From IMG/VR virus record IMGVR_UViG_3300033145_001890, positions 1 to 41,683 of that record: DNA of 41,683 bases. One strand, given 5' to 3'. The notes beneath the pieces were generated by a model. It ran no database searches and was not told the DNA's origin. It saw nothing but the letters and a program-made list of their open reading frames with translations. The DNA is from a virus. The position numbers and the translations under genes were made by a program. This document shows positions 1 to 41,683 of the stretch, piece by piece; position 1 is the first letter of the stretch, and every line of letters begins with the position of its first letter.

Positions 1-114
1 ATTTATGTTCTTCTTTCTCAATCACAGTAAGCTCAGATTTGTTAATCTGTCTTGAGCCATCTTCAAAATCAACAAGGATCATTTCTGTTCCTGGCCCTGT
101 CCCTCTCGGAACTC
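1..114. repeat. terminal direct repeat, left copy (circular overlap)
   Basis: Bases 1-114 are identical to 41570-41683. The protein gene entering the left edge reads in frame into the right end and reaches its stop there, so the two ends are the same stretch of a circular (or circularly permuted) molecule read twice. The unique length is therefore 41,569 bp. A true packaged terminal repeat cannot be told from an assembly overlap by sequence alone. Confidence 0.95.
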
Positions 115-439
115 CAGTAACAATTCCCTCATTGCCTTCTTTATCCTTCACCTTAAATCCAACCTTAAAGTTAGGATCTTCTTCTGGCTTATTCCACTTC
201 TTTTCAGATTTTGGTTTTGCTTTTGGTTTTGCTTTTTCTTTTGCCATTATGATCTCACTTGAATTTTCAACATCTTCATCAGTTTGATTCTCAATATTAA
301 ACATATCTAATAAATTTAAATCTTTCGATTGATTCAAAATCACTTCTTCTTCTGACAAAATCTCATTAGTAAAATATCCTCCTCCAAAAAGAACTAATCC
401 AATAAACACTGCACTAATTATTTTATTTTTATTTTCCAT
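1..439 (-). CDS. membrane-anchored protein with SH3-like C-terminus (N-terminal part; crosses the circular junction)
   Basis: This gene runs off the left edge and finishes at 41565 through the circular junction, giving 147 aa in total. The start ATG at 439 overlaps the stop of the ASCH gene (TGATG), which favours it over an internal ATG at 247. Residues about 7-23 (IISAVFIGLVLFGGGYF) form one membrane segment after a short charged N-terminus. An acidic linker follows, then a Lys/Pro-rich stretch around residues 65-80, then a small beta-rich domain (FKVKDKEGNEGIVTG..., ILVDFEDGSRQI) that looks like an SH3/KOW-type barrel. Function is unknown. It belongs to the operon headed by the ribbon-helix-helix gene. 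Its N-terminus (MENK plus a TM helix) resembles the acidic protein at 1829-2440. Confidence 0.8.
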   Translation of the reverse strand, partial: MENKNKIISAVFIGLVLFGGGYFTNEILSEEEVILNQSKDLNLLDMFNIENQTDEDVENSSEIIMAKEKAKPKAKPKSEKKWNKPEEDPNFKVGFKVKDKEGNEGIVTGVPRGTGPGTEMILVDFEDGSRQINKSELTVIEKEEHK

Positions 440-861
440 CATCCAAATAAAGCCCAAAGTATTTTTATGCCACACTCCGGACAAACCTTCTCATCTCCGC
501 ATAATTTACAATTGCAATTATTACAATTTGTTTTTTCCCTCAACTCGCAATCAAAATTCCATAATCCTAATTTTCCCTTAACTTCTTTCAACTCTGTTTG
601 TTTGATATTTTTCAAGAACCATGAATTTGCTTTTGGATAAACTTCACAGCATGCAAGTTTCTCATGCGCCTGAATCATCTCCTTGCAATCAACAATCTCT
701 GCAGATGCAAAAATACATCCACTAATTTTTGATTTTGGATTCTTTGATGCATGCAATAAAATCTGACCCCTATAATCAGTTTTCCAAGTTCTAGTTTCAA
801 TTGTTTTCTTCCCTTCCAGAATCATACTTGCCCAAGGTTCTTTAATTGTTAAGACTTTCAT
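439..861 (-). CDS. ASCH-domain protein with C-terminal zinc ribbon
   Basis: 140 aa. The N-terminus (KVLTIKEPWASMILEGKKTIETRTWKT, then RGQILLHASK) carries the ASCH signature: a Trp, a G-K-K-x-x-E-x-R motif and an (R)G-x-h-h-h-H-A-S-K strand. ASCH belongs to the PUA-like folds that bind RNA or modified nucleotides; some members hydrolyse N4-acetylcytidine. The C-terminal 30 residues add a Cys cluster (CNNCNCKLCGDEKVCPECG) that probably binds one or two zinc ions, an unusual addition. It is third in the RHH-led operon, five bases after the small Cys protein. The precise substrate is unknown; nucleic-acid or nucleotide binding is the safe inference. Confidence 0.85.
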   Translation of the reverse strand: MKVLTIKEPWASMILEGKKTIETRTWKTDYRGQILLHASKNPKSKISGCIFASAEIVDCKEMIQAHEKLACCEVYPKANSWFLKNIKQTELKEVKGKLGLWNFDCELREKTNCNNCNCKLCGDEKVCPECGIKILWALFG

Positions 862-866
862 TTTTA

Positions 867-1025
867 TTAATCTCTCTCCAAATCTATATTAGGATTTTTT
901 CTTGGATCATGATAAGCATCACACTCTGGAAAATATTTTCCCTTACAAGTATGATATGCACAATTTTTCCAAAGTCTACACCTTAAATTTTTAGAATCAT
1001 TCAAAGTCAATTGATTATCATCCAT
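867..1025 (-). CDS. small Cys/His-rich protein (probable zinc binder)
   Basis: 52 aa starting MDDNQLTL. The ATG at 1025 lies two bases after the TGA stop of the RHH gene and has a purine-rich AGGGGTG upstream; the longer reading from 1106 only overlaps that gene in another frame. The C-terminal half has C-x6-C-x4-C-x6-C spacing with two nearby His (CRLWKNCAYHTCKGKYFPECDAYH), consistent with a zinc-stabilised mini-fold. No family is recognised. Confidence 0.65.
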   Translation of the reverse strand: MDDNQLTLNDSKNLRCRLWKNCAYHTCKGKYFPECDAYHDPRKNPNIDLERD

Positions 1026-1027
1026 TT

Positions 1028-1474
1028 TCACACCCCTGACCTCTGGAGGCCCTCTGAGGCCTCTGCGATCAATTCTATTGCAGGAATACCAGTCATCCCT
1101 TGCCAAACCCTTGCAAGTCTCTCAGTATCTTCAAATTCCTTGTTTAAGATATGCCTCTTCAAAATCATTATTGCTTGATGCTTCTTTCCAGACTTTTGTT
1201 TTTTCCAAATATCAAACATCTTGATTTGTTTTGTAAGATCCTTAATTTTATCATCAATATTATCCATCTGATTCTTCAAATTCTCACGATCATTCAAAAG
1301 CATATTTAATTTGTTTGCAGGATTAATTCCAGCATCCCAATTCTTTGCAAGAAATCCAACCATCTCACTTGCAGACATTCCTTCAAATTGTGCAATTTCT
1401 TTGATAGTATCTTTGATTCCAACCTCAAGTGAATAATTCGCAGGTTCCCAATCTTTTGTTTTTATTCGTCCCAT
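1028..1474 (-). CDS. ribbon-helix-helix regulator with coiled coil (candidate repressor)
   Basis: 148 aa. Residues about 13-46 fit a ribbon-helix-helix fold: a strand (NYSLEVGI), helix (KDTIKEIAQFE), the turn GMSAS, and a second helix (EMVGFLAKNW). A predicted coiled coil with charged heptads follows (about 55-90), then a helical C-terminus. RHH proteins bind palindromic operators as dimers and often regulate their own promoter. Here the gene starts immediately behind a TATA box, an 18-bp palindrome and an AGGAGGA ribosome site, and a near copy of that block precedes the early operon at 41201-41240. It is therefore my candidate master repressor. DNA binding is inferred. Confidence 0.7.
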   Translation of the reverse strand: MGRIKTKDWEPANYSLEVGIKDTIKEIAQFEGMSASEMVGFLAKNWDAGINPANKLNMLLNDRENLKNQMDNIDDKIKDLTKQIKMFDIWKKQKSGKKHQAIMILKRHILNKEFEDTERLARVWQGMTGIPAIELIAEASEGLQRSGV

Positions 1475-1477
1475 AAA

Positions 1478-1515
1478 TCCTCCTAAAAATATACAGATAT
1501 ATTTACTTTATAAAT
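1478..1515 (-). promoter_or_regulatory. TATA box, palindromic operator and SD of the RHH operon
   Basis: Minus-strand order: TATA box ATTTATAAA (1507-1515), two bases, an 18-bp palindrome with 7-bp arms AAATATA / TATATTT and 4-bp spacer (1487-1504), then AGGAGGA (1478-1484) and ATG at 1474. Expected archaeal transcription start (about 25 nt from the TATA centre) falls at the downstream edge of the palindrome, an ideal position for repression. The same order and spacing recur at 41201-41240. Confidence 0.75.
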
Positions 1516-1548
1516 CTGCCTGTTATTTCAAGTAAGCACACACCCCTT

Positions 1549-1565
1549 CATTTCCACTCCAACTC
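1549..1565. repeat. 17-bp direct repeat, copy 1
   Basis: CATTTCCACTCCAACTC, repeated exactly at 1722-1738, on either side of the tetramer AATT tract. Confidence 0.85.
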
Positions 1566-1592
1566 TTCCATCTCCAGAAACTTTTCATTAAA

Positions 1593-1621
1593 TAATTAAT
1601 TAATTAATTAATTAATTAATT
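1593..1621. repeat. tandem AATT tetramer tract
   Basis: About seven consecutive copies of AATT followed by an A/T-only stretch of about 25 bases. A low-stability tract, candidate DNA-unwinding element. Confidence 0.85.
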
Positions 1622-1721
1622 GATAAATATAAATATATAATATATACTCTCCACAAGAGATGATGGGGTGTCAAAATCTTAGTTTTATCTTCTATAAACA
1701 CCTTCATTTCTTATGAAGCTA

Positions 1722-1738
1722 CATTTCCACTCCAACTC
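1722..1738. repeat. 17-bp direct repeat, copy 2
   Basis: Exact copy of 1549-1565, in the same orientation, 173 bp away. Confidence 0.85.
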
Positions 1739-1794
1739 AATTATGTTCTCAAATTAAGAACAAATCCCTGCTTATTATGTTCCAGGGATCAGAA

Positions 1795-1812
1795 CAAAAA
1801 AACAAAAAAAAT
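1795..1812 (-). terminator. T-rich terminator after the acidic membrane protein gene
   Basis: On the minus strand two T-runs (eight T, G, seven T) begin about 17 nt after the stop at 1829. Oligo-T tracts terminate archaeal transcription. An ATCCCTG/CAGGGAT inverted repeat follows just downstream. Confidence 0.55.
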
Positions 1813-1828
1813 TTAGAATTTGATGAAA

Positions 1829-2440
1829 TTATGCGAATACCAATTCAACATCTTCATCAGAAAAGTCGCCCTCATCGAAAGAGACAGTTGCAGTTGCAAT
1901 CATTTGCTTTTTGTAATCTTGTACAACACCTTCAAGAAGGGTATACTCAACTTCAAGTTCAAATACAACTTCTGCAATCTTATCCTCATCTTCCTCAAGG
2001 CCTAGCTCGATTATGTTTATCTCATAATCTTCAACATCCAAATCTTCTAACTCATCAAATCCTTCAATATTCGCTTCTAACCATTCCGTTAAAAGTTCAT
2101 AGTCGTGATCTTCGAGCTCGAGTTCTGCGACGTCGTAAGCTTCAGTCTCAAGTTCTTCGATTTCTTCATCATACAGATCTTCCCAAAGATCTTGCACATG
2201 TGAGTCCGATTTGAACTCAGGCACATTCACTTCTGGAGCTGAGGGCACTGTGATCAAAGCTGCAATTTCTGCAGCAGTTGGCACCTTGTCCGGCTCTGGG
2301 ATCTGGCTGATAACTTGGGCGGTAACTTTGTCAGATAATGCTTGTTCATCGACTCTGCTTCCAACTGAAACAAAAATTGAGATTACACTCAATGCCATTA
2401 CAAGAAGAACCAAAGTAATTAACAATCCTTTATTTTCCAT
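1829..2440 (-). CDS. acidic membrane-anchored protein
   Basis: 203 aa. A single hydrophobic helix at residues about 6-27 (LLITLVLLVMALSVISIFVSVG) sits behind a short MENK N-terminus, so it is a type II anchor or uncleaved signal. The rest is very acidic: residues about 85-165 are dense in Glu and Asp (DEEIEELETEAY, ELELEDHDYELL). The start has a good SD (GGAGGTAGCAA-ATG) and its own TATA box at 2481-2491, and a T-rich tract follows the stop, so it is probably a single-gene transcript. No family is recognised. It could act at the cell envelope in entry exclusion or exit. Confidence 0.75.
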   Translation of the reverse strand: MENKGLLITLVLLVMALSVISIFVSVGSRVDEQALSDKVTAQVISQIPEPDKVPTAAEIAALITVPSAPEVNVPEFKSDSHVQDLWEDLYDEEIEELETEAYDVAELELEDHDYELLTEWLEANIEGFDELEDLDVEDYEINIIELGLEEDEDKIAEVVFELEVEYTLLEGVVQDYKKQMIATATVSFDEGDFSDEDVELVFA

Positions 2441-2480
2441 TTGCTACCTCCATATTTAGTTCAATCTACAAGTCCCTGAT

Positions 2481-2491
2481 GCTTTTTAAAC
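2481..2491 (-). promoter_or_regulatory. TATA box of the acidic membrane protein gene
   Basis: Minus strand GTTTAAAAAGC about 45 nt before the ATG at 2440, giving an expected leader of about 20 nt that contains the GGAGG ribosome site. Confidence 0.5.
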
Positions 2492-2640
2492 ATTATTATA
2501 TCAAAACAAAGTGACTATCCCTACTTATGATAATATAGGGTATTTCTAAACAGATATGTGAAACATATATATTCAATCCTTCGGATTCCAGAAACAAAGT
2601 TTAAAAACCATTTTTGAGTGACATCATTAGACAAGTCAAT

Positions 2641-2694
2641 GAGTGTGGCCGGATCCAACATAAAGCAAAAACTTTCGGAATCACGGCCCAACTC
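2641..2694 (-). ncRNA. long imperfect hairpin directly after a stop codon
   Basis: The 54 bases immediately after the TGA of the 65-aa gene fold on themselves. The outer stem GAGTTGGGCCG / CGGCCACACTC pairs 9 of 11 positions. An inner stem GATTCC / GGATC has one bulge, and a 4-bp AAAG / CTTT stem closes the centre. The GC content is clearly above the surroundings. It could be a stable 3' end, a processing site, or a small RNA. The rest of 2441-2694 shows no ORF, only the promoter at 2481-2491. Confidence 0.5.
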
Positions 2695-2892
2695 TCATCT
2701 CAAATTAATTCTGTAATAATGAATACAATTAATTCTTTCACATTTGCTAGGATATTTAATAAATCCCTGATGCCACTGATAATCACAATAAGGAACATAT
2801 CTTCCATCCTGATCCTTAAAAGGCCTAAACCCAATAATCTTTTTGCTGCCTTTGACCTTCTTCTCCAGATTATCTCTAGCTTTGTGCCTCAT
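2695..2892 (-). CDS. small Cys/His-rich basic protein
   Basis: 65 aa. The basic N-terminus (MRHKARDNLEKKVKGSKK) is followed by a compact Cys/His/Trp region (YCDYQWHQGFIKY, PSKCERINCIHYYR) with C-x15-C-x4-C-x-H spacing, a plausible single zinc site. It starts five bases after the holin-like gene and ends against a strong hairpin, so it closes the transcript of the tail/lysis region. No function is assigned. Confidence 0.7.
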   Translation of the reverse strand: MRHKARDNLEKKVKGSKKIIGFRPFKDQDGRYVPYCDYQWHQGFIKYPSKCERINCIHYYRINLR

Positions 2893-2897
2893 CGTAA

Positions 2898-3161
2898 TTA
2901 CTTTTTCTTTTTAATTGCAGAAAGAATAAAGTCTAAAACAACTGAACTTGCACCAGCTCCAATAGCTGAAATGTCAATGCCCATCTCATTCAATCCAAAA
3001 TAAGTTCCAACACCAATCAAACCAACTCTCAACACAGTTGATCCTAATTGCTGCCATTCAAAGTTTGTGATCACGTTATCCTTCAAAGCATTTTCAGCCC
3101 ATCCAGCAACACTTCTCAAAACTGGGAACCCAATCAAAGTCAAAGCTTCTTGCCAAACCAT
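2898..3161 (-). CDS. holin-like small membrane protein
   Basis: 87 aa. Two hydrophobic segments are visible: about residues 44-58 (VLRVGLIGVGTYFGL) and 63-83 (ISAIGAGASSVVLDFILSAI), with a KKKK tail at the C-terminus; the N-terminus (ALTLIGFPVLRSVAGWAENAL) is amphipathic. Size, two-helix plan, charged C-terminus and position after the tail-fibre genes are those of phage holins. It has a strong SD (GGAGGTTAAAA-ATG). No endolysin gene is recognised beside it, so a lysis role is inferred. It could instead be another small virion membrane protein. Confidence 0.5.
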   Translation of the reverse strand: MVWQEALTLIGFPVLRSVAGWAENALKDNVITNFEWQQLGSTVLRVGLIGVGTYFGLNEMGIDISAIGAGASSVVLDFILSAIKKKK

Positions 3162-3180
3162 TTTTAACCTCCAGATTTAA

Positions 3181-3360
3181 TTATAGTTTTGGAATCTTGC
3201 CTAAGTGTTTTTTAACAGTTCGCATTTTCCTTGCATGTTCTTGATGTAATTCAGGCGAACCAAAACTCATCCGACAAACACTACATTCCAGGCCCCAAGC
3301 CCACAATGGAAACTCTTTACAAAACATCTTTTTCAAGATTGCAAAAATAGATTTAAACAT
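3181..3360 (-). CDS. C2H2-like zinc-finger mini-protein
   Basis: 59 aa. I take the ATG at 3360, five bases behind a GGAGG site, rather than the upstream ATG at 3372. The core CSVCRMSFGSPELHQEH gives C-x2-C-x9-H-x2-H, close to a classical C2H2 finger. The N-terminus is hydrophobic/basic (FKSIFAILKKMF) and the C-terminus basic. The start overlaps the end of the glycosyltransferase gene by eight bases. Its target is unknown. Confidence 0.7.
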   Translation of the reverse strand: MFKSIFAILKKMFCKEFPLWAWGLECSVCRMSFGSPELHQEHARKMRTVKKHLGKIPKL

Positions 3361-4312
3361 TTTTTCCTCCATCCTTTTTAGGTATTTTGCCTTTATTTAC
3401 TTTGTTGTTCAAAAAATCAAGCAACCTCTGAACATGCTGCTCAATCTCTCGATCTGTATAATCCATCTCAAATCCTTCTCTTTTATCTTTATATGGATAC
3501 ATTGCACAACGATCGTGAACTGCAAAATAAGGCCTTCCATGCATCGCATCTTTTGTATAAGCATGAAAACTTCCTTCATGAAAATATCCAAAAGAATCTT
3601 TATGTGTTCCTCCCCAAAAAGTAAGCATCGGTTTTTTGAAACATCCAGCAACATGCATCCAACTCGAATCAATTCCCACATGCGCAACTGCATGCTTTAC
3701 AATTGGCATAATATTTCTAAAAGGTTGTTCTAATTGATGACATCCTGGGATCACCGGTTCAACTTTTGTTCTCAATTGCAACACCTTAAATCCTTTTCTC
3801 AATAAAATATCAGCAACCTTCATTGCAACATTCTGTGGAAGATCTCTCTGTGTTGAATCCATCTTCATTCGATTAGGCGCCATCCCCGGAGGAAGTCCTC
3901 CAACAACATGCAAAGTGATCACTGGTTTATTTTGCTCACAATAAATATGCCCATCAAACTCCTCACCCTTTGTCAAATAAATCTCTGATTCTGGATTCTC
4001 ATCCAAAGCATTAAAATAATATGCTTTTGGAAAAATATTCATCAAATGTTTCTTTTCTTTTGCTCGATAAAATTCTCTCAATTCATAAGGATTCCCTTTT
4101 CGATAATCCATATCTTTAATATAATCTTCAAATAAATAAGGTTGATCAATTCTCAAATTTCTCCAGATCCGAGGATTGTATTCAAAAATATCAGGATAAG
4201 CTGAAACCACTGTAATCTTTTTCTTAGGATATTTTTCATTTAACCATTTAATAAAACTAGAAGCCATAACATGCTTTCCTATGCCACCTGTGATTTCAAT
4301 TACATAATCCAT
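3353..4312 (-). CDS. GT9-family (heptosyltransferase-like) glycosyltransferase
   Basis: 319 aa, a usual length for GT9 (GT-B fold) enzymes. The N-terminal half has the acceptor-side loop (EITGGIGKHVMASSFIKWL) matching the GGxGD-type start of heptosyltransferases. The C-terminal half has the nucleotide-sugar part: a strand-loop THKDSFGYFHEG preceded by HVGIDSSWMHVAGCFKKP and MLTFWGG, equivalent to the family's D-S-x-x-x-H-x-A...P...FG-x-T block. It should transfer a sugar, often a heptose or related sugar, from an activated donor. Acceptor candidates are the virus's own Cys-rich fibres or the host cell surface. It sits between fibre genes and the lysis region and may work with the nucleotidyltransferase-like gene at 7544-7906. 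Confidence 0.75.
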   Translation of the reverse strand: MDYVIEITGGIGKHVMASSFIKWLNEKYPKKKITVVSAYPDIFEYNPRIWRNLRIDQPYLFEDYIKDMDYRKGNPYELREFYRAKEKKHLMNIFPKAYYFNALDENPESEIYLTKGEEFDGHIYCEQNKPVITLHVVGGLPPGMAPNRMKMDSTQRDLPQNVAMKVADILLRKGFKVLQLRTKVEPVIPGCHQLEQPFRNIMPIVKHAVAHVGIDSSWMHVAGCFKKPMLTFWGGTHKDSFGYFHEGSFHAYTKDAMHGRPYFAVHDRCAMYPYKDKREGFEMDYTDREIEQHVQRLLDFLNNKVNKGKIPKKDGGKNV

Positions 4313-4347
4313 ATTGTATTTTTCCTCTTGGAAGTTTTTTGGAATGT

Positions 4348-4668
4348 TTAGATCTCTTGATCCGCGAATATAAGCTTATTATCCTTTATATATTCTTGCT
4401 TTGTCTTCCCTTCAATAATATCAAACTGCTCAACATATTTCCTAAATTGTTTTTTCTTGATCATCTCCTGCTTTCTCTCATCACTCATAAATTTGATTTC
4501 TTTTCTTCCATCCTTATGAAGATGTTGCTTTTCCATTTCTCTGTCAGGTTTACCATCTCCTCCTCGAACAATCACACTAACTCCTGCAATTCCAAATCCT
4601 TTATCTTGATCTTTAGCTAATCCAAGTCTAACTGCTTCTTCTCTTGAAATGGGTTTTATTGGAATCAT
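4348..4668 (-). CDS. unknown charged protein between fibre and glycosyltransferase
   Basis: 106 aa from the ATG at 4668 (MIPIKPISREEAVRLGLAKD), which follows the fibre stop at once; an in-frame ATG at 4683 would overlap the fibre end by 14 bases. The N-terminal part has a Gly-rich stretch (GFGIAGVSVIVRGGDGKPD), and the C-terminal half is helical and charged (ERKQEMIKKKQFRKYVEQF). No family is recognised. Position directly after a fibre gene would suit a fibre-assembly chaperone, but nothing in the sequence proves this. Confidence 0.65.
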   Translation of the reverse strand: MIPIKPISREEAVRLGLAKDQDKGFGIAGVSVIVRGGDGKPDREMEKQHLHKDGRKEIKFMSDERKQEMIKKKQFRKYVEQFDIIEGKTKQEYIKDNKLIFADQEI

Positions 4669-4669
4669 T

Positions 4670-5599
4670 TTAATATGGTGCAATCAGGTTACAATGTCCT
4701 GCCCCTGTAATATATTTATTTCCATCACATCCAATGTAAGCAAGATGAGTATACCCAAATTCTGTGTCGGCCCAGATTGCTCCTGCATATCCTGCTCCCG
4801 GACTCGGATTTGGACCTGATCCATTTGTAAACCATGAACAAAATTGACAAATCCTCCAACAAGCTCTAAACACCGCAGTTCCACTACATCCTGCCCAATT
4901 AAGATAATGATTATTATCAATCCAAATTGATCCTGGTATTGGCCCCCCAATTGAACATCCAATTCCACACATTACATGTTCAAAACAATTTGCATTAATG
5001 AAATGAAGATCATCCCCTTCAACCCACATATTCCCTCGATAAGTCCCACTACATTGTCCTACTGCTGGAACATTACAAACACATGCGGTTCTTGTAACTC
5101 CTCCAATACTTATATCATCTCCACTAATTGCTGAAACAAAAGAACAAACTCCATAAGTATTATCTGAATCAACTTCCCAACCAGCTACTCCTGTATTTCT
5201 AAGCCACCAATAAAACTGCCATTCCCATCCCGGATTTGGGGCATTAATATTAATTGATGCTGTTGAACAAGTTGCACTTCCTGACATATCTGATCCTCCA
5301 CAAATAAATTTAATAACAAAACATCCTGATCCATTCAAAGAACTTCCATCAGTCACGCAATATCTATACATTGTGTCAGCAATAATAAACTCATACCCTG
5401 GATAAAAAGCACTCATGTTATAAGTTCCTGCATCTGCTCCATACCTCGCAGCCACATAACCATTTGCATAATCATAAGATCCGTTATCCAGATCAGGAAC
5501 CGGCATATTGAAATTAGTCATCCACATTGTTGCAATATCTCCACTTGTCACACACATTCCTTGAGCCCAATGATAATTCATATTTTTTGAAATTGCCAT
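4670..5599 (-). CDS. Cys/Trp-rich tail fibre or receptor-binding protein
   Basis: 309 aa, rich in Cys, Trp, Gly, Asn and aromatic residues throughout (GWEWQFYWWLRN, CWRICQFCSWFTNGSG), with about twenty Cys spread in pairs, so probably held by disulfides outside the cell. There is no signal peptide. It follows the hub protein by one base in the classical place of a receptor-binding protein. No known fold is recognised. The C-terminus (YITGAGHCNLIAPY) is compact and may be a trimerisation tip. Confidence 0.65.
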   Translation of the reverse strand: MAISKNMNYHWAQGMCVTSGDIATMWMTNFNMPVPDLDNGSYDYANGYVAARYGADAGTYNMSAFYPGYEFIIADTMYRYCVTDGSSLNGSGCFVIKFICGGSDMSGSATCSTASININAPNPGWEWQFYWWLRNTGVAGWEVDSDNTYGVCSFVSAISGDDISIGGVTRTACVCNVPAVGQCSGTYRGNMWVEGDDLHFINANCFEHVMCGIGCSIGGPIPGSIWIDNNHYLNWAGCSGTAVFRACWRICQFCSWFTNGSGPNPSPGAGYAGAIWADTEFGYTHLAYIGCDGNKYITGAGHCNLIAPY

Positions 5600-5600
5600 T

Positions 5601-7547
5601 TTAGAAACAATTAACTCCCACTGGAACTTTTAATCTCCTGCAGGCATAAGTACAATCTCCACAAACAATATTTGAATCAACACACGTTGTTCCGCAAACT
5701 GATGCTCCTCTAACAGTTGAAGTCCCACAAATACTTGGCCCACAAACTAAATTTCCATAAAGATTTCCAGTAACATATCCATTTCCTGCAACATAAAGTG
5801 CACAAGCTGATGATCCATTAATTCCAATTTGTGTTGCTGAAAGACATCCTGTAACTGCAGCATTTCCCCCAATTGTTGCATCATCTCCAACAAATAAATC
5901 ATCCACTGCACAAACATCTCCTCCACAAACAAGAGTAGATCCGTAAACTAATGGACCACACACATGAGTTGCTGCTTCAATACAACACCCATGAATCTCT
6001 TTCCAAGCCCCAGGAGAACTTGCTATCCCCATACAATTCAATCCAGTCCCATCAATAATATTTTCACTCATACAAAGTCCGCAAGAATTACAAGGAGCAA
6101 TATATGGATTTGCTGCATCAACCCAAAAATCAGATCCTCCTCCTCCGCCTTCTCCCCAAGCAAGCTGTCCGGATCCATCAGTACATAAAACCTGGCCAGT
6201 TGTTCCATCAGTATTTGGAAAACAATAAGCTCCAAGTGTCAATTCTCCTGTAATAATAAGATCCCCTGCAATATAATTGTAAATACTTGATGCATTAACA
6301 TTCAATAAACACATTTGAACCACTCCTCCCGGAACTGATAAATGGCCATTCAAATAAGTCCAATCCCCTGAACATCCACAAACCCCACTTCCAATCAATC
6401 CCTGCCCAAGAATACAAGCCAAGACATCATCAAAATAAGAACATCCTCCAATATAGGTTGCAATATTTTGATTTGAATATTCATCAGGATACTGATCATA
6501 ATTTTGTAAATCATTAGCCCTATTTTCTAATTCTGCCAATGCTCTGCTTACAGTTCTTTCAACTTGTGAGTATCCTTTGTTCGCAACAGTCAAGGTCAAA
6601 AATTCATTTCCTGCCCTAAATCCCCTTTCAACATTCACAATCCTAACTTCTTCATTATCCAAATCTTTTGCTTGAGAATTTAATGTGATCACATCTCCAG
6701 CAACAACATTCAAACCTGGATTCATAACATCAAACTCATAGATCTTCACAGGATCCTTCCATTTAGCAACAAGCTTATTTGCAAGAGTATTTGCTTCTGC
6801 AACTGACACAACTGTTGGATCATCATAGATTTTTCTAATTGTTCCATAATTTGATTTTGAAGTCGCATCCTGGCCTGATGATCCTGGATTACTTTCAATT
6901 CTTGTTTCTCCTTCACTCTGGCCATAAACTCTCACATCATTTGCAATTGGATAAGCATGCCTGACAGTCAAGTCTTGCATCTGGATTCCATCATTCAAAG
7001 TGGCCACACTTGTTGAAGATCCTTTATGATCTAAAACATCAATCTCTGAATTTACATAATCAATTCCAACATCCTGTCCAGTTCTTTTAACTAAACTTGA
7101 TAAAGCATTCCAAAGACTTGAAGTTGGTTGAACTCTGAAATCAAGACTTTCTCCAGCTTCATTTGTTCCCATAGTAAAATAATTACTCTCACCAACAATT
7201 GCAGAAGCTATTGTTGCACTCGCAGTTGAACTCCATGGAGATCCCGCATAATCTCCATTCTCTTTTCCCATCCAAACTTCATAACCATAAAGATCTGCTG
7301 AAATTCCTCCAGCATCAAGAAAACTTAAAGAATTAATAAATCCATGAAATTCCAGAGTTCCATTCCTGTAAATAAAAACTTCTGATCCAATTTCAAACAA
7401 TCCTCTTTTTGTTTCTCCTGTCCCAGTAATTCTCAATTGTCCTTCATTGATATCACCCATCTTTTCAGAATAAGAAAATCCAACATCTGCAATTACAGTT
7501 CCTTTCTCTCCAGAAGTATTTTGAACATTAATTATAAAAGAACTCAT
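5601..7547 (-). CDS. tail hub (Tal/gp27-like) fused to a Cys-rich fibre region
   Basis: 648 aa. The first 340 or so residues have the plan of phage tail hub proteins: a beta-rich start (FIINVQNTSGEKGTVIADVGFSY), then GRKxY-like beta domains, and a section typical of the last hub domain (VVAGDVITLNSQ, VRIVNVERGF). A short helical linker (VERTVSRALAELENRANDLQ, about 335-355) leads to a C-terminal half with many xCG/VCG units (LVCGGDVCAVDDLFVG, GNLVCGPSICGTSTVRGASV), like a repetitive beta-structured fibre with regular Cys. A GEGGGGGSDFW linker separates two parts. The start overlaps the nucleotidyltransferase-like gene by ATGA. It likely forms the central tip and first receptor contact. Confidence 0.75.
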   Translation of the reverse strand: MSSFIINVQNTSGEKGTVIADVGFSYSEKMGDINEGQLRITGTGETKRGLFEIGSEVFIYRNGTLEFHGFINSLSFLDAGGISADLYGYEVWMGKENGDYAGSPWSSTASATIASAIVGESNYFTMGTNEAGESLDFRVQPTSSLWNALSSLVKRTGQDVGIDYVNSEIDVLDHKGSSTSVATLNDGIQMQDLTVRHAYPIANDVRVYGQSEGETRIESNPGSSGQDATSKSNYGTIRKIYDDPTVVSVAEANTLANKLVAKWKDPVKIYEFDVMNPGLNVVAGDVITLNSQAKDLDNEEVRIVNVERGFRAGNEFLTLTVANKGYSQVERTVSRALAELENRANDLQNYDQYPDEYSNQNIATYIGGCSYFDDVLACILGQGLIGSGVCGCSGDWTYLNGHLSVPGGVVQMCLLNVNASSIYNYIAGDLIITGELTLGAYCFPNTDGTTGQVLCTDGSGQLAWGEGGGGGSDFWVDAANPYIAPCNSCGLCMSENIIDGTGLNCMGIASSPGAWKEIHGCCIEAATHVCGPLVYGSTLVCGGDVCAVDDLFVGDDATIGGNAAVTGCLSATQIGINGSSACALYVAGNGYVTGNLYGNLVCGPSICGTSTVRGASVCGTTCVDSNIVCGDCTYACRRLKVPVGVNCF

Positions 7548-7906
7548 TTTCTATATTTTTTTGTAAATTTAATTTTGATTTTTCCATCCAAAAATTTTCT
7601 CAACTCTTGGTTAATTGTTTCAATTGTGTAATCTCCTCCCTTCACATAAAGATCAGGTTTTATCTTTTTAATCAATTCTATGGGAGTATCTTCCTCGAAT
7701 AAATATGCCTCCTTGACAAAAATTAAATTTTGTATTGTTTTCAATCTCTCACTTTCAGAAATCAAAGATTTTTTTTTAATTCTCTCCATTGACTTATCAG
7801 AATTAACTCCAACAATCAATCTTCCCATCTTACTTGCTTCTTCCAAATATTCTAAATGCCATGAACTAAAAGGATCAAAGCATCCATTTGTAAAGACTTT
7901 CATCAT
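7544..7906 (-). CDS. cytidylyltransferase-like (RfaE/TagD-type) protein with altered catalytic motif
   Basis: 120 aa. The start MKVFTNGCFDPFSSWHLEYL and the later ERLKTIQNL...LFEEDTPIELIKKIKPDLYVKGGDY match the cytidylyltransferase-like family that activates heptose-phosphate, glycerol-3-phosphate or similar substrates. The family's H-x-G-H nucleotide-binding motif is S-S-W-H here: the first His and the Gly are gone. The usual C-terminal S-T-T segment is also missing, the protein ending in IKFTKKYRK. It is therefore either a modified enzyme or a non-catalytic derivative. ATGA overlaps at both ends couple it to the distal-tail and hub genes, an odd place for a sugar gene; with the GT9 gene it suggests virion or surface glycosylation. 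Confidence 0.75.
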   Translation of the reverse strand: MMKVFTNGCFDPFSSWHLEYLEEASKMGRLIVGVNSDKSMERIKKKSLISESERLKTIQNLIFVKEAYLFEEDTPIELIKKIKPDLYVKGGDYTIETINQELRKFLDGKIKIKFTKKYRK

Positions 7907-8685
7907 GCAGAATAAGCATTTCGGATTTTAGCAGTCCACCCTGCATCCAAATTGCTAACTGAGAGAGTGGAAGTTGTCAGTCCTGCTGCAATTTGCAACA
8001 TCCCCAATCCATCAGTCACTTGTACTGACTTTGTTTGAGTTCCTGCAACTGTGGCATAATTATATTCAGTAACGTAAATTCCATCTCCTGAATCCACCAT
8101 CTCAACAAATTTAATTATTACTTCTTGGCCAGTTGTCAAAGCACTAGCAGGAATTGTAACTTCATTTCCAAGCCCATCACTCACAACAACATCACTTGCT
8201 CCGCTTGTCACATCTCCAGTGATCTCCTCAACAAAAGTTGTCATGTTTCCACTGTTAGTTCTGTGAGCTCCTCCATTCGTATGAGTTTGTTGAGTTGCAT
8301 CAAACAGAACCCCAATAATTGTCTGGAAATTAGCAACATAATCAATAAAATTTGTTTTTCCTCCTGTGTGAGTTTTCTTGATATTATTTCCAACTCCAAG
8401 ATAAAATTTATCTGATGTCCAAAATAATTTCTTCAACTTTTGAGTCTCTACAAAATGCTTACTTAAAGCCAAATAATTTGTATTCTTAGTTGTTCCAAAA
8501 AAATGTCCTGTCAAAATCACCATCTTTGGAGCAATTCCTCCTCCTGAAACAAAATAATGATATTTCTGATAATCAACATTTGTAACAGTATAATTTGGAA
8601 CAAGCTCATCATCAAAAGTATTTGGGTTATTTGGGAATGTGAAAGTGTCCGCAGTTCCCGAGTAGTTGCTTATTGACATTGCCAT
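7903..8685 (-). CDS. distal tail protein candidate (Dit-like position)
   Basis: 260 aa from ATG at 8685 (MAMSISNYSGTADTFTFPNN), one base after the tape-measure stop; the longer TTG reading would overlap it. The N-terminal half resembles a tail-tube-derived ring domain (TFTFPNNP, YHYFVSGGGIAPKMVILTGHFFG). A C-terminal beta domain (residues about 155-255, VTSGASDVVVSDGLGNEVTI...) looks like an added decoration domain. Location between tape measure and hub is that of Dit proteins, which join tube to hub. No sequence signature decides it. Confidence 0.6.
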   Translation of the reverse strand: MAMSISNYSGTADTFTFPNNPNTFDDELVPNYTVTNVDYQKYHYFVSGGGIAPKMVILTGHFFGTTKNTNYLALSKHFVETQKLKKLFWTSDKFYLGVGNNIKKTHTGGKTNFIDYVANFQTIIGVLFDATQQTHTNGGAHRTNSGNMTTFVEEITGDVTSGASDVVVSDGLGNEVTIPASALTTGQEVIIKFVEMVDSGDGIYVTEYNYATVAGTQTKSVQVTDGLGMLQIAAGLTTSTLSVSNLDAGWTAKIRNAYSA

Positions 8686-8686
8686 T

Positions 8687-9544
8687 TTAAACGAAGTACA
8701 TTTGATCAAGCTCCGATTTGTTTCTTGACCACTTTTTTAAATTTTGTGAAAATTGATAATTATTATATTGTTGCAATTGCTTATCCAAGAATCCTGGCTC
8801 TCCGGTGATCTCTCTTTGATATGTATTGATTAACGGACCAATCATTAATCCTGCCGCAGTTCCTCCAACAGCCAATCCCCCGGCAACTCCCGCGCTTAAT
8901 CCTCCGCCTGTCAAGAATCCGCCAATCTTTGTTCCTAATCTTGCAAGCCATCCCATAACAGATCCAAAAGCTGTTGCAACTTTTGCTCCCATTCCTTTTG
9001 CCCAAAGTCCAACATTTTTAAAGATCCCTCCAATTGCGGCCCATCCTGTCCATGCAGCAATTCCCTTAAACAATCCAAAGAATCCTGCCCATGCTTTGTA
9101 AACCCATCCTCCAACTTTAATCACTGATGTTGCAACCGCAACTCCGATAATTGAATTAACAATTCCCCTGAACAGATCTGGATGAGCATCAACCCAGTTT
9201 GATAAACTGCCCAAAGCTTCTGCTGCTTTATCAAAAGTTGGTTTCAACGCTTCTCCTGCAGCCATCTTTAATTTTAACATAGAAATATTAATCTTCGCCA
9301 TTGATCCTGCCAATGCCGGAGCTCCTTTTGTTAATGCCAATAATGCTCCTGTTCCAACAAGTGCAATTTTTCCAAAAGTATTCACAAGTCTTTTTCCCCT
9401 TGCATTAATTCTTTCAAAATCAGATTCAACAGATTTTCCTTTATTAGAAATATCTTTCAGACCAACCTCTATCCTCAAGATTCCTCTCTCGATTTCTGCG
9501 GTCTCAATTGATCCGCCAATTTGTATTGATCCTACTTCTACCAT
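8687..9544 (-). CDS. tape measure protein (short)
   Basis: 285 aa. The N-terminal 90 residues are helical and charged (EIERGILRIEVGLKDISNKG). Residues about 95-240 are long hydrophobic Gly/Ala/Trp helices (IIGVAVATSVIKVGGWVYKA, GGLAVGGTAAGLMIGPLI) typical of tape measures. It follows the tail chaperone frameshift pair in the invariant siphovirus order. With the usual rule of about 1.5 angstrom per residue it would set a tail of roughly 40 nm, short for a siphovirus. It also gives the hydrophobic channel segments used in DNA entry. Confidence 0.8.
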   Translation of the reverse strand: MVEVGSIQIGGSIETAEIERGILRIEVGLKDISNKGKSVESDFERINARGKRLVNTFGKIALVGTGALLALTKGAPALAGSMAKINISMLKLKMAAGEALKPTFDKAAEALGSLSNWVDAHPDLFRGIVNSIIGVAVATSVIKVGGWVYKAWAGFFGLFKGIAAWTGWAAIGGIFKNVGLWAKGMGAKVATAFGSVMGWLARLGTKIGGFLTGGGLSAGVAGGLAVGGTAAGLMIGPLINTYQREITGEPGFLDKQLQQYNNYQFSQNLKKWSRNKSELDQMYFV

Positions 9545-9547
9545 TTT

Positions 9548-9786
9548 TTAAAATCTCCCCATTCTTGAAATTGCATCTTGAACTTCTCCTTCTCTTTGCC
9601 TTCTTTCATTAATTGCATTTTCTATATCCATGATATCATTTATGTCTCGCATCTGAGCTTTCTTAAACTCATCAGGCCCTATCCCTTGTTTGAAAAACTT
9701 ATGTTTAAGCCACAACAAAATCTCGGCCTTATTTTCTAAAGTAAAGCCAGTTTTTAGATTTGATGTTTGTATCTTAAAAATTAGTT
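9548..9786 (-). CDS. tail assembly chaperone, -1 frameshift extension (gpT-like part)
   Basis: A start-less open frame of 78 codons fills the space between the chaperone ORF and the tape measure. It is in the -1 frame relative to the upstream ORF and is entered at a run of nine A ending in C. The translation is protein-like: TGFTLENKAEILLWLKHKFF, then GIGPDEFKKAQMRDINDIMD, ending AISRMGRF. This is the T part of a G/GT chaperone pair, giving a fusion of about 201 aa. It ends with TAA three bases before the tape-measure ATG. No independent start codon or SD is present. Confidence 0.85.
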
Positions 9787-10152
9787 TTTTTTTACAACTG
9801 TGGATGGGGAATCGATCTCATTCATTTTGATAATTATTTTATCAAAAGTTTTTGGTTTAAGCTTAGACATCAACTTCCACTTTTCAGCATTAGTCATGTT
9901 CTTCCAAATCTTTTCAACACCTGTGATCTTCTTGATTAATTCCTTATCATAAGGAACTTCTTTCAAGTTTCTGATCTTGCATTCATTAACTTTTTGAAGA
10001 TTTTGCTTAGGTTTCCCTTCAGCACTAATCTCCATGTACTCATCAATCCATGCATTCTCATCACCGGCAGTTGTAGGTTTGTACTTGAACTTACGTCCTT
10101 CTATCTCAAACTCTACGATCTCCTCGTTTACGAAGTCTTCTTCATATTCCAT
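9781..10152 (-). CDS. tail assembly chaperone (gpG-like)
   Basis: 123 aa with start at 10152 behind an AGGAGG site. Acidic N-terminus (MEYEEDFVNEEIVEFEIEGR) with FKYKPTTAGDENAWIDEYME, then a helical C-terminus (AEKWKLMSKLKPKTFDKIII). Size, position between tail tube and tape measure, and the linked frameshift identify it. Such proteins coat the tape measure during tail assembly, and the short and fused forms are made in a fixed ratio. The sequence alone has no strong motif. Confidence 0.8.
   Translation of the reverse strand: MEYEEDFVNEEIVEFEIEGRKFKYKPTTAGDENAWIDEYMEISAEGKPKQNLQKVNECKIRNLKEVPYDKELIKKITGVEKIWKNMTNAEKWKLMSKLKPKTFDKIIIKMNEIDSPSTVVKKN
9784..9790 (-). promoter_or_regulatory. -1 ribosomal frameshift slippery site A-AAA-AAC
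   Basis: In the zero frame the chaperone ends GTA AAA AAA AAC TAA. The last seven bases before the stop are the classical heptamer A AAA AAC; re-pairing one base back gives AAA AAA C and continues in the open -1 frame. The stop codon directly after the heptamer should raise the slip rate. Confidence 0.8.
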
Positions 10153-10167
10153 GTTTATCCTCCTGGT

Positions 10168-11133
10168 TTAGTAATCAGTCAAGGCATCATTTGCAACAAT
10201 TGCAACTGATGTTAAAGTTCCGACGACATCAACATTTGTAATCCCATCAATATTTGTTGGGCTTGTTGCTGCATTCAGATACTTCCCTGTGATTGTGAAA
10301 GTAATATCATCAGCCGGACCTGTTCCTCTGATCAGTTCAAGTTTGTTTGTTCCTGGAACAACAACTTGATCTTCAAAATCATCGAAATAGGTATCATCCT
10401 TTTGATTAATATTAAATCTACTAGTATACCTTCGGACCTTTGGAATAGGTTCTCCGATTGCTTGGTCAAGAGTTGAATTACAATATCTCGCATCTTCTTC
10501 ATCAATTCCATTATCACATGTCAATTCGCCTGAATTAACTTCAACAACTTCTGAACCGTTGTAAGTAAGCTTAGCCATTCTAAATTGAAATGCATCAAGA
10601 GTTTCTGCTGAAATTGTTGTCACGCTTGTTCCAGCTACTGCACTTTTTGCAAGACACTCTGCTGAAATTGTAACAAATCCTTCTGTTGCTCCTGTTCCTT
10701 TTGCAAAAGATAAAGTCCAATTCGTAATGATACACCCTGTTAAAGTGATCACATGATCTGTACTTCCTCTTTTAGCCCATTCAAGAGTGAAAGATTTTAC
10801 AACATCTGTTGCTGTGAAAGTGTGAACTGTTGGCGTTGTTCCTGTATTTGTTACAGTCCCATGCGCACAATATCTGATCCACTTCCAATGAGTAGGATTG
10901 AAATTAAGTGTGAATTTGTAAGTCTCTGGCCCCTTTTCCATTGAATCAATATCTCTTGAATCTGCTCCAGCAGTTAAGATCTCTTGCCAATTCTTTGAAA
11001 AGTCAGGTGTGATTGTAACGTTTTTACCGACGATATAACCATCATCAACCATTGTCTGTGCACCTAAAGCTGCCCAAGTATCTTCTTCACACATTGCGAT
11101 TTGTTCTCTCTTACCAATCATAAATTCTGTCAT
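10168..11133 (-). CDS. major tail tube protein
   Basis: 321 aa, beta-rich. The start MTEFMIGKREQIAMCEEDTW...GAQTMVDDGYIVGKN and the section YKFTLNFNPTHWKWIRYCAHG resemble the phage tail tube family; a second beta half follows (CIITNWTLSFAKG, GFVTISAECLAKS). The C-terminus (DITFTITGKYLN, DVVGTLTSVAIVAN) may be an added surface domain. It has a good SD (GGAGGTTAAAC-ATG) and sits before the chaperone pair, the conserved order. No sheath gene exists anywhere in the window, which makes the tail non-contractile. Confidence 0.8.
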   Translation of the reverse strand: MTEFMIGKREQIAMCEEDTWAALGAQTMVDDGYIVGKNVTITPDFSKNWQEILTAGADSRDIDSMEKGPETYKFTLNFNPTHWKWIRYCAHGTVTNTGTTPTVHTFTATDVVKSFTLEWAKRGSTDHVITLTGCIITNWTLSFAKGTGATEGFVTISAECLAKSAVAGTSVTTISAETLDAFQFRMAKLTYNGSEVVEVNSGELTCDNGIDEEDARYCNSTLDQAIGEPIPKVRRYTSRFNINQKDDTYFDDFEDQVVVPGTNKLELIRGTGPADDITFTITGKYLNAATSPTNIDGITNVDVVGTLTSVAIVANDALTDY

Positions 11134-11149
11134 GTTTAACCTCCATTAT

Positions 11150-11875
11150 TTAATTGCTCTCCGACACGTTAATGCCTTTTAGTTCAACTTCCACAATTGT
11201 GTGAAAGCATTCCATTTCTTTATTGAAACCCATATCTCTTGGGATTCCAACAGGAGTATAATTGTAAAGTTCAGGATGCAGATCATCTTCATAAGATCTG
11301 AAAGCTGCCATCACTTGATGAGCCAAATATTCTGCAAGCTTATCTCCTTCATACTTTACTGAATCAATTGTTTGTGGTTGATTTTCTTTTGTCCACAAAT
11401 CTATTTGAAAATGAATTACTGATTCAACATCAGAATTATATTGCCCTAATCTTCCGCCAGCTCCTCCAACAACTAAAACATTCATTCGAGGAAAAGAAGT
11501 TTTGCTCAAGGTCTTTTTTGCCTTGTCCGGATAAATCCAATTTGAAGTTCCTCTTTTATAAGTGATATCAACATTGTCTGTTCCTCCGGCAGTATTCGAA
11601 TAAAAAATAACTTTTTGATTTTGCCAATCAATCCAATAATCTTCATACTTCACTTGGGCCACTGCATCAACAGTCACAGAAATAATACAAGACATAGTCC
11701 CTGCACTTGGAGTTAATTGAAAATCTGTTGATCCACCATTAAATTCTTCAACTTGAGAAGTTTCAGCACGGCTTCGAGGATCTGTTAATCTATTTCTTAA
11801 AAAATCTACTAGTACGTTTTTTGGACTTATGAATACCATCTTTGGTTGTTGCCTCCCTCTTGGGAAATTAATCAT
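11150..11875 (-). CDS. tail terminator/tail completion protein candidate
   Basis: 241 aa. The first 60 residues give NVLVDFLRNRLTDP, followed by a beta section (VEEFNGGSTDFQLTPSAGTM, VIFYSNTAGGTDNVDITYKR) that resembles an inserted Ig-like domain, then SFPRMNVLVVGGAGGRLGQY and HFQIDLWTKENQPQ, a pattern seen in tail terminator/minor tail proteins. Position just before the tail tube supports this. An alternative start 33 bases later (MVFISPKN) has a stronger GGGAGG but wide spacing; the first start has GAGGT at about 6 nt. Confidence 0.65.
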   Translation of the reverse strand: MINFPRGRQQPKMVFISPKNVLVDFLRNRLTDPRSRAETSQVEEFNGGSTDFQLTPSAGTMSCIISVTVDAVAQVKYEDYWIDWQNQKVIFYSNTAGGTDNVDITYKRGTSNWIYPDKAKKTLSKTSFPRMNVLVVGGAGGRLGQYNSDVESVIHFQIDLWTKENQPQTIDSVKYEGDKLAEYLAHQVMAAFRSYEDDLHPELYNYTPVGIPRDMGFNKEMECFHTIVEVELKGINVSESN

Positions 11876-11894
11876 CCAGCGACCTCATAAGATC

Positions 11895-11941
11895 ACTGGG
11901 GATCATGTTATGTGCAAAGGATCATCAGATCGAATCCCAGT
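11895..11941 (-). other. hairpin in the 125-bp tail-region spacer
   Basis: Between the gp10-like gene and the tail terminator candidate lies 11876-12000, the only clear gap in the tail operon. It contains ACTGGGAT / ATCCCCAGT, eight paired bases with one bulge, around a loop that holds further GATC-rich pairings. No ORF of note and no tRNA cloverleaf could be drawn. It could be an mRNA processing or attenuation element. Confidence 0.4.
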
Positions 11942-12000
11942 TCGCCCGTGCGCAATGAACTCCCTGGCAATTACACAATCTTTCTAATAGAATTTATTAT

Positions 12001-12432
12001 TTAAATATTGTTGCCTTTTTTCGCAAGCACTCTTTCAAAGAATCTTGGGATCCAAACAAGCTTAACCTGATCTAAAGCAGGCCTGAAAAATGGTTGGGCT
12101 TCTGTTCCAGGATGCATAACTTTCTTTGAAAAAATTGTTTGCCCACCAGATGAAAATCTTAATGCTCGCATAGTGCTTGGAGTAATCACATGAGGCGCAG
12201 TTCCATACTCAACATCCACTCCATACCCCACTCCATCACTTAATCGGTAAGCAGGATATCCTTCAATGCTTGGTTTTAGATTGATTGAGTTTCTTAATCT
12301 CCCTTTATCAACTGGACAATTAATTGTGGCCAATTCTTGCATTTTTAACATAGATCTAAACAAAACCAGCTTCAACTGATCAATTGTTAATTCTTTATTA
12401 ACTTCACTCTTAATATTCAAATTTAGCTTCAT
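12001..12432 (-). CDS. HK97 gp10-like neck/head-tail joining protein
   Basis: 143 aa. The centre has the family signature: VDKGRLRNSINLKP, then GVGYGVDVEYGTAPHVITPS and QPFFRPALDQV near the C-terminus. These are the standard gp10-family landmarks (a G-x-L-R-x-S motif, V-E-Y-G-T-x-x-H, and R-P-A). The family joins the finished head to the tail. It has an AAGGAAG SD. The order closure, gp10, terminator, tube is conserved. Confidence 0.85.
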   Translation of the reverse strand: MKLNLNIKSEVNKELTIDQLKLVLFRSMLKMQELATINCPVDKGRLRNSINLKPSIEGYPAYRLSDGVGYGVDVEYGTAPHVITPSTMRALRFSSGGQTIFSKKVMHPGTEAQPFFRPALDQVKLVWIPRFFERVLAKKGNNI

Positions 12433-12491
12433 CTTCCTTTAATTTCCCTCATTATTGTGTCTCAGGAGCTCCCTGATGCATTATTTAGCCC

Positions 12492-13169
12492 TTAGCTAGA
12501 CAATTCTACGTTCTTTATAATCCCTGTTCTAAAGATCTCTTCACCGCCAGCTTTCTTTTCACCAAGAATTTGTTCAACTCTCCAGTAGTTATTATCAGAA
12601 TCTTTCATAATATCTCCCACATCCGGAGTAACAGTCCCATTTCCTGTAATTGAATCAGGATACTCATGAAAGAAAAAGGCCTTAGAATTACCAGGAACTG
12701 CCAATCCCATCTCATGAATTTGACGATCTTTCTTTGTAATATCCTGAACCATTGAATAAATTGTATACTCCGTTCCAGAGACATCAGTTACATCTCCCAT
12801 GCTCGCAACAGTTTCTGCTTGCCTAATCAAAGTATACTCCTGACCATGTTCTGTAATAATTGCTTGAACATCTGCCCTCATCTTATCATATTGAGTTGAT
12901 CCTGCAGCAACGGTTCCAGTTCTTTGTTGATAATAATTTGACACAATTGGTTGATCATCCCATAACGCATTTAGAAATGTAATCACTGATGCTGATGAAT
13001 TATGCACAACAGTATATTCAGAAGTCAATGCCAAAACTAATCCAGAAACAGAAATCAAAAAACCATCAGCGCTTGTTGTTCCAGTATTTGCCAAAGTTAA
13101 AGTTCTGTTTATTGCTCCAGAAGATCCTGAGCAATCTGCCCCAGTATAAATTTCTGTCTTTACTTCCAT
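12492..13169 (-). CDS. head closure protein candidate with N-terminal extra domain
   Basis: 225 aa. The C-terminal 120 residues (RADVQAIITEHGQEYTLIRQ..., VGDIMKDSDNNYWRVEQILG) look like a phage stopper/head-closure barrel. The first 100 residues (ITFLNALWDDQPIV preceded by GLVLALTSEYTVVHNSSASV) form a separate beta domain, probably displayed outward. Its start overlaps the end of the giant surface-protein gene by ten bases, tying that gene into the late transcript. Confidence 0.6.
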   Translation of the reverse strand: MEVKTEIYTGADCSGSSGAINRTLTLANTGTTSADGFLISVSGLVLALTSEYTVVHNSSASVITFLNALWDDQPIVSNYYQQRTGTVAAGSTQYDKMRADVQAIITEHGQEYTLIRQAETVASMGDVTDVSGTEYTIYSMVQDITKKDRQIHEMGLAVPGNSKAFFFHEYPDSITGNGTVTPDVGDIMKDSDNNYWRVEQILGEKKAGGEEIFRTGIIKNVELSS

Positions 13170-16100
13170 CTTATATCAAGTCTCCTTTTTCTTTTAAATA
13201 TTGTTGCAGGAATAAAAATTAAGAAAATCAATCTAAGAACTTCACATCCTGAGCTCCACCAAAACACTGTATTACTTATCGGAGCATCCCTCGTCGTTAA
13301 ATTCAATTGAGCATTACAAGTAAAGGATCCTGAACTTCCTATCCAACTAAGATTTCCAGTTCCTAAATTACAAGGAGTTGAAAGTGTACACGTATCTTCC
13401 ATATCAACTTCCCAATTATTTCCTGATCCTGGACAAGAACAAGTATCTCCAGCTCCTAAACTTATTGAAAAAGTTACACTTTCAGAATCATTTAAATTTC
13501 CTAAAGTATCATTACAATAAAAATCAACTATATGCGAACCATTTGTCATTGAAGAATTTGTATAAACCCAATCATCTGTATTTCCTCCAGATGAAAAAGA
13601 AAGATTATACTCATAAATATTATCAGAAACTGCACCAAGCGTATATAATTTAGCAGTTCCTTCATCTATATCAACCCCACGTTGTTGATCATCTTGTGGA
13701 GTATATTCACTGCCATCAAAAACGCATGAACTAACATTCCAAGCATCACTACAATTATGTTGTCTCAAATCTCCTTGGAAAGGAACTGAGATAAATTCAG
13801 TACCATCATTAATAAAATACATATTATATGTATCATAAGCTATATCTAAATAATCACTGTCAATTACACATGAGCTAACATTCCAAGGATCTGAACAATC
13901 ATATTGATAAATATCATAACTATCTCCTGAAATATAAAACCTTGAACCATCAGGTTTAAAATGGATTTTAGCTGTCCAACCTGGATCATCACTTAAAGAA
14001 ATATTTTTTCCATCATAACTACACGAACTAATATTCCAAGCATCTGTACAATCAAACTGATGAAGAAATTTATCATACCAATCAGTTAAATAAAAAGAGG
14101 TCCCATCAATTTTCATATCAAGTCCTTGTAATACACCAGGATCATCAATAATACCTATTGAAATATTCTTGCTAGTATCATAAACACATGAACTAAGATT
14201 CCATGGAGTAGAACAAGAAGACTCAGCAATAATATCCAGCGTAGTATCTGAAGTGTATAATAAAAGACCATCACTGCTAAAATGAAAATTAGAAACACCA
14301 CTTCCTACTGATAAAGATTCTCCAGTATAAGCAGTATCAGATATGTTTCCTATTTCTGTTCCTAAGATATTTTCCATACTAATATTATTTCCATCATCCA
14401 AACTCATCCAACAAGAATCAACTTCACCATCATCAACAGCAGTAATATTAAAAAGAATTTCAGAAACATTATAAGTTATATTCTCTGGTGAATTAATTGT
14501 TACATTTGGAGGATTAATAATTACCGAAGTCGTAATAAATTGAAAAATATCTGTCATGTTTTCTGCATCTGAACTATTGGCCCAAACATACCATTTAATT
14601 GTTGCTCCAACAGAAGAAGTTATTTGCTTAGTCACATTAGAATGATTTGTTGATCCTGAAAATTCTACTGCTGAATCATTCAAAAATTCTTGCTGACTTT
14701 CAATATCAATCCAAGTCCCAGTCCAATTAATTGTGTCAAATAAACTTGAAGAATTATAATCCATAAGTCTTGCAGAGATTCTCAAGTCCCTATCTGCATC
14801 TGTTTGCCAAGCTGCTAATATCATCGATGTTGTAACAACTAATGAAAAGTTTCCTGATTGATTAACAACAAAATCTTCTCCAAAAGATTCCCAACCTTCA
14901 CCATCCCAAACCTCTAACCATAAAGTTGCATTATCATTTGCATTTGCAATTGATCCAGAAGTATTATAATAAGAAACTCCAACAGTCACTGTAATATTAT
15001 CAATTTGTGAATAAACACTTCCTGCAAAAACATTCAAATAATCCACTGCTGTTTTATTTACATCTTCACTAGTTCCTCCTCCTTCATCTACAACCCAATA
15101 CATTGAATGATCTCTTCCTGATGATGGATTCAATTCACCTGGTTCCATCCAAGCTCCATAAGTATAACTATCATATTGCCAAGTTCCTCCAAGATCTTCA
15201 TATCCCAAATAATTTTGTGTAGATGAACCACCACACATAGCAACCAAATCATAAACAGTATCTTTTGTAACTGTTGCTCCTGCTCCAAATGTAAAATTAA
15301 ACCATCCTGCCTGATCAACATTAGTTTCAGTAGTATTTCCTATCAGATTATTACTTTGATCATAAATTGCAACCTTACAATCATTTGCAGAATTAACCGT
15401 TCTAAACCATACAGATGCTTTTGTAGCATCTCCACTCATTTGAGCTGTAATACTTTGTCCAGTCGGATAATTATTTACATAATAACCATTTGTTGTTCCA
15501 GTAGAAGTTTTTCCAGAAATATTTTCTCCGCCAGCTCCTCCTTCTCCTGAAAAAGTTTGAGTTCCAGCTTCTTTATCTCCTGAATAATTTGTTTGAGTCC
15601 AGTTTGCTCCATTATACCATCCAAAAATATATGAACTTAAATCTGAACTTGTCTCCCAAAAAACACTAAACAAAATATTCTCTCCAGCAACCGTACTATT
15701 TGTTTGATTTAAAGACCAATCTAAATAAGAAGCCGAAGCATTAACAGTATAACTCTGATCTATTGAAACATTATAATTTGCTGCAGATCCATTCCCCCAA
15801 GAATGCCATCTATAAGGATAAACTCCTGATGAACTAAACGTATATGTTGCATTATATATATCAGCAGTCAAGTTTGTTGCAGTAATATTATTTCCATCAA
15901 TCTCTAATAAAACAGTTCCATTTGTCGACGTGACTGTTACATTAAAATGCCCATCACCTGAATCAATCAAACTTGCATTATCATCCCAATAATTTGAGAA
16001 TTGAGGATATTCATCATCTGCATCTCCATAAAGAATTGCATTTGATTCTGTATCAGTTACATCTCCACCATTAGTTGCATTAATAAATAAATCTTTATAC

Positions 16101-19100
16101 CCATTTCCTAAAGATGGAACAGTCACATTTACCTGCCAACCAACTCCTTCAATCCATCCAAATTCATCTCCTCCTCCAGAACCAGTAACATTAATTCTAT
16201 CTAAAGCAATATCACTCAAATATCCTGTGCTCGTTCTTGTATAATTAAATCTTAAATTTCCTGATCCTGTCAAAGAGGATAAATCAACACTTGTAAGATT
16301 CCAATAATCATTATTTATATCAGACATACTCCATAAACTCACCCATGATCCTGTTGAATTTTCTTCTAAATAAAGAGTATCAATTTCAGTACCATAAGCA
16401 TCAAAATAAAATTCAATCTTCTCATTACTTGAAGAATCATAATCAATTGTTTCATTTAAATAAACTAAAGCCACATCTCCTGCATCATAACAATTTCCAG
16501 ATGAAGTTTCTACAAAAATAAAATAAGTTCCTGCTCCTCCAACCCCTCCATTTTGTGGTCCTGTACCTGATGATCCAGTTGCAGTTCCTCTATCTCCCCA
16601 AGCATCTGCATCCGGACAATTAACTCCTGCATGAACTGCCCAATGCCCAAAGTCTGTTTCAAAATCATCATAATATTCAAAAGAATCTCCTCCAGTACCT
16701 TCAACAACATTGGCCTGCACATCATCAATAGTTATATTATTCAAAGTTACTCCTGTCGTAAGATTTGCTCCATTCTCTAAAAATAAAAATGTCAAAGTAA
16801 TATTATCTAATGAACTTACTGATTCTGGATCTCCTTCTGTGGGATCAAGAATATCTAATTCAAGAGAAACAATTGATAATGTTCTATTTGTATCCCAATC
16901 AGATTTGCTTTGATTATCAACAACTAAACAATTCCATTTATAATCATCATAAACTGTAAAATCATGTGTGAAAGTTGATGAATTTGATGTTCCTGTCCAA
17001 TCTATCGTCGAGGAATTAATTTCATCATCAGTTGAGTTCCAAACATACCACGTCACATTTGCTAACTGAGGTGTATCTGTCCCATTACATTCAAATTCTA
17101 TTTCTGCAACATCACTTGAATAAGCATTTGCTGGATAACTTAAAATTGAAACTGGTGGAGGATTAGGAGAATATTTATTACTTAATGGAAGAGCATCTAC
17201 TGCAGATGATTGAGCATCAACAAAAGATGAATCACAAAATCCATCTTGATCTGCATCAGTACAATCTTCTGAAAATCCAGTTCCAGAATAATCATTATAA
17301 TAATTTCCTCCAATATTAACTCCCTCTCCATAAACTCTATCTCCTGCTTGTTCAGCAATATTCCAAGCATTTCCTCCTGAAATAAAATAACCTAAATCAT
17401 CATTAGAATGATTAAAAAGATTATTATAAACCAAATTATTTGATCCAGGAGATGCCAAATTAATATAACTACTATACTGATATTTTGGACCTTGAAAAGT
17501 ATTATTATACATTGTCCATGAAGAAGGATAAAGAGCATAAATAAGATCTCTACTATCTGGATCTCCTTCAAAATAACTATTTTTAATTACAGTTCCTCCA
17601 TCATCAACTCTATAACCTTGAATGTTATATGAATCTGTGGAATCTACTCTAACATTATCAAGAGTCAATCCCGATCCAGGATACCATAAAAGCATTGCTT
17701 TATTCAAATTATTCATTGTAGAATTTGCAAACATAAGATTATCTGTGTCTCCTGTAACAACCAATCCCATCCCAAAAGTATTTGCTGATTGATCCCACGT
17801 CATATTATTCAAAACTGAATTATCTGCATTACACAAAATTATTGCACTCATATTATTATCCCAATGTTCAAGAGTCACCTGACTATTATAAAACATAACT
17901 GGAAGACCTTCTGCTCCCAACACATTTGTAAATGAACTATCACAATCTCCTGAATTTGCTGCTTGATAATCAACATCTGTAAAGGCCCCACTACTCCATG
18001 TCAGATTCACATTTGTAAAATCTCCATAAGAAGCATCAATAATTAAAACATCTCCATCCACTCCATCTTCTCCAGTAAGAACAGTATCTTCAATCACCAC
18101 ATCAAAAGAATCTCTAAACTCAATTACTCCATAACTAGATCCCCCATCTCCAGTAATATCAGAATTTTTTATCACTAAGTTATCAGCATATCTTGCCCAA
18201 AGTCCCCTATCAAGACTTGCCGCAGTAATATTATCAAAAGTAACATTAGTTGCATATATAACATACATAGAATAAGAATCCCAATCTGTTAAAATACAAT
18301 TCTTCGCAGTAAAATTAACAAATTCTTGTGAAGCACGATTTACTCTAATTGCAGTATCTGCTGCACCATCTCCATCAATTGTTTCGCCTGCACAATCAAG
18401 AGTCACATTATATCCTGTGACATCCATACAATTTCCTGTTCCAGAATTTGAAATACTCCCAGTCATTGTGTAAACTGAATTGTTTGCAGACAAAACTGTA
18501 CAAGCAGAAATATCTGGATCTAAAGTCACATTATAATCTCCAAAAATAGAAAAATTAAATTGATTCTCAAGATAAGTTCCAGCATCAACTAAGATCGGAG
18601 ATTTGAAAACCAACTTTACTCCAAGAGTATCTCCTTTAGGAAATTTATCAAGTTTTGTTTTCAATTTCCAATCATTAAACTCATATTTTGTCACATTATA
18701 TTCACAATCTTTTTCTTCCTCTTCTGTTGCTAACTTTTTATTACTCAACCCTGAATCAATCAAAGGAACATTTTTTGAAAAATCAATTTGATCATAACAT
18801 TCTGAATCAACAATCTTCTCCTGACGAGTATTTGCTAACTTAGATGTATAAACTTCCATCTCCATAATTGCATGCTTAAAATTAGACATCATAGAATCCT
18901 TTTCAATAAAGTCATTAGTTAGATCATGATTTGTTATTGCAAGAACAACTTCACACAATTTCCAATCAGCATCAGGATCAGTCCAATCACATTTAATATC
19001 CATCGGAGCTTCAATTGTAATATCTTCGATTCTTATTGTTTTTATATTTGCATCACTATCAAAGATTTCTCCTTGAACTCCAAACCATATCGGATCTAAA

Positions 19101-19591
19101 TATTCACGATTTTCATAATCAACTGACCACTTAATATCTTCTGTTGGATCTTTTTTGTATCCGACAATTCTAAACTGATAATCTCTCCCTTCTCTCAAAA
19201 CATAAGAATATTTCACTCCTTTATTATTAGGAGCTCCACACCAAGTCCCTGTGCAAGTTTTATCTAAAGGAATATCTTTCCAATAATTTCCCCAAGATCT
19301 TTGAAACTTCCAAGATTCAACTCCTGGTTCAAATTCAAAGGGCGTATCTCTTCCCCAAGGATCATAACCAATCGGATAAATAAAAATATCTTCATTTGCA
19401 GTCAAATTAATATAAGCATAACAAGGATCTGCTTCTGTTCCCGCACAAATTTGATCTCCAGAATATCCTGTGATATCAATCACGCCTAATGTAAAAAGAT
19501 AAAACAAAAAGAGGCCAGCAAAAGTTCCAACTGAGATGCCTTTAGCTATTCCCCACTTATTAACTGTTTGCTCATAAACTTTTTTTGCCAT
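13160..19591 (-). CDS. giant membrane-anchored surface protein (beta-helix, MAM-like, propeller-like)
   Basis: 2143 aa, about 15% of the genome. Residues about 17-38 are a membrane helix (ISVGTFAGLFLFYLFTLGVI). A beta-rich domain runs to about 350, then a NosD-like right-handed beta-helix to about 770 (NVTLDCAGETIDGDG and many NxTxxN rungs), ending near a DADQDGFCD calcium-type motif. Ig-like domains follow, a MAM-like jelly roll near 975-1130 (DDFETDFGHW), more Ig-like domains, and propeller-like repeats at about 1800-1995 with a recurring C-x-D-A-W-N-x-S-S-C unit. The end has a Cys cluster, a helix (VLRLIFLIFIPATIF) and KRKRR. More than forty N-x-S/T sequons point to heavy glycosylation outside the cell. 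Two membrane ends suggest display on the host envelope. Role unknown: adhesion, exclusion of other viruses, or a virion spike. Confidence 0.85.
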   Translation of the reverse strand: MAKKVYEQTVNKWGIAKGISVGTFAGLFLFYLFTLGVIDITGYSGDQICAGTEADPCYAYINLTANEDIFIYPIGYDPWGRDTPFEFEPGVESWKFQRSWGNYWKDIPLDKTCTGTWCGAPNNKGVKYSYVLREGRDYQFRIVGYKKDPTEDIKWSVDYENREYLDPIWFGVQGEIFDSDANIKTIRIEDITIEAPMDIKCDWTDPDADWKLCEVVLAITNHDLTNDFIEKDSMMSNFKHAIMEMEVYTSKLANTRQEKIVDSECYDQIDFSKNVPLIDSGLSNKKLATEEEEKDCEYNVTKYEFNDWKLKTKLDKFPKGDTLGVKLVFKSPILVDAGTYLENQFNFSIFGDYNVTLDPDISACTVLSANNSVYTMTGSISNSGTGNCMDVTGYNVTLDCAGETIDGDGAADTAIRVNRASQEFVNFTAKNCILTDWDSYSMYVIYATNVTFDNITAASLDRGLWARYADNLVIKNSDITGDGGSSYGVIEFRDSFDVVIEDTVLTGEDGVDGDVLIIDASYGDFTNVNLTWSSGAFTDVDYQAANSGDCDSSFTNVLGAEGLPVMFYNSQVTLEHWDNNMSAIILCNADNSVLNNMTWDQSANTFGMGLVVTGDTDNLMFANSTMNNLNKAMLLWYPGSGLTLDNVRVDSTDSYNIQGYRVDDGGTVIKNSYFEGDPDSRDLIYALYPSSWTMYNNTFQGPKYQYSSYINLASPGSNNLVYNNLFNHSNDDLGYFISGGNAWNIAEQAGDRVYGEGVNIGGNYYNDYSGTGFSEDCTDADQDGFCDSSFVDAQSSAVDALPLSNKYSPNPPPVSILSYPANAYSSDVAEIEFECNGTDTPQLANVTWYVWNSTDDEINSSTIDWTGTSNSSTFTHDFTVYDDYKWNCLVVDNQSKSDWDTNRTLSIVSLELDILDPTEGDPESVSSLDNITLTFLFLENGANLTTGVTLNNITIDDVQANVVEGTGGDSFEYYDDFETDFGHWAVHAGVNCPDADAWGDRGTATGSSGTGPQNGGVGGAGTYFIFVETSSGNCYDAGDVALVYLNETIDYDSSSNEKIEFYFDAYGTEIDTLYLEENSTGSWVSLWSMSDINNDYWNLTSVDLSSLTGSGNLRFNYTRTSTGYLSDIALDRINVTGSGGGDEFGWIEGVGWQVNVTVPSLGNGYKDLFINATNGGDVTDTESNAILYGDADDEYPQFSNYWDDNASLIDSGDGHFNVTVTSTNGTVLLEIDGNNITATNLTADIYNATYTFSSSGVYPYRWHSWGNGSAANYNVSIDQSYTVNASASYLDWSLNQTNSTVAGENILFSVFWETSSDLSSYIFGWYNGANWTQTNYSGDKEAGTQTFSGEGGAGGENISGKTSTGTTNGYYVNNYPTGQSITAQMSGDATKASVWFRTVNSANDCKVAIYDQSNNLIGNTTETNVDQAGWFNFTFGAGATVTKDTVYDLVAMCGGSSTQNYLGYEDLGGTWQYDSYTYGAWMEPGELNPSSGRDHSMYWVVDEGGGTSEDVNKTAVDYLNVFAGSVYSQIDNITVTVGVSYYNTSGSIANANDNATLWLEVWDGEGWESFGEDFVVNQSGNFSLVVTTSMILAAWQTDADRDLRISARLMDYNSSSLFDTINWTGTWIDIESQQEFLNDSAVEFSGSTNHSNVTKQITSSVGATIKWYVWANSSDAENMTDIFQFITTSVIINPPNVTINSPENITYNVSEILFNITAVDDGEVDSCWMSLDDGNNISMENILGTEIGNISDTAYTGESLSVGSGVSNFHFSSDGLLLYTSDTTLDIIAESSCSTPWNLSSCVYDTSKNISIGIIDDPGVLQGLDMKIDGTSFYLTDWYDKFLHQFDCTDAWNISSCSYDGKNISLSDDPGWTAKIHFKPDGSRFYISGDSYDIYQYDCSDPWNVSSCVIDSDYLDIAYDTYNMYFINDGTEFISVPFQGDLRQHNCSDAWNVSSCVFDGSEYTPQDDQQRGVDIDEGTAKLYTLGAVSDNIYEYNLSFSSGGNTDDWVYTNSSMTNGSHIVDFYCNDTLGNLNDSESVTFSISLGAGDTCSCPGSGNNWEVDMEDTCTLSTPCNLGTGNLSWIGSSGSFTCNAQLNLTTRDAPISNTVFWWSSGCEVLRLIFLIFIPATIFKRKRRLDIRWK

Positions 19592-19600
19592 TTTCCCATT

Positions 19601-21313
19601 TTATGCTGCCCCGCAATCTTTGCCTCCACTAGGCCAATACATGCAAGAGTCTGTCGCATTTGAATACCAGTTGCATGCTGAATCGAGGCAGGTAATATTT
19701 GTTGTATCAATTTTAAAATGATCAATTGTTACTCCTGCAAAAGTTGGACTGCTTGCAGTTGTTAAAGCTTGACCAGTATTAAAAGCCAATTGAGTATCTC
19801 CAATTCCATCAGCAGTCACACTCAAACCATCTGCATCTTGTGATAAAGCAGTATTGCCTGCAACACTAAAAGTTGTTCCTGCCAAACTAATTCCATTTCC
19901 TGCAGAATAAGTTGTATCATCATCTGCCTCACAAGCCAGATCATTTCCAGATAAATAATAATGATTACCTGACGCACATGCAGTTGTAAATTCAATCTTG
20001 CCTTCACTAATCTCATCAGCATCAATCACAGTATCAAGATCATTTGAAGTATCCCAATAACTTGCAAAACTAACTGCCGCACTCACCAAACTTGTCACAT
20101 GCCCAAATTGATCTAAAACAACATCTTGAATAAAAGTATTTCCTGAATTTTCATCACTTGCTTGAGAACTTGTGTCTGAATGATTAATCTCTGTTCCAAC
20201 AATACTTATTCCTGATCCATTTGTATAAGAAGTTCCTGCATCAATTTCACAAGTAAATCCTGTTCCATTATATTTGCTCACTTCTCCAACCCCACAAGTT
20301 GCTGCTGAAACATTTAATGTAACTTCTCCAGTTGCTCCTCCACCAATTAATCCTGTCCCTGCAAGCACTCCAGTAATATCTCCTCCTCCTGCTGGGGTTG
20401 CACAATAAATCGTATCTCCAGTAATATTATAAATAAAATCTCCAGATGAACATTCTGAACTCACAACATAAGTATCAGTATTCACAATTGTACAAAGATC
20501 AGATGTCGCCCCTGTAACATTAGAACAATGAGGTAATGTTTCATTTGCCAAAGGAAGCTCTGACTGATAAATTATATTTGAACAATCTCCATCCCCGGAA
20601 CAATTCCCAATATAAGAAGGTGTTGAACATGAAAGACTATCTCCAATTTGATAAACATAATCTCCTGCCGAACATGCACTTGGAAAATCATCAATAGTTG
20701 TCCAATCAGATCTATTAACAAAATAAGTAATTGATTCTGCAGTTGTTGAATAATCAGGTTTATCAGCACTCCAATTTCCAACATAAGAAACAAGATCTGC
20801 AATTGCAACATAAGAAGTTAATTGAGTTGTCACCCAACTTTGAGTTGCATAAGCAAGTGAAATCACCCAATCATAAATCTGATCTGCCGTGCTCAAATGA
20901 GTTGTATCTCCATTACTTGGAGTTGCTGTTGGAATCCCAGTAAAGTTATCCCAAGCCGTAAAAATAGGATCTGTTTCTGATGTTAAATAACTTTGATCCA
21001 AAACCCATTGAGTATTATTCCATCTAGCATCTCCTGTCACAATCAATTTTGTTTCATTAAAAATAAAATAATTAGATCCATTCAAATAAATATAAACTCC
21101 TCCTGCATAATAATCTGATCCTGCAATTAATTCTGTAAGAGTATAACAATTTGCTTCTCCAAGATCACAATAATAAGCTGCACTAATATTTGTCGCATTA
21201 ATAATTTTATAAGTATTTCTTAAATTAATATCTCCTTGAGGTGTCCAATCAGCTGCAAGAACTAATCCCATTAATCCTATAAATACTATTAATCCTATCA
21301 ATAGCTTTTTCAT
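19601..21313 (-). CDS. secreted fibre-like glycoprotein
   Basis: 570 aa. A clear signal peptide (KKLLIGLIVFIGLMGLVLAA, cut near residue 20) starts the protein. The body has fibre-type beta repeats: DPIFTAWDNFTGIPTATPSN, GAGTGLIGGGATGEVTLNV-like and GNGISLAGTTFSVAGNTALS, with several N-x-S/T sequons and paired Cys; the last part is SCMYWPSGGKDCGAA. Tail fibres rarely carry signal peptides, so this one is exported and perhaps assembles on the cell surface with the giant protein that starts nine bases later. It directly follows the connector gene, so both are in the late operon. Confidence 0.8.
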   Translation of the reverse strand: MKKLLIGLIVFIGLMGLVLAADWTPQGDINLRNTYKIINATNISAAYYCDLGEANCYTLTELIAGSDYYAGGVYIYLNGSNYFIFNETKLIVTGDARWNNTQWVLDQSYLTSETDPIFTAWDNFTGIPTATPSNGDTTHLSTADQIYDWVISLAYATQSWVTTQLTSYVAIADLVSYVGNWSADKPDYSTTAESITYFVNRSDWTTIDDFPSACSAGDYVYQIGDSLSCSTPSYIGNCSGDGDCSNIIYQSELPLANETLPHCSNVTGATSDLCTIVNTDTYVVSSECSSGDFIYNITGDTIYCATPAGGGDITGVLAGTGLIGGGATGEVTLNVSAATCGVGEVSKYNGTGFTCEIDAGTSYTNGSGISIVGTEINHSDTSSQASDENSGNTFIQDVVLDQFGHVTSLVSAAVSFASYWDTSNDLDTVIDADEISEGKIEFTTACASGNHYYLSGNDLACEADDDTTYSAGNGISLAGTTFSVAGNTALSQDADGLSVTADGIGDTQLAFNTGQALTTASSPTFAGVTIDHFKIDTTNITCLDSACNWYSNATDSCMYWPSGGKDCGAA

Positions 21314-22135
21314 TTAAATCACCCGAGGTCGAATCTTTAATGTTTGCTCTAAAAAAGTTCTCTCTTTAATTAATTGATTTGCAGCTTCTCTCCACTGAGT
21401 ATAAGGTTCACCTTTCTGGATATGTAATTCTCCAAGATCATAACCAACAGTATCTGAATAAGATTGTCCAATAATCCTTGCGACTAATGCAATCCCTGCA
21501 ACAACATTCATATATTTTGTAAAGTCTGAATTGATTTGTAATTTAGTAATTGTACTTCCAGATTCATGAGCTAAGATCAATTGATCCAAAACAATTGCTC
21601 CTGCACCTGGATCTCCATTTATTTGAGCAACTTCTCTCATTCCATCCATCCCATAAATTTCAACCCAATCCTCATCTGCAAAATCTGTAATTGAAGCAAC
21701 TGCAACAGAAACATCAGTCCCTGCAACTTCATCTCCACTCGAAGTTGTTGAAGTTGTTGAATGCTCAACAGTCCCATATAAATATTTTACAACAACCTTA
21801 TTTCTTCCTGCAATAAATTTTGAAGTCAAAGCATCTTCTCCTAAGAAAATATAACCTGATTCTTTCTTGATCTCTAAAGTATCCGGATCATAAGTTGTGC
21901 CATCAATCTTTAAGGCCCTAACACTCAACACCGGATTCATGTCCAGGAGCAATCTATTTGTGCCATCACCATCAAGAAAATCCATCTTTTCAGTTGGAGC
22001 AAAAGCAGTATTGAATTTATTTGGAATTTGATTCTCAACTTCTGCAATTGTTGCATTCACATCATCAGCATTGATTTCTGCCGCTAAGATTCCAACCGTT
22101 CTCCTCACTGTTGTTTCTGAAATATAAGTTCCCAT
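21314..22135 (-). CDS. head-tail connector (gp6/gp15-like) with insertion domain
   Basis: 273 aa. The N-terminal (SETTVRRTVGILAAEINADD) and C-terminal helices (IALVARIIGQSYSDTVGYDL, REAANQLIKERTFLEQTLKI) form an alpha-helical connector scaffold of the HK97 gp6/SPP1 gp15 type. The beta-rich middle (about residues 55-190, including VLSVRALKIDGTTYD and EVAGTDVSVAVASITDF) is an insertion that looks surface-exposed. Location after the capsid genes supports a ring below the portal. Its stop abuts the secreted fibre start. Confidence 0.65.
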   Translation of the reverse strand: MGTYISETTVRRTVGILAAEINADDVNATIAEVENQIPNKFNTAFAPTEKMDFLDGDGTNRLLLDMNPVLSVRALKIDGTTYDPDTLEIKKESGYIFLGEDALTSKFIAGRNKVVVKYLYGTVEHSTTSTTSSGDEVAGTDVSVAVASITDFADEDWVEIYGMDGMREVAQINGDPGAGAIVLDQLILAHESGSTITKLQINSDFTKYMNVVAGIALVARIIGQSYSDTVGYDLGELHIQKGEPYTQWREAANQLIKERTFLEQTLKIRPRVI

Positions 22136-22338
22136 TATGATGCACCCACTTGTAATTTAAATAAAACAATCATTCCAAAGATTAAAATACTTCCGATTGC
22201 TGCAGTAATTTTATAATAAAATTTATAGCCCTTCATGGATTTTCTTATGTCATTAATATTTCTAAATAGAATAAGATTCTGTTCCTTTGGTTTCATCTTC
22301 ATGAAATCATCTTCTGCAATCGACAGTCCATTAACCAT
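22135..22338 (-). CDS. small one-helix membrane protein
   Basis: 67 aa from ATG at 22338, one base after the stop of the upstream gene; the ORF could also begin at 22350 with a start too close to the SD. Residues 1-45 are helical and charged (EQNLILFRNINDIRKSMKGY); about 48-64 form a membrane segment (TAAIGSILIFGMIVLFKL). The layout recalls XhlA-like small phage membrane proteins, but the function is unknown. Confidence 0.7.
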   Translation of the reverse strand: MVNGLSIAEDDFMKMKPKEQNLILFRNINDIRKSMKGYKFYYKITAAIGSILIFGMIVLFKLQVGAS

Positions 22339-22339
22339 A

Positions 22340-22720
22340 TTACTTACCATATCTCCTTTTTAATTTCTCTTCCACATCATCCCTGAATGGAAGATCACCT
22401 CCGAGTTTAATTGTTTCGATGAGCTTCTCCTTAGTGCCCCAAACAATTATATCTCGTGCCTGTTTAGGACCCACGCCCTTGATTTTTGTTAATTCTTTAA
22501 AAAATATATCATCAGAAGTATAATTATCAATCTGTTTTGTTTCAACCTTTTCGGGCCCTAACTGACCTTCAGTTGTTTTCAATTCAGGAAGTCCTAGACT
22601 TTTCCCTTGTACAAGGGTTAAATCAATCACTTCATTCGTTTGTATGGTTTTCCAATAGCATCCTTGTCCGAGTTTTCCGATTCGAATTTTTATTGGCTCA
22701 CCATCATTGATGAACCTCAT
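22340..22720 (-). CDS. capsid-region protein with helix-hairpin-helix
   Basis: 126 aa. The N-terminal 35 residues (MRFINDGEPIKIRIGKLG...) are alike in pattern to the 73-aa protein at 23185-23406, suggesting a duplicated small beta module. The C-terminal half contains a helix-hairpin-helix (ELTKIKGVGPKQARDIIVWG) of the type used for DNA binding or protein contacts. Good SD (GGAGAATTAAC-ATG). Both genes sit among head proteins, so a role in head completion is inferred. Confidence 0.7.
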   Translation of the reverse strand: MRFINDGEPIKIRIGKLGQGCYWKTIQTNEVIDLTLVQGKSLGLPELKTTEGQLGPEKVETKQIDNYTSDDIFFKELTKIKGVGPKQARDIIVWGTKEKLIETIKLGGDLPFRDDVEEKLKRRYGK

Positions 22721-22721
22721 G

Positions 22722-23099
22722 TTAATTCTCCTCGACCATTAAATATACAGTAACGGTATCACCAGCAGTTCCAGATGCAAGAGATAATTTCACTCTTCCA
22801 TATACAACAAAATGTGTTGGAACCTTTTCTCCAGCCGCTGCATACAACAAGTCTGTTCCAGTCTCGTCCTGCGCGTAAGTTCTTGGATAAAGAGTCACAT
22901 CTGTGTTTGCTGCTGCAAGATTCAAAACCTTTTGTGCAGAAGCTTCTCCATCCGAATCAAGATCCACTGTACAAGTATTTGTGTCGTAATTAACTCCAAC
23001 TGCAAGAACTCTACCTCTTATAGGGATACTATAAGCTGAGGCAGTAGTTTGACCTGCTGCTATTGTTGCCGATATTTTGTACTTTGTTATGTTTGACAT
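22722..23099 (-). CDS. head decoration-like beta protein
   Basis: 125 aa, starting MSNITKYKISA behind CAGGAGAAGAAA-ATG; the upstream in-frame ATG at 23132 lacks an SD. The sequence is all-beta and Ala/Thr/Gly-rich (SIPIRGRVLAVGVNYDTNTC, TAGDTVTVYLMVEEN). It resembles the 166-aa protein at 23411 in length of strands and ending (VTVTEN / VEEN). Likely a decoration or head-stabilising protein. No family is recognised. Confidence 0.65.
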   Translation of the reverse strand: MSNITKYKISATIAAGQTTASAYSIPIRGRVLAVGVNYDTNTCTVDLDSDGEASAQKVLNLAAANTDVTLYPRTYAQDETGTDLLYAAAGEKVPTHFVVYGRVKLSLASGTAGDTVTVYLMVEEN

Positions 23100-23154
23100 T
23101 TTCTTCTCCTGTTTAATTCGCTTAAGGTCCATCGACCACCTTTTTTTCCGAAGT

Positions 23155-23183
23155 CAAAAAAAGATAAAAAATTAAAAAAAATA
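23155..23183 (-). terminator. T-rich terminator after the 73-aa gene
   Basis: Immediately after the stop at 23185 the minus strand has three T-runs (eight, six and seven T) within 30 bases, the archaeal terminator pattern. Some read-through to the next head gene is likely because no TATA box is obvious downstream. Confidence 0.5.
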
Positions 23184-23184
23184 A

Positions 23185-23406
23185 TTACTTCTTGGATTTC
23201 TTCTTTGGTTTTTCAGATTGTTTTTCAAGTTCTTCTGCTTCTTCTTTCTCAACTTTTTTTGATCCTTCAACTTTTTCAAGTTGATTTTTCAAACCAAGCT
23301 CTTCCGGAATATCCACAGTCTCTCCTTCCTTAACAGTAATCCAATTTGGCTCATTACGATCTCCAAGATTGATTTTCAAGTCCTTACCTTTATTCTTAAA
23401 TTCCAT
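23185..23406 (-). CDS. small capsid-region protein with Lys/Glu-rich tail
   Basis: 73 aa. Residues 1-40 (MEFKNKGKDLKINLGDRNEP, NWITVKEGETVDIP) form a small beta module matching the N-terminus of the 126-aa protein at 22340 in residue pattern. The last 30 residues are a charged helix ending KPKKKSKK. It lies between decoration-like genes and ends at a T-rich terminator. Function unknown, probably a head accessory. Confidence 0.7.
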   Translation of the reverse strand: MEFKNKGKDLKINLGDRNEPNWITVKEGETVDIPEELGLKNQLEKVEGSKKVEKEEAEELEKQSEKPKKKSKK

Positions 23407-23410
23407 TTTC

Positions 23411-23911
23411 TTAATTTTCTGTTACAGTCACTTCAACTCCTTGTAGTGCCACATCAGTTGATGCCGCTGTAGTAACAGTAATCAAGACATAATATGAATT
23501 TCCAGATATAACTGTATGACTTAAACCAGTCTTTTCATCCGCGATAAGATAATCAGCTGTCTTTGAAATCTGAGTAATTGCTCCAACACTTGCGTCTGAT
23601 AAATCAGCCGCTGCTGCAGTAGTTGCTCTTAGATCTGCATCAACAGTTGCAGTATTACCTGCACTTTCCAATTGACCACTTACTTTGAATCCAGTAATAA
23701 CATCTCCTTCTTTAAGATCTAAAGGAATACAAAATGTTGCTGCGGTTTGACTCGCTGCAATTGTTGCAATCCCTGTATCGTTTGCTATCGCAACAGTTCC
23801 TGTTGCACCTTCGCTTCCTGATCTTGCCGGATAATGCCTTGTTTGAGCTGTACGGTTTATAGTTCCAGCTGCCGGATCAATCCTTCCTGAAACTCCTCCT
23901 ACTTTTGCCAT
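23411..23911 (-). CDS. head decoration or minor capsid protein
   Basis: 166 aa. Starts MAKVGGVSGRIDPAAGTINR, then a beta-sandwich-like body (CIPLDLKEGDVITGFKVSGQ, GNSYYVLITVTTAASTDVAL). Ala/Thr-rich, no Cys except one, no membrane segment. Location two genes after the major capsid gene is the usual decoration-protein place. It shares style with 22722-23099 and 23931-24203; the three may coat the capsid. Confidence 0.6.
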   Translation of the reverse strand: MAKVGGVSGRIDPAAGTINRTAQTRHYPARSGSEGATGTVAIANDTGIATIAASQTAATFCIPLDLKEGDVITGFKVSGQLESAGNTATVDADLRATTAAAADLSDASVGAITQISKTADYLIADEKTGLSHTVISGNSYYVLITVTTAASTDVALQGVEVTVTEN

Positions 23912-23930
23912 CTTCTTTAAGTATGGCCAA

Positions 23931-24203
23931 TCAGAGTCGTCCCATTACATAGATTGTCCTAGCTTCATCATCTGTTGATCCAGGTATTGTCAGAACTCCT
24001 GCTGTACTGATTGCCGCTACGGGTAACCATCCATCAGTTGCTGCTTGACATCCTGCAGAAACAATTTTTGAAGCATCAAGGATTGAACTCACATCTATTG
24101 TATCTGCATCATCAGCTGTTGCTGGTGTCACAATTTTGTAGACGTTGAATCCTGCTTGAGGATCGTTTGTTACTGTACAATCTGCTATTAATATTGCTGC
24201 CAT
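23931..24203 (-). CDS. small head decoration-like protein
   Basis: 90 aa with a very strong SD (AGGAGGTTAAAAAAAAC-ATG), suggesting high expression. Beta-rich with a Gly/Ala/Thr/Asp composition (FNVYKIVTPATADDADTIDV, ending ARTIYVMGRL). First gene after the major capsid terminator. Such small, abundant, well-translated proteins next to the capsid gene are usually decoration proteins. Confidence 0.6.
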   Translation of the reverse strand: MAAILIADCTVTNDPQAGFNVYKIVTPATADDADTIDVSSILDASKIVSAGCQAATDGWLPVAAISTAGVLTIPGSTDDEARTIYVMGRL

Positions 24204-24240
24204 GTTTTTTTTAACCTCCTGTATGATTTACTTCTTCATT

Positions 24241-24256
24241 AACTCCAATAGGAGTT
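24241..24256 (-). other. perfect hairpin before the decoration gene
   Basis: AACTCC-TATT-GGAGTT, six paired bases with a four-base loop, between the capsid terminator tract and the strong SD. It could protect the 5' end of the processed decoration-gene mRNA. Confidence 0.5.
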
Positions 24257-24273
24257 GACGTTGTTTTTTCTTT

Positions 24274-24316
24274 AAATTAAAAAATAAAATTTTAAAATCT
24301 AAAAAACAACAAAAAG
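24274..24316 (-). terminator. T-rich terminator after the major capsid gene
   Basis: Downstream of the capsid stop (24320) the minus strand is almost all T and A with four runs of four to six T over 43 bases. Likely partial terminator separating the capsid from the decoration genes. Confidence 0.55.
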
Positions 24317-24319
24317 GAT

Positions 24320-25423
24320 TTACAATATATTATCTATGAATGCATTGAACGCTGGATTCTTCATTACGAAACACTCGTATATCTTCAAGAAAAACTTATC
24401 TGAGTCATTGTTTTTACCCAATCTCTCATAAGTCATATCTTGTAGAACTCGCATCTCGATGAAATCTGTATCAAGGAAATAAATTTGCTTTGCACCTGAA
24501 ACATTACTCAAATACATTGATGGGATCAGAGGTACTGGTCCAACTAATGTTTGAAGTAATACCGCAGAGGGCACACCGAACGGTAATACTCCGCCAGGGA
24601 TATCACTAGGAGAATACCGGAATGTATCCAATATAATCTTCCTAACATCTCTAACAGCCGCACTTGATCCAACAGCTAATTTTACAATTCCGCCGTCATC
24701 AAATGCATATTGTACTGCAGTTTCGATGTGATCGTAAGTTAAGGCAGTTGTACTTAGATCAACAACATTTGTTGTGCTCTGTAATTTTACAATTCCAGAG
24801 AACTCTGTTGCGTCACTAGATGCATCACCGTTCACGATCAAACTTTCTTCCAATTCCTTTATAGCCCGCGCAGCAGTCAAGATACGTAATTGCATTGCAT
24901 TTGGAGCACTCACATTTGAAAAAGCACTTCCGCCCAGTCCGGATCCAGTTCCCTGGAAACCTTGTAGAACGAATGCAGGTTGTCCCGCCAAAGCAGGCCC
25001 TGTAACTCTTCCAACACTGTAAAGGAATTTGATAGGCACAGAATTTCTGTCGATTGTATCGTCAGTTTCTGTAAAAGCCCCATCTTCTGCCGCTGTAAAG
25101 CCAGCACCTTTAGCAGTTATGTTATTGTAGTCCGCGTACATTCCAAGATTGGTTACTCTTGGGAAAAGTTCCACAAGTGGAGTTCTCTTCCTAGATTGAT
25201 CCACAATCATTGGTGATAAGTAAACCGGAATCATTGCATATCCTGCAGTTCCAGCTCCACCCTGAGTTGTTGTAGTGGCTTTAAAGCCAGCTTCCAATCT
25301 CAAGTCCACCCCTGTTGTTGGGTCCCAATACTTAGTCTTGTGTGTTAGATGTGCAAAAGATTTTGAATATGCATCTTGCATATCAAGGCCTTCTGTACTT
25401 CCAGTAAATGCGTTTTGTACCAT
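24320..25423 (-). CDS. major capsid protein (HK97 fold)
   Basis: 367 aa. The N-terminal 65 residues look like an arm and possible cleaved region, then IPVYLSPMIVDQSRKRTPLVELFPRV, a standard HK97-fold entry motif (split here around QSRKR). Typical later pieces: ILTAARAIKELEESLIVNGD (the long spine helix), and a P-domain end with SDKFFLKIYECFVMKNPAFN. It lies directly after the protease gene and before decoration genes, the classical order. I see no lysine/asparagine pair that would prove crosslinking. Confidence 0.85.
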   Translation of the reverse strand: MVQNAFTGSTEGLDMQDAYSKSFAHLTHKTKYWDPTTGVDLRLEAGFKATTTTQGGAGTAGYAMIPVYLSPMIVDQSRKRTPLVELFPRVTNLGMYADYNNITAKGAGFTAAEDGAFTETDDTIDRNSVPIKFLYSVGRVTGPALAGQPAFVLQGFQGTGSGLGGSAFSNVSAPNAMQLRILTAARAIKELEESLIVNGDASSDATEFSGIVKLQSTTNVVDLSTTALTYDHIETAVQYAFDDGGIVKLAVGSSAAVRDVRKIILDTFRYSPSDIPGGVLPFGVPSAVLLQTLVGPVPLIPSMYLSNVSGAKQIYFLDTDFIEMRVLQDMTYERLGKNNDSDKFFLKIYECFVMKNPAFNAFIDNIL

Positions 25424-25427
25424 CTTA

Positions 25428-26495
25428 CTAAAACAAGCTCAAAGGATCAACAGATTTTCCTAGCGCATCGTTCTTTGCTTTACTTTCTGCATCAGATTTT
25501 TGAACGCCTTGTGATTTATGGATCGGATTCTCAAGAGCTTCTGCGATCTTTGCAAGATTACTTGAAATTGCTTTCATGTCTTCTTTCATAGCCACATTCT
25601 CTTTTGAAACTGAATCATACTTCTCAGCAAGAGCTTTCATTTCCTCTGACATAGATTTGAACAAAGCTTTTTGCTCTGCATCCCCAGACTCATTGCTATC
25701 ACCTGAATCTGCACCCTCACCATTGTCAGCGTCAGGTTTTGCCCCTTCGCCATCAGCAGCAGCTGCATCTACAGGATCAACATCTTTGTTTGGTTCATCA
25801 TCTGTCATCTTCGAATTTTGGTTTTCATTTAATTGTTTTCTTCCAGCAAAGCCGGTTGAATGTGATTTCTTGTTTTTTACAACAAGTTGTGATTCAATGG
25901 ATGGATCTAATTCTTTTAACTTTTTATACTCCTCAACTGCATCCATTGATTTTGTAAATATTTCTGTAAGCTGTGCTTTTGTATTACAAGGATTTCCAGT
26001 CAATGCAACATTCAATAATTTAACGTCATTCAAAAGTCGTATTGTTTTCCCTTCTCTCTCTTCATGCGCAATTGCAGTTGGTAAAAAAGCAACTGAAAAA
26101 GCATCCAAATAACTATCCATAAGATTTCCTTTAATCATTTGATAATTTGGATTGTGAACATTAATTTCTCCCTTAACTCTTGTAGAAAATCTATCCTTCC
26201 CTAAATCTTTAACAGTCGCATCAATTAATTTTCCAGCAGGAATTTTTGTTTTATTGATTTCTTTTTCCTCATGCGATTCTCCTTTAAAGGCCTCATGCTC
26301 AAGATCTAATTTCATATTTCTTTCAAGAATTTGTCTTTGCATTGACTCCTGGCATGCTTTAGTCATGCTATCATTTACAAGATCAATATCATTTGTAGAA
26401 ATATCTCCCTCAACAAAAAGATGCTCAACTCCCTTAATCTCAACAAGATTAACATTCAATGGAGTTGTAAATGTGAAACTAGCTTCCTGTACCAT
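25428..26495 (-). CDS. prohead protease fused to a scaffold domain
   Basis: 355 aa. Residues 1-175 are a HK97/U35-type prohead serine protease: the LDLEHE motif gives the catalytic His at about 67 and DAFSVAFLPT the Ser at about 134, followed by LLNVALTGNPCN. Residues about 215-270 are a very acidic linker (DPVDAAAADGEGAKPDADNG), and about 275-330 a coiled coil (ALAEKYDSVSKENVAMKEDM) with the final KSVDPLSLF, a scaffold domain. The fusion would place protease and scaffold in the prohead interior together. The start has no SD, but a TATA box about 25 nt upstream indicates a leaderless mRNA. Confidence 0.85.
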   Translation of the reverse strand: MVQEASFTFTTPLNVNLVEIKGVEHLFVEGDISTNDIDLVNDSMTKACQESMQRQILERNMKLDLEHEAFKGESHEEKEINKTKIPAGKLIDATVKDLGKDRFSTRVKGEINVHNPNYQMIKGNLMDSYLDAFSVAFLPTAIAHEEREGKTIRLLNDVKLLNVALTGNPCNTKAQLTEIFTKSMDAVEEYKKLKELDPSIESQLVVKNKKSHSTGFAGRKQLNENQNSKMTDDEPNKDVDPVDAAAADGEGAKPDADNGEGADSGDSNESGDAEQKALFKSMSEEMKALAEKYDSVSKENVAMKEDMKAISSNLAKIAEALENPIHKSQGVQKSDAESKAKNDALGKSVDPLSLF

Positions 26496-26515
26496 ACAAA
26501 TATATGGATTAATAT

Positions 26516-26531
26516 GTTATAAACTTTATTG
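26516..26531 (-). promoter_or_regulatory. promoter before the protease-capsid genes
   Basis: Minus strand CAATAAAGTTTATAAC; the same 15 bases CAATAAAGTTTATAA occur before the portal gene at 28894-28908. The TATA centre is about 25 nt from the protease ATG, so transcription should begin at or near the start codon. Confidence 0.65.
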
Positions 26532-26547
26532 CGAAAATTCAAAAGTA

Positions 26548-28833
26548 TTATTCTTCATCTTTTTCAATAAAGACAATTGTTGATCTGCAATTCACATGAC
26601 TTGGAGGTGATTGCCCTTCCCATCCAGAAACAGAATCCTTAAAAAAATCATCAGTCCTAACAGTCTGCCCATCAAGTCTCATACAAATTGGTGATGTTCT
26701 ATCATCCTCATGCGTAACCCATTTCTTCTCCATCTTTAATCCTGATCCTTTTATGGCCAGAAGTTTTCCATTATTATCAGCACGATTTGTTTCAGTCCTT
26801 GCAATCATCTCTGCTCGATTCTCACCTTTATCAAAAACTTTATCAATTCTTTTTGTTAATTTTCCAATCCCTTCACCATTAATAATTCCTCTTTCTAATT
26901 CTTGTTTAAGATCATTTGCAACTTCTTCTGTCATGCCTTTAATATTATCAAAAGTCATGTCTTGTAAAAACTTCAAAGCATTCTCATTATAACTCACATT
27001 TCTATCAATCTTTTTTTCAGAATCATTCCATCCTGAATCAAATTCAGATTTGATCACCGCATCAGAAATTGTCTTTAATGTAAATATAGAAAATATATCT
27101 TTGATCATTCCAGGAATATCATCAACACCCTTAATCGCAATTAATGGTTCTTTTGTTTTTTGCGATTCTAAAACTTCAATAACTTTTTTTTTATTTTTAT
27201 CAAGAACAGCAACAATTGCTCTCCTCAATTTTTTATCATCCATCTCTTCCCCAGGCCTTAATGTTAAAGGTGTGCTTGTATCCAAAGCTTTCTTATCCTT
27301 GTCTTTATCTTTTGGATTTTTAGGTTTCACTAAAGCTTGATCTCTTTGATCTTGAGCATCTTGATTAATTGCATTTACATCTGTTTGTCGAGGATCAGTC
27401 ATATTAACATTCATCCCTTGATTCGGACTCCAACTCTTAGGAGCTTCATCTCCCCACTCAACATCCTCAAGCCCTTCTGTTGCTCGAACTTCATTTACTG
27501 ATCTTAATCCAGCTTCTGTTTGAAGTTTGTAAAGACTCCATTTTTTAGTTTCTTCCTCAGCATCAAAAATCTTATATTTATATCTGATCCCTTCAAATCC
27601 AAACTCTGGAATAATTTCAGTATTAACATGATAAGCAATTAATTTCAATAAAGGATAAATAATTCTTTTCTTTGCAATTGAACTCTGAACAATTTGATTT
27701 GCAGATCCTTTTGCATCTTCTGTAAAACCCATCTCTGTTGCAGTCATTCCAAAAGAAGCCCATACCATCTTGCTCCACCACTTTTGAGATTCAATCAATT
27801 CAAGCTCTGCATTTGTAAATCCTAATCTCTCAAATATAGGTTTCTTATTAACCATTGCAAGCTTATGGAAAATCTTTTTCCAATTTCCTAACTCATCAGC
27901 TTTCTTTTGAGATTCAGTCCATTGTTCACCAAATGCTTTCAGATCTGCTGTACTCATTCCTTCCAGACCTAATACTCCAGGAGGAATTGAATTGTCTGAG
28001 AAATATTCTAAATTATGCTCAACTGCATAAATTAATGTTTGAACAGTCTTCGCAAGAATCTCCATTGCAGATCTTCCATAAAGATCATCAGTCCTCACTT
28101 TCTTTTCAAACCAAACAACTTCTCTCTTCCCAAATGGAACTGGTTTTGCTCCAGTATTAAATCCATATTGAAAATAAGCTCCTTCTTCTTGAGCTTCACT
28201 AGAAGTTATATATCCCTGCAATAAAGGATAACCAGTTTCTGCTCGATAAGGTGAAGGATTATTTGTATCATCATCATAAATATCTTTCAACAAAATCAGA
28301 TCTGCTCTCCTTGTATAAAATCCATAAACATCCGGATTCTTTGTAAAGGCCATTCCATCTCTTGAAACAATCTCAACCATTTTTCCAAATGCATTAAAAA
28401 CCTTAACCATAATTCCAGAATTAATTTCTAACAGATCAGGCAACATCATCCTTACAATTGTTTCCCAACTTTCTTTATTTGTATTTGGATTCTCAAAAAA
28501 ATCTGTTACCTTTTCAACCTCTTTTTCTTTTCCCAAAACTTCATTTCCCTCACGATCCTCAGCAACAATTGACCACTCAATAGAACACACTTCATCAATA
28601 ATTGCAGTTTCACACATATCAACATAAATACTTGCAGCAAGTTTTCTAAAATAAGCTAAATCTTTATATCTTGGATATCCAAAAGGCGGCTTATAAAAAA
28701 AGTTTGGGATGTAAGCTTTTGGCTGTCCATCTCTTGATTCTTCCATCGCTGAGACAGCACCATCACCGGGCTTTCCGTCGGCCTTATCTGTTAATAGACC
28801 AAATAGGTTTCTAAAGTTTCTTGCCATGAGCAT
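26548..28833 (-). CDS. portal protein fused to a MuF-type head protein
   Basis: 761 aa. The first 480 residues are portal-like: a start near LLTDKADGKPGD, helical SIYVDMCETAIIDEVCSIEW, VVWFEKKVRTDDLYGRSAME, and a long helix region with MVWASFGMTATEMGF. A charged linker (KPKNPKDKDKDKKALD) leads to a C-terminal MuF/gp7 domain of about 200 residues: RAEMIARTETNRADNNGKLL, THEDDRTSPICMRLDGQTV and the end SPPSHVNCRSTIVF, the classic R-T-E...C...L-x-G...P-x-H-x-x-C-R pattern. The two are separate genes in most phages; fusion gives one MuF per portal subunit. Start may be 28833 or the Met two codons later. Confidence 0.85.
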   Translation of the reverse strand: MLMARNFRNLFGLLTDKADGKPGDGAVSAMEESRDGQPKAYIPNFFYKPPFGYPRYKDLAYFRKLAASIYVDMCETAIIDEVCSIEWSIVAEDREGNEVLGKEKEVEKVTDFFENPNTNKESWETIVRMMLPDLLEINSGIMVKVFNAFGKMVEIVSRDGMAFTKNPDVYGFYTRRADLILLKDIYDDDTNNPSPYRAETGYPLLQGYITSSEAQEEGAYFQYGFNTGAKPVPFGKREVVWFEKKVRTDDLYGRSAMEILAKTVQTLIYAVEHNLEYFSDNSIPPGVLGLEGMSTADLKAFGEQWTESQKKADELGNWKKIFHKLAMVNKKPIFERLGFTNAELELIESQKWWSKMVWASFGMTATEMGFTEDAKGSANQIVQSSIAKKRIIYPLLKLIAYHVNTEIIPEFGFEGIRYKYKIFDAEEETKKWSLYKLQTEAGLRSVNEVRATEGLEDVEWGDEAPKSWSPNQGMNVNMTDPRQTDVNAINQDAQDQRDQALVKPKNPKDKDKDKKALDTSTPLTLRPGEEMDDKKLRRAIVAVLDKNKKKVIEVLESQKTKEPLIAIKGVDDIPGMIKDIFSIFTLKTISDAVIKSEFDSGWNDSEKKIDRNVSYNENALKFLQDMTFDNIKGMTEEVANDLKQELERGIINGEGIGKLTKRIDKVFDKGENRAEMIARTETNRADNNGKLLAIKGSGLKMEKKWVTHEDDRTSPICMRLDGQTVRTDDFFKDSVSGWEGQSPPSHVNCRSTIVFIEKDEE

Positions 28834-28893
28834 GATGTGAGGTAATTCTATTGGGGGATTATATTTGGGATGTTTATTTTAAGCATTGCAATC

Positions 28894-28908
28894 TTATAAA
28901 CTTTATTG
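28894..28908 (-). promoter_or_regulatory. promoter before the portal gene
   Basis: CAATAAAGTTTATAA on the minus strand, identical to the element at 26517-26531, about 60 nt before the portal ATG. The 92-bp gap between the terminase and portal genes has no ORF. Confidence 0.65.
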
Positions 28909-28925
28909 TCAAATTTATTAAGCAA

Positions 28926-30578
28926 TTATTCAATCAATTTCCTATCTCCAACCATTTTTACTTTCTTCCCATCAATCATTTCAAAGTGAATTTCATCTTT
29001 TCCATAAATTTTCTTATGCACTTCTTCCTGCTTTTTTGATTTTGAATCAGCAAAAACCCATGCCCCCTCACCTCCTAAATTCATCAACTCAAGAGCATAT
29101 CCAAGAGCAATTGGAATATCTGGATGAACTCCTGCCTCAACAAGTTTTCCATCAGACAATGCATAAGAAGTACATTCAGATAATATTCTATCAAACATCA
29201 ATTTATCTTTTTCTGTTTTATAAGGAATTACAAATTGTTTATTTTCAAATGCAGTTCCAAGTCTCATAATCAAATTAATCTTTCCAACTGTATGCCTTTT
29301 ATCAGTCCAATCATAATGCTCTTTCTTTTTTGCTGCAGGATCTGATGCCGCAGTCCAGAACAAAGTTATAGGTAACTTCCATTGTTGAATATCTTTACTA
29401 ATTGCTTTAATCGAATTTTCTTCTAAGCCCATACTATCATATTTATATCTTGGGAATAATTCATTCTTCATGATGGCCATCTGCTCATTAATTGACAAAC
29501 CCTTATCTTTTTGACAATTCAACAAATAATAAAATCCATCCTTTCTTCCAAGCCCTGCATAAGCTGATTCATCGGCAGTAATACGATCTGAAAATGCAAA
29601 GTCTGCTCCCATTGTTTTCATATCAAACTTATCTTTCTTACACATATCAAAAATATCTTCCGACGACAAATCTGCTCTTTTACACTGTTCAATCCATTCC
29701 CTCTTGATCAAAGAACTTGTATTGTCAATTGGATCATTCATATATTCTTGTTGAAATGCAACACTCCCAATATCTTTTTTAATTTCCAAAAGAATATTTT
29801 TTGTAAATCTATCCGGCCATAATAAATTTTTTAGATCAGGATCACATGCTTTGAAGATCTTCCCCTTATACAAATCGATCTTATTCTTAAGTAGTGAATA
29901 ACTATGAAGTATGGTCCCAATCATCTTGAATCTTCCATAAATATCCAATGCCGGAATAATAACTTTGTTTAATTTGTTTTTATCTTTCTCTCTAAGCTCA
30001 GGATTCAAAACCCTTTCATCTGATTCAATATCATCTCCAATTATCAAAGTGGGCCTCATATTTCTATATTTAAAACCTCTCAAATTCTTCTCAAAAGAAA
30101 CCGCTTCAACCCTACATCCTCCAACATCAAAACAATCTTCACGATCTTTGCCTTGATCATCTCTCCCTGGACGTGGAGTCAAATCCCCATAAATAAATCT
30201 CAACATAGCATTATTCTTGAACTCATGTCTGATCGGATCAATAAACTGCACAGTCTTTGAATGATTCTGAGAAATATAAACAATGTACTTCTCAAGCTTA
30301 TTTACAATACAAAATATCAAAAAGATAATCCCTGTCACAGATGTCTTCGCATGGCCTCTCGGGGCCGCCAGGGCATCATTTCCCTCTCTAAACAATAATT
30401 GATATATCTCCTTATGAAAACCAGGTATTTTATTCTGAATTGTATCTGGAAAAATAACCTCACTAAATGTTTCAATATTCTCCTTATGTGAGAAAAGCTC
30501 CCTAAGAATTTCTTTTAATTTATCTTGATCCTTACAAGTATCAAACAATTTGCCAACATTTTCCTTTGAGACTTTCAT
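28926..30578 (-). CDS. terL: terminase large subunit
   Basis: 550 aa. Walker A at about 72-80 (APRGHAKTS), Walker B at about 177-185 (TLIIGDDIES), and the nuclease domain with GADFAFSD at about 324-331 and later acidic residues (GLEENSIKAISKD). It cuts and packages the viral DNA into proheads with the portal. The GAAGTAAG-ATG start comes directly after the small-terminase stop. Length and order are normal. Confidence 0.9.
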   Translation of the reverse strand: MKVSKENVGKLFDTCKDQDKLKEILRELFSHKENIETFSEVIFPDTIQNKIPGFHKEIYQLLFREGNDALAAPRGHAKTSVTGIIFLIFCIVNKLEKYIVYISQNHSKTVQFIDPIRHEFKNNAMLRFIYGDLTPRPGRDDQGKDREDCFDVGGCRVEAVSFEKNLRGFKYRNMRPTLIIGDDIESDERVLNPELREKDKNKLNKVIIPALDIYGRFKMIGTILHSYSLLKNKIDLYKGKIFKACDPDLKNLLWPDRFTKNILLEIKKDIGSVAFQQEYMNDPIDNTSSLIKREWIEQCKRADLSSEDIFDMCKKDKFDMKTMGADFAFSDRITADESAYAGLGRKDGFYYLLNCQKDKGLSINEQMAIMKNELFPRYKYDSMGLEENSIKAISKDIQQWKLPITLFWTAASDPAAKKKEHYDWTDKRHTVGKINLIMRLGTAFENKQFVIPYKTEKDKLMFDRILSECTSYALSDGKLVEAGVHPDIPIALGYALELMNLGGEGAWVFADSKSKKQEEVHKKIYGKDEIHFEMIDGKKVKMVGDRKLIE

Positions 30579-30579
30579 C

Positions 30580-31029
30580 TTACTTCCCCAAAAGTCTTTT
30601 TACTTCTGCCTCAATTTCCTCTTTTGACATTTTATTTACAATCTCGATTTCATGCCTATCCTTAATCTTTTCCTTCAATCCAAAATCCTCAGAAATCTTT
30701 GTTAATGTTTCCATTGATTGATTCAAAGCAGCAACTGCCCTGATTTTATTAGATTCATTCTTACTTCTTGAAACCTCTTCAAGAATCTCAAAATTTCTCC
30801 GAATCATCATAATCAACTTACTTCCTTCAAGCTTAATATCCTTAAACTTGATCCTCTTAACCCAGAAATTTATATCAGAATCAATAGTCTGAGTTGAACA
30901 ATTATACTTCTCAGCCAAAACATTACGAGGAACACTATTAATTCCAAGAGTTTCCATAATGTCTTTTACATCCGTCCTCCTAGCTTCTCTCTCTTCTTTC
31001 GATTTTTGTGCTTTATTCTTGTCTACCAT
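30580..31029 (-). CDS. probable terminase small subunit (HTH protein)
   Basis: 149 aa from ATG at 31029 (MVDKNKAQKSKEER); the longer TTG reading is less likely. An HTH is visible at about residues 40-60 (VPRNVLAEKYNCSTQTIDSD). The middle and C-terminus are helical with KISEDFGLKEKIKDRHEIEI, a common small-terminase ending. It abuts the large terminase gene, which supports the DNA-recognition role. Confidence 0.7.
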   Translation of the reverse strand: MVDKNKAQKSKEEREARRTDVKDIMETLGINSVPRNVLAEKYNCSTQTIDSDINFWVKRIKFKDIKLEGSKLIMMIRRNFEILEEVSRSKNESNKIRAVAALNQSMETLTKISEDFGLKEKIKDRHEIEIVNKMSKEEIEAEVKRLLGK

Positions 31030-31058
31030 GTTAAAAATTTCCAATGTTTTCCAGTGTT

Positions 31059-31673
31059 TTAATTGCCAATATTATCAACAATCATCCCATGAATCGGAAG
31101 CAAAACAATATTCTTAAGAGTATCATCTCCCATCTCTTCAAGAAGCTTTTTTGCTTGCTCATCAGTCAATTTGAAACTTATGAATTTTGTTCTTTTTGTA
31201 CTAGACTTTTCATCAATAAGCATTGACAAATAACTCTCAGGCACTTGATTTGCTGATTCCAAATAATCTGCCATTTGCTTCTCTTCCTGGCCTAAATATT
31301 CAGAAAGTCTCTGAATACTCATTTCTTTTGAAAGTCTTAACAAATCTTCAATATCATCCCGGGGATTATGCTCTCCATGCACTTTGTTCATTGTCTGACG
31401 TATCAATCTTCTTTCAGCATCAGTCAAAGTTAATCTATAACAAGGGATCTTTTTCATCTCTTGTTCCTGGAAGATCTTAAATCTGTGCTCTCCATCAGCC
31501 ATCAATCCATCCTGATCAATAATCACTGGTTGCAACATTCCTTTTTCCTTCATGATCTTTCTCAAAGCATCAAGCTTTTGTTTGTCCATTACGTTTGGAT
31601 TTGTAGGATCTAACTTAATCTCTTTCACATCAACCCACTCAACTTCATAAGTTTGGATCTTATCTTTTGTCAT
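31059..31673 (-). CDS. ParB-domain protein next to terminase
   Basis: 204 aa from ATG at 31673 (MTKDKIQTYEVEWVDVKEIK); a TTG two codons earlier is in frame. The N-terminal 95 residues match the ParB/sulfiredoxin-type nuclease domain (LDPTNPNVMDKQKLDALRKI, QPVIIDQDGLMADGEHRFKI). The C-terminal helices include an HTH-like piece (SIQRLSEYLGQEEKQMADYL). Such proteins bind or nick DNA and now are known to bind CTP in the ParB family. It overlaps the methyltransferase gene by 14 bases; the pair may act together at the packaging site. Confidence 0.75.
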   Translation of the reverse strand: MTKDKIQTYEVEWVDVKEIKLDPTNPNVMDKQKLDALRKIMKEKGMLQPVIIDQDGLMADGEHRFKIFQEQEMKKIPCYRLTLTDAERRLIRQTMNKVHGEHNPRDDIEDLLRLSKEMSIQRLSEYLGQEEKQMADYLESANQVPESYLSMLIDEKSSTKRTKFISFKLTDEQAKKLLEEMGDDTLKNIVLLPIHGMIVDNIGN

Positions 31674-32592
31674 TATCAAAAATCTCCAATAATTTAATTC
31701 CGATTGCTTCGGCCATCTTTACAGGCACTGCGTTTCCAATCTGCGCATACATAGTCTCTTTTCCCCCAGTAAACATAAAGTCATCAGGAAAACTCTGAAT
31801 CCTTGCAGCTTCTCTCACACTTATTAATCTATGATAAACCGGATGAATATATCTTCCATTCTTTGTAATTGTACAAGCAAAGCCATCCCACAGAAGTCTT
31901 TTATTTGTGGATCTAAATGCCCCATACGTTTCTCCTGGCTTCACATGAGAAAATTGATACGATCTTTCAGTAGCAACTTTTTGATAAACATGTTGAGTCT
32001 CTTCATTTTCCTCATAAGGCAGATTCATCACCTCTTTCAAAAAAACCTTTTTTATAAACTCTGGATATGCATTCTTGATCCCAACATTGTTTCCAATAAA
32101 GATTGCTCTTTTTCTTTTCTCCGGCACTCCATAATTACTTGAGTCCAGGACCTTGCAATCAACTCTATATCCCTCTCTCTCAAATAATGTTATGATCTGA
32201 TTAAAAACTGATTCTCCATCTGCATCTTTCATGCTTGCTATTCCAGGAACATTCTCCATCACAAAAAACTTTGGTTGAATTACTCTAATAAATCTTATAA
32301 ATTCCAAAAATAGTTTATTTCTCGGATCTTTAGGATCTCTTTTTCCTGCCATCGAAAATCCTTGACAAGGAGGCCCTCCGCAAATCAAATCTATTTTTCC
32401 TTTAAACTGCACAATCTCTTCATCCTTGATCTGCAAGATATCTTTTCCAATTAATTTTCCCTTACAATTATTCAAATGAGTATCAATTGCCGGCTGCCAA
32501 AATTCTACAAACCCAACAGATTCCATGCCTGCTAATTCAAAACCCTTTGACATTCCTCCACATCCTGCAAACAAATCTATAAATTTCTTCAT
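31660..32592 (-). CDS. DNA cytosine-C5 methyltransferase
   Basis: 310 aa. Motif I DLFAGCGGMSKGFELAG, motif IV GGPPCQGFS with the catalytic Cys at about 76, motif VI ENVPG at about 113, motif VIII-like KRKRAIFIG, and motif X YAQIGNAVPVKMAEAI. A short target-recognition domain (about residues 170-245). It methylates DNA, probably to hide the virus from host restriction; no partner restriction enzyme is seen, so it is an orphan enzyme. It sits between an HNH gene and a ParB-domain gene in the packaging region. Confidence 0.9.
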   Translation of the reverse strand: MKKFIDLFAGCGGMSKGFELAGMESVGFVEFWQPAIDTHLNNCKGKLIGKDILQIKDEEIVQFKGKIDLICGGPPCQGFSMAGKRDPKDPRNKLFLEFIRFIRVIQPKFFVMENVPGIASMKDADGESVFNQIITLFEREGYRVDCKVLDSSNYGVPEKRKRAIFIGNNVGIKNAYPEFIKKVFLKEVMNLPYEENEETQHVYQKVATERSYQFSHVKPGETYGAFRSTNKRLLWDGFACTITKNGRYIHPVYHRLISVREAARIQSFPDDFMFTGGKETMYAQIGNAVPVKMAEAIGIKLLEIFDNDKR

Positions 32593-32957
32593 TTTTGATT
32601 CTCCACTATATCCTTCAATGATTTTGGATGTCCAAATGCACTAAAAAATATTTTTAAATCTCCTGTCTGAAACTTCATCTTATTCAGATCCTTCATTTTC
32701 ATCAAAGCAAGATAATATTTCTTAAATTCTGCATCTGTCAATGCTCCCTTCAACCAATTACAAATCACACAAGTCACTTGTTTATTTTCATCAGCATCAA
32801 CTCCTCCTCGAACTATTGGCTTAATATGATCAATTGTAAGAATCAACTTATTTGTACATCCGCAATAAACACAAAACTCCCCAAGCTTCTTTTTCAATTT
32901 TGTATTCTTAATCCCTCTTTTCCTCAATGCAGGACTTCCTGGTTTATCATTCCCCAT
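32589..32957 (-). CDS. HNH endonuclease
   Basis: 122 aa. Zinc-knuckle CVYCG at about 32-36, HNH core LTIDHIKPIVRGGVDADENK with the catalytic His, then CVICNWLKG as the second Cys pair. HNH proteins near terminase genes often help the packaging cut in long-tailed phages; here it lies three genes upstream of terminase. It overlaps its neighbours by a few bases on each side. Confidence 0.85.
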   Translation of the reverse strand: MGNDKPGSPALRKRGIKNTKLKKKLGEFCVYCGCTNKLILTIDHIKPIVRGGVDADENKQVTCVICNWLKGALTDAEFKKYYLALMKMKDLNKMKFQTGDLKIFFSAFGHPKSLKDIVENQK

Positions 32958-33240
32958 TTTCGTCTTTGTCCATAGGGATCACTTTGAAATCAATCTTAAC
33001 TCCTGCTGCCTGCTCAATCAGATCCTTTGTATTTAATATCAGATCAGGATTTATTGTGTTTGGAGTTATCTTCTCAGGATCAACACTAATTGTTGCTTCT
33101 AATTGTGGCCTATCAAATAATTCATCCGGAACATCCAAATGGATCTTCATTGCAATTTCATCCCATCTCAATTTTGGTTTTGATTTTCTAACTCCATTAA
33201 TCCCATTCCTTCCAATAATCAAAAAAGCATCTTCAATCAT
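32947..33240 (-). CDS. unknown protein beside HNH gene
   Basis: 97 aa from ATG at 33240 (MIEDAFLIIGRNGINGVRKS), which overlaps the preceding stop as TAATG; a GTG three codons earlier is possible. It has KPKLRWDEIAMKIHLDVPDE, LFDRPQLEATISVDPEKITP and a helix-beta end (AAGVKIDFKVIPMDKD). This alpha/beta pattern is seen in phage proteins of unknown role near terminases. No catalytic motif is evident. Confidence 0.7.
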   Translation of the reverse strand: MIEDAFLIIGRNGINGVRKSKPKLRWDEIAMKIHLDVPDELFDRPQLEATISVDPEKITPNTINPDLILNTKDLIEQAAGVKIDFKVIPMDKDENGE

Positions 33241-33380
33241 TATGCCCACACTCCTTTATTATCCATGACACATATTTTTCCACATCTACTGCAGATTGCA
33301 TGATTCTCGCATCCATCAAATGCAATATCTTTTTCTTTAATCTTATGCCAACCCAACCAACACCATAAATTAAATTTCAT
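33240..33380 (-). CDS. 46-aa Cys/His/Trp mini-protein
   Basis: Starts MKFNLWCWLGWHKIK at 33380 (ATGA overlap with the upstream stop) and ends GVWA at the TAATG shared with the next start. Later residues CENHAICSRCGKIC give a likely zinc site (C-x2-H-x2-C-x2-C-x2-C). The N-terminal WCWLGWHK resembles membrane-lining or zinc mini-proteins found in archaeal phages. It is too short for usual ORF cut-offs. Confidence 0.7.
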   Translation of the reverse strand: MKFNLWCWLGWHKIKEKDIAFDGCENHAICSRCGKICVMDNKGVWA

Positions 33381-33640
33381 TCTTGACCTGAACAGCACTC
33401 CACTGCATCCTCCTTTCTTTGATGTTCATAATTACAGATCGGACAAACATAAACAACCAAATTCAATCCCTTCTTTTTTATCAATCTTTTTGCAAGAGCA
33501 AACATCACTTCTCTATTTTCTTTTGGAAGATCCTCAAACTTAACTTTACATTTCTTTTGAGTTTCCCACTTCTGTTGCTTAGCAATCTCTTCATACTGAT
33601 TATGCATCCATTCTGCAAGTACAATATAACAACTACTCAT
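33377..33640 (-). CDS. zinc-ribbon protein
   Basis: 87 aa. Helical N-terminal (EWMHNQYEEIAKQQKWETQK) and a C-terminal zinc ribbon CPICNYEHQRKEDAVECC. Start overlaps the upstream stop (ATGA) with AGGGG as SD. Function unknown; it may be part of the mini zinc-protein set of this virus. Confidence 0.7.
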   Translation of the reverse strand: MSSCYIVLAEWMHNQYEEIAKQQKWETQKKCKVKFEDLPKENREVMFALAKRLIKKKGLNLVVYVCPICNYEHQRKEDAVECCSGQE

Positions 33641-33915
33641 GTTTTCAATCCCCTCTCAAGTAATTTCGTTTGAATTAATAATTGTCTTGTTCCTGCATGA
33701 AAATTAAGAACTCTTGCTTCTTCTGATTTAGTTTTTGATTCAAGAAATTTTCTCTCTTCATCCTTAAAAGGATAATGATGCAATCCCCATGTTCCAAGTC
33801 CAAAAATTATCAATACAACTCCAACAGCAATAAGCCATCCATTGATTGCCTCTATCAAAAGATAAATTCCTGCAATAATCATTATTACATTTGCGAGGTT
33901 TCTTGGTTCTGCCAT
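33637..33915 (-). CDS. two-helix membrane protein
   Basis: 92 aa. Residues about 7-23 (LANVIMIIAGIYLLIEA) and 27-44 (WLIAVGVVLIIFGLGTWG) are two membrane helices separated by a short turn, followed by a charged cytoplasmic tail of about 45 residues. No SD is obvious; it is first after a T-rich tract and so may start a transcript. Function unknown. Confidence 0.7.
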   Translation of the reverse strand: MAEPRNLANVIMIIAGIYLLIEAINGWLIAVGVVLIIFGLGTWGLHHYPFKDEERKFLESKTKSEEARVLNFHAGTRQLLIQTKLLERGLKT

Positions 33916-33930
33916 TTTGTTTGTATGATT

Positions 33931-33960
33931 GAAAAATAAAAAAATAAAAATAAATTAATT
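33931..33960 (-). terminator. T-rich terminator after the coiled-coil gene
   Basis: Directly after the TAA at 33962 the minus strand reads T-runs of five, seven and five within 30 bases. Confidence 0.55.
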
Positions 33961-33961
33961 A

Positions 33962-34417
33962 TTAGAACTTCAATCTAGTTCCAATCTCATCCTCAAGCTC
34001 CTTAAGATCTCTTGTAGTATCTTTCAGTCTTTTCTGAATCTCTTCATATTCACTTCTTGCTTTCTCAGATTCATCATACTCTACAATCTTAAGCATTTTT
34101 TCCTTAAACTCTTTCAAGTCAGCAGGCATCTCTCCAAGTTCTTCGGACTTTTTCAATAACTGGACAGATCTTTCTTTCAAAAATGCTTTCTCTTTTGCAA
34201 GATTCTCATGCGCAAGTCGAATACCATCTTCAGTATAATCAACTTCCATGCTTTGCTTCACGGTTGAGATCAACTTCTTTGGCTCAGCAACATTGCCTTC
34301 TCCATCTGTTACTGCATCCTTTACGTTCTCAGTAACTTGAGATTTCTTTTGATGCAAGATTTTTCTTCTCTCATCATAAGTCAGCACTGTTTTCTCTTCT
34401 TTTGTGTCTGATGTCAT
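33962..34417 (-). CDS. coiled-coil protein of unknown function
   Basis: 151 aa with SD GGAGGTGAAAA-ATG. Charged and almost wholly helical: heptad patterns run from about residue 70 to the end (LAKEKAFLKERSVQLLKKSE, YEEIQKRLKDTTRDLKELED). No Cys and no membrane helix. The start overlaps the stop of the winged-helix gene before it. Confidence 0.65.
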   Translation of the reverse strand: MTSDTKEEKTVLTYDERRKILHQKKSQVTENVKDAVTDGEGNVAEPKKLISTVKQSMEVDYTEDGIRLAHENLAKEKAFLKERSVQLLKKSEELGEMPADLKEFKEKMLKIVEYDESEKARSEYEEIQKRLKDTTRDLKELEDEIGTRLKF

Positions 34418-34707
34418 TTTTCACCTCCGTCAATTGTTTTTTCCTCACTATGTTTCAGATGATTTTTGTTCAACTCTCTCAAGAGCCGCACTTGATCTCT
34501 TCCATAATCTGTGAGTGTGATTATAATTTCTTTTCCACCTTCTGGCTTTTCTTTTAGAACAACTCCTTCATGTGCCCATCTTGATATCAATGTTGATGCA
34601 ACACTTAAAGTCAAATCATTAATCTTGGCAAGTTCAGAAATATTTTTAGCTCCTTTTTCTATCTCAAATAAAAACTTCATATACCTCTGATTTATTATTT
34701 CTAACAT
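34414..34707 (-). CDS. winged-helix regulator
   Basis: 97 aa. A MarR/PadR-like winged helix: helix (YMKFLFEIEKGAKNISELAK), recognition helix (LTLSVASTLISRWAHEGVVL) and wing strands (KEIIITLTDYGRDQVRLL). Likely a DNA-binding regulator. It overlaps the 64-aa gene upstream (TTATGTTAG). Confidence 0.75.
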   Translation of the reverse strand: MLEIINQRYMKFLFEIEKGAKNISELAKINDLTLSVASTLISRWAHEGVVLKEKPEGGKEIIITLTDYGRDQVRLLRELNKNHLKHSEEKTIDGGEK

Positions 34708-34895
34708 AATTTTATTCTCCCTTCCTCATCAATTTTAACTTTCAAATTTTCCAATGCAACTCCAACAGAATTAAAATCAACTTTTATTGCTTTGACAATA
34801 TCTGATTTGAAAACTGCTTTCTTTTGTTTCTTCAAGAAATCCTCAACTTTTTTCAAAGTTGCGACGTGAATATTTTTTCTCTTTGATTCAGCCAT
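34701..34895 (-). CDS. small winged-helix-like protein
   Basis: 64 aa, basic N-terminus (AESKRKNIHVATLKKVEDFL), then a short HTH-like pair (AVFKSDIVKAIKVDFNSVGV) and a wing end (VKIDEEGRIKLC). First gene behind the promoter at 34918-34932, with AAGGA as SD. It probably regulates its own operon. Confidence 0.65.
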   Translation of the reverse strand: MAESKRKNIHVATLKKVEDFLKKQKKAVFKSDIVKAIKVDFNSVGVALENLKVKIDEEGRIKLC

Positions 34896-34917
34896 ACAAA
34901 TCCTTAATATAAGTGTA

Positions 34918-34932
34918 TATTTAAACCTTTCG
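34918..34932 (-). promoter_or_regulatory. archaeal BRE + TATA promoter
   Basis: CGAAAGG followed by TTTAAATA on the minus strand, a near-consensus BRE/TATA pair, with the TATA ending 22 nt before the ATG at 34895. The clearest archaeal promoter in the window. Confidence 0.7.
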
Positions 34933-34933
34933 A

Positions 34934-35392
34934 TTAAAAATCTCTAAAATCTTTACAAAGGATCTTCCCTCTCTTCTCTCCCTTCTTTGCAATTAAGATC
35001 TTACTAAAAACTTTATTGTCCAGGAGCCATTGACACATCTCTTTTTCTTTTTTATCTAAAACTCCAGTCATCTTAGATTCAATTCCAATAATTTCATATC
35101 CTGAGATCCCTGTATCTTCCAACATCACTAATCTAAAAGCAATAAAATCTGGAAATCCTGCACCCAACATCATTGGCCTTCCAGGACCTAAAAACTTATT
35201 CTTAACCTTAACTAACTTGCCTACTGTAAATGGAAGCTCATGCACATCTTCATCATTATGAAACTCAACAGAATTACTCCACTTATCAACAAACCAACCA
35301 TCCTTCTCAAATTCTTCACGTACTTTTAATTCAAATCTCTGGCCTGCTGCCCTTGTTCTTTTTCCTTCCGCAACTTTTTTTTGATCTTTCAT
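34934..35392 (-). CDS. PD-(D/E)xK nuclease (Holliday-junction or VRR-NUC-like)
   Basis: 152 aa. The core elements are in order: Glu 21 in AAGQRFELKVREEFEKDGWF, Asp 82 in GAGFPDFIAF, and E-S-K at 105-107 (IIGIESKMTG), then KEKEMCQWLL and KILIAKKG. This is the restriction-enzyme-like fold of archaeal Hjc-type resolvases and VRR-NUC proteins. It probably resolves replication or packaging intermediates. The stop of the 69-aa gene overlaps its start. Confidence 0.8.
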   Translation of the reverse strand: MKDQKKVAEGKRTRAAGQRFELKVREEFEKDGWFVDKWSNSVEFHNDEDVHELPFTVGKLVKVKNKFLGPGRPMMLGAGFPDFIAFRLVMLEDTGISGYEIIGIESKMTGVLDKKEKEMCQWLLDNKVFSKILIAKKGEKRGKILCKDFRDF

Positions 35393-35598
35393 CCTATACT
35401 TAATCTCTGACCTTTAAAGTGGCCACAAGTTGTTTCCCACAAATACTTGCTAATTTTTTTAGTTATTGAATCAATTGCATTCACCATCTTTTCTCCACAT
35501 TCCGGACAAACAGGAGACCTAATTCTCACTCCCTGTTTTTGTAAATTCTTATTCTGCTCTTTCATATAAGCTTCAAAGTTTTCTTTTTCCATCAACAT
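35389..35598 (-). CDS. zinc-ribbon mini-protein after the tRNA genes
   Basis: 69 aa (or 67 from the second Met). Helical start (NFEAYMKEQNKNLQKQGVRI), Cys pair CPECGEKM, later TTCGHFKGQ giving a C-x2-C...C-x-H ribbon. The start lies nine bases after the tRNA 3' end with no SD, so tRNA processing may create its mRNA 5' end. Confidence 0.65.
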   Translation of the reverse strand: MLMEKENFEAYMKEQNKNLQKQGVRIRSPVCPECGEKMVNAIDSITKKISKYLWETTCGHFKGQRLSIG

Positions 35599-35607
35599 TT
35601 TTTATAT

Positions 35608-35680
35608 GAAGGTGACGGGAATCGAACACCGCGATCTCTGGCTTATGAGGCCAGCGCCTTAACCACTAGGCCACACCTTC
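35608..35680 (-). tRNA. tRNA with CAT anticodon (Met or Ile2), odd T-arm
   Basis: The cloverleaf is drawn directly: acceptor GAAGGTG/CACCTTC (7 pairs) with discriminator A at 35607; D-stem GCCT/AGGC; anticodon stem CTGGC/GCCAG with loop CTCATAA. The T-arm has one extra base: removal of one T in CGGTGTTCGATTCCCG restores a perfect arm. CCA is not encoded. CAT could read AUG, or AUA if the C is modified to agmatidine as in archaeal tRNA-Ile2. Confidence 0.85.
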
Positions 35681-35682
35681 AA

Positions 35683-35753
35683 TGGACCCACTGGGAATTG
35701 AACCCAGGATTCCTCCTTGCAAAGGAGATATGATTCCACTTCATCATGGGCCC
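35683..35753 (-). tRNA. tRNA-Ala (TGC)
   Basis: Acceptor GGGCCCA/TGGGTCC including the G3-U70 pair that marks tRNA-Ala, D-stem ATGA/TCAT, anticodon stem TCTCC/GGAGG with loop TTTGCAA, T-arm CTGGG/CCCAG with TTCAATT, discriminator A at 35683. No CCA. Only two bases separate it from the next tRNA. Confidence 0.93.
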
Positions 35754-35756
35754 TTG

Positions 35757-35790
35757 AAATAAATAAAATAAATAAATAATTAAATGTTTG
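35757..35790 (-). terminator. T/A-rich tract between HTH gene and tRNAs
   Basis: The minus strand has T-runs and repeated TTTA/ATTT units after the 77-aa gene and before the tRNA pair. It may be a terminator for the early operon and also the upstream region of the tRNA transcript. No clear TATA-to-tRNA spacing could be fixed. Confidence 0.4.
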
Positions 35791-35801
35791 CTTTTTGAAA
35801 A

Positions 35802-36035
35802 TTATTTTTTCCAAGCAAAATAAGGAACTTTATGCACAACAGATCCATCTCTAATCAAATTAGACAACATACTTCGAACAGTATTTTCATTCATTTTTAC
35901 TCTTCTAGCAATCTCTTTTGCCTTAAAAGCATAACTCTTGTTTGCTCTCAATAACTTAGCAATTGGATGATCTTCTCTTCTTGTGAAGACCCTTTTCTTA
36001 AAGGTTCCAGATTCAAATTCTTTTCTTTTTATCAT
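35802..36035 (-). CDS. winged-helix DNA-binding protein
   Basis: 77 aa. The central part (IARRVKMNENTVRSMLSNLI) is a good helix-turn-helix and RDGSVVHKVPYFAWKK the wing. Basic N-terminus. SD GGAGGTAAAA-ATG inside the end of the upstream gene (23-bp overlap). Probably a regulator at the end of the early operon. Confidence 0.75.
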   Translation of the reverse strand: MIKRKEFESGTFKKRVFTRREDHPIAKLLRANKSYAFKAKEIARRVKMNENTVRSMLSNLIRDGSVVHKVPYFAWKK

Positions 36036-36516
36036 TTTTACCTCCTGATTTTAATTTACTTATGCCCTTGCTTCCTGGACTTGCATGCCAGGGCTGATAT
36101 GTAATTCTCTTGTGACATTCAGCATTGAGCAAAACACAATTCTCTCGACTGTATTTTCCCCCATTAGCTTTGGGAACTTTCCGATGAACCTCTTCCCCTT
36201 GCCTTCCACATCCACATTCACAAATTCCATCTGATCTTTCAAACAAAAATCTTCTTAAGGCAGCAGTACATCTCTCAGCACCCTTCATCGGCTTGGGCTT
36301 CTTCAAGACATACCCTTGTTTCTCAAGAGCTTCAACTACTGGCCTCAAATGTTTACAAGGTTCAGCATAATATTTTACATCAGAAGCAACTCCAATTTTC
36401 TTAATCCTTCTGAATTTAAAATCTCCACATTGGCAATCTAATTTCACAATCAATTTTTTATCATCAATCACATAAACAATTGAATCATACTTTGTTCCTG
36501 CAGGAATTGATCTCAT
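36013..36516 (-). CDS. SWIM zinc-finger and HNH nuclease fusion
   Basis: 167 aa. Residues 28-56 have C-x-C...C-x-H (LDCQCGDFKFRRIKK ... AEPCKHL), a SWIM-type finger. Residues about 95-140 are an HNH domain (GICECGCGRQGEEVHRKVPK, then ENCVLLNAECHKRITY). The combination of a DNA/protein-binding SWIM finger and HNH nuclease is unusual. Start has GGAGGATTTATT-ATG with ATGA overlap. Confidence 0.75.
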   Translation of the reverse strand: MRSIPAGTKYDSIVYVIDDKKLIVKLDCQCGDFKFRRIKKIGVASDVKYYAEPCKHLRPVVEALEKQGYVLKKPKPMKGAERCTAALRRFLFERSDGICECGCGRQGEEVHRKVPKANGGKYSRENCVLLNAECHKRITYQPWHASPGSKGISKLKSGGKNDKKKRI

Positions 36517-36857
36517 AATAAATCCTCCTCAGTAATCCCAAACTTCTCCATAAGATATCTCACAACAAGATCAGATTCTGCAATAATAAGTTTTCTTGAA
36601 ACATCCTCTGTCATTAATCTAATTGTATCATCCGGCAAAGTAGAATCAATCTGAACAGGCATATCCAAGATCTTTGGCCTTGGATCAAAACCATTCTTTC
36701 TTATCTCTTTAATATCTTCAATCAACATCTGTTTCAAGTGATGCACAAAAACAACTTTTCTTTTTACAATCCTCTTTCTCCCAGGAGCAGTTCCTTCATA
36801 ACCATCTGGCTTCACATCAGTCACTTGTTCAAACTCAATATCTTTTATTTTTCTCAT
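36513..36857 (-). CDS. unknown alpha/beta protein of the early operon
   Basis: 114 aa. Beta start (IEFEQVTDVKPDGYEG), basic stretch (APGRKRIVKRKVVFVHHLKQ), and helical C-terminus (LIIAESDLVVRYLMEKFGIT). No Cys. Overlaps both neighbours. No family is recognised. Confidence 0.65.
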   Translation of the reverse strand: MRKIKDIEFEQVTDVKPDGYEGTAPGRKRIVKRKVVFVHHLKQMLIEDIKEIRKNGFDPRPKILDMPVQIDSTLPDDTIRLMTEDVSRKLIIAESDLVVRYLMEKFGITEEDLL

Positions 36858-37273
36858 AGTAAATTCTCCTCACCAATCTCAGCAATCTCTTCTTCTGTCA
36901 AAGGTTTATTTTCTGACTCCAAATAAGGATCCTTTTCTGCAATCTCTTCATACATTTTCTTTGGAAGATTCTCAGATTTTCCAGATTCTTTCAATTTCTT
37001 TTGCTTCAACAAATCTTCAATATAATCACTTGCTTCCTTTGAAGTCATTTCTGCATATTGAGTTTCTCCAACACAATCAAGTTCTTTTTCCAAACCTTTA
37101 ATAAAATTTGTCTGTCCTTCAGATATCATTCCTGGCTTTGATTGTTTTTTTGGTTGTTTCTCAATAGACATATTTCCTTTTGCATCTCTCACCGGAATCT
37201 TAGCCAACTTATCTTCAATTACTTCAATTCTCTTAATCATATTTGTTAATACTTCTTCAACTATTTTATCCAT
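36854..37273 (-). CDS. helical protein with a SAP/UBA-like three-helix end
   Basis: 139 aa from ATG at 37273 behind GAGGAG; a Met nine codons earlier is less likely. N-terminal coiled coil (DKIVEEVLTNMIKRIEVIED), a basic linker (KGNMSIEKQPKKQSKPGM), then MISEGQTNFIKGLEKELD...MTSKEASDYIEDLLKQKK, a small three-helix module common in phage recombination/replication proteins. Function unproven. Confidence 0.65.
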   Translation of the reverse strand: MDKIVEEVLTNMIKRIEVIEDKLAKIPVRDAKGNMSIEKQPKKQSKPGMISEGQTNFIKGLEKELDCVGETQYAEMTSKEASDYIEDLLKQKKLKESGKSENLPKKMYEEIAEKDPYLESENKPLTEEEIAEIGEENLL

Positions 37274-37376
37274 CTTCTTTTTTCTCCTCGACAAACTCAT
37301 CGATTGTCTTTTGTTTTTTATTTTCTTCCTGTTGATCTGACCAACTCAACTTATCTTTTTTCTTTTTTCTGCTCAT
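37266..37376 (-). CDS. 36-aa charged mini-protein
   Basis: MSRKKKKDKLSWSDQQEENK... then EFVEEKKEDG; start at 37376 with TTTGGAG SD seven bases upstream. The two ends overlap neighbouring genes. Very small and highly charged, so the call is less certain than for its neighbours. Confidence 0.5.
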   Translation of the reverse strand: MSRKKKKDKLSWSDQQEENKKQKTIDEFVEEKKEDG

Positions 37377-37485
37377 GTTTTTTCTCCAAATAATTTGGAT
37401 CATTTCTATAAAGACAATTTTTGCAAAAAGTGATTCCTTTAACTCCTTCATAAAGTTTGTGATTACAATTAGGACACTTCTTCAT
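37351..37485 (-). CDS. 44-aa zinc-ribbon protein
   Basis: MKKCPNCNHKLYEGVKGITF, then CKNCLYRND: two C-x2-C knuckles 13 residues apart, a classic zinc ribbon. ATGA overlap with the HTH gene. Ends in a basic tail (HEQKKEKR). Missed by length cut-offs but convincing. Confidence 0.75.
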   Translation of the reverse strand: MKKCPNCNHKLYEGVKGITFCKNCLYRNDPNYLEKKHEQKKEKR

Positions 37486-37811
37486 TTTTTCTTAATCCAA
37501 CCTCTCTGATATTTATTTCTTTTCTTACGATTATCTTTTTGCCATTCAGCAAACATCTCTTTTACCCTCGCTATATTTCTATTTTTCCAACCCAAAGCCC
37601 TTTTTTTAGATTCCTCATAAATTTCTTTAGGATCTCTATTTTCATCTTCCTTAGGAAAGTTAGGAATTATTCCCAATCTTTGCAAAGCTCTACTTACCCC
37701 ACTCTGACTTACATTAATGATCTTAGCCACTTCTCTATTTGTTAATCCAAGATAGTGAAGTCTCTTTAATTCTTCATCATCAAACCTTTTCCATTTCCTT
37801 CTCATCTTCAT
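37482..37811 (-). CDS. helix-turn-helix protein
   Basis: 109 aa. Residues about 12-45 (EELKRLHYLGLTNREVAKII and NVSQSGVSRALQRLG) form a resolvase/homeodomain-like HTH. The C-terminus is very basic (WQKDNRKKRNKYQRGWIKKK). DNA-binding, perhaps in origin recognition or regulation. ATGA overlaps at both ends. Confidence 0.75.
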   Translation of the reverse strand: MKMRRKWKRFDDEELKRLHYLGLTNREVAKIINVSQSGVSRALQRLGIIPNFPKEDENRDPKEIYEESKKRALGWKNRNIARVKEMFAEWQKDNRKKRNKYQRGWIKKK

Positions 37812-37966
37812 TTTTTCTTGAAGTCTCCTCTCTTCCTTGCCGCCTGTAACAACTTGCCCAATTGACGCAGATAAGTTTCATCAGAGATCACTTGTTCCAT
37901 CCCCTCCACTTCTTCTGGCGTAAGCCACAATCCATAAAGGATCATATCCTTCCTACGATTTGGCAT
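37808..37966 (-). CDS. 52-aa basic protein
   Basis: Starts MPNRRKDMILYGLWLTPEEV at 37966 behind GAGGATTTCAAAA; the upstream reading from 38002 only overlaps the preceding gene. Helical end LRQLGKLLQAARKRGDFKKK. No family. Confidence 0.6.
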   Translation of the reverse strand: MPNRRKDMILYGLWLTPEEVEGMEQVISDETYLRQLGKLLQAARKRGDFKKK

Positions 37967-38129
37967 TTTTGAAATCCTCTTCCTGAGCAAGACCTGCATC
38001 AACTAATCTCTTCAATAAAGCATTCAGATCATCAGCATCATTATAATACACTTTATGCCTGTTTCCTGCTTTTCCAAATTCATAAGAGTTTGGCCTTTCT
38101 GTTTTGTTTACAACAACTTGTTCTTCCAT
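37953..38129 (-). CDS. 58-aa conserved-looking early protein
   Basis: MEEQVVVNKTERPNSYEFGK, then AGNRHKVYYNDADDLNALLK and a helical end. SD AGGAGAAAAAACA-ATG. The NSYEFGKAGNRHKVYY pattern resembles small phage proteins encoded beside recombination genes. Too short for common cut-offs; first gene after the ParB terminator. Confidence 0.7.
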   Translation of the reverse strand: MEEQVVVNKTERPNSYEFGKAGNRHKVYYNDADDLNALLKRLVDAGLAQEEDFKNAKS

Positions 38130-38165
38130 TGTTTTTTCTCCTGTTTATTTAATTGTGGTTTTTGT

Positions 38166-38195
38166 AATAAAAAAATAAAAAAATAATAATTTAAA
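38166..38195 (-). terminator. T-rich terminator after the ParB-like gene
   Basis: Just after the stop at 38200 the minus strand has two T-runs of seven and a run of five in 30 bases. Confidence 0.55.
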
Positions 38196-38199
38196 TTGC

Positions 38200-39705
38200 T
38201 TAAAGCAAAATCTTAGGTATCCTTCCTGTCAATTTTTGATTTAAGATATGTGCAATTATTTCATCCTTCTTGAGCTCTACTCCTGGGCCATCAAGTTTAA
38301 ACTCCACTCCAAGATCACCTAACTGATCCTTTGTATAGAGTTTCAAATAATCCTCTGAAATCTGAAAGTGCTTCTTAATATCAACCTTAAATTCTCTTGA
38401 AGTTGTAATAAGATTCTTCAGATCAAGTTTACTCAAAGCATTCTCACTCAACACAACAATTGCTTTATCAAGATCCTTTTCACTTGCTGCAAAAATGTTT
38501 TTAACATTCGCCTCACTTCCATAATCTTTTTTGATTAATTTTCCAAGTCTCTGCGCAGCAATATCTAATTCTGACCAACCAGCACCTTGAATCAATTTCA
38601 CAACAGTCAAAGCTTTTGCTTCTCTTGTTCCTGGAACCATTAACTCAATACTTTTGTCAATCAAGAATTTTGATTTGAACTCATTGATTTTTGAAATCAA
38701 TGTTTGCTCTCTCCTTTCTTCAATAGCTTCTTCTTGAGTGCTTGCTTGAACTTTGCCATCAACAGTTTTCTTTTTTGATGGGATCCTAAAATATTCAACA
38801 ATTCTTCCATCATCATAAATCTGCACAAGATAATTCTCTCGATCCTTCTTGCACTTTTCTTTATACTTTGGAGTGACACCTTTATCCTTACAATCCCATT
38901 CATGCGAACCATCAATATATCCTGTTGGTGATGCATAAGAATTTTCTGGCTCATAAAGTACGTCCTTAAACTCTTCACTCTTCTTTTCAATAAATTGTTT
39001 AAGCTTCTTTTTGAAACAAATTGGATTCATACAATTCCCATTAAGAATTGTTCCAGTCTCAAATAATTCTGCTTGTTTAGATCCATTATATTTGCAATCT
39101 TTACAATCATTCTTACAGAACTTCGCATCTTTCAATCTCATTGAAAAGTTAGAATACTCAAGCTCCTCTTTTGCTTGTTGAACACTATGCTCTTCATCGA
39201 TGATCTCTTTCAGATATTTCTTTGAATCTTCTTCTGGTAATTTCGCCAACAATAAAGCATGGCCCATCAAAATTTCTTTCTTGATTAATGCCTTCCTTAC
39301 TGGTGATGGAAGCTTCACAAGTTCCAATCTCTTCTCAATATAAATTGTTTTCTTAGAAATCTTCTTTGCCAACTCCTTTGCTGAAATATTTTCCTTATCC
39401 ATGAATACTTTGAAAGCTTGACCTTCCTCAATTGGATTAAGATTCTTCTGAAACATTCCTGAAATTAATTGTGATTCAGTTTTGTTGAGTAGTTCCTCAT
39501 TTACAAAGTAAGGAATTTCTGTAAGACCTGCCGCCTTTGCAGCTCTAACTCTTCTAAATCCATCAACGAGCTCATTATTAGAGTTCAACTCAACTGGATT
39601 TCTTATTCCATGAATCCTCACAGATGCTGCCAATTCAGTCAAATCTCCATAATCTTTCCGGATGTTTTCTTTTATTTCAATCTTTTCTATTTGTATTTTT
39701 TTCAT
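38200..39705 (-). CDS. ParB-like DNA-binding protein with Cys motif
   Basis: 501 aa starting MKKIQIEKIEIKENIRK at 39705 behind GGGAGGTAAAACA; a 58-codon in-frame extension upstream lies over the preceding gene and is rejected. Residues 1-90 are the ParB N-terminal domain (LAASVRIHGIRNPVELN, VDGFRRVRAAKAAGLTEIPY). An HTH region follows (ISAKELAKKISKKTIYIEKR). Residues about 200-240 have four or five Cys (CKNDCKDCKYNGSKQ, NCMNPICF) typical of plasmid/phage PRTRC-type ParB. The rest is helical. There is no ParA partner, so a role in replication or regulation is as likely as partition. Confidence 0.8.
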   Translation of the reverse strand: MKKIQIEKIEIKENIRKDYGDLTELAASVRIHGIRNPVELNSNNELVDGFRRVRAAKAAGLTEIPYFVNEELLNKTESQLISGMFQKNLNPIEEGQAFKVFMDKENISAKELAKKISKKTIYIEKRLELVKLPSPVRKALIKKEILMGHALLLAKLPEEDSKKYLKEIIDEEHSVQQAKEELEYSNFSMRLKDAKFCKNDCKDCKYNGSKQAELFETGTILNGNCMNPICFKKKLKQFIEKKSEEFKDVLYEPENSYASPTGYIDGSHEWDCKDKGVTPKYKEKCKKDRENYLVQIYDDGRIVEYFRIPSKKKTVDGKVQASTQEEAIEERREQTLISKINEFKSKFLIDKSIELMVPGTREAKALTVVKLIQGAGWSELDIAAQRLGKLIKKDYGSEANVKNIFAASEKDLDKAIVVLSENALSKLDLKNLITTSREFKVDIKKHFQISEDYLKLYTKDQLGDLGVEFKLDGPGVELKKDEIIAHILNQKLTGRIPKILL

Positions 39706-39755
39706 TGTTTTACCTCCCGAATTTAATTCAGTTGCGTTTATCCTCGCCAGGAAAC

Positions 39756-39776
39756 CTAAAAAATAAAAAATAAATT
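39756..39776 (-). terminator. T-rich tract after the annealing-protein gene
   Basis: Minus strand TTTATTTTTTATTTTTTAGG directly after the stop at 39776. Probable partial terminator before the ParB SD. Confidence 0.5.
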
Positions 39777-40459
39777 TATGGTTGTGCTTGCTGTTCTTCG
39801 TGTTGCTCTGCAAGTTCTTCCTGCATTTGCTCTTCTGATAACTCACCTTGTTCAGTTTCTTCTGCAGCAGCTTTTGCATTATTTGTGGTCCATCTCAAAG
39901 CTCTTGCAATTGCTCTTGTCTCAGCCATTCTGATATAATGCTTCTTAACTAGATCTCCGCAATTTGTCTGATCTGCATCTCCATGCCCTTCAAAAGTTGC
40001 AATCACTAATCTAACCGGCTCATTATTTTCAACAGCCAAATCTCCAAGCGAATATTTCTCTGTCAATGCCTCATCAGCATAAACTTTGATTGTTGCTTTG
40101 AATAGTGCTCTCTGCTTTTCCCAGTCATGATTAATTAATTCAGTTGTAATTGAGAATCGATCTTCAAATTTAGTATGAGCATCTTCAAGCAATTCTTCAA
40201 AAGTTGTAAGATCATCCATTCCACCTTCGGATTCTTTTGCTTTTTCCTTCAATATGAAATTCTTTGGAACTCCCATATCAAGATCAAACCCAATTGAGTT
40301 TCCTTTTCCAAGAACTGTTTCCAACAATCCATCAAGAACTTTTTCTTCTGCAAGAACATTGAACCATGTACCATCTTTTTCTTTCAACATAAATCCAAGA
40401 GATCCTTCTGATTTTCTTTTCAAAGAAAGTGCTTTAATTGTTCCAATCATTTTATCCAT
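39776..40459 (-). CDS. OB-fold / single-strand annealing-type protein
   Basis: 227 aa. N-terminal 65 residues look like an OB-fold (MIGTIKALSLKRKSEGSLGF, GTWFNVLAEEKVLDGLL). Residues about 105-205 (AEHGD-like VIATFEGHGDADQTNCGDLV and YIRMAETRAIARALRW) carry the M-A-E-T-R-A-x-A-R-A-L-R motif common to Rad52/Sak-like annealing proteins and their relatives. The end is an acidic Gln/Glu tail (EELAEQHEEQQAQP), like SSB tails. Likely binds ssDNA and helps recombination-based replication. SD GGAGGTTAAACAA-ATG. Confidence 0.7.
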   Translation of the reverse strand: MDKMIGTIKALSLKRKSEGSLGFMLKEKDGTWFNVLAEEKVLDGLLETVLGKGNSIGFDLDMGVPKNFILKEKAKESEGGMDDLTTFEELLEDAHTKFEDRFSITTELINHDWEKQRALFKATIKVYADEALTEKYSLGDLAVENNEPVRLVIATFEGHGDADQTNCGDLVKKHYIRMAETRAIARALRWTTNNAKAAAEETEQGELSEEQMQEELAEQHEEQQAQP

Positions 40460-40488
40460 TTGTTTAACCTCCTATTTGATTTAATTAA

Positions 40489-40524
40489 GGAAGGGTAGGA
40501 GGATTCATTAGAATCCGCCCTTCC
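40489..40524 (-). promoter_or_regulatory. two-stage hairpin in the leader of the annealing-protein gene
   Basis: GGAAGGG/CCCTTCC (7 pairs) encloses, across a small internal loop, GGATTC/GAATCC (6 pairs) with loop TAAT; the element is much richer in G+C than its surroundings. A second inverted repeat TGAAAC/GTTTCA lies at about 40538-40552. The whole gap 40460-40574 has no gene. Confidence 0.6.
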
Positions 40525-40574
40525 CCCCGCGAGTTTCCTGAAACATTGTTTCAAGACTATGATTTGTGATTTGT

Positions 40575-40778
40575 TTATTTCCATTTTTTCTTCTTGTGAT
40601 ATTTCTTTGTGCCAGGATGATATTTTGTTCCTGGTCTTGGCCTTGGAGGATTCATCTCATGAATTTCATCATGACACTTCCTGCATACTCTCTCGAACGG
40701 CGGTTTGTGATTCCCTGCCTTCGAATGTTTTGTCAACCACTTTTTCTTCTTGCATCTCTTGCATTTCCCGAATCGCAT
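40575..40778 (-). CDS. small HNH-like zinc protein
   Basis: 67 aa, very basic. CKRCKKKKWLTKHSKAGNHK then CRKCHDEIHEM: two Cys pairs with the H...N...H arrangement of short HNH nucleases, and a Lys/Pro/His tail. SD absent, embedded in the end of the winged-helix gene by 110 bases in another frame. Probably a nuclease or DNA-binding protein. Confidence 0.65.
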   Translation of the reverse strand: MRFGKCKRCKKKKWLTKHSKAGNHKPPFERVCRKCHDEIHEMNPPRPRPGTKYHPGTKKYHKKKKWK

Positions 40779-41082
40779 CTATTCCTCCCTTTAGAATTTT
40801 CCAGGCCATACAAGTCTCGCCTGTAATCTTGCAAACTCTTTTTCTTGAAAAAGTCACAAGCTTAAATTTATTTACTAACTCGAATCTTCTTGGTCTTACA
40901 TAATTTGGATCTTGCTTCATCAAATGATTCATCAGCTCTGAATCTGTACAATCCTTCATCACACTGCATAATTCGTTAATTGCTTTGAGAATTATTAATT
41001 GTCTTTCACCTAATTTTGTTCTAAGATTATCATACGCAATCAAACTTGTTTGCTGCATATCATGAGTTTTATGTCTGCCCAT
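40669..41082 (-). CDS. winged-helix protein, start of early operon
   Basis: 137 aa. Helical region (RQLIILKAINELCSVMKDCT) and recognition part (DSELMNHLMKQDPNYVRPRR, FELVNKFKLVTFSRKRVCKI) resemble a winged helix. The C-terminus is an acidic/Met-rich helix (EMQEMQEEKVVDKTF). Likely early regulator. It follows the 34-aa gene by ten bases. Confidence 0.65.
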   Translation of the reverse strand: MGRHKTHDMQQTSLIAYDNLRTKLGERQLIILKAINELCSVMKDCTDSELMNHLMKQDPNYVRPRRFELVNKFKLVTFSRKRVCKITGETCMAWKILKGGIDAIREMQEMQEEKVVDKTFEGRESQTAVRESMQEVS

Positions 41083-41092
41083 TTTAAAAAAA

Positions 41093-41197
41093 TTAAAAGA
41101 TGGGCTTAATGCCCAACTTCTTCATTTCATCAATCTTTCCAAGATCAATGTATCTTTTTCCGAAGAAAAAGTTCAATAGTTTTTGTATTGTTTTCAT
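41093..41197 (-). CDS. 34-aa leader protein of the early operon
   Basis: MKTIQKLLNFFFGKRYIDLG, ending KLGIKPIF. The ATG at 41197 is right behind the AGGAGGATTCAAA site of the promoter block; the longer reading from 41275 would start upstream of the TATA box and is rejected. Short amphipathic start; function unknown. Confidence 0.65.
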   Translation of the reverse strand: MKTIQKLLNFFFGKRYIDLGKIDEMKKLGIKPIF

Positions 41198-41200
41198 TTT

Positions 41201-41240
41201 GAATCCTCCTAAAATATACACGCATATTTCCTTTATAAAC
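41201..41240 (-). promoter_or_regulatory. TATA box, near-palindromic operator and SD of the early operon
   Basis: Minus order: GTTTATAAA (41232-41240), two bases, a palindrome AAATATG/TATATTT-type (41212-41229, 6 of 7 arm bases match, spacer four), then AGGAGGATTC. It lines up with the RHH promoter at 1478-1515 with one single-base gap and the same TATA-operator spacing. Confidence 0.75.
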
Positions 41241-41292
41241 ATTACTCTTTTCATTAGAACCACAATTTCACTCATTAGTTACGGCGTTCCGA

Positions 41293-41571
41293 CTAACATA
41301 CCTTTTTCTTTGGAGGGGGTCCGGGGGAACCTTTCTTTTTAGATCTAAATCTCCTCATCCCACGTTCATCCTTATCTCTTTGATCCTTTAAAATTTGATT
41401 ATAAGAAATAGATTGATTCTTAGTTAATTTCTTCTCTGTTGTTAATTTACAATTCTTTTCAATTGCTAACTCAGAACAAGGCCTTGTATGATTAACATCA
41501 TGAGTCTTGACTTCTTTAGATCTTCCCTTATAGAAATCTGCATTTGGAACTCTCACTGCCTTCTCTACCAT
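41293..41571 (-). CDS. basic protein at the end of the RHH operon
   Basis: 92 aa, starting MVEKAVRVPNADFYKGRSKE; its ATG overlaps the TGGTAG end of the junction-crossing gene. It is Lys/Arg-rich with a SPGPPPKKKVC tail. No family. It is the last gene of the operon and ends just before the early promoter block. Confidence 0.65.
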   Translation of the reverse strand: MVEKAVRVPNADFYKGRSKEVKTHDVNHTRPCSELAIEKNCKLTTEKKLTKNQSISYNQILKDQRDKDERGMRRFRSKKKGSPGPPPKKKVC

Positions 41572-41683
41572 TTATGTTCTTCTTTCTCAATCACAGTAAG
41601 CTCAGATTTGTTAATCTGTCTTGAGCCATCTTCAAAATCAACAAGGATCATTTCTGTTCCTGGCCCTGTCCCTCTCGGAACTC
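41565..41683 (-). CDS. membrane-anchored SH3-like protein (C-terminal part; continues at 439-1)
   Basis: The last 39 codons of the gene described at 1-439. The frame ends EEHKW and TAG at 41565-41567. In-frame joining through the 114-base overlap confirms circularity. Confidence 0.8.
   Translation of the reverse strand, partial: VPRGTGPGTEMILVDFEDGSRQINKSELTVIEKEEHKW
41570..41683. repeat. terminal direct repeat, right copy
   Basis: Identical to 1-114; see the left copy. Confidence 0.95.

Follow-up and report, generated by a model that had tools for sequence, protein, structure and literature searches.

Viral proteins exported to the cell surface have been described before. Exported sheath-like (SH-like) proteins, for which a function has been proposed, are encoded by tailed viruses that infect sheathed archaea; they are 159 to 288 aa long, amyloid-like, mostly without cap domains, and sometimes 75 to 94% identical to host sheath proteins (PMC11576556). 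In phages T5 and BF23, Llp is an exported receptor-blocking lipoprotein (PMC4728585), and a contribution to adhesion has been suggested for lectin-type genes in phages of Patescibacteriota (PMC12911398). The fibre-plus-anchor gene pair analyzed here is a variant on such systems, and the statement of the first-pass annotation that no system of this kind had been described was too strong. The Eib proteins, Lom and PblA/PblB are phage-encoded adhesins of the host surface.

The pair lies in a window of 41,683 bases (the whole stretch of DNA analyzed) from a tailed virus that is very probably archaeal. It encodes P570, a fibre-like protein, and P2143, a membrane-anchored modular giant. The SH-like proteins resemble it in being signal-peptide proteins of tailed archaeal viruses, made for the cell exterior and widespread in the virus group, and an export signal peptide is also found on P570 (27 of 29 homologues). 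However, they are short, whereas the pair comprises 570 and 2143 aa, with many domains, many sequons and a virus-restricted anchor domain, A1. Their two-sheet amyloid core pairs with the host sheath protein; A1 is modeled as a beta-sandwich, for which no confident match was found in the PDB and BFVD. Llp is comparable as an exported protein displayed in the infected cell, whose gene lies next to those for host recognition and differs among closely related phages, but it is a small lipoprotein with a known receptor, whereas P570 has no lipobox Cys in its cleavage region (VLA/ADWTPQG) and P2143 is a predicted membrane-spanning giant. The Llp gene is adjacent to the receptor-binding protein gene; the pair adjoins neck genes, and A1 relatives are also found directly before the tail-tip gene. 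The ConA-like lectins of Patescibacteriota phages (PMC12911398 and the groundwater virome catalogue cited there) share with our virus group Laminin_G_3/ConA-type domains on virus genes (here in relatives), but are reported as single auxiliary genes of phages of a bacterial lineage, in contrast to a two-gene cassette with a dedicated anchor, an N-glycosylation signature and fixed slots. Finally, Eib, Lom and PblA/PblB are likewise phage gene products acting on the cell surface; they are bacterial, mostly serve lysogenic conversion, and have neither a fibre-anchor pair nor N-glycosylation.

Architecture of the gene pair

The two genes make up 19.5% of the 41,683 bases (Table 1), and the open reading frames agree with the earlier description of 570-aa and 2143-aa products taking almost a fifth of the genome. 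As also described, they separate the connector from the head-closure genes, being located between the adaptor (phrog_442) and Hc1 (phrog_161) genes. The Hc1 and P2143 genes share 10 bases, and this overlap, together with the abutment of the pair with the adaptor gene, suggests late co-expression. The cytidylyltransferase-like gene occupies the tail slot that holds an A1 anchor gene in relatives. Holin-like membrane gene candidates are present outside the pair, e.g., at 33637-33915. The region 34934-35392 was considered as a resolvase tying the virus to archaea and was rejected, having no PDB match.

Table 1. Positions of the pair, its parts and other genes in the window
Feature	Position	Strand	Evidence
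Head-tail adaptor, upstream neighbor of P570	21314..22135	-	phrog_442, E 6e-8
P570, signal-peptide fibre-like protein, 570 aa	19601..21313	-	ORF; fibre motif; sequons
P570 signal peptide, residues 1-20	21254..21313	-	Direct reading; N-terminal hydrophobic segment in 27/29 homologues
P570 conserved mature N-terminus ADWTPQGDINLRNTY...	21179..21253	-	Alignment A5, exported and signal-peptide-less versions
P570 fibre module ...GISLAGTTFSVAGNTALSQDADGL..., residues 419-496	19826..20059	-	Identity to L002, L007, L008, L009, L010
P2143, membrane-anchored modular surface protein, 2143 aa	13160..19591	-	ORF; sequon excess
P2143 anchor domain A1, residues 1-170	19082..19591	-	26 viral loci; HMM family; AlphaFold2; tail conservation
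P2143 N-terminal membrane segment, residues 14-36	19484..19552	-	Hydropathy; family-wide presence
P2143 NosD-type beta-helix	17282..17884	-	PF05048, 26.4 bits
P2143 MAM domain, residues 976-1136	16184..16666	-	PF00629, E 7.1e-9
P2143 predicted beta-propeller, ~residues 1755-1996	13604..14329	-	AlphaFold2; Foldseek
P2143 C-terminal Cys module CSCPGSGNNWEVDMEDTC..., residues 2025-2121	13229..13519	-	Conserved in relatives
P2143 C-terminal membrane segment, ~residues 2118-2132	13196..13240	-	Direct reading; L016, L004 end likewise
Head closure Hc1, downstream neighbor of P2143	12492..13169	-	phrog_161, E 2e-5
Cytidylyltransferase-like gene	7544..7906	-	PF01467, E 9.5e-17; phrog_7878

The signal peptide claimed for P570 is clear, since its N-terminus (MKKLLIGLIVFIGLMGLVLA followed by ADWTPQG) directly reads as a typical one. 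The fibre module is 58 to 69% identical in five relatives, and the fibre-type repeat modules matched a tail fibre protein in tblastn (E 2e-5), with 34 to 47% identity over 75 to 109 residues to trimeric phage tail fibres (e.g., of Celeribacter phage P12053L). Those fibres are cytoplasmic virion proteins, from which P570 differs by its signal peptide and sequon excess; cytoplasmic assembly without an export signal, a tail-fibre trait, would hold only for the signal-peptide-less (SP-less) homologues of L047/L048 and L086. P570 had no matches in Pfam, PHROG and NCBIfam. Its only PDB sequence matches, weak ones to anti-CRISPR entries (E 0.1 to 0.3), were attributed to chance, and a search of plasmids for the fibre of a relative found none.

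In P2143, the two proposed membrane ends were recovered as hydrophobic segments, the first preceded by a basic N-tail and the second followed by KRKRRLDIRWK, so that both termini are predicted to be cytoplasmic. The suggested NosD-like helix and MAM-like part were detected by Pfam, the NosD score exceeding the curated cut-off. Support for a propeller-like part came from an AlphaFold2 model (pLDDT mostly 50 to 91; confidence low outside the propeller part), which matched solved beta-propellers in Foldseek with a best E of 9e-9 and a probability of 1.0, at low TM-scores. The C-terminal Cys module is 46 to 65% identical in L016, L004 and L083/L090. No Laminin_G/ConA-type lectin domain was present besides the MAM, NosD and propeller parts, and a sequence search of P2143 against the PDB gave no match.

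Sequon excess in the exported proteins

The first-pass annotation had counted more than forty sequons. The excess is real and the figure was too low: P2143 has 81 (33 expected from shuffled sequences; z 9.3) and P570 has 18 (7.9 expected; z 4.2), about 2.4 times the expectation, while the remaining virus proteins have 61 against 56 expected, i.e., no excess. In line with this, pooled ratios were 2.26 for the anchors and 1.98 for the fibres, but around 1 or lower for portal, terminase, protease, adaptor and tube proteins. In the exported family, N-X-S/T (X not P) occurred 1,208 times versus 520 expected, whereas N-P-S/T (18 versus 15) was not enriched and N-X-C was observed 15 times versus 42 expected. 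Such an excess without enrichment of N-P-S/T is the mark of N-glycosylation, and its sensitivity to proline implies passage through the oligosaccharyl transferase. D or E at position -2 showed no bias (0.112 versus 0.121), and the overall pattern fits archaeal surface proteins that are exported and N-glycosylated. Chance is excluded by the sequon excess together with the finding that relatives repeatedly carry this gene pair.

Recurrence of the cassette and the A1 anchor family

The pair had been viewed as an insertion in one genome. Instead, it is a recurrent fibre-plus-anchor cassette of the virus group, found in several late-operon slots. A search for homologues at the same locus in other viruses, as had been suggested, showed that 27 of 29 related sequences have a signal-peptide fibre in the neck slot. 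In all 13 cases with readable neighbors, a partner with an N-terminal membrane segment was next or next but one to it; no such partner was found beside the SP-less fibres of either SP-less lineage. A1 anchors shift among neck, tail and portal slots, and the cassette is located at the portal-protease slot in L015 and after Hc1 in L034. Elsewhere, the anchor slots hold glycosyltransferase and methyltransferase genes, and glycan operons of relatives encode sulfotransferase, GDP-mannose dehydratase and UDP-galactopyranose mutase. An exported anchored giant was present in nearly every relative looked at. Its exchanged ectodomain modules are of sugar-binding or adhesion type: MAM, NosD, Laminin_G_3 (in L002, L013, L069 and L080), CBM96, FGE-like and Gly-rich. 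For the FGE-like end in L083, a diversity-generating retroelement was considered, but no reverse transcriptase was noticed in the gene list and no template repeat nearby. The fast-changing binding parts and the recurrence of the pair make it probable that infected-cell surfaces are remodeled by these viruses.

The A1 domain, composed of a conserved basic cytoplasmic tail, a membrane helix and a beta-sandwich with conserved Cys (AlphaFold2, alignment), is virus-restricted. It was found at 26 viral loci and, among 84,980 cellular genomes, in a single fragment, which was rejected as a host gene: it is located at a contig end of a PVC-group MAG, whose phylum was represented by two genomes, has a frame break, and was treated as a stray fragment or a binning error. 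None of the annotated phages had an A1 domain even at E 1. All complete family members have the membrane segment, except one with a mis-called start. The cytoplasmic tail, with 66% mean identity, is as conserved as the folded domain, which implies a cytoplasmic partner; simple display would not need one.

Close relatives with SP-less fibres at the same slot (L047/L048, L086) retain the mature N-terminus of the exported fibres, (A/S)DFTPQGDINLR, and have a soluble lectin-like partner. An overlooked signal peptide upstream was absent in every frame. L003, whose fibre has the signal peptide, and the SP-less L048 are 96% identical at the nucleotide level up to exactly the fibre start codon, where the exported pair and the soluble fibre-lectin pair substitute for one another. 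A virion role is thus conceivable for the SP-less fibres at least, and perhaps for the exported ones too.

Proposed display on the infected cell and alternative roles

We propose, with a probability of roughly 0.45, that the pair is a late-expressed glycosylated fibre plus an anchored modular adhesin on the infected cell, where they would probably serve to block the receptor or convert the surface. P570 would be exported via the Sec route as a fibre-like, probably trimeric protein, and P2143 would be inserted into the cell membrane by its N-terminal and, here, also its C-terminal helix, displaying a modular ectodomain of 2,000 aa that may bind glycans or proteins. Both would be N-glycosylated by the host and, displayed on the infected archaeal cell, would bind surface ligands there. 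The most likely outcome would be surface conversion, in which the receptor is occupied or masked, similarly to the action of T5 Llp, and the infected cell and debris are spared rival or progeny virions; altered adhesion to other cells may follow. For superinfection exclusion, the late-operon position is less obviously useful than early expression. Of the earlier claim that the proteins act outside the cell and not in the virion, the first part is upheld by export, anchoring and the sequon signature, while the second is weakened by the SP-less fibres, which, with their soluble partner, fit a virion fibre and speak against display.

Somewhat unlikely, and next in order, is that the pair is a virion component added from outside: the exported, glycosylated fibre, perhaps with the anchor ectodomain, would be joined by virions leaving the cell and dock via the (A/S)DFTPQGDINLR mature N-terminus and/or the anchor cytoplasmic tail. 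The conservation of both elements, the former also in the SP-less homologues, the L003/L048 switch at the start codon, the constant position beside neck genes and the resemblance of the P570 fibre module to tail fibre proteins are consistent with this. Receptor-binding genes usually sit directly before the tail-tip gene, as some A1 anchors do. On the other hand, we know of no tailed virus that picks up fibres outside the cell, no sequon excess is seen in the remaining virion and tail proteins encoded in the window, and the unrelated slots in L015 and L034 imply no docking at the neck.

An egress device is a distinctly less probable role; late in the infection, giant and fibre would bind the S-layer or envelope of the host and destabilize it. 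This role agrees with the late operon position, with the near-universal anchored giant and with the lack of a recognized endolysin in the window, and has a precedent in the proposal for sheath-like proteins in viruses of sheathed archaea (PMC11576556). However, no enzymatic or amyloid-type part was found in the pair, the binding modules are more variable than a part that disrupts a lattice would be expected to be, and the holin-like candidates suggest that other genes may serve lysis. More doubtful still is the suggestion of the first-pass annotation, an adhesin by which an infected ectosymbiont would attach to its partner cell or let go of it. Lectin-like modules are present, as in the proposal for Patescibacteriota phage lectin genes (PMC12911398), but the DPANN host is presumed, and the near absence of the anchor family from cellular genomes argues against a borrowed host adhesin. 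Ordinary cytoplasmic virion fibres with N-termini that are hydrophobic by chance are very unlikely despite the match to phage tail fibres, given the signal peptide kept in 27 of 29 lineages and the proline-sensitive sequon excess.

We also consider a bolder and improbable idea, that across this large group of archaeal tailed viruses the virus-specific anchor with its conserved cytoplasmic tail couples inner assembly machinery or virions to fast-exchanging, glycosylated outer adhesins, the fibre-lectin function switching, via one start-codon cassette, from an exported form to a cytoplasmic (virion-borne) one or back. If true, this would be an envelope-glycoprotein-like system in nonenveloped tailed viruses.

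The A1 domain and the DFTPQG fibre N-terminus provide a searchable marker for the virus group, and the exported and soluble cassettes in 96%-identical viruses are unusually clean natural variants for studying slot function. The pair is a test case for the control of re-adsorption, egress or cell contact by archaeal viruses. If display on the infected cell is true, tailed viruses of uncultivated archaea would devote up to one-fifth of their genome to the exterior of the infected cell, using an anchor family that is nearly missing from cellular genomes.

Gene order, domain build and sequons of the pair

In the 41,683-base window, a virus record of IMG/VR, the minus-strand genes are arranged as in a tailed virus: large terminase, portal with a fused Mu F-like part, protease-like gene, SU10-type major capsid protein (MCP), head-tail adaptor, head closure Hc1, Neck1 and tail genes. 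A fibre-like protein with a signal peptide (P570; 570 aa) and a membrane-anchored modular surface protein (P2143; 2143 aa) are encoded between adaptor and Hc1 (the neck slot), and together occupy 19.5% of the record. The adaptor gene and P570 are directly adjacent, and P2143 and Hc1 share ten bases, so that the pair is most likely expressed with the late operon.

Features of the window and of related viral loci (L numbers)
Locus	Feature	Coordinates	Strand	Remark
Window	head-tail adaptor	21314-22135	-	flanks P570
Window	P570	19601-21313	-	between adaptor and Hc1
Window	P2143	13160-19591	-	between adaptor and Hc1
Window	head closure Hc1	12492-13169	-	flanks P2143
Window	small protein, N-terminal membrane segment	2-484		cut by window end; 4 sequons vs 1.3 expected
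Window	small protein, N-terminal membrane segment	1829-2440
Window	holin-like candidate	33637-33915		92 aa; two hydrophobic segments, charged tail
Window	adjacent tRNA-Met and tRNA-Ala genes	35606-35753		both without encoded CCA end
L011	second signal-peptide fibre family	1405-3684
L051	second signal-peptide fibre family	1858-2925
L017	second signal-peptide fibre family	7007-8962
L007	second signal-peptide fibre family	2149-4344
L080	split version	4633-9830
L088	split version	10001-17816
L083	A1-anchored protein	10001-14104
L092	glycan operon	390-8518
L096	glycan operon	556-8424
L096	GDP-mannose 4,6-dehydratase with LAGLIDADG part	5761-7788		one 675-aa frame
L102	glycan operon	8186-17365

Assignments of signal peptides and membrane helices rest on hydropathy and direct reading. 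After its signal peptide, P570 has the conserved sequence (A)D(W/F)TPQGDINLR at the mature N-terminus and then modules of fibre type; the module at residues 349-457 matches a tail fibre protein of a phage. P2143 begins with a basic N-terminal tail, a membrane helix and the conserved A1 anchor domain, which extends to about residue 170. Beyond it lie a NosD helix, a MAM domain and a beta-propeller, and the C-terminal part has a Cys-rich module common to other viruses, then a second membrane segment and a basic tail. AlphaFold2 modeled the A1 region as a helix pair and a beta-sandwich (pLDDT mostly 68-93); neither PDB nor BFVD contained a confident match to the model. The N-terminal membrane segment is family-wide in A1 proteins, but the C-terminal one, present in L016 and L004, is absent from several other partners. 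This pattern identifies the N-terminal helix as the anchor.

In P2143, 81 sequons were observed, whereas shuffled sequences gave 33 and the reversed motif 34; P570 has 18 (8 in shuffles), while the remaining window proteins pooled have 61 versus 56. Among relatives, the pooled ratio reached 2.26 in anchors and 1.98 in fibres; it was 0.60 in portal, 0.90 in terminase, 1.01 in protease, 1.05 in adaptor and 1.02 in tube proteins, and a few small groups were off in either direction (e.g., MCP 1.43, Hc1 1.46). In the exported set, N-X-S/T (X not proline) was found 1208 times versus 520, N-P-S/T 18 versus 15 and N-X-C 15 versus 42, and D/E was not favoured at -2. Proline avoidance without the Campylobacter-type extended sequon would be the selection expected from an archaeal-type oligosaccharyl transferase. 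The sequon pattern strongly supports export and glycosylation of fibre and anchor, and moderately supports an archaeal host. A signal-peptide fibre from another phage lineage (L009) had no sequon excess (z 0.6), suggesting that exported fibres are not confined to viruses whose hosts have this kind of N-glycosylation. Signal-peptide fibre proteins with modules common to P570 were detected in L007, L009, L010 and L012, all from other phage lineages.

Linkage and exchange of the cassette

Relatives were collected in overlapping sets (portal-based, 44 loci; fibre-based, 14; anchor-based, 26; fibre N-terminus, 30), and their ORFs were called mechanically. About 33 different proteins belong to the anchor HMM family. 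A hydrophobic N-terminal segment was present in 27 of 29 distinct fibre N-termini, and two fibre lineages without signal peptide (L047/L048 and L086) start directly with MSDFTPQGDINLR. All 13 signal-peptide fibres with readable downstream genes have an N-terminal-membrane partner, directly next except in L130, where one gene intervenes. Such a protein follows the fibre in neither (0/2) of the lineages lacking the signal peptide; in L048, a soluble Laminin_G_3 protein comes next. With n=2 for the latter lineages, the exact probability of this split is about 0.01, which is suggestive, and not more, of the signal peptide going together with a membrane-anchored partner.

Variants were also observed. 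A second signal-peptide fibre family, with the mature N-terminus AYSTYGAPSEFGN, is found in the portal-protease slot of L011, L017 and L051, and also in L007. In the split version, the anchor is short, consists of A1 only (371 or 322 aa) and is followed by a secreted giant encoded on its own (1361 or 2293 aa), with up to 140 sequons. The L083 protein carries a CBM96 domain and then a terminal FGE-sulfatase/C-type-lectin-like domain, a fold on which diversity-generating retroelements usually act; the vicinity of this end yielded no template repeat.

L003, which has the exported pair, and L048, which has the soluble pair, are 96.1% identical over 1439 bases through the fibre ATG and unrelated past it, and the similarity of L003 to L086 ends at the same base. 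The L003 sequence is a single contig; that two independent comparisons break at one start codon argues against an assembly chimera. The anchor is probably not a borrowed host gene: a search of 84,980 bacterial and archaeal genomes, by exact short patterns that could miss divergent members, confirmed a single fragment.

In L015 and L034, the adaptor adjoins Hc1, leaving the neck slot empty, and the A1 protein is located between portal and protease in L015 and after Hc1 in L034. In many relatives, the gene immediately preceding the tail-tip gene encodes an A1 protein or an exported giant with another type of anchor; some of these relatives (L064, L004, L076, G002 and G006) have the neck pair as well. 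The anchor tree intersperses neck and tail members, and its well-supported branches require at least three changes of tail label and at least six of neck label. Furthermore, the L013 anchor is 54% identical to that of the window, but the capsid proteins had no similarity detectable by blastp. Together, these comparisons indicate that the cassette is mobile, both among genome positions and among virus lineages. Neighbouring slots hold genes for homing-type endonucleases (NUMOD3/HNH in L073).

Glycan genes and proposed role of the pair

The tail region of the window contains a cytidylyltransferase gene, L030 and L075 have Anp1-type and GT2-methyltransferase genes beside the adaptor or the anchor, and whole glycan operons are present in G002, G003 and G004. 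By association, surface-glycan genes in the same slots favour work of the pair on the host surface. The large operons of the cassette-bearing relatives L092, L096 and L102 encode glycosyltransferases, a sulfotransferase, GDP-mannose dehydratase, UDP-galactopyranose mutase and a DegT aminotransferase. In L096 (on the G003 contig), the dehydratase is matched in two stretches around the LAGLIDADG part, so that this viral sugar-nucleotide gene probably contains an intein.

The general idea of exported viral surface proteins is not new. The nearest described ones from tailed archaeal viruses are the SH-like proteins of sheathed-archaea viruses, which however differ from the window pair in size, fold type and origin (PMC11576556), and lectin-type genes in Patescibacteriota phages were proposed to aid adhesion (PMC12911398). 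None of the work found in this analysis describes the paired fibre-anchor cassette, its virus-restricted anchor family, its slot mobility or the exported/soluble exchange.

The demonstrated part of the case comprises gene structure, motifs, sequon signature, recurrence, linkage and mobility. Two features do not agree with simple display and leave room for a role linked to the virion or in docking. The mature fibre N-terminus also occurs in a cytoplasmic form at the identical slot, which suggests that cytoplasmic and exported fibres have a common docking partner. In addition, the cytoplasmic tail of the anchor has a mean pairwise identity of 0.66, which equals the conservation of the folded domain (0.53-0.68) and exceeds that of the helix (0.40), suggesting a cytoplasmic partner.

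In the most likely mode of action, which is inferred, the fibre would be released to, or held at, the cell surface, and the anchored partner would display binding modules. Together they would convert the surface of the infected cell, most likely blocking adsorption to that cell and its debris, for which T5 Llp is the functional model (PMC4728585).
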